Shown piece after piece: positions 1-64,000 of a stretch of DNA of 64,000 bases; positions within the stretch are counted from its first letter, which is position 1, and each line of letters opens with the position of its first letter. The notes under the pieces were generated by a model, which was not told where the DNA came from, ran no database searches, and worked only from the letters and a program-made list of their open reading frames with translations. The DNA is from Paraescarpia echinospica (lineage: Eukaryota; Annelida; Polychaeta; Sabellida; Siboglinidae), in NCBI GenBank assembly GCA_020002185.1, contig CM034533.1, positions 69,906,052-69,970,051 on the forward strand. Reading direction: 5' to 3'. Position numbers and translations under genes: made by a program.

Positions 1-742
1 CCGACAAGAACGGTCATCATCAACAGGAAACAACACCTACGACATCAGGCCGACAAGAACGGTCATTATCAATTGGAAACAACACCAACGACATCAGACC
101 GACAAGAACGGTCATTACCAATGGTAAACAACACCAACGACATCAGGCCGACAAGAACGGTCATCATCAACGGGAAACAAAACCTACGACATACGACATC
201 AGGCCGACAAGAACGGTCATTATCAATGGGAAACGAGAACATCAGGCCGACAACGACATCAGGCCGACAAGAACGGTCATTATCAACGGGAAACAACACC
301 TACGACATCAGGCCGACAAGAACGGTCATTATCAATGGGAAACAACACCTACGACATCAGGCCGACAAGAACGGTCATTATCAACGAGAAACAACACCTA
401 CGACATCAGGCCGACAAGAACGGTCATTATCAATGGGAAACAACACCTACGACATCAGGCCGACAAGTACGGTCATTATCAACGAGAAACAACACCTACG
501 ACATCAGGCCGACAAGAACGGTCATTATCAATGGGAAACAACACCTACGACATCAGGCCGACAAGAACGGTCATTATCAACGGGAAACAACACCTACGAC
601 ATCAGGCCGACAAGAACGGTCATTATCAATGGGAAACAACACCTACGACATCAGGCCGACAAGAACGGTCATTATCAATGGGAAACAACAACTACGACAT
701 TAGGCCGACAAGAATGGTCATCATCAACGGGAAAGTTGATCA
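1..742. repeat. 49-bp minisatellite array
   Basis: About fifteen head-to-tail copies of a 49-bp unit containing GCCGACAAGAACGGTCAT followed by a CAAC/CAAT GGGAAACAACACC segment. The array begins before the window. Because 49 is not a multiple of 3, it stays open in several frames on both strands, which creates artificial ORFs of up to 227 codons. Copies differ mainly at a T/C position (AATGGG versus AACGGG). I see no coding signature beyond the repetition. Confidence 0.95.
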
Positions 743-1641
743 TGACAACGACATAAACACGTAAGTAAAAACTCTAAGTAACTATCGTTGTGTTTCTTTG
801 AATACTTGGCCAACTCGTAGATGAGAGGCCAACAGTCAAAGGAAGTGAATGAACAAAGACGTAGTCGAGAGGACATCGAGGCATAGATACTGTTACAATG
901 CTCAAACATTAGTGTAACAATATATGCAGTGGCGGGTCCAGAGACAGTAGTCTACGAGGGGAATCCTCACATTACACCCCCCCCCCCGAAGCTCGCAAAA
1001 ACATTGGCGGCCGAACCAAATTCATATTAGGTGGGCTGAGCAAGAGCTTTAGCATGACTCCGACGTCGGATCTTGACATTGGAAGACGGGGGTGGGGATG
1101 AACATGGGACGCTATATCAGAAATAAATTATTATTATTATTATAGCGCGGCCAAATCCCAAAGCCTATGATGTGGACGCTTACTTGATAACGACGGACGG
1201 CGGGTTCTTTGCCGACACCTTTAGCAGCTGTTGGGCCCGGCTCACCCAGTGTTCCTTCATCACCTGCACTGCCATCACGATTGTCCTTTTGTCTTCCAAC
1301 AAACTCGCACTGAACTCGAAGTGGTCAGTGTTTGTTAGGTTCAACTTTCCCGGGCCGTCTCCGAAGCAGCCTCCCAACGCCCCGCGCGGTCTACCTGCAG
1401 CTAGGTTAATCAACAAATCGTGATCAGGATATTAAGTAAATACATGTTATTATGACAACTACGATAAATAGCATAAAGAGAGGTGATCCGGAGGTAGCCG
1501 AGGGTATTATTGAGATGTCCGGGTGGAAATTGTATGTGCGACGAACTAAATTACTTGGATGGTTTCTTCTGAGCGTATGTCGCACTTTGCACTTTGTTAT
1601 TTCATTAAAGATGTGTCTGTGTGTGCGTGCGTGTGTGTGTG

Positions 1642-1681
<40 letters not shown>

Positions 1682-1750
1682 TGTGTGTGCGTACGTGCTT
1701 CACTGCGCGCGGGTGTGTGAGCGCGTGCATTTTAGAAATATCATAGATGT
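743..1750. other. Intergenic or intronic DNA with a TG microsatellite
   Basis: No convincing gene. It holds a C-run near 977-987, a short ATT run near 1,126-1,141, and a TG-rich microsatellite at about 1,617-1,690. The short ORFs at 1,172-1,423 on either strand have no recognisable domain. The stretch lies 3' of the PKD exon and is probably an intron of that gene. Confidence 0.6.
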
Positions 1751-1798
1751 CTTAGATACATATTAACGCCAGCTGGGATCCAATCAATCGGGTCTTAC

Positions 1799-3955
1799 CC
1801 GTTGGAAGCGGAACAATAGGAGGATTGGCCATCTCTATCACAGGGTCTTCGTCCTGCCTCCAGCAGTACCAGGTGTACGAGAGGGGCTCTGACGTCCTGT
1901 CAAGATCTTCCGTCACCACGTTCATGACAATCGTGTCTTTGCTCGAGACTAGCCGGTAATCGTTGTACCGGATGCGAACAATGAAGCCACTATGACCTTC
2001 CACCTTCACCTGTGTCATTAGCTCGCGCTTGCTAACGAGGTTTGTGCAAGTTAGTCGTGTCATGAATTCCCCGGGCTGCTGGTAGACGTGTGTCTTAGTG
2101 TAGGGAGTAGTTTCATCCACACGCTCCCTGTAGTCCGACTGGGAGCTCCCGTCACCGAATTCCCATAGGAAGAAGACGTTCTCTGCCGACGCACTTGAGT
2201 TGACAGTGAACGTAACGAGGGGATCGCTCGTCCGCTCCGGGGAGCTGAGCTTGAGGCCCTCTAGCGGCGCCTGGACGACTATGTTGTTGAGGGAGGGCGA
2301 CATCGCACTGACGTTATTTGAGACGACCACGCTGACGCTGTAGTTGCCAGTTGCGTTGTACACGTGCGATACGTGAAACGTGGCCCGTGTTGGCGAACTT
2401 CCCCTGTAATGGATGCCGTTGTCGTGAACTTCTACGTCGTACGTCAGATGTGACCCGGTCGTGACGGTGAAGCTGATGTTGAACACGCCTCCCACGGCGA
2501 TCGCTACGACTGACGTCGTCACCTTCAGACCACTGACGATCTCCTGCACGACGACAGGCGTCGACGCGTTCCTCCACGAGACGAGGTTTGAACAATTGAC
2601 GTACACAATTTGGTTCCCGAATACCGGCCTTCTGTACGTGTGGTCAATCATCAGAGTCCGTCCGACGACCAGCTCTTGTGCGGACATCGTCGCCCCGGTC
2701 CCGTCACCAAACTCCCACCGACAGACAAGGTCAGTGGGCCGCGACAAATCTGACCCCACGCGAAAGGTGACCTTCTCCCCCATGGTCACTATCGCTTTGG
2801 GGGTGGTCAGCCTGATGTCCGAGATGACCTCCTGCACGACCACGGATAGAGTGACGTTTTCGCTGCTCACCGCGTTCCTTAGGTAGAATACAGGGGAGAA
2901 GTTGCCTGCATTAATGTACGTGATCCCGACCGGTGCCCAGCTGCCGGTTACTCTCATTACTATAGTAAAGTTGACAATGGTTTGGTTACTTCCTGGGTCT
3001 GCCCATCCAGTCACGTTGGAGCCATACTCTGCCGACACGACGAAGTCTAGACACTGACCCACTCTAACGATTGTCCCGTTTTTTGCCACAACCGCCACCC
3101 CTTGCAATGCCTCGACCACTCCCATGGATAACTGCGTGGGTTCAAAGCTCTGCCCGTTAGTAACTTTCACGACTGACGAACCGTGCGAATGATGACCCGA
3201 CACTTTCTCCAGCACCGTCACGTTCAGCCGGCGCACGTTATCGGAGCATACGCTGTAGCAACGCACGTTGACGTTATATGTGCCCGACTCGTTGAACGCG
3301 TGGTTTACACGTACGCTGTCGGTGACCACCGCGAAGTAGAAGTCGCCAAAATCAACCCGGCACATGGCGTTTTGGCTGACCGGATCAACAGTCCAGTTGA
3401 ACTTGCACGAAGTGAGTTCACACGTGTACGTGACGGCTAGGTGGGTGGGGATGGTCGCCGTGACATTCACCTCTCGCGAGACGCTGCCGAACGGGTTAGA
3501 GCACTGCACAATGACGTTATAGACGCCGCAGTCTCGGTACTCGTGTTTAGACAAGAAAGACGAGACACTGCTGTTGTCGCCAAAGTCATAACGACAAGTC
3601 GGATCACTGCCTGCATCGTACGTTACTGTAATTTCGCAGTTTGTCTTGTTGCACCACGGGTAGATCGTAAGATTGCTCAATGTCGCACGCGTCATCAGGA
3701 AGACTGTCACGTTAGATGACGACACGGAGTTGTTTGCCGTGAATGTCAACGTGTGGTCACCAACGCGGAAGGCGTACGTGATGATGGGCACGCACGTGCT
3801 GTTACCCGTCACCCGTCGCAGCTCTTTTCCGTTGTCGTCCGTCAACGTCACGCTGATGTCACCGCCGCCTTGCACGAACACGGTGAAGTTGACGTTTTCC
3901 AAACGTCGCGACACGTTGTGACTTGACCAGACGTTGAGCCCGGACACTGGCATCC
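1799..3955 (-). CDS. Large exon of a polycystin-1/REJ-like protein (PKD repeats plus start of REJ domain)
   Basis: A single 2,157-bp open exon on the minus strand. The acceptor is a TTTCTAG immediately before 3,955 and the donor is GTAAGACC starting at 1,798. Both flanking introns are phase 1, so the exon is symmetrical. The translation (about 718 residues) is a string of beta-sandwich PKD-type units with the hallmark W/D-FGDG...HxY...G.Y.V core: YDFGD near residue 121, VDFGD near 199, WEFGDG near 418 and WEFGDG near 612, each followed by H(T/E/V)Y and a terminal CSN/CTN-like strand. It is rich in N-x-S/T glycosylation sites and paired cysteines, as expected of an ectodomain. The last 70 residues (YTWYCWRQDED) look like the start of a REJ domain, giving the PKD-then-REJ order of polycystin-1 and sperm receptor for egg jelly proteins. 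Neighbouring exons were not identified. The ATG near the acceptor is internal, not a start. Confidence 0.85.
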
Positions 3956-4028
3956 CTAGAAATACAGCTCTTGAAATAAATCAACCCACTCACGAATATA
4001 ACAACACTACCATAATTTGGAAAAGTCG

Positions 4029-4248
4029 TATGTTACCTTTCTGAATACTTGTTTGCTCAGACGGAGCTTTCGGCATCCTCTCGATGCCTTCGTCGGCGTT
4101 GAGCTGATTCACTTCCAGGTTGTCATGTCACGTGGTTGGTGTTCATCACATGACAGCACTTCCAAGAATCAGTTCAACGCTGACGAAGGCATCGAGAAAA
4201 TGCCGAAAGCTCCGTCTGAGCAAACAAGTATTCAGAAAGGTAACATAC
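4029..4248. repeat. 220-bp near-perfect hairpin (foldback repeat)
   Basis: Two arms of about 100 bp are reverse complements. The left arm reads TATGTTACCTTTCTGAATAC onward and the right arm ends GTATTCAGAAAGGTAACATA. They are separated by a short, imperfect centre around the CATGTCACGTGG/CACATGACAG segment. Mismatches cluster in the inner third. It lies about 75 bp upstream of the PKD exon's acceptor, in the preceding intron. No protein is implied. It may be a small foldback element or a source of hairpin RNA. Confidence 0.85.
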
Positions 4249-5154
4249 TACATTTCAAATCATGAACGTAACTGAATCCGTAAAAACCTACATGCTGGAA
4301 CACTACCATAAGATGAACGACGGCAATCATAAAACCGTTGTAGCCTAGCATAACAGTAATGGCTTTATACCATCACGGTGACGGAGACCTACACAGAATG
4401 TGATTGTGACGTGACATGACAAATACGTATCTGCGAGTCGACAGTTTTCATGTAACTGTCACGTCGCAATGCGATGTAACCTGTTACATACCTATGACGT
4501 AAACGTGACGTCACACTCTTAGTTGGGTATTCTTACCAAATCAAGTAAGCACCCTATGTGTTCTTGATGGCAAATGTTACCACTAGATAGAGTTACAAAA
4601 GTTCTGAGAAACTTCTCACGCCAACGTCGTTACCTCTCTCCCGATCAACACACCCTTACAAACATGCAAATTGCAAAAGGTACATATATTTCACAACGAG
4701 CATATTTATGCAAATACATATCCATGCAGAATAATGCGTCTGATTATAACTTATGCTATGTAAATGGTAAAACACTATACACGTTGATCATATAAATCTT
4801 AGTTGGTGTTACTTAGGCATACAACCGGCGACGTGTTTCCCCAGGATAATCGTTCGCAATGAAATACACGGAAAATATTCCTAACATATTCGAAAATACG
4901 CGCTGTGAAACGTGGACAAAAACGAAAGCAAACAAACTAAGATACACATAAATAAAATGCAGTAATTGCAACGGCGTGGCAACGAGTACAAAGCGGACAT
5001 GACAAGAAGACGTATAATATACACGGCATTGACACGTCTCAGCGTGAGACACGTCTCAGCGTGAGACACGTCGCCTCAACTTTGCTACATAGTTATTCTT
5101 AAATTAGTGGTTAATTATTAAAAATCGGAAGCAATCAATTATAGTGAATTACCA
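4249..5154. other. AT-rich intergenic/intronic DNA, no gene recognised
   Basis: Contains repeated ACGTGACGTCAC-like stretches near 4,400-4,520 and a short direct duplication (GTCTCAGCGTGAGACAC) near 5,034-5,069. Small ORFs on both strands show no domain. Confidence 0.5.
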
Positions 5155-6828
5155 AGCATCGGCCATTATCAATCACAAGAAATAAATATACGTTTATAAG
5201 ACGTATTACAATTAATTATATCAATGTTATTCGTGTAATAGGCTTGTAAATACAACGGCGGATACTTACCTATCCGATAATAATCAATATCAATCATAAG
5301 ACATAAAGATACGTTTATATGACGTGTTACTGTTAGTGATAGTCATGTTATTCGCAAGGCCTATAGATATACATGTCAATACAACAGCGGATACTTACCT
5401 ATCCGATAATAATCAATATCAATCAAAAGACATAAAGGTACGTTGATATGACGTGTTAATATTAGTGATAGTCATGTTATTCGCAGGGCCTATATATATA
5501 CATGTCAATACAACTGCGGATACTTACCTATCCGATACTAATCAATATCAATCAAAAGACATAAATGTACGTTGATAGGACGTGTTACTATTAGTGATAG
5601 TCGTGTATTCGCAGAGCCTATAGATATACATGTCGATACAACAGCGGATACTTACCTATCCGATATTAAGCAATATCAATCAAAAGACGTAAAGATACGT
5701 TGATATGACGTGTTACTATTAGTGATAGTCATGTTATTCGCAGGGCCTATATATATACATGTCAATACAACAGCGGATACTGACCTATCCGATACTAATC
5801 AATATCAATCAAAAGACATAAAGGTACGTTGATATGACGTGTTACTATTAGTGATAGTCATGTTATTCGCAGGGACTAAATATATACATGTCAATACAAC
5901 AGCGGATACTTACCTATCCGATACTAATCAATATCAATCAAAAGACATAAAGGTACGTTGATATGACGTGTTACTATTAGTGATAGTCGTGTTATTCGCA
6001 GAGCCTATAGATATACATGTCGATACAACAGCGGATACTTACCTATCCGATATTAAGCAATATCAATCAAAAGACATAAAGGTACGTTGATATGACGTGT
6101 TACTATTAGTGATAGTCATGTTATTCGCAGGGCCTATATATATACATGTCAATACAACAGCGGATACTTACCTATCCGATACTAATCAATATCAATCAAA
6201 AGACATAAAGGTACGTTGATATGACGTGTTACTATTAGTGATAGTCGTGTTATTCGCAGAGCCTATAGATATACATGTCGATACAACAGCGGATACTTAC
6301 CTATCCGATATTAAGCAATATCAATCAAAAGACGTAAAGGTACGTTGATATGACGTGTTACTATTAGTGATAGTCATGTTATTCGCAGGGCCTATAGATA
6401 TACATGTCAATACAACAGCGGATACTTACCTATCCGATACTAATCAATATCAATCAAAAGACATAAAGGTACGTTGATATGACGTGTTACTATTAGTGAT
6501 AGTCATGTTATTCGCAGAGCCTATAGATATACATGTCAATACAACAGCGGATACTTACCTATCCGATACTAATCAATATCAATCAAAAGACATAAAGGTA
6601 CGTTGATATGACGTGTTACTATTAGTGATAGTCATGTTATTCGCAGGGCCTATAGATATACATGTCAATACAACAGCGGATACTTACCCATCCGATACTA
6701 ATCAATATCAATCAAAAGACATAAAGGTACGTTGATATGACGTGTTACTATTAGTGATAGTCATGTTATTCGCAGACCCTATATATATACATGTCAATAC
6801 AACAGCGGATACTTACCTATCGGAGAAA
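5155..6828. repeat. 129-bp satellite array
   Basis: About thirteen tandem copies of a unit of 128-129 bp; the conserved GATACTTACC starts at 5,261, 5,390, 5,519, 5,647, 5,776 and so on. Each unit carries the short inverted repeat CGGATA-cttacc-TATCCG and a TATATATACATGTC segment. The first copy is the most diverged. The last one stops inside the palindrome at 6,820-6,826, where the adjacent large inverted repeat begins. Confidence 0.95.
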
Positions 6829-7466
6829 CAAGTAACATGTTTCGTCTAAACATAACGATGTGCATAATCATATACGATCCAGTGAATCGATCAACAAAGT
6901 ACACGCCTTAACGCACGCACACACGCACACAGGCACACACGCCCACACGCAATCACGCACACACGCACACACACACGCACGCACGCACGCGCACACGCAC
7001 ACAAGCACACACGCACACACGCACGCACGCACACACGCACACACGCACACACGCACACATGCACACACGAACTTGCTTGAGCGTGTCATATTATAATAAT
7101 GTTATAAGTTATATAATTGCATGACCATAATGGATTGGACACTAAACATAGCAGTCATGTCACGTCATATGTCATCTCGTCACATAGTAAATAAATATAT
7201 ATATTTATCCAGTCCATTATGGTCATGCAATTATATAACTTATAACATTATAATAATATGACACGCTCAAGCAAGTTCGTGTGTGCATGTGTGCGAGCAC
7301 GCGTGCGCGTGTGTGCGTGTGTGTGCGTGTGTGCGTGTGTGCGTGTGTGTGCGTGTGTGTGTGTGCGTGTGTGCGTGCGTTAAGGTGTACGCGTATACTT
7401 TGTTGATCGATTCACTGGATCGTATATGATGATGCACATCGTTATGTTTAGGCGAAACATGTTACT

Positions 7467-7469
<3 letters not shown>
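6829..7469. repeat. 640-bp inverted-repeat (foldback) element
   Basis: The left arm (6,829-7,138) starts CAAGTAACATGTTTCGTC. Its reverse complement forms the right arm (7,211-7,469), ending ACATGTTACTTG. Unique inner sequence matches too (CTTGCTTGAGCGTGTCATA against its complement at 7,258-7,276). A loop of about 70 bp holds TAAATAAATATATATATTTA. Within both arms is a CA/TG-rich microsatellite, which accounts for the arm length difference. A TA run (about 7,470-7,502) follows the right arm. Confidence 0.9.
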
Positions 7470-7502
<33 letters not shown>

Positions 7503-7503
<1 letters not shown>

Positions 7504-8565
7504 TATGTTTTGCTCCATTCCGTATCGTTATGTTCCCTCATGTCCTGGATGTGCCGTCGTGTCATCAATTTTGGATGTCTTCCTGTATTCCATTGCTGCC
7601 CAGAGATGTCTCATCCCTTGTCACGCAGACTTCAGTCAGTACCCAGGCATCTAATACTGCAATCAGTGTAAGGTTTTTTTTTACAATCAGGGCAGTAACA
7701 GCAGTCTGAAAGTGAATGTTTGCCCAAAAAAGAGTTGTATAATATCAGTGTGCGCCCCCGTGCCCGTGCGCGCTTATTAGTCCTTCTGGGACACCACGAG
7801 GGACACTATGAATAATGAATCGTCGATTATTTGTCCAGCGGATATGTGAAAAGATTGTGCACTTTTTGATAAAAGCAACACACTCTGCTCATTTGTTCTA
7901 TACACCAAGGGAACCATTTTAAAGATTGGAGACATTCCAGATGTTGCTGCGTTCAGAAATGGCGGCCATTTTTTTAAATGGCCGCCATATTCACTTCCCC
8001 CATATCTGCGTTACATAGAGCAATAATATTTGTGTCTATATGTAGGTTTTAGGGGTCAAAGATTTCATATTTCTTACTTTTGGACTTCTCCGACATTCAC
8101 ATCTGCCATTTTTAAGATGGCGTTCGTCAATGTAAGTGTAATGATATCTTAATAACTACGTTACGTAGAGCCGTATCGTTTACGTTTTTGAATAGCATGG
8201 AGGATAGCGATTTCACAAAGGTTATAACGTTTTACCTTCGTTAACTGCCAACATGGCTATATCCGCCCTTTTTAAAGAAACAAAAAGTATATTTTTTTAG
8301 ATGCGATGATTTCAAGTACATTACTTTTGACATTCATTAACTTTAAATGTACCTCCCACTTTGAAATATCCGCCATTTTGAAAGATGGCGGCAGACAAAG
8401 CATGTTATTCCCGTTAATATTTATATATCATTGAACCTTGAAGTTGGTGTCAAAACATGTTTCGTGATGCGACGAAGTTAAGGGTGTTATTAAGATATTC
8501 TCTAAAACGGGCAATGTCACTTCAAACGTTAAATTACTATACCTTGTAAATCTACAACAACAATT
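7503..8565. other. Intergenic DNA with GGCGGCCATTTT repeat motifs
   Basis: No gene. Several copies of a GGCGGCCATTTT / AAATGGCCGCC motif occur near 7,963-7,990, 8,104-8,122 and 8,370-8,392, partly as small palindromes, and resemble the copy at 18,921-18,934. They look like degenerate copies of one dispersed repeat. Confidence 0.5.
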
Positions 8566-8712
8566 TCAAAACAGTTCACACATCTCACTGACATATCCGC
8601 AGCATTGGCACAGCATTGTGCAGCGCAGGTTGGCTTTGAAACACCGACACTGTCCTCTGCAACCACAGTTGATGATCGCATGGCAAGCTGTGCCTGCAGG
8701 TGGCAGTGCCAT
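8566..8712 (-). pseudogene. Cysteine-rich C-terminal fragment of the PIN/FEN-like mobile gene family
   Basis: About 48 codons that read as a dense cysteine module (INCGCRGQCRCF ... CTMLCQCCGY), preceded by a short PP-rich lead. In my recollection this CxC...C...CxC tail closes proteins of the multicopy animal family whose core has EADT and DTDVLVLL motifs. A more complete copy lies at 50,928-53,640. Nothing upstream on the minus strand (8,713-9,590) continues the family, so this is a 5'-truncated remnant, or a terminal exon whose upstream part is not recognisable. The assignment rests on the cysteine pattern and is an inference. Confidence 0.5.
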
Positions 8713-8784
8713 CAACTGCACTATATAGATATATACTAGATATATATTACACATGTTGTTCAAAGTTACCGTAAAAGGCATCAA

Positions 8785-9590
8785 TTTGTACCCTAATAAT
8801 GATATGTTTTCGCGCCGATAAATTTCTGTGTGTGTCAGTGTAAACTTTTCGTTTTCGCGCCATTGGATTATTTAAAAACATGTCATGCTTGTGGTGAATG
8901 TTACTTGGAACCAGTTTTGTAGCTAATTACTTGTTGCGCCAATCGAATTTGTTGATACAAGTGTCAACTACTTGTTTTCGCGCCATTCTATTATTTCAAA
9001 AAACATACAATGGTCATGATCAAATTTTGGTAGACGGGCGTCAATACGTTCAGGATATTTATTCTTTAAAAATTATTGTTAGATTTCAGTTATTTGTTTG
9101 ACTTTTTATAGTTATTATTACAATTAATGGCAAAGCCTCATTCTGCTGTTTGTTTACTAAAAGAGTCAATTTTATCATTAACAGAGAAACCGAGCTTTCG
9201 TAGACGCTAAACGCCCGCGTTAACCTGAAGATCTAATTTTTTTTGTCGCAACACATCCCTTGCACATCGGATGATCCGTACTCGCGTAAAACGACACATT
9301 TAAGCTATATATATAGGCCCTATTCCTCATTTTGTAACTAATAAGTTTTCGCGCCGAACGAATTTGTTGTGGCTAGTGTCAACTTTTCGTGCCTTTCGAT
9401 AATTTAAAAAACATACTGCACATCATGCATCTGGTTAATTTGTGGACCGTTAATTTTTACCAGGCGGCAATTTGTAATTAACTTGTTTTCGCGCCTATCG
9501 ATTTTGTTGTTGTCACGTTTTCGTTTTCGCGCCATTATATTTTGAGAAAACGTATAAAACATCGTGCATCTAGTGAAATAGACCACAACA
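8785..9590. repeat. Degenerate repeats around GTTTTCGCGCC
   Basis: At least five diverged copies of a module combining (G)TTTTCGCGCC, a CGAATTTGTTG stretch and an ATTTAAAAAACATA stretch occur near 8,808, 8,850, 8,975, 9,345, 9,483 and 9,525. Spacing is irregular and copies are partial. No gene found. Confidence 0.55.
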
Positions 9591-9593
9591 AAC

Positions 9594-9786
9594 ATGGGAC
9601 GTCCATGGGGAGTGTCAACCTTTCATTTTGATAGAATAATCTTTTATCTGACCACTGGGAAGTATCCACGGAGTTTGAAGAATGACTGCGGGAAGAAAAG
9701 CCATTTTAAGCGCCAGGCAAGCAATTTTGCTGTGCGTGATGGAGAGTTATACTTCAAACACAGGCTCCATCGGCACATTGCTGGAG
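9594..9786 (+). CDS. Possible exon with an H2C2 (gypsy-type) integrase N-terminal motif
   Basis: An ATG at 9,594 opens a 64-codon stretch followed by a plausible splice donor (GGAG|GTAATT at 9,786/9,787). A TATAAAA lies about 40 bp upstream. The peptide contains IIFYLTTGKYP, then a basic KRQASNF, then VRDGELYFK. The succession 'hydrophobic-YL-TG-YP', 'R(R/Q)A..F' and 'DGxLY' is the lead-in to the zinc-binding H2C2 domain of gypsy-derived integrases, including those captured in host genes. The HHCC residues themselves would be in the next exon, which I did not find. It may be a domesticated integrase exon, an element fragment, or chance. Confidence 0.35.
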
Positions 9787-9872
9787 GTAATTATCGTCTC
9801 TTTTATTTGCTTTATTCGGTTTTTAATTACTTTGTGCAAATATGTTATTTACGCTGGTTGAATAATATATAG

Positions 9873-11587
9873 TATATTCGTATGCAGCGTACGCAAACCA
9901 GTTATGCACAAAGAGCCGCGTAGGGTATCCGCTCCTTTACGCCAAATAGGGTATAAACCTCTGATTCTCAAACGTCGCCACAAATGACAGGTATAAAATC
10001 ATACAGACCATCAATGCAAGCTTGAGACATTTTTTTTGCCAAAATGCGTAGCTAATTAAAGCGTCACCTGCGCATCGAATGATCCGTACTCACGTAAAAG
10101 ACACAATTATGAGTCATAATAAAAGTATTCCTCGCACAGACCTACAATAAGTCTTTAGGAAGTCATTGCTACATTAGCATTAAACATTGGATGTTGCTTA
10201 GATTTTTTTGAAATTTGTTTAAATGTGTTGCTTTTATGGTATTTATATTTTCCTTGAATACAAAAGGAATTAATTGATAATATAGTAAAATATAATTGTT
10301 TTCACAGCCATGCTAAATATGATTTATCTAGATATAATATTTTTATATAGAAAAAGGACAGCGTACAACTATAATGAAGTAAATTCAATCTATACAATTC
10401 TGTTATCGAATACAACTTAGAGGGTATATGGCAATTTTAAATGAAATTCTCCTAAATGTTGCACATACGTAACTTAGATAAGTGGAGAAGACGATCCCGT
10501 AATGTTATTTGTTATATAACTATTGTCAACTTTATGATAAATGTTGCTTAAGAGGTCTGTTTTGCACGTAGTTCAAATACATATGTGCATTGTTAATGAC
10601 ATACACCAGTTTATTTGCCATTTGTTTGTTGTTTTAGTTGATCACTGGCTGCTTAAAATATAGTGCAAAAATATCCCGTCAGCTACAATATCAACAGTCC
10701 GGTCCGCCACTGTTTTTAAACTAAATATCCCGTAACTCGGTTACTAGTGTGTTGTTTAAGTCAATGGATAACACCTTTATTAACAGAAGATAATGTTAAG
10801 GTAGACATATACCACCACCTAATGACGGCATTTTTTATCCCATCCGCAACGTTGATATATACCTCTATATTAGCCATATCAGATAATATTTATTTAATTG
10901 TTTGCACACTGTATAATCCATATTGCGACTTATAGAGGTATATATATATCTGTAAGAGAAAGTTTGATTACAAATACTAATAGGGATATGAAGAAGTGAA
11001 GTCTCTGAATGCCTCGTCCGCAGCAAAAACGAATACCACGGAATCGTACTTAAGAGAGAGATGTTCAAATGATGCCGAACTGTTGTTGTTATAGTTCTCG
11101 TCGACGTATCGCTGTTGGAGTGGCCACCGAGAGATACCTAGTACCTACAATTCCACAAATATCGGCTGATATGTCGAAGGTCACGAATGTAAAGAAACAA
11201 CGACACATTGTTTTATAAATATGCTATATAATACTAACAAAAATTGTAAAAACGTCCAGGTACCGCGCTGAGGCAGCTTGTCTGACATTGTGATTTTACA
11301 ATGGAAGTGTAGTGAAAAATGTACGACGTTGTCTTTGTGGAATTCTTGTCTTACCTTTAATCTAGGCTTTGTTGTTGCCGTTCTCGGTGATGGTGACTCC
11401 TGCCTCCGTGTCGCCGGGGGAAGACGACGGCGGTAGGACACGTCGCATCCCGAGTACCGCGGTACTCCGCCCTGCTCATGTCTGTGTGCTGTGTAATGTT
11501 GACGGCTCTACATTCCGTCGTCTTCTCTCGTTCTCTCTCGTTGTCAGCCAATACTTTGCTGACCGCGGCTTGTATACTTTCACTGAT
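9873..11587. other. AT-rich intergenic DNA, no gene recognised
   Basis: Low-complexity AT-rich sequence with short ORFs lacking any domain. A CACCTGCGCATCGAATGATCCGTACTCACGTAAAA stretch near 10,065 repeats one near 9,260-9,295, showing the region is built of diverged repeats. Confidence 0.45.
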
Positions 11588-11905
11588 ATGGTAGACCTAC
11601 GTCGTGTCTAGTGTCACTGATAGGGTAGACCCGTATCCTGTCTAGTGTTACTGACTGGGTAGACCCGTGTCCTGTCTAGTGTCACTGCAAAGGTAGACCG
11701 TGTCCGGCCTAGTATCACTAACAAAATAGACCCGTGTCCTGTGTGTCACTGTGTCACTGGCAGCATAGACCCCTGTCCGATCTAGTGTCGCTGGTCGGGT
11801 AGACCTATGTCATGTCTAGTGTCACTGACAGGGTAGATATGTGTGCTGTGTCGGATCACTTATAAGATAGACCCACGTCCTCTCTAGTGTCACTGGCCGG
11901 ATGCT
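11588..11905. repeat. Degenerate ~35-bp minisatellite
   Basis: About nine copies of a unit built on GGTAGACCCGTGTCC and TGTCTAGTGTCACTGA, with GTAGAC at 11,591, 11,625 and 11,660. Copies are strongly diverged at the 3' end. Confidence 0.85.
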
Positions 11906-13550
11906 CTGTCTACTGTGCTGATGCCAACGTCCAGTGATGAGCCATTCTGGAATGTCAAATGGAATCATCCGTCGCGCAGAATATTTCGTTCGGTACAAAA
12001 TGCGTGTGTTTTCCTGTACCCACGACAACCGATATGACTGGCATTTAAAATAACGTGGAAAACAATTATACAAAAGGAATGGCGCCACGCTGGTGCGTCC
12101 AATTTACATTTCGTGCACAAACGGCGTAATTATATTGCGATATTTTAGAATAGGCCCACTCGGGAATATTCATTTGCGGATCAGCTTCAAAACAAAAATG
12201 TTTTTACGTAAAGGCCAGCATTGTAAATGAATGTAAACTAGTCTGTTGCTTCTCCAAGGTAAACTAATTGTCATTCACTTACAAACATATACATATATAC
12301 ATATATATATATAATGCAAATTGTTAGACAGAAGCCATGAACTTAATAAAACTGATCACGATTTACACATTCTAACTACGGCTCAAAAGTCGCCAACATG
12401 TAACGAGTAGAGGCTAACATTAGGTGGCTGTGTGATATTGACAAGTCAAGTTTCTCACAGAATGTCTTCTGCCACTAGCTCCATACAAGAAGGAGTCCAC
12501 ATCATTCGGTAGCTTCTTCTGCTTGACGCACTATTACTCTTCATCTCCCTCGGTCTTCTGCGATGGTCTTCTGCGATGATCTTCCATTTTGGCCTTTTGT
12601 ACCTGTCCCCCAAGATCTCGTTTCAGCTATCATTCCACCTCCGTTTTGGTCTTCTTCTTTTATATCACCCTTCTCTGTTTCCTTCCTCTTTCTATTACAC
12701 TTTTTTCACCAATCCTCTGCACATGACCATCTTAGTCTGTTGTCAACGACTTTCATTTGTACGAGTTTTTGGTCATTTATATTCTTACAATTCATATGCC
12801 TTCCGTCTTCTCGGGTTACTTTGCATATTTTTTGGGCCCAGTTGTTTTCTCCTACCTATTTAGCTCCTCCTGTCTCTACGTCAGTGTCAATGTTACCAAT
12901 CCTAATACAAAGTCTAGTACCACGCAGGCTTCCGACACTTTTCCCTTTAGTCGTGTCTTCACCGTTTTGCCTCACATGATCCCTACAGAACGAGATGCAC
13001 ATAAATATATACATATCCTGATGGTATTATCGGAAAGTTACATTCCCAGTGCAGATATGGAAGTTACACTAGAAGAATACAAAGAACGCTTCCACCGCCG
13101 TTTCTCTTTACTTCCACTGTGGCCTGTTGTGCCACAACCGATAAGTCCGTTCATCTTAAATAAGACTTCAGCCACCTATGGCGTGTAGGATCACGTAAGT
13201 TCACCGGTGAGGCACCTTCTTACTCTTAGACAATCATTTCTATTACACAAGATTGCAGTGCTTCTCAGAAATGACTTTACATCTTTGTTCTTTGTAGTAT
13301 CACAATAATACTTAATACGGTTATTTGTGTTGTTTGATGTCCAGCCACATGTGTTGAGGTACATCGACATATACCAGAACATAGCGGCCACACGTCGATA
13401 AGCAGGTGTCATCTGGAGCTTGCTGTGTTGCATGGATAGTAATATTGTTAAATGTTGTGCACTGGCATTAACTAAACTATTGTTAGAAGTAATCCAGTGT
13501 TCGATAATTTAGTGTCATAGTAAACATGTCTCTGCCTATCTATGTCTCTC
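11906..13550. other. Intergenic DNA, pyrimidine-rich section, no gene recognised
   Basis: The 12,560-13,190 section is pyrimidine-rich on the plus strand, which alone explains the three overlapping 95-143-codon ORFs seen there. Their translations are F/L/S/P-biased and carry no domain. A TATATACA run lies near 12,287-12,312. Confidence 0.5.
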
Positions 13551-13800
13551 TCTGTCTGTGTCTGTGTCTGTGTCTGTGTCTGTGTCTGTGTCTGTGTCTG
13601 TGTCTGTGTCTGTCTCCCTCCCTCCCTCCCTCCCTCCCTCCCTCCCTCCCTCCCTCCCTCCCTCCCTCCCTCCCTCCCTCCCTCCCTCCCTCCTCCCTCC
13701 CTCCCTCCCTCCGTCCCTCCCTCCTCCCTCCCTCCTCTCCTTCCCTTCCTCCCTCCCTCCCTCCCTCCCGCACATACACACACACGCACGCGCGCACACA
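13551..13800. repeat. TGTGTC and CCCT microsatellites
   Basis: A (CTGTGT)n tract at about 13,551-13,612 passes directly into a (CCCT)n tract at 13,613-13,770, then a CA-rich stretch. All six frames are open here only because of the repeat structure. Confidence 0.95.
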
Positions 13801-14385
13801 CACACACGTTTCATCGCGCCGTGTGTGCCCGGCTTGTGTGAAATGATACAAAATGTCAGCTGCGTCGTGTTTGTGTGACACGCTTGATCAAGCAGTCGCT
13901 CCCGACACAAATGCCAGAAGAGGATGACGTTCGCAATAAAGGCTCTCTTCAAAGAAACTCCACTGTGACGACAACAGGTGTAATTAACTTAATTTCCCCA
14001 GAGTGAGAACTTCATCGGCGCTTTTGAGCGGACCATTTTACCGGAGACACTAGATTGACTCAAACAAGTGACAATCGACCAGCTCTCCACATCCACGAAC
14101 GATGCATATCGTTGCTAGGTAATTCAGACGGAACGACATGCGACGTAAACGTCAACGGATGCCAACAACAACACGTTTGATGAGATGGTGCAATCGACTA
14201 ATTGACACGCACTGCATTATAGACTTGTTGTGTTGCGTTTTGTTTAAGTCCGCGGAAATGTGATCAGTTATCAAGTATTAATAATGAGCCGCGTAATGCA
14301 CAAACACCATATGTCTGCCCCCCAGAGAAATTCCAGGGGGCATCTGCCTCCCCTGTTCCCGCGCCTATGACGACAGACCATTGCC
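13801..14385. other. Intergenic DNA, no gene recognised
   Basis: Non-repetitive sequence between the CCCT tract and the dead transposase. The part nearest 14,385 probably belongs to the 3' flank of that transposon. Nothing else recognised. Confidence 0.4.
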
Positions 14386-15720
14386 TCATGCGACTTTACG
14401 ATTCGTGGGGTCAGTGGTAGGTGAATCTATGTCTGTTACCGAGTGATGTTCTGTGGAAACTGTAGCAGGCAGAACGTTGTCACTTGCGATGTCGTTTTCT
14501 ACGAGATCAAGAGAGGACGGACTACTGGTATTTGCAGAACTAGAGTTAAGTAAATATATGGTCTGTTTTTGCCGCAAAATCTGCGTTATAAAAACAAGGC
14601 TAGTTGTTGGGAAGATTCTAGTGATGGCGTATCTTTTGATAGCTGTTCGCATTATTGCTGACGTCTCGTATGCCGTTCCAACAAGTTCTCCCATCTAGAT
14701 ATGACTTTTCTAAGCCATATGTATTGGAATTGTTCAAAATATGTGCTTAGTGGCAGCATGGAGGAGTTAATGCGACGTGTGCGGTGGAGTCGTGAGCGCC
14801 ATAATACCCGTCTCCCAGCATATCAGCATTGCTCCAACGCTCTTTGTGTGCGCCTTGTGCCCATCTAGGATGAGCAGAACTGGATCCTCCTTTGATGGCT
14901 TCACACATGCGATGACATGATTCAGCCACTTAACAAACAGGTGTGTTTGCATCCATCCGGATGGGTGGTACAGAGATTTACATCCGTGAGGCAGGCCGTT
15001 CTCTAGTTGCTGGTTGCTTCGTTGCCTTGGGAAAATGACACCTGGTGGTACATAATGTCCCGCAGCACTGACGCACATCAATCATGTCACAAGTGTCCTT
15101 CGTTCTGCAGAGGTCAGCTGTCCCACCTGTATTTTGCCCTTCTTAGCAAGCACGTTTCCTTGTTTCGTTGCAGCCGTGCAAAACGCCGTTTTATGGACAT
15201 TATACATACTAGACGGACCAAGTTTTTATTTGTCAATAACGGCCTGTAAATTGTCAAAAAGGCGGCGACGATTACACGGTTGAAACCTGTTGCCCGTGCG
15301 GCACTGGTAGGCTGTGGAGGCGTTATCTGGGAATGCCTTTTCCTGAATGCTGCTACCCATCCTTCACCAGCCAGTTCACTTTCCATATTAAAAGAGCAAA
15401 CTGCAACGCTAATCGTCTCACGTCAGTTATCGACAATCTAAACATCCTCGATTCAAGTTCAAGAATATGGTCACACAGTTATTGTTCCTCTTCCTCAGAA
15501 AACACGGGTTTGTGGTGTCAAAGGCCAATTCTTGATGCACCTCTTACAGATTTCGAAGTCGCCCATTTCATCCTTCGTCTGTGGGTTGTTCTTGGTACGT
15601 TGAAGGTAGCCGCTGCTGTTTTCACGTTGCTATCTGATCTAACCTCACCGATGGCTTTTGCCATAGGCACATCGCTCACGCGCTTGCTGCGTACTTGTTC
15701 GTTTATAAGGTCTCACCATT
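14386..15720 (-). pseudogene. pogo/Tigger-type (DDE_1) transposase pseudogene
   Basis: The minus strand carries broken segments in the order of a pogo-superfamily transposase. Near 15,717 a basic start (MVRPYKRTSTQQ) resembles the helix-turn-helix lead-in. At 15,386-15,250 there is ELAGEGWVAAFRKRHSQ, the usual GWxxxFxKR end of the CENP-B-like DNA-binding region. At 15,081-14,767 comes the catalytic core, including CVSAAGHYVPPGVIFPR, SGWM, the second-aspartate motif LLILDGHKAH and a PPHTSH. At 14,694-14,600 a C-terminal part has a run of alanines/isoleucines and RIFP. Several frameshifts and stops separate these pieces, so it is inactive. The product would have cut and pasted its own element in the nucleus. 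No terminal repeats were located. Confidence 0.8.
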
Positions 15721-16770
15721 AAAAACAGCAATAACGTACATACATACGGTGTTCAGTGTATACAGAATATAATAGTCATGTGCAGAGCAAAATAAATTAA
15801 TGGGAGGGCATGGTGCGGGGCATAATGTTATTACTTAAGCGATAACATCCGCAATCTAATTTCGACCATAAATCTTTAAATTTACTAAATGTCCACTTTA
15901 ATATAAAGTTATAATTATTATTGTGTATGATTAGACATCAAATATACTAAATAATAACACTCCATTAGCTATGAATGAAATTTTATATCACAAATACTGC
16001 AAATTCCGTCAAACGTAATGGAAAGGGGTTATAAAGGTGATGTATGAGGTATTTCCTGTCCCCCCCCCCCCCCCCCCGTATCCATTTCTGATGTCCACTT
16101 TTGCGTATTTTTTAAGTACTCACTTCTCCATGTAACGCAAAAAGCACAGGGCTAAGTTAACACAAATATGCCCACTTTGCCCCGCATGTCCAATATGCCC
16201 CATCCACGTCGCCCCCATATTCGCAGTCGTAACAAATATGGGCCATTCCCATGCGCTATTCCGAGAACATTGTTCATAACTTAGTCTTACCTACACATAC
16301 ATCTAGCAGATTACACGCTTAAAAACGTTTCCAATATTTCTGACATATACGACTAGGAAAAGCGTTCAAAATACAAAAAAATCGCTCGAAAATACACTAA
16401 AAGCAACTTACGCCAGAACGTAACAATGACAACTGATTTGGCACGTGAATGTGATGCAGGCAAGTGGTAGTGATACCAACTAATGTTTTTTTTTTATCAC
16501 ATCAACGTTAGTTGATGCAAGTCTGATGCAATTGGTCTGAGCTTAAAATGTTACTGTCAATTTTGCCCCCAGTGGGCGCTTTGCCCCGATCTCCCCTACT
16601 TCCCTCTAAAAGTACGTTCGTTTTGAGAAAGACACCCTGTCTGTTACGGACACATCAATTGTTTTCACTCGTCGCATATATCTGTGTTGATTCGTAATTC
16701 GCTGGTATGATAAAGGTATGGAAAGTAACAACCACTGTCGATGTTTAGACCTATATATTTTATTACGAGT
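15721..16770. other. AT-rich intergenic DNA with GCCCC motifs
   Basis: No gene. There is a C-run at about 16,061-16,078. TTGCCCC-type motifs recur near 16,175-16,215 and 16,560-16,590. Similar GCCCC or GGGGCAAA patches are seen near 20,824-20,860 and 24,500-24,720, suggesting one dispersed, decayed repeat. Confidence 0.4.
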
Positions 16771-16965
16771 AACGAGTGATAAGGGAAGAGCGGGTGATAA
16801 GGGAAGAGCGGGTGATAAGGGAAGAGCGGGTGATAAGGGAAGAGAGGGTGATAAGGGAAGAGCGGGTGATAAGGGAAGAGCGGGTGATAAGGGAAGAGAG
16901 GGTGATAAGGGAAGAGCGGGTGATAAGGGAAGAGCGGGTGATAAGGGAAGAGCGGGTGCGGTAGC
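16771..16965. repeat. 18-bp minisatellite (GTGATAAGGGAAGAGCGG)
   Basis: About eleven near-identical 18-bp units. Since 18 is a multiple of 3, three frames on each strand stay open and encode periodic peptides of six residues per unit. Two units have AGAGAGGG in place of AGAGCGGG. No start, domain or splice context suggests translation. Confidence 0.9.
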
Positions 16966-17486
16966 TGCGCGGATAGTCGCGCTGGGCCTTGGGTTTCTAA
17001 CCAACTGAAAAAGGTACTTAATAACAAGAAAAAGGCTTACTTTCAGGCAGACTTGGCTGGACGAAGAGAAGTTCAAAGGAGTGTCAGAAATTGGGAAAGC
17101 AAGAGAGAGCTCAAATGTTCAAAACAGTTGATATGAGAACAGTCGATGAAAACAAGTCATATGCTATTCTGATTTGTCATGTAAATTTTAGTGTTGGTTA
17201 TATTTATGGGGTGGCTCCTGTGCTAGCGATATTATATATCTTAATGGGAGTATCCCGACCTTATCTATTACTTGCGTTATTCGTTGTATATGTATCGTAT
17301 TTATAGGTCAAATAAATTGATTCTGAGTTCTGAGTTCTGAGTTCTGAGTTCTGCCATGGACTTTGTGAGGGTTAAGAACAAGCTCATGCCAGCGGCATGT
17401 CAGGAATTAGTTAGTATTTTCAGCAATGGAGGTGTTAGTTAGTTAGTTAATTAATTAAGTAAATGTCACTGCCTCTATTAATGTAG
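16966..17486. other. Intergenic DNA, no gene recognised
   Basis: Contains a short GAGTTCT(GA) repeat at about 17,322-17,352 and TTAGTTAG runs near 17,434-17,455. The 71-codon ORF at 17,091-17,306 is hydrophobic at its end but has no recognisable domain. Confidence 0.4.
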
Positions 17487-18445
17487 ATGTGTACCACGTT
17501 TCAGTGTTCAATGTTATGAGTTGGCAGACATATGGACATGTCTGCCAACACATCAGCGATTTTCCGGTCCTGCTATTTCCACCTACATCACATCAGCCAA
17601 ATCAACAAGTTCCTGCCAAGACAGACCAGGGAGAGAGTAGTCAACGCATTAGTGACATCAAGGCTCGACTATTGCAACTCCCTCCTGTACGGCACCATGG
17701 ACAAGAACTTTGTACGGTTACAGCGTGTCCAAAACTCTGCAGCCTGAATGATCGTGCGAGTGCCCAAATACGCTAGCATCACGCCAGTGCTCCAAGACCT
17801 ACATTGGCTGCCGGTACGAGAACGCGTTCGTTTCAAGGTCCTGGTATTCGTGCACCGAGCTGTCAACAAGTGTGGGCCCGTGTACCTGAGCGAGTTTGTC
17901 TGCCCCTACGTGCCCACCAGGTCCCTTCGGTCAGCGGGAAATCGTCAACTTGCGAGACCGCGAACAAAAGTTGCAAAGTTGGAGACGCGAGTTTTATGGC
18001 AGCAGCTCCGGACCTCTGGAACGATTTACCCACATCAATGCGTGAACTAAACAGTGAAGCAGCTTTTAAAAGCGCATTAAAAACACTCTATTTTAATCGA
18101 TATTTTAACTCCAGCAGCCGCCGCAGTCCCGGATCTGCGGAGTGATCTATTTGTTTTCAATGCATGTAATGAACACTGAGACTTTTAAGAGCACTTTTAA
18201 ACACTCTCTTTTAATAAATATTTTAACTGCTATAGTGACTTTTAGACTTGGCATTAAGCTTTTATCAATTATCTTTTGTTCATATGACATGATAATACTA
18301 ATATTTAAAGATACTTTTTTAAATATATTTTTTTTATTTAATTCATTACTTTTTGGATTTATTACTATTTTACATGTAAAGCGCCTTGAATAGTTTCTAA
18401 CTAGAGTTGACGCTATATAAGTATATTTATTTATTTATTTATTAT
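17487..18445 (+). mobile_element. 3' end of a CR1/jockey-like LINE (RT C-terminus)
   Basis: Plus-strand segments match the end of a non-LTR retrotransposon ORF2: the VTSRLDYCNSLLYG and LQRVQNSAA motifs at 17,640-17,745, then LQDLHWLPVRERVRFKVL at 17,790-17,845, then a frameshift to APDLWNDLPTSM at 18,005-18,040 and FKSALKTLYF. These are the conserved post-RT motifs of CR1/jockey-clade elements. An in-frame stop and at least two frameshifts are present. The segment ends with GCGCCTTGAATAG...GACGCTATATAAG and a TTTA microsatellite (18,424-18,450), a normal LINE/SINE 3' tail. Only the 3' part is present, as with most 5'-truncated insertions. Confidence 0.85.
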
Positions 18446-19195
18446 TTATATTATTTGTCGAATTTCAAGTGATAATAATTCAATGTACTGCTTAAGTAAG
18501 TAATAGCAATTGTACCAATAACAGATGTGTATGTTCTAGATAAGCAAGTTTAAAATGTATACGTAGTTGACGTTTATGTGAAAGTTATATGTGAAACTGC
18601 CAGCAAACGTAATAATTTTTTTTGGATTTATGCAAATTTGATAAAGCATATGAGAGAGGAAGTAGAGTTTTGCAAACATACTGTAACCTTCCGAAACACA
18701 AATAAATATTGATTGAGTGTTACTATATGGTAGAAATGGAATTATGACATTATTTGACTTTTGACCTTCATCTGACCTTGATCTTGGCCTTCAGAACCGG
18801 GCAGCCCCCTCTCAAAAGTTGTATATGGTCATAAAGTATACGTGTGCAAAATATTTTGTTTGGGGCCTCTATGGAAATTGCTCTGATAAAAAGAAAACGA
18901 TATATATGTTTTTGCTCATTTGGCGGCCATTTTGAATTTATACAAATTAATAAATCATCCTGTGGAAAGAAATGATTCAATAGATAAAGCAGCCTTTGAA
19001 AACTTTTTAAAATATTATTTAAGTTTCGAGATATTGGACAATTGGTAGAAATGGGATTATAACATTATCAATATTTGACCTTGACCTGACCTTGACCTTT
19101 AAAATCGGGCAGCCCTCTCTCAAAACATTTGTACCGTCCTAAGGTACAACTGTGCCAAATGTAGTGCTTTGTTCCAGCGTGTCACGATCATTCCC
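18446..19195. other. Intergenic DNA with a duplicated TTGACCTTGACCTGACC segment
   Basis: Two diverged direct copies (about 18,725-18,990 and 19,045-19,175) share a TGACCTTGACC lead, a CGGGCAGCCC...CTCTCAAAA segment and a following GTGCAAA/GTGCCAAA. It is a dispersed repeat present twice in tandem. No gene. Confidence 0.6.
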
Positions 19196-20650
19196 CTAAG
19201 CGCCTCCACTAAATAGGTGTCTTTCATAACCAAGATCTTTCAGTTCAGGAATCAGCTTAGTTGCTCTTCGTTGCACTCTTTCTAGCTTATCTATGTCTTT
19301 CTTACGATATGGCCTCCATGCTTGTATACAATATTCCAAATGTGGCCTAACTATTGCTTTGTACAGTGGTACAATTAGCTGTTTCTCCTTATATGTGATA
19401 GTTCTCCCAATTAGCCCTAGTATTTGGTTGAAGCAACAATTCCACATTGCTCCGAAACTTTCACGCCAGCACTAACTGTTACTCCTAAGTCCTTTTCTTT
19501 TACAGTTTTACTTAATATAGTATTCCCCATTATGTATTCTTTGTTCACCAGTCCATGTCCTATGTGGATGCATTTACACTTCCCAAAATTGAATAACATT
19601 TGCCATTTTCAGACCATTTGACCAATTTGGCTAGATCATCTTGTAAAGTGTGTTTATCTGCATCTGCTTCAACTGTTCTGAACACTTTTGTATCGTCTGC
19701 GAATTTCAGTACTTTGCTTGATACATCATCATCCAAATCATTTATATATATCAAGAATAATATGTCTCGACACCGACCCCTGTGGCACTCCACTCAAACC
19801 TGGTTTCTAGTTTGAAATCTCCCCCTCTACTATTACTCTCTGTCTTCTGTCTGTCAACCAGGTTTGTATCCAACTGATCACACCATCCCCTATACCACGT
19901 GATTTAAGTCTAAGCAACAACTTTTGATGTGGCACTTTATCAAATACTTTCTGAAAATCTAAGTAGACAATACCCACTGGTGACCCATCGTCTGCCCACT
20001 TTGTAATTTCTTGCAAAAAACATAGCAGATTAGTTAGACAAGACCTAGCTTCCAGGAACCCATGTTGAGATTCATTTATTAATTTGTGTTGTACAAGGAA
20101 TTCCACCAGGTGGTCTCTAATAAGCGTTTCTAATAATTTCTATAAAACTGATGTTAAGCTCACTGGTCTGTAATTATCCGTCTTGCTCCTCGATCCCTTT
20201 TTAAATAATATAATGGTGTTATGTTTGCTTCTTTCCATTCTAGTGGAACGATTCCCTCTTTAAATGACAAGTTATAGAATATAGCAAGTGGTATACTGAT
20301 TTGGTCTACAATTTCCTTAAGCAGTTTTGGTGGTATCCCGTCAACTCCAGGTGATTTGTTTTCTTTCATCATCTAAATTTTCTTTGATATGATTTCAGAA
20401 ATAACAAACAACTGCCCTAAGTGATTTGATGCATCCCCTTAAAATGTATTAACTGGTAATGGCAATGAATTTATATCTTCTGTGGTAAACACTGAGCTGG
20501 AATACTCGTTCAGGGCCTCTGCCATTTGAAACCCATCCGATATTACGTTTCCTTGACTGTTTTCTAGTGGTCCCACCTTATCAAGAACCTTCTGTTTACT
20601 CCTTACATAAGCATAGAAACTCTTGCTATCATTGTTTTTATATCATTCGC
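19196..20650 (-). mobile_element. Decayed LINE reverse transcriptase (CR1/L2-like), minus strand
   Basis: Reading the minus strand from 20,640, consecutive but frame-broken blocks follow a non-LTR RT. They are an N-terminal ENSQGNVISDGFQMAEALN; KSPGVDGIPPKLLKE near 20,350 (RT block 0/1); QHGFLEARSC and VYLDFQKVFDKVPH near 20,060-19,940; the catalytic region with FADDTKVF near 19,700; GKCKCIHIG near 19,580; EKDLGV near 19,490; and YKAIVRPHLEYCIQAWRPY near 19,350, then RVQRRATKLIPEL. Stops and shifts separate the blocks, so the element is dead. It would have been the polymerase for target-primed reverse transcription. The endonuclease domain is missing. Confidence 0.85.
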
Positions 20651-20935
20651 CCATTTTTCTCAAACGTTCGTTTGGATTTTAGAATTTCGGTTGTAGTTAG
20701 GTTAAGGGCCTCTTTGTAGTTGCTAATTGGACAAATGTTTTATCGGTGTGTTGTAAATGTTGCGGGTGCATGTAAAAAACTGTAATATTGTCTAAATAGT
20801 AATGTTTTGAATACTGTACATATGGGGCAAAAATACCAAGTTGCAGTTGGGGCAAAACGCATTGGGTCGGGGGTACTCTAGCTGCCGTTGATATAACTAT
20901 AAAAGTGATTAAATGAGTTGCAAAGGTCTATTAGT
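20651..20935. other. Intergenic DNA, no gene recognised
   Basis: Probably the 5' remnant of the adjacent LINE plus unrelated AT-rich DNA. It has a GGGGCAAA motif near 20,824 and 20,848. Confidence 0.35.
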
Positions 20936-21118
20936 GCAAACGAGTATATAATAAACATGTTAAGTCAAACGAGTATATAATAAACATGTTAAGTCAAACG
21001 AGTATATAATAAACATGTTAAGTCAAACGTGTATATAATAAACATATTAAGTCAAACGAGTATATAATTAAAATGTTAAGTCAAACGAGTGTATAATTAA
21101 CATGTTAAGTCAAACGCA
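20936..21118. repeat. 29-bp minisatellite
   Basis: Six copies of a 29-bp unit containing CAAACGAGTATATAATAAAC and ATGTTAAGT, starting at about 20,941, 20,970, 20,999 and so on, with one or two substitutions each. Confidence 0.9.
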
Positions 21119-24100
21119 GCCACCACCGATACATATAAATGAGATATCAAATGAAAGACTGATATATGATTGTTCTTGGGGAAAGCAATAATTAGTTTTA
21201 TCTACATAATGTCTAGGCCTACGAAGCTGTAGGTGACCACACCCAAATTGCGTACGAGAATATAATTTCCGTTTATGTGGCAAGATCACAGATGCAACTA
21301 CTGGTCAGTGTGACACATTGTTTACAAAGTAGTCTTATTCCGCTAACTTTTGGAACCAACGGAAGGGGTAGTAAAGACAAAAAACGCGAAGACGTGAAAA
21401 TGTACACACCGTTCGTTCACCTATTTGACAGCATACACATCGAAACATCAATTGCCATGTTACCAATAATTATTGCACTGTTCTTATATTATTGTTTCAC
21501 TAATACGAAGTGCCTATCAGTAATAACAGTAATAGTTACGACTAGCTACCGCAGAACAGTGACGTCAGTGTTGTATGCTACGGCACAACTTTTTGCGATT
21601 CATTCTCAAGTCGGTACGAACACAAATATTCAACGTATGTACAAATGAGCTTATATTTCGTGTACAACTATTTACTATTGTGGAAACGTAGTTATATAAT
21701 ATAATATATCAATCTATTAGAAATACATACATGGCAAGAATGACAACTTGTTTGTATTTAAACAGCTTATGCCAGAATAGTGACTGCATTAATATTTTGC
21801 GTTTTATCTCCCTAAGTAGGCACTAGTCTTTAGAACAACTTGGTTGCATAGCTTGCTAGTTATTATATCTTATCCCACGATAACGGTCTTTTATCTAACG
21901 AATGCTACATACTATGTAACAAATGCGTTATTGTTATTGCAAGCGTGATTTTTATAGTTGTTCAATGTATGTTGACCAGTAGATCATGACTTTCACAAAG
22001 TGGTCTTGAATCGTACAACTTGGTGGTAAAACGACTGATAGTGTTAAACCATTTGATGACAAGTCGTGGGGGAATATACATATAGCAACAATATAAGACA
22101 GGTTATACAAGACGTTCAAGTATTTTGTCATAAAACTATCCGATCAGTATGATTTAAACTTGAGCTACCATATACAGTCACTCAACAGAAAGGTTAGGAG
22201 AATGGTCTTCTTAGTACTACTAAACCAAACTTATGGTTTTTTATAGAGGTCCCCCAAACCAGCTCTATCGGCGTGTTTTCAGACGAATGTGTAAATTGTA
22301 AGACTGCATCTAAATCTGCTGGAAAGCCAAGCGCGAATAAATGGGTAGCTGTGAGGTAGAACAAACAAGGGACATCATCAGGCAAGCAGTAGAGTTATTA
22401 CACTATGAAGTTATGCTTTCACGAATAGCAGGATTAGCCAGTAAAGCAAATGAAGTTAAATATCACATTCACGCAGAGGAGAATACATTAAAAGATCACT
22501 AGCAGTAACCAAAACTAACATGTAAAGCAGTTACACACTGCAGCATTTGAAGCCTAACACCGGATACACATCACATTGATTGAAAACCAAGAGTCTGAAC
22601 TGCTTACCCCTCTGCACAACCGATATATGGAAAACATGGCAACGGTTGAATCTACATATCCAGTCCAAACGTTGTGTGAGAGCATTTAGAAACAATATCC
22701 TACTCAGTTGAAAAAATTCAACTGTAGCAACAAGCAGGGACTGATCGTATATAACGCAACTCTAAGAGAGGAACGTGTCGTAAGACGGGCTACCTTCGCT
22801 GATATATCGGCAGAAGAGGCAGCATTTCATCGCAGATCATTATCATGTTACTGAAGAGTTCAAAGCAAGACATACCACATGCTATGACAGCAGTAGCTTT
22901 GACACGCGCACGAAAGACTCCACCAGAGCTGATGGATTCCCTCAGTGTTATGCACCGGTTGCAGTGAGTCTTCTTCTAACGATCGAACTGAAGGACTTGT
23001 AAGTAAAGTCAACGTCAGATGATGTCGTGTTCGCAACTACAAGGGTTCGAACAAAAGCGCCCATGCACCTATGTATGGGATTTAAATCAGGATTATGACA
23101 GGTAGTAGAACATTACTGGAAGTCATCAATCGCTTCGGCTATTCCACCAGGTATAAATAGTGTAGTAGAAACGGTTGACACTGACTTGGCCACACATGCA
23201 TCAGACATACACTGTACTACGGCAGATGTTTTACACTAAGTCGCGGGTATGTGAGAATTAGCATGGGATAACTACCATGAGAGTAACGAGACATTGTCGA
23301 CACTATTTCCGGCGGTGGTACTCCTCGTGATACTGTCCTCTTACCAACACATCGAAGACGAAACCTATTTTCAATCCAAAGATAATTATGAATAACAGAC
23401 ACCTGTTGATCCTCTCCCTGCGATTCTGCTTTCCAACATGTAAACTTCTAAAAGTTGATTTCCCTGTGAAATATACCACTTTGGTGCCTTATTGAACGAA
23501 ACCAAAGATCACAGTTTTCCATTATATTATAAAGTTCTTGATATATCAAGACCATTACAAATTACCAAAGTGGAGTACCTGAAATCAAAGATCACAATAA
23601 GTGTGCGACAATGTCCATGGCTCTTGGAGAAACAGGCACGATGCAATATTTGTAATATGCGTCTCATGCTTGGAGCACTTTCGACGGCGGTGTAAAACAG
23701 TCCATCAAAACAAATTGGACATTGTTGTCAGGACGTCTCTTGAAAAGTACGTGTACAGGTAACGTGACCGCTAAGACTTTGCAAATGGGAAGCTGCAAGC
23801 AGCAGCTTACAAAATAAACAAACAACGTGGGGAAGTCGATGGTTTGCTGCTTACTATTAGACGTGATGGAGTTATAGAAAAGGCTGAATAAATTTCAGTT
23901 ATTCCTGGGCAAGACGTTTGTGGTGAATGATGAACAGACAAAAGAGCAAAATACATTCTATTTCTTCAATATCTGCATGCTAAACTGTATGAGGACAATT
24001 ACCAAATATATTGGCCACGTGTATAAACTTGTGGAGCCAGAGCGACGAAGCAAATGACGTGGATATTTCTGGCGGACGAATCGCCGCTAGAGTCATCATT

Positions 24101-24780
24101 CCTTCGCCAACAGAATGTTCCTGTGCCGACATTTCCCAGTGAGTTTAGACAACCAGAAGAAAGATTCTCGCAGTAGCGTAGATGCATGTAACCTCAGGCG
24201 CAAAGAATGTCACGATGTAATATAATACAATGAAGACAAACTTCTACCGTTGGTCAGTATTTTAATCGTGCACAAGTCTAATTTCCCACATTGTGGGAAA
24301 CGCTCCTACGCCGGCACCAACAATCCACGTGGAGACGATTATTCTGTAGCAGCTAGTTCTTGAGATGAACTGCGCGTGTCTGTGCGGCTTCAGAATGACC
24401 ACCATCTTGGACAAGGCAACCCACGCTCGGCTGTGCATCGAAACGAAACCGAAAGAAGACGTGCATACAGGGCGTTTTTTAACGTACAAAGTGGGGGCCT
24501 CCCCCAGTCAGACAAACTTCCCCCAGTGTGCCCCATTCTTCCAAACCAGCCCCATGTAGGGCTTACTTTCTATTCGTTTATATGAAAAATTAATATAATA
24601 CATTATATTAAGCTTTCATATATGCCTAAGGGTTATGACCATAAGTATTAATGTATGCGTAAACTGCTCTTTTTGCCCATTAGAAGTGCCCTTTTAAGAC
24701 ATTGCCCCCAGTGAAAATTCAATAAAAAAAACGCACTGGTCTGGTCCAACTGTTCGAATTATCACATATCTCACCAAGGA
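21119..24780. other. AT-rich region without a recognisable gene
   Basis: No domain was recognised in any frame. The longest ORF (21,277-21,648 plus, 123 codons) has one hydrophobic segment (AMLPIIIALFLYYCF) and is otherwise featureless. The 22,400-24,200 part contains many short broken ORFs and could be an extensively decayed retroelement, but I could not match it to a family. A GCCCC-rich patch lies near 24,490-24,560. Confidence 0.4.
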
Positions 24781-24789
24781 ACGATGCGT

Positions 24790-25620
24790 TGTCTTGATCT
24801 GCATCAACAACATTCATTTTGCCCCTGTCCGAAGCTAACGACCGCGATTCGTGGATCTGCAGCACCTTGCGAAATGTTCACGAAGACCGCACGATTTGCA
24901 CTTTATATAAAGGGCAGGACATCTTCCTTTTGTGTGTTTCATGTGTCCACATCGAGTACAGTCCTTTGCAGACTGCGTGTGAGACTGGGCGATGGATTTC
25001 ACTTTCATCGCTGATTGCGGGCTCGCACAACACTACGACAGGGTATGCGTGTTTAGTTCTCGCATTTGTCGCTCTACTTCCTTACAGCTTTCGCTTCGGT
25101 CAGAAGACTTACGTCCAACTTCTGCATTTCGCTAGATACATCTTGATCCCGTACACCAACAACGACGCGATCCATAATCTGTGTTGAATTGTCCAGACAT
25201 TCACATGTGTCCGCAGATTCGTTCAATGCACGAATAAACTGTTCCATCGTCTCTCTTTCCGCTTGCATTTTGCCGTATTGCCGCGGTGAAAAATAGTAAT
25301 CAAACTCTTTCCTTACACTGGTGGGCCTATACTTAACAATTTCATCTGCAAGGAGGCCAATAGTGGAACATTATTTTATAGACTCAGCCCTTGGTCCCAT
25401 ACTGTACAATGTACTCTCAATTTGTACACTATCTTCTTCCTTGTCAAGTTTGGAAATCGTCCGGAATCTTGACCACCAATTGATCTACTTTGACCAATTC
25501 TCGGGAAGAAAGTGAAACTCATTTGGCGGATTAAATCCGCGAACACAGAATACGTCTGCTTTACTACTACAATGCTGACTACTGTTGTCTTATTTGTTCG
25601 CTCGGTGGCGCCACTTGTAA
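24790..25620 (-). pseudogene. Old Ty3/gypsy gag remnant with primer-binding-site-like sequence
   Basis: On the minus strand a TGGCGCC (about 25,607-25,613) resembles a lysine-tRNA primer-binding site. It is followed about 80 bp later by NEFHFLPENWSK, the usual N-terminal gag motif of gypsy elements. The same frame, broken by two stops, reads STLYSMGPRAE, then VRKEFDYYFSPR, then AERETMEQFIRAL and IMDRVVVGVRD at 25,260-25,080. This is the gag alpha-helical capsid region. A frameshifted CXXC-like WTHETHKRKMSCP near 24,955 fits the CCHC zinc knuckle. No protease or RT follows. LTR borders were not resolved. Confidence 0.75.
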
Positions 25621-26094
25621 TTTCACGTCACTCGCTGATCCAGAGCAAAATTGTGCTCTTAAAAATACTTTCTTGAGTTCCATAGACTTTCTCGGTATAC
25701 CATTCGGTTTTTCTATGTCGTTCGTTCGATTCACCGTATTGGGCCAACCTGTTACGTTGGGTCTACTAGGTGAAATATATATATAGGCATACCACCTATC
25801 ACATAACGAATGCCAACCGGCAAAGCGCCATCAACGTAACAATGAGTGCATCACACAACAGATTCCATTTATGTCACATCGAACGAACGAACCCTCGATT
25901 CACAATGCGACGTCCTTTCAAGAGTTCTTGTTCAAACTGACCGTTTGGATGTAGAGAGGGTATGTTCAATAACTTACACTTTAATTTACCTAACGATGAA
26001 AAGTTATAGTAGGCCGTACATTGGTTACAACACAGAGGAATTCATTTACAGTTTTAGTTGTACAATTCTTATCAAAAGCGTCGTGTCAGTTGAA
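25621..26094. other. Flank of the gypsy remnant, possible decayed LTR
   Basis: AT-rich sequence with TATATATATA near 25,776. It lies where the 5' LTR of the minus-strand gypsy element should be, but I found no second copy to define the borders. Confidence 0.35.
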
Positions 26095-27535
26095 CGCCAG
26101 ATGTGCCGCAGTGGTAGACATCCGGGGCGGTTGTTGTAGTATAGTAGACATCCGAGGGCGGGTGATGTACTATGGTAGAGATCCGGGGCGGGTGGTGTAC
26201 TACGGTAGACATCCGGGGGCTGGTGATGTACGGTGGTAGAGATCCAGGAGCGGGTGATACACTATAGTATACATCCAGGGGCGGGTGATGTACTACGGTA
26301 GACATCGGGGGGCTGGTGATGTACTGTGGTAGAGATCCGGGAGCGGGTGATACACTATAGTATACATCCAGCGGCGGGTGGTGTACTATGGTAGACATCG
26401 GGGGCTGGTGATGTACTGTGGTAGAGATCCGGGAGCGGGTGATACACTATAGTATGCATCCAGGGGCGGGTGATGTACTACGGTAGACATCGGGGGGCTG
26501 GTGATGTACTGTGGTAGAGATCCGGGAGCGGGTGATACACTATAGTATACATCCAGGGGCGGGTGATGTACTACGGTAGACATCCGGGGGCTGGTGATGT
26601 ACTGTGGTAGATATCCGGGAGCGGGTGATACACTATAGTATACATCCAGGGGCCTGTGATGTACTACGGTAGACATCGAGGGGCTGGTGATGTACTGTGG
26701 TTGAGATCTGGGAGCGGGTGATACACTATGGTATACATCCAGGGGCGGGTGGTGTACTACGGTAGACATCCGGGGGCTGGTGATGTACTGTGCTAAAGAT
26801 CCGGTAGCGGGTGATACACTATAGTATACATCCAGGGGCGGGTGGTGTACTACGGTAGACATCTGGGGGGCTGGTGATGTACTTTAGTAGATATCCGGGA
26901 GCGGTTGATACACTATAGTATACATCCAGGGGCGAGTTGTGAACTACGGTAGACATCGGGGGGCATGGTGATGTACTGTGGTAGAGATCCGGGAGCGGGT
27001 GATACACTATAATATACATCCAGGGGCGGGTGGTGTACTACGGTAGACATCCGGGGGCTGGTGATGTACTGTGGTAAAAATCCGGGAGCGGGTGATACAC
27101 TATAGTATACATCAAGGGCGGGTGATGTACAACGGTATACATCGGAGGGCTGGTGATGTACTGTGGTAGAGATCCGGGAGCGGGTGATACACTATAGTAT
27201 GCACCCAGGGGCGAGTGATGAACTATGGTAGACATCCAAGGGCGGGTGTTGCATTATAGCAGACATCCGGGAGCGGGTAATGTATTATGATAAAAGTCTG
27301 GGTGGGCGGGCGGGTGATGTACTATGGTAGAGATCCGGGGGCGGGTGATGTACTACGGTAGAAATCCAGGGGCGGGTGATGTACTATGGTAGAGATCCGG
27401 GGGCAGGTGGTGTACTATGGTATACATCCAGGGGTGGGTGATGTACTATGGTATACATCCAGGGGTGGGTGATAAACTATGGTAGACATCCAAAGGCGGA
27501 TGTTTTACTATGATAGACATCCGGTAATATGGCTG
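26095..27535. repeat. Minisatellite with higher-order structure (about 34 bp in sets of three)
   Basis: A 34-bp monomer (core GGTAGACATCCGGGGGCGGG plus TGATGTACTA) is repeated about 42 times. From about 26,160 to 27,220 three monomer types alternate: ACATC...CTGGTGATGTACTGT, AGATCCGGGAGCGGGTGATA and ATACATCCAGGGGCGGG. They form a higher-order unit of about 103 bp repeated roughly ten times. The two ends of the array are unordered monomers. Minus-strand frames stay open and give repetitive artificial ORFs. Confidence 0.9.
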
Positions 27536-27637
27536 GTGATGTGATCCCACGAAAACAAAATGTTCAGTTGAACAAGTGTGTTGTTTCTGTGTTGTTTTTA
27601 GTTATCTAGAGAGTTCTTGATAGTGTATTTCAGGATC

Positions 27638-28621
27638 CTTTATTCACAGCCATCTATTGACCAGTGGAGTGGCCCCAATGTAATGTATAGAACATGTATA
27701 GACATCATTGAACTCTAGTTGTGGCTATAGAATGGGACCTCAGTCCATAACGATACATTGACATCCTCCATGCGCACCACCTGACGGCCTTCCTTCAGAT
27801 TCACCCGGAGGGCGACACTTTCCAACAGAACCAACGTTAGTCTGCATGTCAGGGTCAGATACAATTCATTCACACCTTTCTCCGGTCTCCCTTCCTCTAC
27901 ACCCATCATCCCAACCCTGTCACATGTCAGGGTCAGATACAACTCATTCACCCCTTCCTCCATTCTTCCTTCCTCTACACCCCTCCTCCCAACCCTGTCA
28001 CATGTCAGGGTCAGATACGACTCATCCAACGCTTCCTCCAGTCTCCCTTCCTCTACTCACCTCCTCCCAACCCTATCACATGTTAGGGTCAGATACAACT
28101 CATTCACCCCTTCCTCCGCGAGGATGAACAGTTTCGCCACCCAGTAGAGTCAGTTTGGTGAATGCAGGTGAAAGTAACTGAAACGTCACGATTAAAAAGC
28201 TTTGAAACAATACTAACTGTAAAAAAAACGTGAAACCAATTTTTTGTTTGGCCCGTTGCGACGTCCTGGCCGCTCGTATCCTCACCCGACTCGACGCACT
28301 GTCCATTACGTCCTCCTCCACAACCTCTGTCACCTCCATGTCTCTCCTCACCACGACGCCAGGTCCAATGCTTCCTCCTACACAACCTCAATTAGTTGTA
28401 TCTGACCCAGATATGGGGACTAGCGTTGGTCTTGTTGGAAAGTTTCGCCCTCGAGGTGAATCTGAAGGAAGGCCGTCTGGTGGTGCGCATGGAGGGTGTC
28501 AGTGTATCGTTGTGCACTGAGGTCCCAATCAATAACCACAATAAGAGTTCAATGATGTCTGGACGTGTTCTATACATTACATTGAGGCCACTCCACAGTC
28601 AATAGATGGTTGTGAATAAAG
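27638..28621. mobile_element. 1-kb inverted-repeat element (non-autonomous, MITE-like)
   Basis: Arms of about 230 bp (27,638-27,867 and 28,392-28,621) are reverse complements at roughly 85-90% by eye; both outer ends read CTTTATTCAC(A/G)(A/G)CCATCTATTGAC inward. The interior contains a four-copy 78-bp tandem repeat (27,845-28,125) and unique sequence. Both arms contain a matching open segment (NLKEGR followed by VVRME and TEVP when read outward), which may reflect derivation from coding DNA. No transposase is present. Target duplication was not clear. Confidence 0.65.
27845..28125. repeat. 78-bp tandem repeat, four copies
   Basis: ATGTCAGGGTCAGATACAAC recurs at 27,845, 27,923, 28,001 and (as ATGTTAGGG) 28,079, each followed by a pyrimidine-rich CTTCCTC...CCTCCCAACCCT tract. 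It is internal to the inverted-repeat element. Confidence 0.9.
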
Positions 28622-28720
28622 AACGTTCGCAATGCGCCCGTTAATTGCCCATCGCCTCCCACGAGAATTGTGACCCGTAGTGGTCGTGTGAGCAAGCCAC
28701 CAAGACGCCTGGACTTGTGA
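28622..28720 (+). pseudogene. C-terminal end of an older gypsy integrase
   Basis: Codons at 28,664-28,711 read VTRSGRVSKPPRRLDL and a TGA stop. This is the stereotyped C-terminus of many gypsy-type pol polyproteins. Nothing upstream is recognisable because the 1-kb inverted-repeat element ends at 28,621. The stretch from 28,720 to 29,031 may be the LTR-proximal part of that older element, into which the intact gypsy inserted. Confidence 0.55.
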
Positions 28721-29031
28721 ACTATGACCAGGTTAACCCAAGGGAAACGTCGCGAATGAGACGTTCCAGTCCCACCAGGGTAGAATAATCCCTGAGTGAC
28801 CCGTAGTTGTTTAGTTCAAGACTGCAGAGTCTACCCTACAGTATATTTAACTTTAGATGTGTTACAGTAGTAGTTCGCGCACGAAGAGTTGTTCGCAAGA
28901 AGAAGCTGAACTTTATATCTTAGTTTCGAGGAAGCACATAATGCCAAAGACACTGATATTGTTTAATAATTTCAGTAATTTGAGCTTTAATTAGAAGTGT
29001 GAATAATGGCAAGACAATGAAAGCAGACGTA

Positions 29032-30583
29032 TGTCACAAAGTGGTTTGTATAGAATTTAATCAGGCTTTAGAACAGTGGTTTTGTATACAAGTATGGTTG
29101 ATGGGATGGTGCTGCCATCTCTGGTATGTACTGTCGCGGAGGTATATGCTGGTGCCCTCTGGCGATTAAGGCGTGTAACGTTTTAACTGCCGACGAGTCA
29201 TATTTAATTAATTTCATTTGTAGCGTACACCACTAATTCTACGGTTAGGCATACCAAATTTGGTACCTGTAGAAATTATTTAACATGACTGGTAAAATGG
29301 TGACCTGTCAAACTACTTATGTTGTGGTTATAAAAAGATTATATTATGAACTTATAAAAGTTGTTTACAGAAATGTAGGTGTGAAAAACACTAGGGTCAC
29401 ACGGAACTTATGAATAAAGTGCGTGTTTTATTAAAATTAAGGATTAATTCATGATAGTTTGAATGTACGACGAATATTGTAGTATCCGTATCGATACAGG
29501 GAATCCAGTGATATTAATTATGTAAGTAATTCACGTAAGTTAAAGATTGAATGAGCACTTATATACCCATACGTTTAGCTCGCAAAATCTATTTTAAACT
29601 CAGCGAGTTGAATGGATTGCTTCGAAGTGTGAATGGTTTCGGGAGCCAGTTTTTGAAGCGACTTTAATTTGTATTAAGTGTTGTAATTGGTCATACTAAC
29701 TTCCGGTCGTCAAGTTATATAAGGGACGGACGGCCATTCGTGGCGAGACGAACATTTGAGCAGAAGAAAGTGATACACTCTCGTCTCCAGGAATTGGGCT
29801 GAAACGTGTGTCCGCCCAACGCCTGTAGTAAATACTTCTACGATTTCAACAGTACTGATTAGTTGTGAGACGCTGCACTTCTCACGCGTTGAAGAAGACT
29901 GAGCGATAACCGACTGCAGTTCCGTTTTGATGTGATCTTCGAATGCAAGGCCACCACCGTTTCGTCTGCTAGCTGTCGTAACACAGACTCCGTGACAGAC
30001 CTTCTAGACATCGCCGATGTCGTGACATCGTTTCCGTGTTGTCGCCTGGTGATTCGCGTGGGATCGACAAGGCAAATCTACCGTCTACTTGATCGCCCGA
30101 GTCGCCTGCTTTCATCTACGTGAATTCGTTCGCCGAACGCCGAGCGACTTTCGACTTCGTCCTGACATCTCGCCGAACGCGACCGATGCGAACGTTGACA
30201 TTCGCACATCACGAGACATTCATTGGTTACAGTTCATAGACTTTACAACGGTGTATACCCGTCTTCATGTAAGTGACCAGCTGTTTAAATTGTCTCCCAT
30301 GTAATTTCGTATTTGGATGCATACTCGTTGAGTACAATGTATGGTGTTATAAATATAATGTCATAGCAGAGTAACCGTTGGCCAACTATCACTGAACCGC
30401 TTTTGTTTATTGTTGATGTATTAAATGGGAATGCCAGTTGGCTTCTCGTACATACATATCTGATGTCACGTTATGTCTCTCGTTCACTCCGAATCCTAGT
30501 GCACCTGAACCTATAACTTGCTATGTCAAATCGGGTACCGCCAATTTATTAATTTATTAATACTTACACTCGATTTTGTGACA
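29032..30583 (+). repeat. 5' LTR
   Basis: 1,552 bp, beginning TGTCACAAAGTGG and ending GATTTTGTGACA. The last 9 bases are the perfect inverse of the first 9. The matching 3' LTR is at 37,015-38,575. Short ORFs inside both LTRs (for example 29,932-30,123 and 37,924-38,115) are coincidental. Confidence 0.95.
29716..29723 (+). promoter_or_regulatory. LTR TATA box
   Basis: TATATAAG followed by GGACGGACGG inside the 5' LTR, in the position expected for the RNA polymerase II promoter at the U3/R border. It is conserved in the 3' LTR (about 37,708-37,715). Confidence 0.6.
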
Positions 30584-30585
30584 AC

Positions 30586-30603
30586 TGGGGGCTCGCGCCG
30601 AGA
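30586..30603 (+). other. Primer-binding site, proline-tRNA type
   Basis: Two bases after the 5' LTR comes TGGGGGCTCGCGCCGAGA. Its first ten bases, TGGGGGCTCG, match the complement of the 3' end of tRNA-Pro, the primer used by murine leukaemia-type retroviruses. The remaining eight bases differ from that classic site. It is the start of minus-strand DNA synthesis in this element. Confidence 0.7.
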
Positions 30604-31014
30604 TTTTGAGTTGGACGGTAACTTTTGGTGCACAGGATTCGCTGAACAAGAGCATTACGTTTCCCTATTACCGTATAACATGTTTGAGATATTAGTTTAG
30701 AAGCAAGGCAGTGCCAAACTAAGAAACTAGGTCCTCCTCGAACTTCATCTTTTAAGGAAGGAAACTAAATGCCATTAACTATCAGTTACTTTATCGAGAA
30801 GTTATTTACCTAGGGTACGAACCATTACTTAATGGGTTAAATGAAGTAAGGGGTTCACGAGTAACAACGATTGACAGTAAGATAGACTGAATACGATGAC
30901 GATCGTTATTGCAGCTATTAGTTATCGTTTGTAAAGCATACAGTTTATGTGTGCGCTAGCGGTCCCAGAGTTAGTCCGGTAGTTGACTAGTGTACGGTCC
31001 CTAGCCGAGGTACG

Positions 31015-31990
31015 TTGGTTAGAGAAGGTCCCCCGTCGACCTTATGCACTGGATATTTCCTTGCAGTCAGCATAGTAAGATAGATGCATCACAAGGAAGT
31101 CTTGTTAGATCCTAGCATTCGGTCCCGTGTTGACCCAGTTTATGCGTGGTTAGAGAAGGTCCCCCGTCGGCCTTATGCACTGGATATTTCCTTGCAGTCA
31201 GCATAGTAAGATAGATGCATCACAAGGAAGTCTTGTTAGATCCTAGTATTCGGTCCCGTGTTGACCCAGTTTATGCGTGGTTAGAGAAGGTCCCCCGTCG
31301 ACCTTATGCACTGGATATTTCCTTGCAGTCAGCATAGTAAGATAGATGCATCACAAGGAAGTCTTGTTAGATCCTAGCATTCGGTCCCGTGTTGACCCAG
31401 TTTATGCGTGGTTAGAGAAGGTCCCCCGTCGGCCTTATGCACTGGATATTTCCTTGCAGCCAGCATAGTAGGATAGATGCATCACTAGGAAGTCTTGATA
31501 GATCCTAGTATTCGGTCCCGTGTTGACCCAGTTTATGCGTGGTTAGAGAAGGTCCCCCGTCGGCCTTATGCAGTGGATATTTCCTTGCAGCCAGCATAGT
31601 AGGATAGATGCATCACTAGGAAGTCTTGTTAGATCCTAGTATTCGGTCCCGTGTTGACCCAGTTTATGCGTGGTTAGAGAAGGTCCCCCGTCGGCCTTAT
31701 GCACTGGATATTTCCTTGCAGCCAGCATAGTAGGATAGATGCATCACTACGAAGTCTTGATAGATCCTAGTATTCGGTCCCGTGTTGACCCAGTTTATGC
31801 GTGGTTAGAGAAGGTCCCCCGTCGGCCTTATGCACTGGATATTTCCTTGCAGCCAGCATAGTAGGATAGATGCATCACTAGGAAGTCTTGTTAGATCCTA
31901 GTATTTGGTCCCGTGTTGACCCATTTTATGTGTGGTTAAAGAAGGTCCCCCGTCGGCCTTATGCAGTGAGTATTTTCGTGCAGCCTGCAT
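31015..31990. repeat. 131-bp tandem repeats in the retrotransposon leader
   Basis: Eight copies with AGAGAAGGTCCCCCGTCG starting at 31,021, 31,152, 31,283 and 31,414, then every 131 bp to about 31,938. Early copies alternate small variants (GTCGACC/GTCGGCC, GCAGTC/GCAGCC) and the last copy is diverged. The array lies in untranslated leader RNA between the primer site and gag. Confidence 0.95.
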
Positions 31991-32136
31991 AGTGAATTAG
32001 TCGGATATCTAGGAGATCCAGAGTGACCCTAGTTATTTGTTGTCATAGTTTGACTCGACTATTAGAGGTGGATAGATAAGCCCCTCTAAAGTGTTTCCAT
32101 AGATATTACCTAGATAGCTAGTAATAGGAATACACT

Positions 32137-33609
32137 ATGGAATTTCAACAGCATATGGAGATAGGCGAGAAATTGAAATTGGAAGGAACTGAGCTCTTAG
32201 AGTTTGTTCGCCATGAACAGGAGCAACAGCAGGCTAAGGAGAAAGCCGCTATTGAGCGTGATGAGAGAGCACTTGAGCGTGAGCGCCAGTGTGCTAAGGA
32301 GAAAGCCGCTATAGAGCGTGAGGAGAGGGCACTTGAGCGTGAGCGCCAGTGAGCTAAGGAGAAAGCCGCTATAGAGCGTGAGGATAGAGCGCTTGAGCGC
32401 CAGCGCGCCAAGGAGGAGATGGATAGTAAGATGAGGCTAGAAGAAATGTGGCATGAGAAAGAGATGGCAACATTACACCTAGAAGCCAAGAAAGCTAAGG
32501 CAGAGGGGTTGGATGCGTCTAATAGAAGCCTAGATAATTCCCGATTAGGAATGTAGATGCCCAAACTCCCCGAGTTTAGGGAAGCAGACGATAATATCGA
32601 TGCTTATTTGACTCGTTATGAGCGCTATGCTGGGAACGCAGGGTGGAATAGAGAGGACTATGCATTAAGACTGAGCAGTCTTCTAAAGGGTCGCGCGTTA
32701 GATGTGTATTCTCGTCTTCCTAGAGATGACATGCAAGATTATGATAAACTTAAGCAGGCCCTTTTAGCTAAATTTCAGCTAACTGCCGAAGATTACCGGC
32801 GAATATTTGTTATAAGTAAACAGGGGGTAGATGAGACTGCAGCCCAGTATCTTGGTAAATTAGACCATAACCTGAGCCAGTGGATCAGATTAGCAGGAAT
32901 CCACGAATTCTATGGAGAATTGAGGGACTTATTTTTGCGGGAGCAATTTTTGCATTCATGTCCTCGTGAGTTAACCGTATTCATTAGGGAGCGTACACCC
33001 TCGAGCATGGAGCCAGTGAAGGAACTAGCAGACGTATATGCTGCATCACGTATGGCCGCAGGACTTAAGGAAATACCTAAAAAGATTGACACACGCGACA
33101 ACTCCCATTCTAGGGGTGGTCGAAAGGAAGAGGGAAAGTCATTGTTTCGCCCCGATAAGTACTCCGAAAATAAGAGACTTAGCGCCACACCCCCTCGTGA
33201 GCCTATGAGATGTTTCTTGTGTTCACAACCAGGTCATAGGGCTGTAAATTGTCCCACGGGTAAACCCCGCCAGTTCTCCCCAGGGAAGCCGAGTCCACGG
33301 CACGAGGCCGGCAATTGTTGTATTGCAGTCGAGAAGGTTGACCACCTTTGTAGCGATGAAGCAACTATGAAGTGTGGGTGTAAGATCTCACTTGTAGGAT
33401 TTGTATGTAATCACACATACCCTAACTTACCAGTGATGTGTGGCAGACTGAATGAGAAACCAGTTGAGGTTCTAAGAGACACAGGATGTAGTGGGATTGT
33501 AGTTAAGAGAGATCTAGTTAATTCAGATCAATTAACTAAACATAAGAAGATCCTTGTCATGCTAGACCGTTCAACCATAATAGTCCCCGTAGCCAGTGTT
33601 TACCGGTGA
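32137..33609 (+). pseudogene. gag: gag-protease of the gypsy element, interrupted
   Basis: One reading frame runs from an ATG at 32,137 to 33,609 but contains TGA at 32,350 and TAG at 32,554. The first part is a charged coiled coil built from about three 60-bp repeats (AKEKAAIEREERALERERQ). After the TAG, an ATG at 32,557 opens 350 codons. Residues 1-170 have the SCAN-like gag fold of this class (DAYLTRYERYA, LLKGRALDVYSRL, LREQFLHSCP). A CCHC knuckle, CFLCSQPGHRAVNC, starts at about residue 219. The aspartic protease motif RDTGCSG starts at about residue 307. Gag would package element RNA and the protease would mature the polyprotein. The frame ends just before the pol ORF, which is in the next frame (+1); this may be a recoding site or a mutation. 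Confidence 0.9.
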
Positions 33610-36600
33610 AACTGAGGTACTCTGTGTCGACAATCCTATTTGCGACGTAATCATTGGCAATGTGACAGGAGTTCACGCCAATATCCATGGAGAAATGGAG
33701 TCGTGCCCCGACCAGGTAGATCCAGGGAAAACTGTTGACGTGCCCTGTAACGTTGCTGAGGTGCAAGACACTAAACAGCTAGATCCTGAAGATGTTGTAG
33801 CAGGAGTGGTAGAAACTCGTAATCAGGCTATACAACGAAATAAGGATCGACTCCCCCTACGCGTGCCCGAGGTAGAGCATGTAAACATTTCAGCGGAAGC
33901 TTTCCGGATGGCACAGAAGAAGGACCCTACTTTGAAGGCATGTTTTGCCAAAGTCAGGCGTCCTCAGGATGAAGACACTCAATCGAGTCACTACTTAGTG
34001 AAAGGGGATTTGTTATACAGGCATTTTCAACGGCGAGAAGGACTGGAAGAGTGGAACCAGCTTGTGGTCCCCTCAGAATATCGCAAGCAAATTCTATGCT
34101 TGGGCCACGAAGCTATTTTGGCAGGTCACCTAGGTGTCAAAAGAACCAGTGACCGTATCCTGAGAAATTTCTTTTGGCCAGGAATTTTCGGTGACATAAC
34201 CAGGTACTGTCAGTCTTGTGACATATGTCAGATAACGTTTCATAAGGGTAAAGTAAAGGTCGCCCCGGTGGAACTTATGCCGTTAGTGGGGGTGCCCTTC
34301 GAGAAAGTAGCTATCGACCTGATAGGCCCCTTATCTCCCCACACGGATAAACACCATAGATGGGTGTTAACACTAGTTGACTGTGCCACCCGGTACCCAG
34401 AAGCAGTCCCCCTAATTTCGACTACGACCGAATCTGTAGCAGAGGCGCTATTGTCGATATTCGCCTGGGTAGGTTTCCCTCGCGAGATCCTAAATGATAA
34501 CGGACCGCAATTTGTGTCAGGTGTGATGAGAGAGATAGCCCGTCTGATGTCAATACAACAAGTGCACTCCACCCCGTATCACCCGATGGCTAACGGTCTT
34601 GTCGAGAGGTTCAATGGTACGCTCAAGAAGATGTTAGTTAGGATGTGTGCCGAGCGACCCCGAGATTGGGATCGGTACATTGAACCTCTGCTCTTCGCAT
34701 ATCGAGAAACTCCTCAGGGGAGTACCCGTTTCTCCCCGTTCGAACTGCTATACGGAAGAACAGTCAGGGGACCCATGGCAATCTTGAAAGAGTTATGGGA
34801 GGATGACCCCCCTGATAGTGAGACCAGGGTAACGTACCAGTACGTGTTAGAGTTAAGAAATCGTATCGAAGATACATGTAAAATGGCAAGGGACCACTTG
34901 TTTTCGTCCCAGGTACGATACAAGAAGCATTTTGACAAGAAGTCAAAAGAACGCACCCTTGAAGTAGGGCACCAAGTGTTAGTTCTGTTGCCGACTGACC
35001 ATAACAAGCTACTTATGCAGTGGAAGGGCCCCTACGAAATAGTTAAGAAGGTAGGGAACAACGATTATCAAATCCAAGTAGGAAACGCCCTGCGACTATT
35101 CCACGTGAACATGCTAAAGGAGTACGTGGCTAGGACTGAGTATGCCACAGCAATTACCGCCATCCTCAATCCTGAGGATGATCTCTCATTGGAGGTGCAA
35201 CCTTTACTTGAAGGACGAGTAGAGTGTGGCAAGGATGTTTCCCTAGCATCAGGACTTAGCAAGTTGCAAGTTGGTCAGATAGGGCAACTGACTGAGGAAT
35301 TTGATGAGGTATTTTCTGATAAGCCAGGGTGTACTAGTTTAGCCGAACATTCCATTAAACTAGACACCACTAAACCTATTCGGGTAAAGCAGTATCCAAT
35401 ACCTTATGCAAAAGTGCCCGAGGTAGTTGAGGAAGTGGATAAGATGCTTAAGCTTGGGGTGATCGAACACTCCGCATCACCCTATTGTTCCCCCCTTCTA
35501 CTGGTTCGAAAGAAAGATGAGACAAATCGTCGTGTAGTTGATTTCCGCAAATTAAACTGCGCAACTACTTTCGATGCGGAACCTATGCCTGACCCCGAGG
35601 CAATATTTGCTTCTCTCTCCAAAGACTGTATTTTCAGCAAGCTGGATTGTTCCAAACGCTATTGGCAAATAAACATAAACGCCAACGATAGGGAAAAAAC
35701 ACCATTTTCTACCCCCTCGGGCCTATTTCAGTTTCTGCGTATGCCTTTTGGATTAGTTAATGCAGGCGCAACATACAGTCGCATGATGAGGAAACTATTG
35801 TTGGGCATAAAGGGTGTAGACAACTATGTGGATGACATCGTGGTCCACACACAGACTGTACCCCGCCAGGTGTTCACTCGACTCAGAGAGGCAGGGGTCA
35901 CGGTTAAACCATCAAAGTGTTGTTTTGGGTACCCCAGGATAGATTTCGTGGGTCACCAAATAGGAGAAGGGCAACTCATGACACAGGAAGATAAGGTAGA
36001 GCGAATACGGGACGCTCCCGTCCCTCGAACAGTCACCCAAGTTCGTTCTTTTCTTGGGTTAACCGGATATTATCGTAAGTTCATTCCGAATTTCGCGACG
36101 GTAGCTACTCCTTTGACAAATCTTACAAAGAAAGGTCAGCCCACCCGAGTAATTTGGTCGGCCGATGCCGACCGTGCCTTCACAGAAATGAAAGCTATGA
36201 TGTGTAATGCCCCTATACTGAAGCTCCCCGATTTTGATCGCCCCTTTGTGCTTCGTACGGATGCATCCGATACCGGTGTAGGAGCTGTATTGCTCCAGGA
36301 GTATGAAGGAAAATATTTCCCGGTAGCATATGCAAGCAAGAAGTTGTCTGCGGCCCAGATGGCCTACGCTGTGATCGAGCGAGAGTGTCTCGCTATCGTA
36401 TGGGCTCTCGAGAAGTTCTCAAACTATTTGTACGGCCAGTTGTTTGTACTTCAAACGGATCATCAACCGTTAGCTTTCCTCCGTACGGCCCGATTATCAA
36501 ATCCCAGGTTAATTCGATGGGCTTTGAAACTTCAACCTTACAGGTTTCGGATAGAAGCTATTCCTGGAAAGGAGAATGTAGGAGCAGACTTTCTTAGCCG

Positions 36601-36622
36601 GCAGTATGTCAAGGAAATCTAA
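33596..36622 (+). CDS. pol: Pol polyprotein with order protease tail-integrase-RT-RNase H
   Basis: A 1,008-codon uninterrupted ORF. Its first 30 residues complete the protease (DVIIGNVTG flap end). Next is integrase: the HHCC zinc domain at about 170-210 (GHLGVKR ... CQSCDIC), the core with IDLIGPL near 240, LNDNGPQFV near 300 and GLVERFNG near 336, and a C-terminal region with VGHQVLVLLP. Only then comes reverse transcriptase (about 590-770), with VRKKDETNRRVVDFRKLN, a FGLVNAGATY and the catalytic YVDDIVV near 743. It ends with RNase H (LRTDASDTG near 885, ERECLAIVW near 928, LQTDHQPL near 953, ADFLSR near 1,000). Integrase upstream of RT is the copia-like order known from Gmr1-like gypsy elements. 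Catalytic motifs look intact. The ATG at 33,596 may not be a natural start; expression would be as a gag-pol fusion. Confidence 0.95.
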   Translation: MFTGETEVLCVDNPICDVIIGNVTGVHANIHGEMESCPDQVDPGKTVDVPCNVAEVQDTKQLDPEDVVAGVVETRNQAIQRNKDRLPLRVPEVEHVNISAEAFRMAQKKDPTLKACFAKVRRPQDEDTQSSHYLVKGDLLYRHFQRREGLEEWNQLVVPSEYRKQILCLGHEAILAGHLGVKRTSDRILRNFFWPGIFGDITRYCQSCDICQITFHKGKVKVAPVELMPLVGVPFEKVAIDLIGPLSPHTDKHHRWVLTLVDCATRYPEAVPLISTTTESVAEALLSIFAWVGFPREILNDNGPQFVSGVMREIARLMSIQQVHSTPYHPMANGLVERFNGTLKKMLVRMCAERPRDWDRYIEPLLFAYRETPQGSTRFSPFELLYGRTVRGPMAILKELWEDDPPDSETRVTYQYVLELRNRIEDTCKMARDHLFSSQVRYKKHFDKKSKERTLEVGHQVLVLLPTDHNKLLMQWKGPYEIVKKVGNNDYQIQVGNALRLFHVNMLKEYVARTEYATAITAILNPEDDLSLEVQPLLEGRVECGKDVSLASGLSKLQVGQIGQLTEEFDEVFSDKPGCTSLAEHSIKLDTTKPIRVKQYPIPYAKVPEVVEEVDKMLKLGVIEHSASPYCSPLLLVRKKDETNRRVVDFRKLNCATTFDAEPMPDPEAIFASLSKDCIFSKLDCSKRYWQININANDREKTPFSTPSGLFQFLRMPFGLVNAGATYSRMMRKLLLGIKGVDNYVDDIVVHTQTVPRQVFTRLREAGVTVKPSKCCFGYPRIDFVGHQIGEGQLMTQEDKVERIRDAPVPRTVTQVRSFLGLTGYYRKFIPNFATVATPLTNLTKKGQPTRVIWSADADRAFTEMKAMMCNAPILKLPDFDRPFVLRTDASDTGVGAVLLQEYEGKYFPVAYASKKLSAAQMAYAVIERECLAIVWALEKFSNYLYGQLFVLQTDHQPLAFLRTARLSNPRLIRWALKLQPYRFRIEAIPGKENVGADFLSRQYVKEI

Positions 36623-37014
36623 GTGGGTATTGTAGCGGACAGACTGAGTTAGCATTGAATGATTAACTAGAAATGTTACTTCATTAACAATGTTTCGTTT
36701 GAGAAAGTAGGGTACGGCATAGCTCGGTTAATCTGTAGGCAGGGTAGGTACTCGTGTATACGACCCTCCCCTCCGGAGCATAATTCTTGTTTGATTGTAT
36801 TACTTATGTAAGAAAGGCCTATTAGTCAGTTGACACTGCCTTGTCTCACTAAGAGTATTTTTTTGTATTTGATGATCTCTAATTTGATAAGTGTTCACGC
36901 TTGAAAGAATAGGTGGGGCGTATAATACGCTAATTAAGTGTGACGAAACAGATCAACATAAGGAAGATATTTGACGCAGATCGGTGCAGATTAAATTCTT
37001 AAAGGCCGGGGTAA
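36623..37014 (+). other. 3' untranslated region and polypurine tract of the gypsy element
   Basis: No env-like ORF lies between pol and the 3' LTR. The last bases before the LTR, AAAGGCCGGGGTAA, are the probable plus-strand primer (a purine run broken by CC). Confidence 0.6.
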
Positions 37015-38575
37015 TGTCACAAAGTGGTTTGTATAGAATGTAATCAGGCTTTAGAACAGTGGTTTTGTATACAAGTATGGTTGATGGGATGGTGCTGCCA
37101 TCTCTGGTATGTATTGTCGCGGAGGTATATGCTGGTGCCTTCTGGCGATTTAAGGCGTGTAACGTTTTAACTGCCGACGAGTCAGATTTAATTAATTTCA
37201 TTTGTAGCGTACACCACTAATTCTACGGTTAGGCATACACAATTTGGTACCTGTAGACATTATTTAACATGACTGGTAATATGGTGACCTGTCAAACTAC
37301 TTATGTTGTGGTTATAAAAAGATTATATTTTGAACTTATAAAAGTTGTTTACAGAAATGTAGGTGTGAAAAACACTAGGGTCACACGGAGCTTATGAATA
37401 GAGTGCGTGTTTTATTGTTTTATTAAAATTATGGATTAATTCATGAGAGTTGGAATGTACGATGAATATTGTGGTATCCGGATCGATACAGGGAATCCAG
37501 TGATATTAATTATGTAAGTAATTCACGTAAGTTAAAGATTGAATGAGCACTTATATACCCATACGTTTAGCTCGCAAAATCTATTTTAAACTCAGCGAGT
37601 TGAATGGATTGCTTCGAAGTGTGAATGGTTTCGGGAGCCAGTTTTTGAAGCGACTTTAATTTGTATTAAGTGTTGTAATTGGTCAGGCTAACTTCCGGTC
37701 GTTAAGTTATATAAGGGCCGGACGGCCATTCGTGGCCAGACGAACATTTGAGCAGAAGAAAGTGTTGCACTCTCGTCTCCAGGAATTGGGCTAAAACGTG
37801 TGTCCGCCCAACGCCTGTAGTAAATACTTCTACGATTTCAACAGTACTGAATAGTTGTGAGACGCTGCACTTCTCACGCGTTGAAGAAGACTGAGCGATA
37901 ACAGACTGCAGTTCCGTTTTGATGTGATCTTCGAATGCAAGGCCACCACCGTTTCGTCTGCTAGCTGTCGTAACACAGACTCCGTGGCAGACCTTCTAGA
38001 CATCGCCGATGTCGTGACATCGTTTCCGTGTTGTCGCCTGGTGATTCGCGTGGGATCGACAAGGCAAATCTACCCTCTACTTGATCGCCCGAGTAGCCTG
38101 CTTTCATCTACGTGAATTCGTTCGCCGAACGCCGAGCGAATTTCGACTTCGTCCTGACATCTCGCCGAACGCGACCGATGCGAACGTTGACATTCACACA
38201 TCACGAGACATTCATTGGTTACAGTTCATAGACTTTACAACGGTGTATACCCGTCTTCATGTAAGTGACCAGCTGTTTAAATTGTCTCCCATGTAATTTC
38301 GTATTTGGATGCATACTCGTCGAGTACAATGTATGGTGTTATAAATATAATGTCATAGCAGAGTAACCGTTGGCCAACTATCACTGAACCGCTTTTGTTT
38401 ATTGTTGATGTATTAAATGGGAATGCCGGTTGGCTTCTCGTACATACATATCTGATGTCACGTTATGTCTCTCGTTCACTCCGAATCCTAGTGCACCTGA
38501 ACCTATAACTTGCTATGTCAAATCGGGTACCGCCAAATTATTAATTTATTAATACTTACACTCGATTTTGTGACA
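37015..38575 (+). repeat. 3' LTR
   Basis: 1,561 bp, collinear with the 5' LTR. Differences are concentrated in the first 450 bp (for example an extra TTTTATTG near 37,412-37,420); the downstream kilobase is almost identical. Confidence 0.95.
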
Positions 38576-38580
38576 ACGTG

Positions 38581-39199
38581 GAACTTTATAAATACGTGCT
38601 TACTTTGTAAATTGTACAATTGCATAAGTACACGTTCACATTTATTAACTATTTATGAATTGAAAGACCATACATTTTGTTTTAACAGTACAGTATATGT
38701 CTTTGAAAGAAAAGGAGATGTAATGTTCAGGCTTGCACTAACTGCGCATGCACGCGATTATCGACAAGCCGTCAATAAACGTATAGAGTTACCACACTGC
38801 CATTACATAGTCGAGTCACGACATGTTACAATCACCTCACATTTTGTGTGTTCGGCTTATGTCAGCGAACTGAGAATTAACCAAATAATGACCACTTTGG
38901 CCAACAGCGCCATTTCCTGTTAAAACGGTGCGGTTATTCACGTCTAGCTGTTTGTTCCTGGCGGTAACTCAATTACGGCTGTTGATTTGTTGAGTGCGGC
39001 AATATTGTCAGACAACACGGACCAATACACAAGTGTATCTATTCTAGCGGGCCAGCAGGCACGAATAAACAGCCAGTGCAAAGGTGGCTCACTTCAAGAC
39101 GTACGTGACAGCCCAATTTCAATTTGCCAACACCAATTACGAGAACCAGGGAGCAATGTCTGGTTTGTTGTAATAGTGTGTTATCAACGTATAAGGGCC
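38581..39199. other. Intergenic DNA downstream of the gypsy element
   Basis: No domain seen in the 137-codon ORF ending at 38,923, whose start is inside the LTR. The duplicated phrase GTGCAAAGGTGGCTCA...CAAGACGTAC near 39,077 recurs as TTGCAAAGGTGGCTCAAGTGC near 39,671, suggesting local repeat fragments. Confidence 0.35.
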
Positions 39200-39700
39200 T
39201 ATTATCTCACTTCATTCATGTCGGTCACTCGGGTCGAACTCTCTTTCCAAACACTAGTCTTCTTCATGTCCTCACGCTGTCCTGTGTTGTTCTTCCATAT
39301 GTTTGCTGCAACGGGATGGTCTTTGATGCAATCATTATTTCATCTTTATGTCTTCAACAGTGTCCAGCAAATATCACCCTTATTTCTTGGATCTTCTGAG
39401 TAATTCCGTTTGCATTTCTATACAAGTGACACGTGTTTTATTCCTGTTAATGTTGAATATGGCTTGCAACATACTTGTAAAACACCCATCTAGTTGCGTT
39501 TTGGGTGTCTTTGGTAGTGTCCGAGACTCGCATCCGTACAGCAGCACAGACTCCACCGTTACAATGAACCGCTGTTGCTTGATCTTGCATGAGAGCATAG
39601 GCCTAGATTTCAAAATAAGTGTTCTTAGTTCGTTTTCATGTTATTGCCTTCCTGATCTGGATATATTTAGTTGCAAAGGTGGCTCAAGTGCCCGACGTAC
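39200..39700 (-). mobile_element. LINE fragment (RT C-terminal region), minus strand
   Basis: The minus strand from about 39,690 reads TWKQLNKLKTIWKS, then VESVLLYGCESRTLPKT at 39,560-39,510 and QLDGCFTSMLQAI. After a frame change comes VIFAGHC near 39,370. This is the conserved post-RT region of a common invertebrate LINE type. It is truncated at both ends and broken by stops. Confidence 0.75.
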
Positions 39701-39719
39701 TTAATATATTCGACCTTCT

Positions 39720-40100
39720 CCTAATGCTATCGTACTATGCAATACTATCGTGTGCAATTTAAAATCATGATGCACGCATATAAATTCCTACATGGACAGG
39801 TTCCAGGATGTGTATCTGATATGCTGAATGTGTACCAACCAAGAAGAACGCTACGATCCATGGATTCAGTGACACTAGAAGTTCCAAGGGCTAGAACAGT
39901 TACTTACGGAGACAGAACATGTCAGTGTTCAGTAGCCAAGTTGTGGAATGCGCTACCGGCTCACATTCGTGAAGCAAAAACATTGAAAACTCTCAAAAGG
40001 CTGTAAAAGCACATTTGCTCCTGGCCCATTTTGTTGCTTAACTCTTTCTAGTCAGTTTTTATTACATTTTAAAACAGTATATATATATATTCATTTTATT
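39720..40100 (+). mobile_element. 3' end of a CR1-like LINE, plus strand
   Basis: A 90-codon segment (to 40,006) begins near a Y.RV.FKIMMHAYKFLHG stretch and proceeds through SDMLNVYQPRRTLRS to CQCSVAKLWNALPAHIRE, the usual C-terminus of CR1/jockey ORF2. A TATATATA and an AATAAAATC region follow. Different family or age from the copy at 17.5-18.4 kb. Confidence 0.75.
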
Positions 40101-40404
40101 AAATAAAATCTTCTAAAATATTTCATTTCTTATCATGCTATCGTTTTTATGCTTTGTTTTTACTGCGCATGATTATTCTATTGACCGTGTACAGCGCTTT
40201 TGAGCAGGTTTTTATGTATGAAAGAACCCTTTATAAATTCGGTATAATAATTGTTCCTCCTCTGATCACAATGTCAATGTTTTCAGGGTGGCAGTAGGCT
40301 ATTAATTCAGGGGATAGAAGGGGTCTCACAATTAGTACGCCTTGTACGAATATACGTAAATGTTGTAAAATGTGAACGAGGGGCCATACGTCACGGTGTT
40401 TGTG

Positions 40405-40448
<44 letters not shown>

Positions 40449-41700
40449 GGTGTGTGTTTGTGTGTGGGTGTTTGACAAAGATGATGCTCAAAGATTATGC
40501 ACAGAGAGCCTACATCTATAACAATTACTATATTATTTGCATATCTGTTTTATTCGATGTTTACACGTAACATAAGGTATGATAAAATATTACGTGCAAC
40601 GGTTTTTCATTGGGATGGTGTTGACATCTACCCATAAACTAACTAAGCGTTTAGTTGAGGCTGTTCTGAGTGATCTTGCAAGCACACTGTGTTGACAGTC
40701 AAACAGCTACCGTCTCATCAACAACTATGATTGTTTGTAGGTGTCTGTGTCGTGCTGGAATGAACTTTCTTATGTTTCATTTCAGTTCAGCAGATCTGAG
40801 ACGGCTGTCCGTGGCTGCTAGTACCAGTGGTGTCATCTGTTGGAACTACAAGCATTTTCCTCTAGCCTTGATTAACCAAGCCCCGTGATGTGGCGCCACT
40901 GTTTGTCGCGCAAAGAAAAACCTGCACCTAGAGACGTGTTGTTGTTGTTGCAGAGAAGGGGGTGGGGTTGGTTGGTGTATAATTGGAAGTGTTTTGTGAG
41001 TCTCAATTAGTTTTTGTGAACCTCACGGGGGTTTAATCAGACATTTTTTGTGAGTCTTAATGCTTAAATTAAGGTGCAGTTGAGAGTTTCTCGATTTGAG
41101 CCGAATCAAATGCTGTAGTCGCAGAAAATGTGTCGCTGCTGCACCGCCTAACTTCAGCTTCTCCACTGTCTCTGCTCAACAAGTGACATCGGAAGACTGG
41201 GTGGTGAAGGGAAGTATGGGGGAGGGCTGTTGAAAATGTTTTGTCACTGCGCAGCCGCAATTTTACCGTCTTCTCGCTATTTCTTGCGCTGCTTCCTATC
41301 TCGTCTCAACTGATGAAATGGGACGCCGGGCGGGGGAGGTCTGTTAAAGAATTGTTTGCCGCTGTGCCATGTCGCTGTATCTTCACTTCAACTTTTCTTC
41401 AGTTTCTCCGCTTGCTTAACTGGCACGACGAACTTTTTTCACCGCCGAGTCCGCAAACTTCACCTTATTTAACAAGATTGCCACGCAGATAATTAACTCT
41501 AGATGGCAGGTGGACAAGGAAGCCTTTTGGCTTATCGAGAGTTCAACCCTTTTTATCTACATGTATACCGTCCTTCTGAGGTGTGTGTCGATTTTATTTT
41601 AAAACATGTTCAAGGCATAGCATGGTGTTGAAGTGTTGTTCTTGGCAGTAGCTCACACGACAGCTGTCTTATTGTTACAAGTTTGACGTACGTATTTCAA
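40101..41700. other. Intergenic DNA with a CGTG microsatellite, no gene recognised
   Basis: Contains (GTGC)n at about 40,405-40,448. The region 41,060-41,490 has two diverged direct copies of a segment ending in TTCTCCxCTxxCT...CAACT, but its ORFs (41,069-41,260 minus, 41,241-41,492 plus) show no domain. Confidence 0.4.
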
Positions 41701-42920
41701 TTCAAGGAACGTTTCAGTATTTCTCAGGTGCGTGTATAGAGGTACAGACATTACTTCGGACGTTTATATTTTCCTTGAAAATTATTACTGGTGCCGAACT
41801 GTTAGAGTTTTCAATCTACATTCGTCTACGCTTGCCTTGAGAACCGATTGCAAACTTGTCAAGCAGAACGCTGTGGTCTATTCTTGGATAACACCGGACC
41901 ACGAACAACTTTTGTGCAACCGCCGATGATACGTAGTGACGCAAGACGCACTTCAGCATTCGAATGTGTCAACAATGACGTCAGTTGCGCGTTATTCTAG
42001 GACACTGTTGTTGTCAACTGCCGCCAATGCAACCAGATATACCAGATCTCCGGTGACCTGCTGTGTGAATCTTCTACTTCACCAACTATGCATTTTCAAG
42101 CGTTCGTCTACGAGACGTAAACACCGTAGCGGTCGTAAAGTCGCAAAACAGATCGGAACAATAATTCACTACGCAAGAGTACCGACGTTGCCACAACCAA
42201 GCCGAAGTGTACGAAATGTATTAACTTTACTATTATATATATATACAGCGCGATCAAGGCATACGAGTAAGCTACGTTAACGCACAATCGTTTCGGAACA
42301 AAACACTCGCCATTGCGGATCATATACTTGAAAACCATCTCTATATGATGGCGATATGCGAAACGTGGTTGAAGCCTTCGAGCGACGCCAGTGTGATTAC
42401 AGACATTGTACCAAATGGATATTCCATCAAGCACACGCCTCGCCCTACAGGCAAAGGGGGCGGTGTCACTATTATCCATAGATCCGAAATCGTCTTACAC
42501 AAACAGGATACCGATGCGTTTCGATCGTTTGAACACATCGAGTGCCGGCTGAAAACACCTGCGTCATCCACGAGAATCGTTGTTATTTACCGCCATCAGT
42601 GAAAAATGGCTTGTCAACAACTGTGTTTTTTGAAGAATGGGACCGTTTCATCGATCAGCATGCCGTACAACCTGGACCTCTGATTATCATGGGAGATTTG
42701 ATCTTTCATATTGACAACGCTGCAAATGTTGATGCACGGCGAATGATCAATTCTGTGAATGCCACACGAATGGTGTTGCATGTTCGCGGGCCAACCTACA
42801 GGAAAGGACATGGGCCTTTCTCACCACTTTGTGGTGTGTTTCAACATAGAAATTGTCCAACATCGCACTGGTTTGATGAAAATCAAATATCGCAAGTTAA
42901 TTCAGATGAAGTTGGAGGTA
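41701..42920 (+). mobile_element. 5' part of a LINE with AP-endonuclease domain
   Basis: From about 42,255 the plus strand reads VSYVNAQSFRNKT, then MMAICETWLKPSSDASVITD and GKGGGVTIIHRS at 42,345-42,480, then a SFEHIECRL. After a frameshift at about 42,600 comes LIIMGDLIFHID at 42,680-42,715 and a HVRGPTYRKGHG. This is the exonuclease-endonuclease-phosphatase fold of L2/CR1-type ORF2 proteins; aspartate/asparagine/histidine motifs are partly preserved (GDLIFH in place of the usual GDFNFH). The RT part is absent: the sequence is cut at about 42,920 by the inverted repeat of the next element. 41,701-42,254 may be its 5' leader. Confidence 0.75.
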
Positions 42921-43285
42921 ACCGTGCGCTAAAGGTCCCACAATTGTTTTTTTTATTTTGTATCTTCAGACTATGGAGAATCAGAATCAGAAGGGTGACA
43001 AGCTGTCACCCTTGGGCGTTTTACAGAAATGGCTGGTTTCTATGGCAACCCTATCTCACTTTTGGGCATAAATGAGAAACACAAATATATGCATTTATTA
43101 GCAAATATGACATATGTTATATTCACTAACGTGTCCAATTCTATGTTTTTCGATGTGGTGAATCCATTGGACATACTATATTGACAATCTATGGTCAAGG
43201 TCAGACGTAACTGTCAGGTTCAAACCAAAAATATGCTACACCAGTTTCATGAAATATTATGAAACGAAGCATAATATGCCACATA
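42921..43285. repeat. Left arm of ~360-bp inverted repeat flanking the PIN-like gene
   Basis: Reverse complement of 53,632-53,995. Shared landmarks are CTAAAGGTCCCACAA at the outer end, GGAGAATCAGAATC, GGGTGACAAG, TGGCTGGTTTCTATGGCAAC and GAAACGAAGC(A/G)TAATATGCC at the inner end. Identity is about 85% by eye. Confidence 0.8.
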
Positions 43286-43582
43286 GTTCGAAAACACAAA
43301 ACACACATACGCACGCACGCACTTACACGTTCGCACGTAGAAACACAGCAAAACTATATTAACATTATATTATAGCAAAACGAAAGTGGCAGGCTATCTC
43401 ACAACGCTATCTCACAACTTGGCATCAATGAGAAAAACGAATATACGCATTACCGACGAACACGAGCATCTAGATCATCTACAGTTGTTGAACGTACACT
43501 TGATGAATGTCAAAATGTCTTCTGGAGCGGGTGCCGCGTCGCTTTTTAGCATCACTGGTCGCAAAGTTGCGTTTACTGCATC
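43286..43582 (-). pseudogene. 3' end of the PIN-like gene, separated by the Polinton insertion
   Basis: Minus-strand codons from 43,582 downward continue the frame that is cut at 50,928. The shared GATGCA (target duplication) is followed by APAPEDILTFIKC and a cysteine series ending near 43,450 (RCSCSS), interrupted by one TGA. An AP..IL..IkC lead into a CxC cluster is what I recall at the C-terminus of this family. Further down (43,388-43,445) is a partial extra copy of the flanking repeat (CTATCTCACAACTTGG). Confidence 0.7.
43577..43582. other. Target site duplication (left), TGCATC
   Basis: Six bases immediately outside the left Polinton terminus. The identical hexamer lies at 50,928-50,933 outside the right terminus. 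A 6-bp duplication is characteristic of Polinton/Maverick integration. Confidence 0.9.
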
Positions 43583-43871
43583 AGTAGTAGATATGTTGCT
43601 CAGACTACCGTCCACTGCATCAAGATCAAAGGACATCAAAGGGTTTTAGGATCAGCCATGCCAAATGGATTCCTACTTATAAAAAAGAAATGATGGATGA
43701 CCTGTCATAAAAATCTACTTATAAAAAATCTCTTATCTTAATTGCTTGCTGACATCTTACTTATAAAAAAAAGTATTAACAAGTTTTGATTAATAGTTTT
43801 TTTTAACCCTTTTTATGATCACACCGGTTTCATGTAAGTGCAGTTCGTGTGTGCTGGCCTCTAGTGACTAG
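43583..43871. repeat. Polinton left terminal inverted repeat
   Basis: 289 bp, starting AGTAGTAGATATGTTGCTCA and ending GGCCTCTAGTGACTA; reverse complement of 50,633-50,927 with scattered substitutions. It is AT-rich in the middle, with repeated CTTATAAAAAA motifs. Confidence 0.95.
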
Positions 43872-43903
43872 ACGCTAAAACATAGTACACAGTAGCGCCT
43901 CTA

Positions 43904-44314
43904 GTGCAAGAATGGGTAGTCAGCAGGAAGAAGGTGCCCCCGCCGGTCGGCTGGGAAGCGTTCGGGGACCGTATGAGGCGGCTGAACGTCCCTATGGAGC
44001 TCGTCGGTAACCCCAGCGTCGAGCGTACATACAGCGCGCGCCGAAGCGAACGGCCAAACCCCGCAATCGCTCTCTTGAACGACCGTGGGTCGCCTATTAA
44101 AGAGGTTGAGAAACACCCGAGCCGCTCACAAGCTAGCATGTTCCCTCGCAGGTCGATAATCGTCGGCCTCGCCGTAGTCGCAGCGGTCTTCGCTACATAT
44201 ATCTGTGTAGTATGTTTTGTAAATCGATCGGACTCGCCGTCGCCATGGTATCCCGACGGCCTCATGTTACACAACGAAAGCGCCGCCCTCAACAACAACA
44301 ACGGGACCGCCTGA
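43904..44314 (+). CDS. Predicted single-pass membrane protein of the Polinton
   Basis: An open frame of about 113-136 codons directly inside the left repeat. The first in-frame ATG is at 43,973; the upstream opening codon is GTG, so the start is uncertain. It has a soluble, arginine-rich N-terminal part. One strong hydrophobic segment (IIVGLAVVAAVFATYICVVC, about residues 85-104 of the longest version) is followed by a short polar tail ending in a run of asparagines. I do not recognise a family. The position before integrase and the membrane segment suggest an element-encoded accessory or envelope-associated protein. Confidence 0.5.
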   Translation: MQEWVVSRKKVPPPVGWEAFGDRMRRLNVPMELVGNPSVERTYSARRSERPNPAIALLNDRGSPIKEVEKHPSRSQASMFPRRSIIVGLAVVAAVFATYICVVCFVNRSDSPSPWYPDGLMLHNESAALNNNNGTA

Positions 44315-44336
44315 AGCGCGCCTAATTATACCCGAA

Positions 44337-45470
44337 ATGGGCGGGCATTTACGGCGGCGTCGACGCGTTGCACCGGGCGACCGTAGTACCCAAGCCGGTC
44401 GTCAAGCAGTGGCTATCGACGCAGGACGCCTATACGCATCACAAGCCGGTCAAACGACGTTTCAAACGACGTTGCGTTATCGTAGGCGGTCGAAACCAGC
44501 AGTGGCAAGCCGATCTCGTCGACGTAGCTAAACTGAAAAAAGCACAACGACGGCATAGCGTTCCTATAGACGGTCATCGATGTCTTTTCGAAACGGGCGT
44601 GGTGCGTCCCGTTGAAGAGTAAAGCCGGTCCGGTCCTCGTTACGGCCTTCGAGAAACTGCTGTCGCAGCAGGAGCGACCGCCGAACGCGCTGCAGACCGA
44701 CAAGGGGACAGAGTTTCTCAACAGACCCTTTCAGAAACTTTTAACGGAACACGGCGTCCACCGTTTCGTGACGCACAACTAGGAGACCAAAGCGAGTGTC
44801 GTGGAGCGATTCAATCGGACGCTGAAGACCCGCGTGTGGAGGTACTTCACGAAGCATCAGACGCTGAGATACGTAAAGCCGTTGCTGAACTTCGTGCGGT
44901 CAAACAACAACGCCTACCATCGAAGCATCGGTAGGACGCCGGCGAGTGTCAACGCCGCGAATCAGGAGAGTGTGTGGCAGCGGCTGTACGGCTGTGGCGG
45001 GGGTCGAGGAAGCAAGCCGAAACTGCGACAGGGAGATCGCGTATGCATCAGCAAGGCGAAGTGTCTGTTCAAGAAAGGGTACATGGCTAACTGGAGCGAA
45101 GAGCTCTTCACTGTCGCCGAAACGCACCCGTCTGACCGTCCCGTCTACCGTTTGAGGGATGATGCCGGAACGCTACTAGACGGCACCAACGAGTAACCGT
45201 CCCGAAGGATAAACTGTATCAAGTGGAGGCCGTTCTGCAGCGTCGGCGACGTAATGGGGGCGGTGCGGAAGTGCTCGTGAAATGGGGGGGATTATCCGGC
45301 TTCCTTCAACAGCTCGATCGACGCCAAGGCGCTCGTGGACTATCAAAGTTAGGCGCGCCTCGGCGACGATGACCGACGAGGCGACAACCGACTGCCGCCG
45401 CCGTATCCGCCCTTGTCGATTCGACCGATGCTATCGACGACGACCGCGATACTCGGGGTGCATGCGATGC
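44337..45470 (+). pseudogene. Polinton integrase (retroviral-type, DDE), broken
   Basis: The sequence starts in one frame (44,368 to about 44,540), with the arginine-rich RRFKRRCVIVGG lead and QWQADLV, which carries the first catalytic aspartate. It then shifts to the next frame. There, VIDVFSK, LQTDKGTEF (second aspartate) and VVERFNRTL (catalytic glutamate) are visible, but TAG codons lie at 44,567-44,569 and 44,780-44,782. From 44,801 the frame is open for 131 codons through YHRSIGRTPASVN and a basic, SH3-like C-terminal part (GDRVCISK). Past a stop at 45,194-45,196 a frame-shifted chromodomain-like tail (VLVKWGG near 45,275) is visible. The enzyme would insert the element with a 6-bp stagger. 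All three catalytic residues are still recognisable, but this copy cannot encode one chain. Confidence 0.9.
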
Positions 45471-45483
45471 CCTAAAGCCTAGA

Positions 45484-45650
45484 TCATCTTCCTGTGTCAG
45501 ATACTCGTCCTGTACACGGTTATCGTAGTCAGTATATACAATTTGACGCGCGGCCAGGGCGACTCAAAACTGTGGACGGCGCTGCTGAGTAGCTGTCTCG
45601 GTTACCTACTACCGAGTCCGTCTATGAGACGCGATGGCATCGTCTGACAT
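45484..45650 (+). CDS. Small hydrophobic ORF between integrase and penton gene
   Basis: About 55 codons without an ATG at the expected place: an ATC follows a TAG at 45,481. A hydrophobic stretch (IIFLCQILVLYTVIVVSIYN) is followed by LWTALLSSCLGYLLP. The frame overlaps the start of the next gene (ATG at 45,634) by 17 bases, the kind of tight packing seen in Polinton structural clusters. Probably a small membrane protein whose start codon has mutated. Family assignment is uncertain. Confidence 0.45.
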
Positions 45651-46488
45651 TTACCTGACACTGCCGAGCAACGCTTCTATGAAGGCGCACCCCAAAAACA
45701 CGTTGGATCTCTACACCACGAATCTGAGGCATCGCTTCGATCTGTCGGGGCAGTGGGAATGCGGGCTGGTGGCGCTACAGTACCCGCATACCTGGTACAA
45801 CGTGAGAGAAGAGGACGCGTATTTCTTCTTGGCGTGCGGGTCGGGGGAGCAGGACGTTTACACCACCTCGGACTGTAGTAAAATTCTCCGGCAGAGCACC
45901 ATCCCTCATGGCTTTTACAACAGCTCCTACGAGTTGATGCACAAAATCAACGAGTCACTGAAGAGACTGAGCACCGATAAAGTCAAGGCGCGCCTGGAGT
46001 TCAGCCCCATCTCTAACCGGATGAAGCTGCGTCTATCGCCGGGCGTCGATTTTAACATACCCCCTCGGAGCCATCTGAAGAAAATACTACGGTTCGAGTC
46101 TAGCCGCATCTCGAGTCTTGCGCTGCCGACGTCCACCGACGTCGTCATCAGCACCATGCCCGCCGCGTAAACCTTCGAGTACAAGGGTGACTACACGGTG
46201 GATATGCAGCGGGGAGTCGACACCATGTACGTGTACACGGACATCGTGGAACTGCGCATCGTCGACGACGTTTTCGCCCCGCTCCTCCGAACCGTCCCCG
46301 TCTACGGTACGAACGGGCTCACTATATCGAATCTTTTCGACCGCGTCCAATACGTGCCTCTCCTTCGGCGCCAAATCGATTCGATCGAGATAGATATAAG
46401 AGACGACATCGGTCAACCGATACCATTCGAACAGGGGAAACTCGTGTCGACGCTTCACGTCAGACGCTGCAAATCCAAACTGTTTTGA
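45634..46488 (+). pseudogene. Penton-like minor capsid protein of the Polinton, one nonsense codon
   Basis: ATG at 45,634 opens 178 codons that end at TAA 46,168-46,170. The same frame continues for another 105 codons to 46,488, so the gene is whole apart from one stop. The N-terminal half has LYTTNLRHRFDLSGQWECGL. The second half has MYVYTDIVELRIVDD, then YVPLLRR, then IDIRDDIGQPIPFEQGK, the conserved end of the Polinton minor capsid (single jelly-roll, vertex) protein. It lies immediately upstream of the basic virion protein and the major capsid gene, as in other members. Role: pentameric vertex of the putative icosahedral particle. Confidence 0.8.
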
Positions 46489-46490
46489 CG

Positions 46491-47111
46491 ATGGCAGCGA
46501 GGGCCGGCCGCAACGTGTACGAGGATTATTACACTCAACAGGTCGGGGGTAACCTGCCGGTCTTCTTCGTCGGTAGAGTACAGCGGGGACACGGCTTGGG
46601 CAATCTCTTCGGGAGCCTGTTTCGGAACGCCATGCCGCTTATTAAGAGAGAGGTCTTGGCGCTGGGAAAACGCGCTCTCAACAAGGGCGTTCGCATGGCG
46701 CGGGACGTCTTCGCCGGCGAGAATTTGAAACAGTCGATAAAACAACGCGCGAAGGAGGCGGGCGCCGACCTTCTCGACGGGCTGTTGAAATCGCCGCCCC
46801 CGCCGCCGAAAAAGCGACGACGCGCTATAAAGCCGCCCCGCAAACTGTCTACGCCTAGTAAGAAGAAACGCCGTCGAAAGGAACAGATGTCGAGCGACAT
46901 ATTCCCCGCGTATAATGGCGTTCGTGCATCGACAGTCGTGCGACGGCCTGAAGAGCGAACTGGACCAGTTCAGCGTGCCTATGACGCAGACGAGCATCGA
47001 GAGCTGTCTGTGGATCGATCACCAGCCGCTGACGTCCCTCGACGCGGGCGGCCCTATCGAGTTCCTCGACCCGGGATCGGGAGACTACTATCTGGACCTG
47101 ACGAGCATTAG
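46491..47111 (+). CDS. Basic virion protein (adenovirus pVI/pX-like in layout)
   Basis: ATG at 46,491, three bases after the penton stop. Residues 1-45 include YEDYYTQQVGGNLPVFF and QRGHGLGNLFGSLFRNAMP, a glycine-rich, membrane-active-looking segment. A helical, basic middle follows (VLALGKRALNKGVRMARDVF), then proline runs and lysine/arginine clusters (PPKKRRR, KKKRRRK) resembling nuclear-localisation and DNA-binding tails. The conserved part ends near 46,905. The frame then runs on to 47,111, overlapping the capsid gene out of frame, which suggests the original stop was lost. Position between penton and major capsid genes matches the minor virion protein of Polintons and adintoviruses. Exact homology to pVI or pX is an inference. 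Confidence 0.7.
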   Translation: MAARAGRNVYEDYYTQQVGGNLPVFFVGRVQRGHGLGNLFGSLFRNAMPLIKREVLALGKRALNKGVRMARDVFAGENLKQSIKQRAKEAGADLLDGLLKSPPPPPKKRRRAIKPPRKLSTPSKKKRRRKEQMSSDIFPAYNGVRASTVVRRPEERTGPVQRAYDADEHRELSVDRSPAADVPRRGRPYRVPRPGIGRLLSGPDEH

Positions 47112-48210
47112 ACTGTACGCGCGCGTCAAAGTGTTGCAGGGGGATGGCACCGATCTCGCGAACGACACCGTCTTGGGCCCGGTCAACAATTACCTGCATT
47201 CGATGTTCAGTCAAGTCGACGTGTCGCTGAACGGCACGCTCGTGACGCCGTCGACCAATACGTATCCGTACCGGGCTTATATCGAAACCCTGCTGAGTTA
47301 CGGTTCCGACGCCAAACACTCGCAGCTCGGGGGCGGTCTGTGGTGTAAGGACACCGCCGGGTACATGGAGACGACCGCGAACGCTAACAACGGGTACGCG
47401 CATCGGCGCCTCTTCATACGGGACAGCCGCGAGTTGGACATGTTGGGACGCCTGCACGCAGACGTGATCTTGCAAGACCGGTACCTACTGAACGGCGTCG
47501 ACGTAAAAATCCGACTGGTGCGAAGCAAGGACGCCTTCGCGCTCATAGGAGCGGTCGCCGGGGTTCAAAATCGTCCTGCTGGAGACCTACCTGCAATTGC
47601 GAAAAGTCAAGGTGAACCCGTCCGTCCAGCTCGGTCACATCAAAGCGTTGACGAAGGGGACGGTCAAGTACCCGCTACGTCGAGTCGACTGTAAGGTGTT
47701 CTCGATACCGCAGGGCACGATGTCTCACACGCACGAGAACGTCTACTGGGCATGCTTCCGAAACGCGTGTTCATGTGCGTGATCGACAACGACGCCTATA
47801 ACTGGGCCTACGATAAAAACCCGTTCAACGCGAAGCACAACGACATAAACTTCCTCGCTCTGTACGTCGATGGACGCCAGGTGCCGAGCAAGCCGCTGTA
47901 GCAAAACTTCGGGCATTGACGCTACATCCGAAGCTACGTGAACCTTTTCGCGGCGACGGGGAAAGCGTACGAGGACGAGGGGAACGACCTGACGCGTACT
48001 GATTTCGTCGGCGGCTACACCATCTTCGGATTCGACCTGTCGCCCGACTGTTGCGACGGCGATCATTTCAACGTCGTGCGTAAGGGGAACCTGCGCGTGG
48101 AGGTCCACTTCGCGGTGGCGCTGCCCCGGACGGTGAACGTCGTCGTGTACGGGGAGTTCGAGACGGTGCTCGAGATCGACAAGAACCGGAACGTCGTGTA
48201 CGACTACTGA
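46915..48210 (+). pseudogene. Polinton major capsid protein (double jelly-roll), broken
   Basis: ATG at 46,915. The first 210 codons are intact and carry the stereotyped start of the family (SELDQFSVPMTQTSIESCLW, GGPIEFLDPGSGDYYLDL, GPVNNYLHSMFSQVDVSLNG, NTYPYRAYIETLLSYG). In animal databases these are often labelled F54H12.2-like. At about 47,560 the coding sense passes to another frame (VKVNPSVQLGHIKAL), and at about 47,745 it returns to the first. That frame then has TAG at 47,899 and TGA at 47,917 before a clean end at 48,210 (GYTIFGFDLSPDCC near 48,020-48,055). So there are two mutually compensating frameshifts and two nonsense codons. It would form the hexon-like shell. Confidence 0.9.
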
Positions 48211-48214
48211 ACCG

Positions 48215-48620
48215 ATGAACACGTTTCAGCTGATACGCCGCCTGACGATCTACGCGTACACTAAAAACGTCGACATCGGTGTCCTGCCTAAAGACGAGCT
48301 ACCGAAAAGACGGCTTACGGCTTACCCGTCGGCCTTCGTGCAACACCGACGACGGCGACGAGCCGGGGGAGCACTGGGTGACCGTCTACGTGGAAGCCGA
48401 CCGGCGAGGCGACTACTTCGATTCGTTCGGACTGCCACCGCTGCACGCCGACTTCCGCGCCTTCCTTTGCCGCAACTGCGACTCTTGGACGTACATCGGC
48501 TTTCCGTTAACTCCGTTCGTTTCCTTTCCCGTACACGGGCAGCCGTGGAAGAAGCACCCTTGGAACTGGTACGCCGTCCGCGTCTCTCAACACCAGCCGT
48601 CGACCCGGTACTTGCCGACG
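48215..48620 (+). pseudogene. Adenain-type cysteine protease of the Polinton, truncated
   Basis: ATG at 48,215 is followed by IYAYTKNVDIGVLPKDELP. After a frameshift near 48,330 the segment GEHWVTVYVE gives the catalytic histidine region, DYFDSFGLPP the acidic residue region, and FLCRNCDSWTY follows. These are hallmarks of the adenovirus-type (Ulp1-like) maturation protease. The C-terminal part with the Q...C catalytic pair is not recognisable beyond about 48,520. The gene runs into the truncated end of the oppositely oriented polymerase, so a deletion has removed both 3' ends. It would have cleaved capsid precursors. Confidence 0.75.
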
Positions 48621-49810
48621 CGCATCTCGCGCCCGTTGAGCTGGTGTCGTATGCGCAACCCCGTCCCACGTCAGCCACTGCACGGCCATGCGACCGTAGC
48701 GGTGCACGCGTTCCGGTCGAAAGGCGTTCTCCGCGCGGAGGCGCGTGTACCACCACGTCGGCATGTCTTGCGTGATGGCCAATAGGTAGAAGCCCACGAT
48801 CGAGCGGCAAGTCCGCGACGACTCGCCGTACTCGGCTCGGCGATGAACGGTTACATCGGCCTCGTGATCACGCGCGAAAATGATCGAGGGACCGCCGATG
48901 ATCTGCGATTGCAGAAGCCGGTGCAGGTACTTGTTCGGCTCGTTGAAGAGAGTGAAGTGAAGCGTCGGCGCAGATCGTTGAACAGGTAGAGTAGCGTTAG
49001 ACCCGGTACGCTGATGGCGCCCTTGAACATATCGATGCGGCGCTCCCGGTAGAAGGCGAACTGTTTGTCGACGGCCTCCAAGAACGGCACCACGTCCCTG
49101 TTGTTGTACCAGACGAGGAAGTCCCGCAGCGTCGTCATCCCTTCGTCGCGCCATACCTTCTCGCAGCCCTCGTACGCCGCGGCGGAGATTCCTTCGCGTT
49201 TTAGGTGGCTGTAGAAGGCCTCCCGTGGCGGTTGTTCGGTGTCGTCTAGTTTCCGCAGCTCGTCGAGATACTCGTAGGGAAAGTGTCCCTTCGTCACCTC
49301 GCAGCCGAAGGCCTTCAGAAACTTCTCGTAGCTGAAACCGGGGGCCAGGTAGTTAGTGATGTCCAGGAACTTGAGCGTCGCCGTTGATAGACACATCAAG
49401 TTGTTCTAACGCTTGATCGTAAAGGCCGACGATATGCTTTGCCCTTCGGTGGTCATGAACAGGGGAGTGAGATACTTCTTGACACGTGCAAGTCGTACCT
49501 ACCCGAAATTAAGCCGAGGACGGGGAGGCGGCGCAGATGCGTCCACAGGTGGTCGGCGAGTACGGTGTACGGGCTCTTGTCCGACTCCGTCTCTCGACAC
49601 CGGGCTCGCCATTCGTCGTCGAGCGCGGCGATCGCTTCGAAGATCGGGTCGTACGACGGTCGCAGAGCCGCGCATGCCGCTTCGCTCACGGCCTCCAGGG
49701 CGACGATCAGGCGCTTCGCGAGCTCATTCGAATCACCGGTCGTGATGAAGCGTCGCGCCGTCTCGTGGCCAGAGACGTTCGAGGCCATACCCACGCTGAG
49801 AAGCTCGTGT
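48620..49810 (-). pseudogene. Protein-primed DNA polymerase B of the Polinton, N-terminal/exonuclease part only
   Basis: Minus strand, three broken frames. At 49,794-49,453 is a helical lead ending WTHLRRLPVLG, with SGRYDLHV (first exonuclease aspartate region). At 49,399-48,970 are LKFLDITNYLAPGFSYEKFL, a LVWYNNRDVVPFLEAV and IDMFKGAISVPGLTLLYLF. At about 48,965-48,640, after a frameshift, come GGPSIIFARDHEADVT and QDMPTWWYTR, which belong to the TPR1/early palm region. The DTDS-containing catalytic palm and the thumb are absent: the sequence stops where the protease remnant begins. Polintons replicate with this enzyme, so this copy could only have been mobilised by enzymes supplied elsewhere, unless the deletion came after insertion. 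Confidence 0.85.
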
Positions 49811-49881
49811 CAGGCTATCCACCGGCATTTGCCGTTGTCCGCCGGCAAGGCACTACGGGGGCTATAAAACTTTTAGTGTAG

Positions 49882-50075
49882 TAAGTAACCATATACTAAT
49901 TAAAATATATATATATATAATATAACTTACCGTCTCCTTTCATATGTTCATAATACATGCCTCGTCTCTATAATCCAACTATTCGTACACGACCGATAAA
50001 GCCAACTTCAGCTTAATAATACAGCACCCTTATTTGTCTTACTCCTAGCTAGGTTTCAGTATGAATAATAAAGTA
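49882..50075. other. Non-coding AT-rich spacer in the Polinton
   Basis: Contains a TATATATATAAT run near 49,905-49,922. It probably includes the promoter region of the minus-strand polymerase. No ORF. Confidence 0.4.
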
Positions 50076-50375
50076 GCGTTCTTCGGCTAGCGTCGGTATT
50101 TTTAGCTCTTATGCATTCTCCGGCTAGCGTCGGTTATCGTTACGCCTCATGGCAAAAGATCACCGACCCCACCAGGCGCAGCCGCAAGTAAGCCGCGCTA
50201 GGCTTAACTAGGGCACTACCGCTGTAGAGATCGTAGGTCAGCATTCTCCGGCTAGCGTCGGCTCTTATCGTTACGCCTCGCGGCAAAAGATCACCGACCC
50301 CAGCAGGCGCAGCCGCCTACAGCTTGCGCTAGGCTTAACTAGGGCACTGCCGCTGTAGAGAACGTAGGTCACCGA
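50076..50375. repeat. 128-bp tandem repeat inside the Polinton
   Basis: Two and a third copies. GCATTCTCCGGCTAGCGTCGG starts at 50,113 and 50,241, with a partial copy at about 50,078. Each unit contains AAAAGATCACCGACCCCA and GGCTTAACTAGGGCACT. It lies between the polymerase gene and the right terminal repeat, a position suited to replication or regulatory function. Confidence 0.85.
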
Positions 50376-50522
50376 CACCAGCAGCCGTTGTATTACGAGC
50401 TTGCACAGGAACGTAAAATGCAAAATTCAAATAGTCTTCACTAGAGACGCTACTGTATACACTGTTTACTTCTATATAACCACGAGTTTTCATAACCACA
50501 CACATAACCTCACATATAACCA

Positions 50523-50640
50523 TAGCTTCACTAATTAGCACTAATTAGTCACTAATTAACACTAATTAGTCAATAATTAGCACTAATTAGCAATAATTAG
50601 TCACTAATTAGCAATAATTAGTGACTAATTAGTAGTCACT
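50523..50640. repeat. ACTAATTAG micro-repeat next to the right terminal repeat
   Basis: About twelve short units of (TC)ACTAATTAG / CAATAATTAG ending where the right terminal inverted repeat begins (50,633). It contains overlapping palindromic TAATTA sites. Confidence 0.85.
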
Positions 50641-50927
50641 AGAGGCCAGCACACACACGAACTGCTCTTACATGAACCCGCTGTGATCATAAAAAAGGGT
50701 TCAAAAAACCTATTAATCAACACTTTTTTTTATACTTTTTTATAAGTAAGATGTCAGCAAGCAATTACGATAAGAGATTAGATTTTTTATAAGTAGATTT
50801 TTACGACAGGTCATCCATCATTTCTTTTTATAAATAGGAATCCATTTGGCATGACTGATCCAAAAACCCTTTGATGTCCTTTGATCTTTATGCAGTGGAC
50901 CGTAGTCTGAGCAACCTATCTACTACT
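50633..50927. repeat. Polinton right terminal inverted repeat
   Basis: 295 bp, reverse complement of the left repeat, ending CAACCTATCTACTACT at 50,927, followed directly by the target duplication TGCATC. Confidence 0.95.
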
Positions 50928-50933
50928 TGCATC
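50928..50933. other. Target site duplication (right), TGCATC
   Basis: Identical to 43,577-43,582. On the minus strand it supplies the codons GAT GCA of the interrupted gene on both sides, so the frame is preserved across the insertion. Confidence 0.9.
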
Positions 50934-53640
50934 TGCCGTCCATCCATATTGGAGAGGATCTACGTCAAATGGAATAGCCTGGGTAGCATGTTTCCAGATG
51001 CAGGTTTGCAAGTGAGCTCTCATCACAGTTAGTCGAAAGGCCTCATTGGTGGGAGGCAGATACATCAGCTTTGGAGCCGAGACAATATTTGCCCTTGCAG
51101 TTTTTAATTTCCACATCTTGTAGCGCACATCGGTCATAGTTGTGGCTGCAGCAAATCCATAGCAAGCAACTATGAATGTTGTAGATTGTTTGACTACATC
51201 TGCAATTTGATATGTAGGCTCGCACAGTTCCGAAAGTTGATAGCCTGATTGAAGGACTTTCACTGGTTTAGCCTTTCCAATGCCACAGCTAGTACTGAGC
51301 CACAGTGTCACAGCCTGACAAGGCGTGAGCTGCTGGTAGTTGTCCAGCGATGTTCTGTGCATGTACGCACTTGCTTGAATGTCATTGCATATCCTCTCTG
51401 TGGATATGGCTTCCATCGTTACAGGGCAGTTGAAGTTTCCGTATTGGTAAAAGTGGATTAACAGTACGAACACGTCAATATCATCCGAAATGACATTGAT
51501 ATTACAGTTTATAGCATCAGCTTCCACAATGAACATCATCTGGTGGATGATGATCACATCAGCCTCTTCCTGGGTGTTTCACGTGTTTTCCCAGTCAATC
51601 AGTACGCTGTTGTTTTTACAGGGACCGGATCACTTCCTGTTACCACAAGTTTGTGGCGCGTCGGTTTTAACTGTTTTCCCTGTTCCCGTAGAGTCTCAAC
51701 GATCAGATCGATCAGTTGTACTTTGTTATAAGTCACAGTTAACACAACATTCTATGATGGGGCTAGCATCGAGCGTGAGAGTTGGTGGTGTCTGCTTGCT
51801 TCTTTCACTCTTGCTGTACGGGTGACACCTTTGATACTGTAGTCGACGTATCTGTCAAACATAAAATACACACCAGAGTCTTTCATCTTTCTTGCAACAT
51901 ATGCAACAAAGTTGTCAATAGATTGTTGCACTGTATCTTGTGTTGGCCAATGAACTACCCACGATATGGCTGATCCATCGATTATTACACTGGTAGCTTT
52001 GGGTGCAGTTCTTGCCGGCACGTCAACGTTTAGCTTGTTCTTTAGTGTTGACTAGTTTGTTGCTAATCTGATATCACCAGCGTTGGTGAACATTGGAGTA
52101 GGCATCGGGGCCAACTCGTACTTCAGAGCTTTCTCAATGTCCATGTCTCTGCCAGAAGTATGCAGACCAATGATGCGCGAATAAATCAAATTGGTGTCGT
52201 ATATCTTTGTAGAGCCTACTCTGATGTGTCGTTTCATGGTTGCCATGGTATGCACTTGTTTGGGAAGAGTATAGTGGAACCCGAGAGGCCAACTGCTTTC
52301 ATATTGGTTCAACATCTGCTGACCTATTCACACAGCTTCATGTACATTCACCCCAGGTTCTGTAGCTATTCTGCCACTCACAATGTGAATGATGTTATAA
52401 TTTGGGTGAGTGGGCGGACCAAGTGGATCAATCGACATTTCTTGCCGTAGGTCATGTCAGAAATGTCTTTGTACAGGACACTGTAAGTGTGAAGACTGGA
52501 GTCCCACGTCTTCATGGTGTTTGGTTTCAGCATAACACCAATTATACCAGTGGGTCCATTTCCATACCACATGAAAGATGTTTTGATCATCGAGTGTGCC
52601 GGGTAACATGATCTCCATTCATGAACATTACGAAGAGGTATGTCGGCATCGCCGCAATTGAGCGCAGATAATAAAGGCCATAGTACGCATAATTTGGGTG
52701 ACGAGCAGCAAAAAGTAGGATATCATTATACTCCACAGCAAGCAAATGAAGTGCCCAGTCTGCTTCCTTCTCAGCTCAACAAAACAGCATCATTAGTAGA
52801 ACAGGTTTGATCAACATATCTACCCAGAGTTTCGTGGTTCTGCTTTGGCTAGCTCTGTTTTCTAGCTCATACATTAAGATATTTGGCTCGTCAACTTGCT
52901 GCACCATGCTACGAAGAAGTCCCTCAATCACCATCCTCAGTGCTCGGAAGTTCTGTGGAAACCGCTTGCCTGTCAGCATGTGGGCAACCCCTCCAAATGC
53001 ACATTCCATGACATCAGACAGCCCAGTGTCTGCCATCAGGGCTCCGATACATCCAATCAAGTTCATTATGAAGTGCATGCCCCCAAGTGTAGAATGAAAT
53101 TCTTGAACCGTTCTGGGTATGCCCATGTAATGTTCACTGCCACTTTGAAAAGTAGCTGGTCACAGGTGAACACTTGGCTTTATCACGAAACACAAGTATA
53201 CTTGCAATGCCTGTTGCTTTAAAAATGAGGAGATCATCTGCAAAATGCACAGACACTGCACTCGGTAGTGCTCTTCTGGACATGACGGTGCCTCCAAATA
53301 TTTGATAAAGTTTGTATATATTTCTGATGTATTTCTTATGGGCGATCGATGCGCACCTATATCAGAAATGAGTTTGTCAAATGCTGCGTCTTTCGAATCT
53401 TTTCCAAGAATTTCAGTACGACTTGAAGCAAGCTGTACCGATTTGGGTGCCATAAATTTGGTGTTGCAGTCATAGTGGTATCTCGCATCAGCTGCATGCA
53501 GATCACTGAGAGCTCCTCTTACTCTCACTGATACTTCACTAGCCCACTGATCTCCACGCGCTTGACAAGTCTCCAGAACAGCTGTCTTGAATGACTTCTG
53601 ATGGACTCGGTCAGCAATTGTACGAACTCTGGCATATTAC
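50928..53640 (-). pseudogene. PIN/FEN-like gene of a multicopy animal family, decayed and split by the Polinton
   Basis: Read on the minus strand, frame-broken blocks follow one another in family order. They are DLHAADARYHYDC near 53,500; LMADTGLSDVMECAF near 53,030; TSFMWYGNG near 52,570; RDMDIEKALKYELAPMPTPMF near 52,150-52,090; SVIIDGSAISWVVHWP near 51,990; VYFMFDRYVDYSIKG near 51,870; then a 213-codon block with FIVEADAINCN and VISDDIDVFVLLIHFY (51,550-51,465), a degenerate GCDT-type LTPCQAVTLWL, and YGWTADA at the insertion point. The EAD...SDDxDVxVLL arrangement with an upstream DG resembles the acidic residues of PIN/FEN nucleases. I recall the family as abundant in invertebrate genomes but know no assigned function. 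At least six frameshifts or stops are present. The N-terminus is missing: the inverted repeat abuts the first block. Confidence 0.7.
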
Positions 53641-53995
53641 GCTTCGTTTCATAATATTTTATGAAACTTGTGTATATTTTAGGTTTGACCTTGACATTTA
53701 CGTATGACCTTGACCTTAGATCATCAATATAACGTGTCCAGTGGATTCACCACGTCAAAAACATAGAAATGGACACATTAATGAATATAGCATCTGTCAT
53801 AGTTACTAATATATGCATATATTCGTGTTTCTCATTTATGCCCAAAAATGAGATAGGGTTGCCATAGAAACCAGCCAATTCTTACAAAACGCCCAAGGGT
53901 GACAACTTGTCACCCTCCGGATTCTGATTCTCCATTGTCTTAAGATACAAAATCATGAACAACCCATTGTGGGACCTTTAGTGCAAGGTTGGACC
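53632..53995. repeat. Right arm of ~360-bp inverted repeat flanking the PIN-like gene
   Basis: Reverse complement of 42,921-43,285. The inner end (GGCATATTACGCTTCGTTTC) directly abuts the truncated 5' end of the gene. The outer end shows TTGTGGGACCTTTAGTGCAAGGTT. Beyond it the two flanks are unrelated: LINE on the left, unknown on the right. Confidence 0.8.
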
Positions 53996-54390
53996 AAACA
54001 TCCCACTTTGGCTGCCAGACTAAGTTACGCACCATAGATGCACTGTCTTTTCGACAAAACCCGCATGCACCACGCACCACGCACCACGCACCACGCACCA
54101 CGCACCACGCACCACGCACGCACGGGTCATTTTGAGAAACATCTGGAAGGCAAAACAAATAAAGCTTAACTCCAAACTGAGGATATATAACTCAAATCTC
54201 AAGTCAGTAATACCTTATGGCTCGGAGACACGGTGAATTACACATAAAAAACCTAAAAAAGACTTTCATCAACAAAAGCCTGCGCATAACCCTACATCTA
54301 AAGAGGTAAGACAAGATGCCCAATACTACACTATGGGGATGGACCAAACAACTACAGAAGACGAAATAAAGAAGATGACATTAATGGAGC
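53996..54390. other. Intergenic DNA with a 7-bp GCACCAC repeat
   Basis: A (CACCACG)n tract at about 54,069-54,122 and otherwise unremarkable sequence. No gene. Confidence 0.5.
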
Positions 54391-54481
54391 ACAATAGCGC
54401 AGCGATAAGAGCTCCGGACCCTCGAGTGAGAGAACGCGGGTTCGAATTCTGTGCGGAGGTGTCGAAACTTGGGCAAGTTCG

Positions 54482-54565
<84 letters not shown>
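54385..54565 (+). mobile_element. tRNA-derived SINE with (AC)n tail
   Basis: Internal RNA polymerase III promoter elements are visible: an A-box-like TAGCGCAGCGATAAGAG at 54,395-54,411 and a perfect-looking B box GGTTCGAATTC at 54,439-54,449, spaced as in tRNA genes. The flanks do not pair as a full acceptor stem, so it is not a functional tRNA. An (AC)n microsatellite from about 54,485 to 54,565 forms the tail. Confidence 0.7.
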
Positions 54566-54569
54566 GCCA

Positions 54570-55690
54570 TCGTACATGTTCGTATCTTGCGGTGCCAGTG
54601 TGGAGAATTCAGGCCTGTTAAAATATTGAACTGATGCTACGATGTTATGAATATACAAAATATCACAATATTTAATGCATCAATCATCAATAAACTTTGA
54701 TATTTTATTAAGTAACTGTGCTTTCATCCTTAACAATTTACAGGACAGGAAACACAATATTTGATGGCGCTCACAAATGTATTTGTAATTGTATGTAATA
54801 GCATAATAAAACGAAAAAAACATGTTTGGAAAGGAGTAAATATGAAGTTGTAAACTTGTTCGTGGGCATATAATCCGTTCGTGTTTTACGCCGGTTGACA
54901 TGTACGACCCACAAAGAATCTGTAACACTACAAGTATAATATATTATGTAACCCTGACGGGATTGTTTCGTGCAAGCGGTTGCATAGGCTATTGTTATGT
55001 CAGTCGTCAGACGGGGGTAGGGTAGCTTGAGCCACACCCAGTCGCAGTTTGCTAGGGATCATGGACGTGTCCACAAAGATATACGTACAGTTCTCTCGGC
55101 TCCGTATTACGAGTATCCATATACACGGCCTGGTGAGTTATGTTTTCATGTTTATATGTTATATACAATAGTGATACTATTAGAATAATGCATAACTTGT
55201 TGCCTCATTACCCGTCAGTTCGGGCATGCCAGCTATAGTATAACGAGTGTAGAAGCGTTCTGTCGCAAAATGTTAAATTGTGTTTACAAACGACTTACAT
55301 ATGCAAGCATTTGAACTAATTATTGTGATGTATATGTATGTTGTGTGCATACGTTTGACTTTAGATAATGTGATAATTACTAGTCAAAAGAAGAACTTAG
55401 GTAAAACAAGTTTCTCCGACTCTTGTCTGTACAAACTTGTCTGTACAAGTTTAGACAAGTATCTATAGGGTGACTGATTATTACATGCGGTTTACCACGT
55501 CTAATATTAGAACAGCCGACACAACTTAGTAATGTAGCGTTGGTTGCTTGACTACACTGTTGCGATGTTGTAGTCACAACTAGCACGCTGTCTCTCTGTC
55601 TCCCTGCTCCTATATCTGTCTCTATAATCTACATCTTTTTTCTCCCCGTCTACCCTTCTCCAACCCTCCCACTCTACCCGAATCTCTCTC
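54570..55690. other. Intergenic DNA; one weak first-exon candidate
   Basis: Mostly AT-rich sequence without domains. An ATG at 55,061 opens 24 codons that end in a good donor (GCCTG|GTGAGTTATG at about 55,131/55,132), which could be a first coding exon, but nothing supports it beyond that. Confidence 0.3.
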
Positions 55691-56545
55691 CCTCCTCCAT
55701 CCTCTGTGTTTGTCTGTTAGAATGTCAGTCTATAAGTCGGCTAGGCTGTACGTCAGTACGCATGTCTGTTTGTCTGCTTGCCCGCCTACCTGTCTGGCTG
55801 CCTGCCGGCCGGCCTCCTTCTCTACCTGTATCTTTCTCTTACTGTTTGCCTCTATGTCTTTTTGTTTGTCTGCCTGTCTTGTCTGTCTGTCTGCCTACCT
55901 GTCTGTCTGTATGTATGTCTGCTGCTTGTCTGCTGGTTGTATGTTTATCTGCCTATCTCTGCCCCAGTCTTTGCCCTTGACTTTGTCTCTACCTCTCTGA
56001 ATTTCTTCTCTTTCCTGTCTGCATATCTACCTGGATGTATATCTGTCTGTCTGCTGCTTGTCTGCTGGCTGTATGTTTATGTGCCTATCTCTGCCTCAGT
56101 CTTTGCCCCTGTCTGTCTCTCTTTTCACTCCAGTCTGCCCATCTACCTGCATGTATATCTGTCTGTCTGTTTGTTTGTCCGTCATTCTGCAGGCTGTATG
56201 TTTATCTGCCAAATTCTGCCTCAGTCTCTGCCTCTCTGTATCTCGTGTCTCTCTCCTGTCTGCCTGCATGCCAGCCAACCTGCCTGCACACCTGTATGTT
56301 TGCCTTCTTATATCTGCCTCTGCCTCTGCCTCTGCCTCATCCTCTGCCTCTGCCTCTGCCCCTGCCCCTGCCCCTGCCCCTGCCCCTGCCCCTGCCCCTG
56401 CCCCTGCCCCTGCCCCTGCCCCTGCCCCTGCCCCTGCCCCTGCCCCTGCCCCTGCCCCTGCCCCTGCCCCTGCCCCTGCCTCTGTCTGTCTCTGTCTCTG
56501 CCTCTGCCTCTGTCTCTGTCTCCCTCTCGTTCCCCCCCCCTCTCT
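55690..56545. repeat. CTGTCTGCC-type and CCCTGC microsatellites
   Basis: Pyrimidine-rich, CTGT/CTGC-based low-complexity DNA. A 300-bp imperfect direct repeat within it (CTGCTTGTCTGCTGG... near 55,920 and 56,052) precedes a pure (CCCTGC)n block at about 56,348-56,480. Hexanucleotide periodicity keeps several frames open for over 200 codons, but the peptides are repeats. Confidence 0.9.
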
Positions 56546-58100
56546 CTGTCGCATTTCCTGGTAATCGGGTACGGTCATGGATCTTTGCACATTTGACACG
56601 AATGGCGAGGCTATTCCTAAATACATGCCAACTGTGCTTTGCACAAACAATGTCATGGTTGATTACCTCAGAGACAATGCATTGATTCAACTACCTGTGA
56701 ACATTCTGTGCATCGCGTGCAAGCCAAACCATGGTAGCTTCTTAATCACACGTGTGACTGAGATGCATAAAACGACCAATAGGAATACAGTTGATGAAAT
56801 ATAGGTGACACGACAGGTTTCAGTACAACACCGACTTAACAGGTGAATGGTTGACTGGCCTGGGTGCTGTTCACATTTTATGTACGAAACAAACAATATT
56901 CGCTTGACGCTCGATATGGTGCTTCGTGTAATAGGTGATTTCAACTGTGCAACAGACCATTGGACATGAAAACAAATGCCGGAAAAGACACAACGTGAAG
57001 GGGTAGCCATTGCAAGATGGCTGCAACACCGCCAAACGAAGAAAGGTAGGGACTTTGGATATTTAGAACAGCAAGTAGTTGTAGTCTGTTCTATATATTG
57101 CCTTTGGGTACAACAAGAACATTCGTTATTGTTGATTTGTCTATTCATGGCGGCAGGAACGCGCAAGAAAAGAACATGGTTATTGTCTTTAAACGTTAAT
57201 TTAGTATCGTATCGTAATGTAGACACATATATAGACAGACATGTACGTACGCACTGGAGTGATGTGTTCTTAGGCCACCTTGCCAATCACAATGCAAATA
57301 CACACACGGACACAATATCAATGCACATGTTGAAACATTTATAATGCAACGCACCATGGCGGAGTAAACATAAATTCTGACATCATCTCTCCTCGGTTCA
57401 ATTCACCATTAATACCGCACTGTGTATTGTATATGAACCGTTGTTGGTATAATACATAGACAATAAATATGATTTGACTTTTGGAAGTTTCCCACTGTGT
57501 GCGGCCATATTGGATACGCCCCCTATCGTCGTCAACCCAAACTGTCCATGAACTTGCATACATCAGAATACATATAATAGATTACTAATATTATTTATGC
57601 CGCATATACCTACGTTTACTGCATCATTTCATGGAACACAACATATGAGCAAAGTTTAATACCATTCTAACGAATAAATACCTTCAATAGGTGTAGATAT
57701 GCAAGATTAATTAAAGTTGAAGTTCACACCACATATTTCGCCTGACTGTGTTTGGCAGGGTATAAAAGCAGGTAAATTTTATATGTTAATTGCAGCTTGA
57801 CGTGCTCAATATATAGGGTTATATCACGTGGCATGGATGACCACACCGGTTATGGGAACGCCGGGATGGCTTAGGACCCGATTTAACCCTCCCTTGCAGA
57901 GTGCTACCACAGTATGGGTCAACTGTGAGAGATCAGGATTGTGACACTACTCTCCAGAGTAGGGTTGTTAGGAGCTCCCGAATGATGTCCCGAGCCGATC
58001 ATTGGTGCAGTTAGCTCTATATCATAGGCAGTAACGACTCAAGTGTCTCCCACTTCCTGATTCTCACTTTTTGTCTTGCAAAAATGAAATTCAATGTTGC
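56546..58100. other. Intergenic DNA, no gene recognised
   Basis: The longest frame is 199 codons on the minus strand (57,286-56,687), rich in Cys, Ser and Thr without a pattern I recognise. A 75-codon plus ORF at 56,577-56,804 is likewise unassigned. Either could be chance, and neither has clear splice or promoter context. Confidence 0.4.
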
Positions 58101-59460
58101 AGGGTCATTTTCAAGACCTGAAAATAAAGTGAATAATATTTTAGAGGTTCTCACATATCCTGTTCTAGCTTGACTAGGCATTACTGCCTCTGCTTCTTAT
58201 AGGTCACCTCTTGCTTTTGACATCAGCTCGGACTGTGCCCATGTGTCTGAGTCTGGCACAATCCAAGATAGGAGTGGGGCAATGTATTCAGTTTTCATAG
58301 GGTAGTTTTGCCATAACTTAACTATTTTTGCGTCAAACGACAGCACTGGTGAAGCGTCGTTATCCCTCTATGTAACAAAATTGGATGAGACTGCTGTATC
58401 ATATTTCCCTGTTAGTATCTTATACAATTCAATCATGTCTCCTCTGAGGCGACGTTATGATAGACTTAGACATTTCAGTCTCTGTAAACGTTCTATGTAT
58501 TCAAGGTCTTTGAAACTAGGAATTAATTTGGTTGCTCTGTACTGAACATTTTCAAGAGCTGTAATATGTTTCATTAAGAAAGGACTGCATTTCTGATCAG
58601 CGTATTGAAGGTGTGAATGTTTCATCCATGTGATCATCGAAAGTACGTCGGATTATCCCATCATCAAATTGGCTTTATTATTTTCTCTGACATACATGCC
58701 TAAAAATTAAGCAATGAATGGAAAGTGACCCCAATATCTTTCACCTTGTCCGTACTTGTAAGTGTTGTCTGGTTGCTTTCCAGTGAATAGCCTTGATTCC
58801 TTGTGGGTGAAGATCCAAATCTTATATGGTTACATTTATCTGGATCGAATTACAAAGGTGATGTATATGTCCAGCGTTCGGCAGAAATATGATCTTCTTG
58901 CAGTTTTGTGCAGTCTTCTGAAGAGATTGAAGAGCTTCATATCATACGCAAACGAGAAAATATGATAGCTCGTTATAACATCAAGTAAATCATTTGTGAA
59001 TATAACAAAAGGAAAGGGGCTAATCAATGTTCCTTGTGGTATTCCACTGATTACCTACTGCCAATTTGAAAATGTGTTATTTACTCTTACTTGTTGTCTT
59101 CTGTGGGCCAGCAGAGCTGTAACCCAGTTAAGAATGTTTCTTTTTATAACATATATCTAGAGTTTCTCAATGAGTCGAATATGTTGAACCTTGTCGAAAT
59201 CTTTCAAAAATCACAATATGCTATGTCTATGCATCCTCCATTATCCAGTGTTTCTATCCATGAATCGAGTAATTTTGAATAGTTGAAACACTGTAGTTTG
59301 GCCCTTGATTAATCAAAATTGCTTATCGCTCAGCAGGTAATTTTCTTTCATATATTCAGGGATGGGGTCTCTGATTTTTCCTTCCAATATTTTACCATCT
59401 GCGCTCGTTAAACTGACTGGTCGGTAGTTCTGTGCAGATATGCTAGCTTGTTTCCAGTCT
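58101..59460 (-). mobile_element. Decayed CR1/L2-like LINE RT, minus strand
   Basis: From about 59,450 the minus strand gives ISAQNYRPVSLTSADGKILE (RT block 1/2), then PFPFVIFTNDLLDVI and FSFAYDMKLF (decayed FADDTKLF catalytic motif) at 59,025-58,930. It continues with QYRATKLIPSFKDLEYIERL near 58,530 and a RRGDMIELYKIL near 58,440, then C-terminal LINE sequence to about 58,120. Many stops. A different subfamily from the copy at 19.2-20.6 kb, though RATKLIP is shared. Confidence 0.8.
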
Positions 59461-59762
59461 GTGGATAGTTTATATGTTTTTCTATACTTCAATGTATGTA
59501 AAGCTCTAAAATAAACATGCTCAAAATCACCAAAATGTAAAATAAAATTCTTAATAATGGCCGAAGTTATTTCCTTTATACCTAAACTGTTTACACTAAC
59601 AAGGATAATCGTAACATAAAACGCATTTAGTTGCGCAATAACATATAAAAACTTTAAGGAGACCGGCTGATGTCTCCTTAAAACAGCGGTCTCCTGTACG
59701 CCGTGAAATACGCATAAACGGTCCCCCGTGTATATATATCATTATATATATATATACATATG

Positions 59763-59809
<47 letters not shown>

Positions 59810-60192
59810 AACTTCACTAGACTGGGTAAAGTGACCTGAATAGCGAGGTGACCGTATTAGTGGGACTAATTTCCTATATTTTATACTATATATGGAACTA
59901 ATTTGGGACTGTCCTAGGGTGACCTTAATTGCAATGTGGCTATAGTAATGATGTGACCGTTAACCGAGGTTCAACTGTAACTATTTATGACATGTGTGGA
60001 TGTAGATTATAATTCGTTTAGGCTATATTTTACCATTCTAACTGCCGACCACCAACATTGTGTACACCGTTTCAAAAGATGTGTATGTCGAAATCCGGAG
60101 TGTCTGTTTAAATAATAACGTATTTCCAACCTAACTGAAATCCCGAGATGTTTTCCAGTTACGCATACAATTATTGCATGAATATCCCCTTC
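59461..60192. other. AT-rich intergenic DNA with a TA microsatellite
   Basis: (TA)n at about 59,736-59,808, with small direct repeats of GTGACC around it. No gene. Confidence 0.5.
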
Positions 60193-60500
60193 CTAGACAT
60201 TACCGAAGTTGGTGTCTAGCAGTATGCTTAGAATGACTTCTTCCTTATTTGTTGTCTCCTGACCTACGCTGGTCCTATTTCTATATTGTATTGCAGAGGC
60301 ATGTTTATTGTGCTTAGCTCTCCTGTTGACATCAATAAGTGTCTTGGCTCTCTCTCCCAGGAAGGCACTTTTCAGTCCTAGGGAGGAAATGGCAATGCAG
60401 GTTCTTTCATTAGTCACCAGCACAATGTGACATCGTTCTACTCCCTCAGCAGATAACATAAAGGGTGGTCTGCATAACATTGCCTTAGGTATGCCTCTCC
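60193..60500 (-). other. Open segment running into the assembly gap
   Basis: About 103 codons open on the minus strand, entering the gap at 60,501 and ending near 60,193. No domain is recognised; it may be the 3' continuation of the LINE fragment on the far side of the gap, which has the same orientation. Confidence 0.3.
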
Positions 60501-61500
60501 NNNNNNNNNNNNNNNNNNNNNNNNNNNNNNNNNNNNNNNNNNNNNNNNNNNNNNNNNNNNNNNNNNNNNNNNNNNNNNNNNNNNNNNNNNNNNNNNNNNN
60601 NNNNNNNNNNNNNNNNNNNNNNNNNNNNNNNNNNNNNNNNNNNNNNNNNNNNNNNNNNNNNNNNNNNNNNNNNNNNNNNNNNNNNNNNNNNNNNNNNNNN
60701 NNNNNNNNNNNNNNNNNNNNNNNNNNNNNNNNNNNNNNNNNNNNNNNNNNNNNNNNNNNNNNNNNNNNNNNNNNNNNNNNNNNNNNNNNNNNNNNNNNNN
60801 NNNNNNNNNNNNNNNNNNNNNNNNNNNNNNNNNNNNNNNNNNNNNNNNNNNNNNNNNNNNNNNNNNNNNNNNNNNNNNNNNNNNNNNNNNNNNNNNNNNN
60901 NNNNNNNNNNNNNNNNNNNNNNNNNNNNNNNNNNNNNNNNNNNNNNNNNNNNNNNNNNNNNNNNNNNNNNNNNNNNNNNNNNNNNNNNNNNNNNNNNNNN
61001 NNNNNNNNNNNNNNNNNNNNNNNNNNNNNNNNNNNNNNNNNNNNNNNNNNNNNNNNNNNNNNNNNNNNNNNNNNNNNNNNNNNNNNNNNNNNNNNNNNNN
61101 NNNNNNNNNNNNNNNNNNNNNNNNNNNNNNNNNNNNNNNNNNNNNNNNNNNNNNNNNNNNNNNNNNNNNNNNNNNNNNNNNNNNNNNNNNNNNNNNNNNN
61201 NNNNNNNNNNNNNNNNNNNNNNNNNNNNNNNNNNNNNNNNNNNNNNNNNNNNNNNNNNNNNNNNNNNNNNNNNNNNNNNNNNNNNNNNNNNNNNNNNNNN
61301 NNNNNNNNNNNNNNNNNNNNNNNNNNNNNNNNNNNNNNNNNNNNNNNNNNNNNNNNNNNNNNNNNNNNNNNNNNNNNNNNNNNNNNNNNNNNNNNNNNNN
61401 NNNNNNNNNNNNNNNNNNNNNNNNNNNNNNNNNNNNNNNNNNNNNNNNNNNNNNNNNNNNNNNNNNNNNNNNNNNNNNNNNNNNNNNNNNNNNNNNNNNN
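60501..61500. other. Assembly gap (1,000 N)
   Basis: Exactly 1,000 undetermined bases, the conventional length of a scaffold gap rather than a measured distance. Long ORFs reported across it are meaningless. Confidence 1.
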
Positions 61501-61760
61501 CAATAATAATTAGGCCAGTGTTATCTGGATTTAATTTGCTTCCATCCACAGCAAGTTGTCAGTGAGACAGTCATTTAACGTTTGTAGAGATCCTGTGCAT
61601 CTGTTGATGAAAGTAATATTTTAATAAACACCCGTGTGTCGTCAGCATACAAGTGATAATTGATGTTATGATTAGTGATGACTCGACTATGGGAAGTACC
61701 TGTTGACTGTTCCTGGTCTGGAAAAGTGTATGAAACCAAAGTTATCGGTGACGTTTCGGT
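61501..61760 (-). mobile_element. LINE RT fragment next to the gap
   Basis: Minus-strand codons read ADDTRVFIKI near 61,645 (a degenerate YADDT catalytic motif), a CTGSLQTLNDCL, then WMEANKLNPDNTGL near 61,530. This is the order expected just after the RT active site in CR1/L2-type elements. The rest lies in the gap. Confidence 0.65.
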
Positions 61761-61871
61761 TTAAGACTCGGAACTATGGCAGTACTGTTAGTTAAGGCGA
61801 TTGTGTTGCACGCTATTATTCCAGTGCTATTGCAAACAAACCCATTTCTCAATATTCACTACTTCTTGCAG

Positions 61872-62120
61872 ACATCGACGAATGCAAGCTGGGAACGGAC
61901 AAGTGTCACGTGGACGCCACGTGCCAGAACACGATTGGCTCGTACACGTGCACGTGCAACTCTGGTTACCATGGCAACGGCACGTCGTGCACGGATGATG
62001 ACGAGTGTACAAGCGGGACGTATACGTGTGACGACAGCACGCAGTTTTGTCGCAACGTGCCGGGTAGCTACACCTGTCCGTGCAAGGCGGGTTTCAAGAG
62101 AAAGGGCAACGTGTGCATCG
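61872..62120 (+). CDS. Exon encoding two calcium-binding EGF-like domains
   Basis: Acceptor CTACTTCTTGCAG ends at 61,871 and donor ATCG|GTGAGACAAA begins at 62,121, giving 249 bp with phase 1 at both ends. With the G from the previous exon the peptide opens D-IDEC. The first EGF has six cysteines through CQNTIGSYTCTCNSGYHGNG. The second starts DDDECTSGTYTC and ends CPCKAGFKRKGNVCIG. D-(I/V)-D-E-C openings and the N/S-x-x-G-S-Y/F-x-C pattern are the calcium-binding EGF consensus. An extracellular or membrane protein with serial EGF modules is implied; phase-1 symmetry allows exon shuffling. Same strand and phase as the exon at 63,218. Confidence 0.9.
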
Positions 62121-63217
<1,097 letters not shown>

Positions 63218-63346
63218 ACGTGGATGAGTGCACCTCCAAGAGAGAAGAATGCCACCGCCGAAGCACTTACTGTGTCAATCTACTAGGAGGCTACGAGTGT
63301 GTATGCAAGGCTGGGTTTAAAGTATTCAATAAATTGAAATGCAATG
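63218..63346 (+). CDS. Exon encoding one calcium-binding EGF-like domain
   Basis: 129 bp between acceptor GGTTTCCTTGACAG and donor AATG|GTAAGTGG, phase 1 at both ends. The peptide opens D-VDEC and contains six cysteines, with CVNLLGGYECVCKAGFK as the second half; GGY replaces the more usual GSY/GSF. Together with the preceding exon it gives three consecutive EGF modules. Downstream exons lie outside the window. Fibrillin-, notch- and adhesion-receptor-type proteins all use such modules, so no specific orthologue is named. Confidence 0.9.
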
Positions 63347-64000
63347 GTAAGTGGACGTCGACATTGAGGATTTGTTCTCAGGAATGACCAAATATTTATA
63401 AAAGAAAAATAATGTACAGAACAAAGGTTCGAGTCCTCCTGTTCCGTTTCGAAACTGCAAAATTCGTTCACGCCACTTTGCCGCAGTTCACTAAACTGTA
63501 TAAATGAGTACCTGACAATAGACAATGGCAGGATTAAAGTTATCGAAGTATAGAAGGAACAGCTTTAGCGCAGTAATTGCAACGAAATAACTAATTGTAA
63601 CATATTCATTTTGTTGTACAATATATGACATGTCATGTTTAGTGCTTCTTTCGGTTTAAAGGAAATAAAAACAAGGCATTAGCTAAAATCCGTGTATATA
63701 AAGTATAACATTGTATGTAACATTCGAAAACATTAAACAAATACAGAAATATACATTTGTAGCATACTTTCGATTTAAAACCCGTCTGTGTAGCGATTCC
63801 CGCGGACAATTAAAATTTAATGAGCTAGGCGATCACGTGGTATCGTGACGTCACATATGACCGACACTCGCATCAGGCCGACCCTTTACATGCATTCAGA
63901 GCATGTTTAGGAGGATAGTTTTTGGGTCGAATGGGTTATTATGCAATTTTCCGACGTAATACAAAGACTATTCATTATGGAGGAACAAGCAGTTAATTTA
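63347..64000 (+). other. Start of the next intron of the EGF gene
   Basis: Begins with GTAAGTGG. AT-rich, no further EGF exon recognised before the window ends. Confidence 0.6.

Follow-up and report, generated by a model that had tools for sequence, protein, structure and literature searches.

The locus analysed here, from the tubeworm Paraescarpia echinospica, raises the question of whether a repeat-bounded segment that interrupts a minus-strand reading frame is a Polinton that arrived by transposition, and of what kind of sequence received it. A preliminary description had proposed a Polinton bounded by 290-bp inverted repeats and by a 6-bp target duplication resolved to the base, inserted in the coding frame of a gene. 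The window referred to below is the whole stretch of 64,000 nucleotides that was analysed.

Ends of the Polinton and the empty target site

The Polinton is 7,345 bp long (positions 43583-50927). Its ends, the target duplications (TSDs) and terminal inverted repeats (TIRs), the repeats close to the right end and the interrupted open reading frame (ORF) are located as follows:

43478-43576, minus strand: 3′ part of the interrupted ORF (VNATLRPVML...NNCR), with its stop at 43475-43477
43577-43582: left target duplication, TGCATC, directly outside the left TIR
43583-43870, plus strand: left TIR, 288 bp
50113-50371, plus strand: 131-bp tandem repeat, two copies
50528-50633, plus strand: short tandem array of the CACTAATTAG type, adjoining the right TIR
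50633-50927, minus strand: right TIR, 295 bp
50928-50933: right target duplication, TGCATC, directly outside the right TIR
50928-51578, minus strand: upstream part of the interrupted ORF (...QYGWTADA), open from 51578

The element runs from AGTAGTAG to CTACTACT with TGCATC abutting each end, so that the duplication is indeed resolved to the base; the probability that six bases at fixed positions agree by chance is 1 in 4,096. The conserved AGT end motif is present, as AGTAGTAG, on both ends. The inverted repeats are real, their lengths being 288 and 295 bp instead of the 290 bp first given. When left and right TIRs are aligned, 269 of 298 columns are identical, 13 are gaps and 16 are substitutions (K2P 0.058). 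This modest identity means that the insertion is old, or that the ends were already unlike on arrival.

The minus-strand frame ends with ...QYGWTADA at 50928, its final two codons being GAT GCA, as had been proposed. Downwards from 43576 the minus strand reads VNATLRPVMLKSDAAPAPEDILTFIKCTFNNCR and then meets a stop (43477-43475). The frame does resume beyond the Polinton, but part of the C-terminal cysteine cluster attributed to it (SRCSCSS) lies past this in-frame stop, so the interrupted copy of the ORF is itself broken.

The empty site was found in paralogous copies of the ORF, not in an allele. Among the 27 best-matching other copies, 19 are continuous across the insertion site, with no gap between the two flanks, and 15 of the 27 keep GATGCA. 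None of the remaining eight spans the site cleanly: in seven of them 60 bp are deleted in frame, starting at the insertion site, and one (L035) is diverged. That deletion was considered as an excision scar and rejected, as it is clean and preserves the frame. The left flank occurs at 38 other places in the genome, 24 of which adjoin a match to the ORF at 12 bp or less, while 14 have none within that distance. The uninterrupted copies support the proposal of a transposition that hit a coding frame and duplicated 6 bp of it.

A multicopy DNA transposon as the target

The interrupted ORF lies within a larger repeat, with these features:

42895-42897: left 3-bp duplication, AGT
42898-54022, minus strand: outer multicopy DNA transposon, ends TAATTCAG.../...CAGACTA
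42920-43290: left inverted repeat region, pairing with 53623-53990
53623-53990: right inverted repeat region, pairing with 42920-43290
54023-54025: right 3-bp duplication, AGT

The outer transposon measures 11,125 bp when the Polinton and a single copy of the hexamer are counted, and about 3.8 kb otherwise. Its 3′ boundary near 42897 is common to 22 of 27 copies, and the duplications AGT, ATT and GTT are perfect in three of the four copies for which both end flanks are available, the fourth matching at two of three bases; in four further copies that were inspected, either the second end or the flank beside it could not be located. The many copies of the ORF, their shared boundaries, the inverted ends and the 3-bp duplications rule out an ordinary host gene as target. 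The insertion in frame thus stands and the interruption of a host gene does not: the Polinton sits inside another transposon. As the target is one of many copies of a transposon ORF, loss of a single-copy host gene is unlikely.

The nuclease of AcademX transposons is of the XPG type, and the SDDTD and GCDTV...GIGK stretches of the outer-transposon ORF have what we take to be a FEN-like look. The 3-bp duplications agree with the 3-4 bp stated for AcademX DNA transposons in the consulted portion of PMC10045372. The outer transposon gave no nuclease-domain match in Pfam and in a PDB sequence search, and a literature search found no work linking Academ with XPG. Academ (AcademX) is a candidate superfamily for it.

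Gene remnants and history of the locus

Inside the Polinton, the following pieces of genes were found:

44326-45193, plus strand: integrase (rve type) pieces in a broken frame, matching the L015 ORF
45628-46485, plus strand: likely minor capsid protein, two stop-separated stretches (gene order, L015 matches)
46491-47111, plus strand: basic protein, likely PW homologue (58.9% over 90 aa in L015; gene order)
46915-47691, plus strand: major capsid protein, N-terminal piece, frame lost before the end (P0008 match)
47920-48207, plus strand: major capsid protein, C-terminal piece, resembling the end of the A1 consensus line
48246-48782, plus strand: likely adenovirus-type protease remnant (position; matches in copies A and B)
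48851-49809, opposite (minus) strand: likely family B DNA polymerase remnants (gene order; Pfam score below cut-off)

Over 135 aa the integrase pieces are 58.5% identical to part of the L015 ORF, which matches Pfam rve (E 3.5e-13); a Pfam scan of the window pieces themselves gave no match. The minor capsid stretches have 46-66% matches over 29-101 aa, in the same order in L015, and the names minor capsid and PW were taken from the gene order given in the accessible part of PMC8097293. For the major capsid protein, the N-terminal piece is 67% identical to P0008 with 76% of the query covered. A first capsid model, built on 16 close sequences, was poor (pLDDT 56). The predicted structure of P0008 matches double jelly-roll (DJR) capsids, mavirus among them; the window copy being broken, a double jelly-roll capsid is predicted for the Polinton from this folded relative. 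The protease remnant has 50-52% matches over about 50 aa beside the capsid matches in A and B, and no match in a Pfam scan of 48246-48782. The polymerase stretch 48851-49405 reaches E 0.13 with Pfam DNA_pol_B_2, below the cut-off. No packaging ATPase was matched by Pfam in nine scanned Polinton pieces, PZ was not seen among the pieces examined, and neither PHROGs, Rfam and IMG/VR scans nor searches against PDB sequences returned anything useful for the interrupted gene and the capsid. The usual Polinton gene order is kept with broken frames, the protease and polymerase pieces being likely. Together with the TIRs, the 6-bp duplication and the AGT motif, the capsid and integrase pieces identify the element as a Polinton, in a short and degraded copy.

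Instead of being a decayed full-length copy, the element could be a small non-autonomous unit, already 7.3 kb long when its relatives mobilised it. Smaller units that have these ends and perfect duplications do exist in the genome (1,717, 1,982 and 4,225 bp), but many decayed pieces of structural genes are still present in the Polinton, and we consider such an origin unlikely.

The right side of the locus has been duplicated. The segment 49934-60500 is repeated, inverted, at G000:C3:69810746-69821296 in two blocks of 99.3% and 99.8% identity, about 130 kb away, and the right junction has two additional occurrences within 160 kb (C3:69798444 and C3:69820305), three in total on the chromosome; the locus is therefore not simple, and its surroundings may contain an assembly error. 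In copies A and B the same right junction continues into other sequence, which includes a different Polinton lineage. This continuation, as well as the identity of just 92.6% between the window TIRs, could be taken to indicate that the ends come from different Polinton copies joined by recombination or gene conversion, the flanks marking one old insertion whose interior was exchanged. Against this, both window TIRs have CACTGCAT, at which four other elements differ, and they fall into one group with A and B. No listed Polinton end occurs within 100 kb of any of the 38 other left-flank places, so the left junction has no second copy among those 38. Furthermore, B ends no more than two bases from where a separate 5.7-kb inverted-repeat unit begins. 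An exchange of this kind is quite improbable. More remote still is a mis-join of repeats or haplotypes in the assembly, creating the insertion or its surroundings: the near-identical inverted copy and the Polinton ends at C1, C85/C512 and C13/C2666, which recur with the same flank too, would fit it, yet a mis-join is not expected to combine exact TIRs with frame continuity and a 6-bp duplication at one site, and 12 other facing pairs of ends have perfect duplications (two of them being copies of one another).

The locus is thus very probably best explained by a degraded 7,345-bp Polinton (Maverick) lying between TGCATC copies in the ORF of a multicopy transposon, likely placed there by its own integrase. 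A longer parent element would have inserted at GATGCA through staggered strand transfer, with its retrovirus-type integrase as the likely enzyme, and gap repair would have made the 6-bp duplication. Internal deletion and mutation may then have left the 7.3-kb relic, and later segmental duplication would have added two further copies of the right junction to the chromosome.

A probable target-site preference and comparison with known elements

From sequence alone, the locus provides a complete record of an animal Polinton insertion, comprising its ends, the duplication and numerous uninterrupted copies of the target; as the target is a repeat, the genome supplies its own controls. In 18 facing pairs of ends of the family, all six flank bases are common in 13, five in three, and two or fewer in two. 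A pyrimidine-purine (YR) step occupies the centre of 21 of 35 hexamers (background 0.27) and CG that of 12 (background 0.04), these 35 being the hexamers outside the set that first suggested the YR idea; 14 have no YR centre. The suggesting set had 11 of 11, and a first test gave 9 of 15 ends (P 0.0065). Only YR was stated in advance, CG having first been noticed on 26 ends; 24 hexamers new after those comprise 15 with YR (P 2e-4) and seven with CG (P 3e-5). Throughout these counts, not every single-end hexamer is a proven duplication, and a few mates that have diverged are entered as two hexamers. Among 12 distinct perfect duplications, five come from the suggesting set; the other seven have YR in six cases and CG in four. 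The central step of the window site, GATGCA, is TG.

Retroviral integrases show a central-step preference at their targets. The frequent YR centres of the family would point to a target preference of the integrase, and we think it rather likely that animal Polintons select their targets in a similar way, with an integrase whose two cuts are spaced by six bases around a flexible YR step, CG foremost, the window insertion in a transposon ORF being one of many. When the ends of the whole family are pooled, one insertion leads to a measured target preference of a virus-like element. The Polinton insertion is ordinary in kind, and the target preference is the part worth following. No preference in Polinton target choice is described in the available portions of PMC8097293, PMC8547959 or the related titles listed, and literature searches found no work on Maverick in tubeworm or linking Polinton with NADAR.

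According to the same portion of PMC8097293, intact vertebrate Mavericks/Polintons are 12.7-24.6 kb long, with TIRs of 46-1,447 bp and a conserved AGT end motif, (AGT)2. The window element resembles them in its (AGT)2 motif, in TIRs within that range, in its 6-bp duplication and in the order integrase, likely minor capsid, likely PW, major capsid and likely protease, with the likely polymerase remnants on the opposite strand. Unlike them, it is 7.3 kb long with broken frames and has an invertebrate host. ATPase and PZ were not seen in the pieces examined. It is a shortened relic of the Polinton family, not an intact member. With endogenous mavirus-like elements (EMALEs), as excerpted from PMC8547959, it shares an rve integrase, insertion in coding sequence and a predicted double-jelly-roll capsid of mavirus kinship. 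Their duplications are mostly 3-5 bp and sequence-specific integration is not reported there, whereas the window Polinton family has 6-bp duplications with a central YR/CG bias.

The inserted Polinton

The Polinton insertion is real and was correctly read in the preliminary description; the event is of an ordinary sort, a nested insertion by an element of known type. What has to be corrected is the nature of its target, and what can be added is a probable target preference of the family. The features of the window are as follows.

1752-3953, minus strand: ORF of 733 aa with five PKD-domain stretches
32557-36622: LTR-type retrotransposon in two adjacent ORFs (gag-like; integrase, reverse transcriptase, RNase H); in the second ORF the integrase domain precedes the reverse transcriptase
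42898-54022, minus strand: outer DNA transposon, whose ORF is interrupted by the Polinton
43583-50927: degraded Polinton, 7,345 bp

As had been proposed, both Polinton ends are immediately bordered by the hexamer TGCATC (43577-43582 and 50928-50933). The terminal inverted repeats (TIRs), previously given as 290 bp, are present and measure 288 and 295 bp; they are identical in 269 of 298 columns, with 16 substitutions (K2P 0.058). Coding continuity across the element was likewise confirmed: the minus-strand frame reads ...QYGWTADA to the site and then VNATLRPVMLKSDAAPAPEDILTFIKC... beyond it, where an in-frame stop is found at 43477-43475.

Gene pieces on the plus strand correspond, in order, to integrase, a likely minor capsid protein, a likely PW, the major capsid protein and a likely protease, while likely polymerase remnants lie on the opposite strand. 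Section 7 of PMC8097293 describes the same gene order, together with (AGT)2 ends, for vertebrate Mavericks, for which 6-bp duplications are also given (PMC8097293). At E ≤ 1e-3, 2,121 homologues of the capsid piece were counted, 120 of them listed; the structure model of one relative, P0008 (pLDDT 77.3), is matched by the double jelly-roll capsids of PBCV-1, iridovirus, Sputnik and mavirus. None of the integrase, capsid and likely minor capsid pieces keeps an intact frame. As intact vertebrate elements measure 12.7-24.6 kb according to PMC8097293, as against 7,345 bp here, the Polinton is read as a shortened relic.

At L015, a locus with Polinton matches in the same order as in the window, and at the locus L014, ORFs (L015:1590-2790 and L014:4378-5001) include a NADAR match (E 1.9e-19) and, below the cut-off, a second NADAR match (1.3e-6) and a SERTA-like match (E 1.1e-4). 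These ORFs share a stretch with matches to Polinton capsid and integrase; the strong NADAR match is some 2.7 kb away from that to the capsid. They are possible accessory genes.

The interrupted ORF and its uninterrupted copies

The interrupted ORF has at least 156 matches in the genome, obtained from the 150 of 1,159 candidates that were scored; one copy may account for several matches. From the 30 best places, the three carrying the right Polinton junction (the window itself, A and B) were set aside, leaving 27 loci. In 22 of these 27, the copies stop sharply at a common 3′ boundary close to window position 42897, beyond which the sequences differ. The sequence adjoining this boundary recurs inverted at 53623-53990, and the outer unit (42898-54022) lies between two AGT trinucleotides. 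Two other copies are flanked on both sides by ATT and GTT, respectively, and a fourth has two of three bases matching; for another four that were inspected, no second end, or no flank to it, could be located. The shared boundary, the inverted ends and the 3-bp duplications show that the interrupted "gene" belongs to a DNA transposon, as its ORF. Searches with this ORF gave nothing at the Pfam cut-off and nothing meaningful in PDB, and thus no nuclease domain. By its 3-bp duplication, the outer transposon would be a candidate AcademX, for which PMC10045372 gives target duplications of 3 or 4 bp.

The empty-site search suggested in the preliminary description gave a positive result: 19 of the 27 loci are gap-free at the site at both protein and DNA level, and GATGCA is kept there in 15. 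Of the remainder, L035 diverges, and seven (L031-L034, L038, L043 and L045) share a clean deletion of 60 bp that is in frame and starts at the Polinton insertion site. The proteins P0001 and P0002, both of other origin, show no gap at this place when aligned with the locus L027. Genome-wide, the left flank gave at least 50 rows (40 scored of 110 candidates); removal of the window itself and of 11 second pieces or rows short of the site left 38 places. A gene match lies within 12 bp in 24 of these and at 34-102 bp in five; the other nine have none nearby among the 49 gene matches used for the comparison.

Recurring surroundings

On contig C3, where the window occupies 69906052-69970051, window positions 49934-60500 are found a second time in inverted orientation (C3:69810746-69821296), as two blocks of 99.3% and 99.8% identity. 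The extra right junctions (C3:69798444 and C3:69820305) each run into different sequence; one lies in inverted orientation and is 100% identical in TIR and near flank. The third copy (C3:69798444) shows 95% identity over the TIR and 93.9-98.3% over the flank. In the 136 kb covered, neither extra junction has the left flank next to it, short repeats of 35-67 bp excepted, and none of the listed Polinton ends is within 100 kb of any other left-flank place. Recurrence with the same flank is also seen at other Polinton ends. The recurring junctions may be true duplications or haplotype errors.

The B copy breaks off no more than two bases from where an inverted-repeat unit of 5,740 bp begins (G000:C3:69821298-69827037); the arms of this unit measure 2,045 bp and are 99.4% identical.

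Probable target preference of the Polinton family

A genome-wide pattern search for the Polinton end yielded 70 ends, the reversed pattern yielding none in the same genome. Six were added: the right end in the window and five found otherwise, one of which was re-read with its end shifted three bases inwards. Pairing every plus end with whichever minus end at most 30 kb away matched it best gave 18 pairs, five of them involving added ends: the flanks match at six of six bases in 13 pairs, at five in three, and at two or fewer in two.

The idea of a central YR was fixed after the first flanks and before the next were examined. It holds in 11/11 of the first set and 9/15 of the next. Outside the first set, and treating hexamers as independent, YR is central in 21 of 35 hexamers (background 0.266, binomial P 3e-5) and CG in 12 of 35 (background 0.040, P 6e-9), the background being taken from 156,087 dinucleotides of the window and of loci near it. 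The CG centre was noticed after looking, on the first 26 ends; the 24 hexamers new since then have YR in 15 and CG in seven. Among 12 distinct perfect duplications, YR is central in 11 and CG in six (6/7 and 4/7 once the five from the first set are removed). At Polinton ends across the genome, window 43577-43582 among them, a YR step at the centre of the host hexamer, in many cases CG, is well in excess of background. For mavirus-like elements, no sequence-specific integration is reported in PMC8547959; this family would differ from them by its YR/CG bias, should the bias also hold elsewhere than in this genome.
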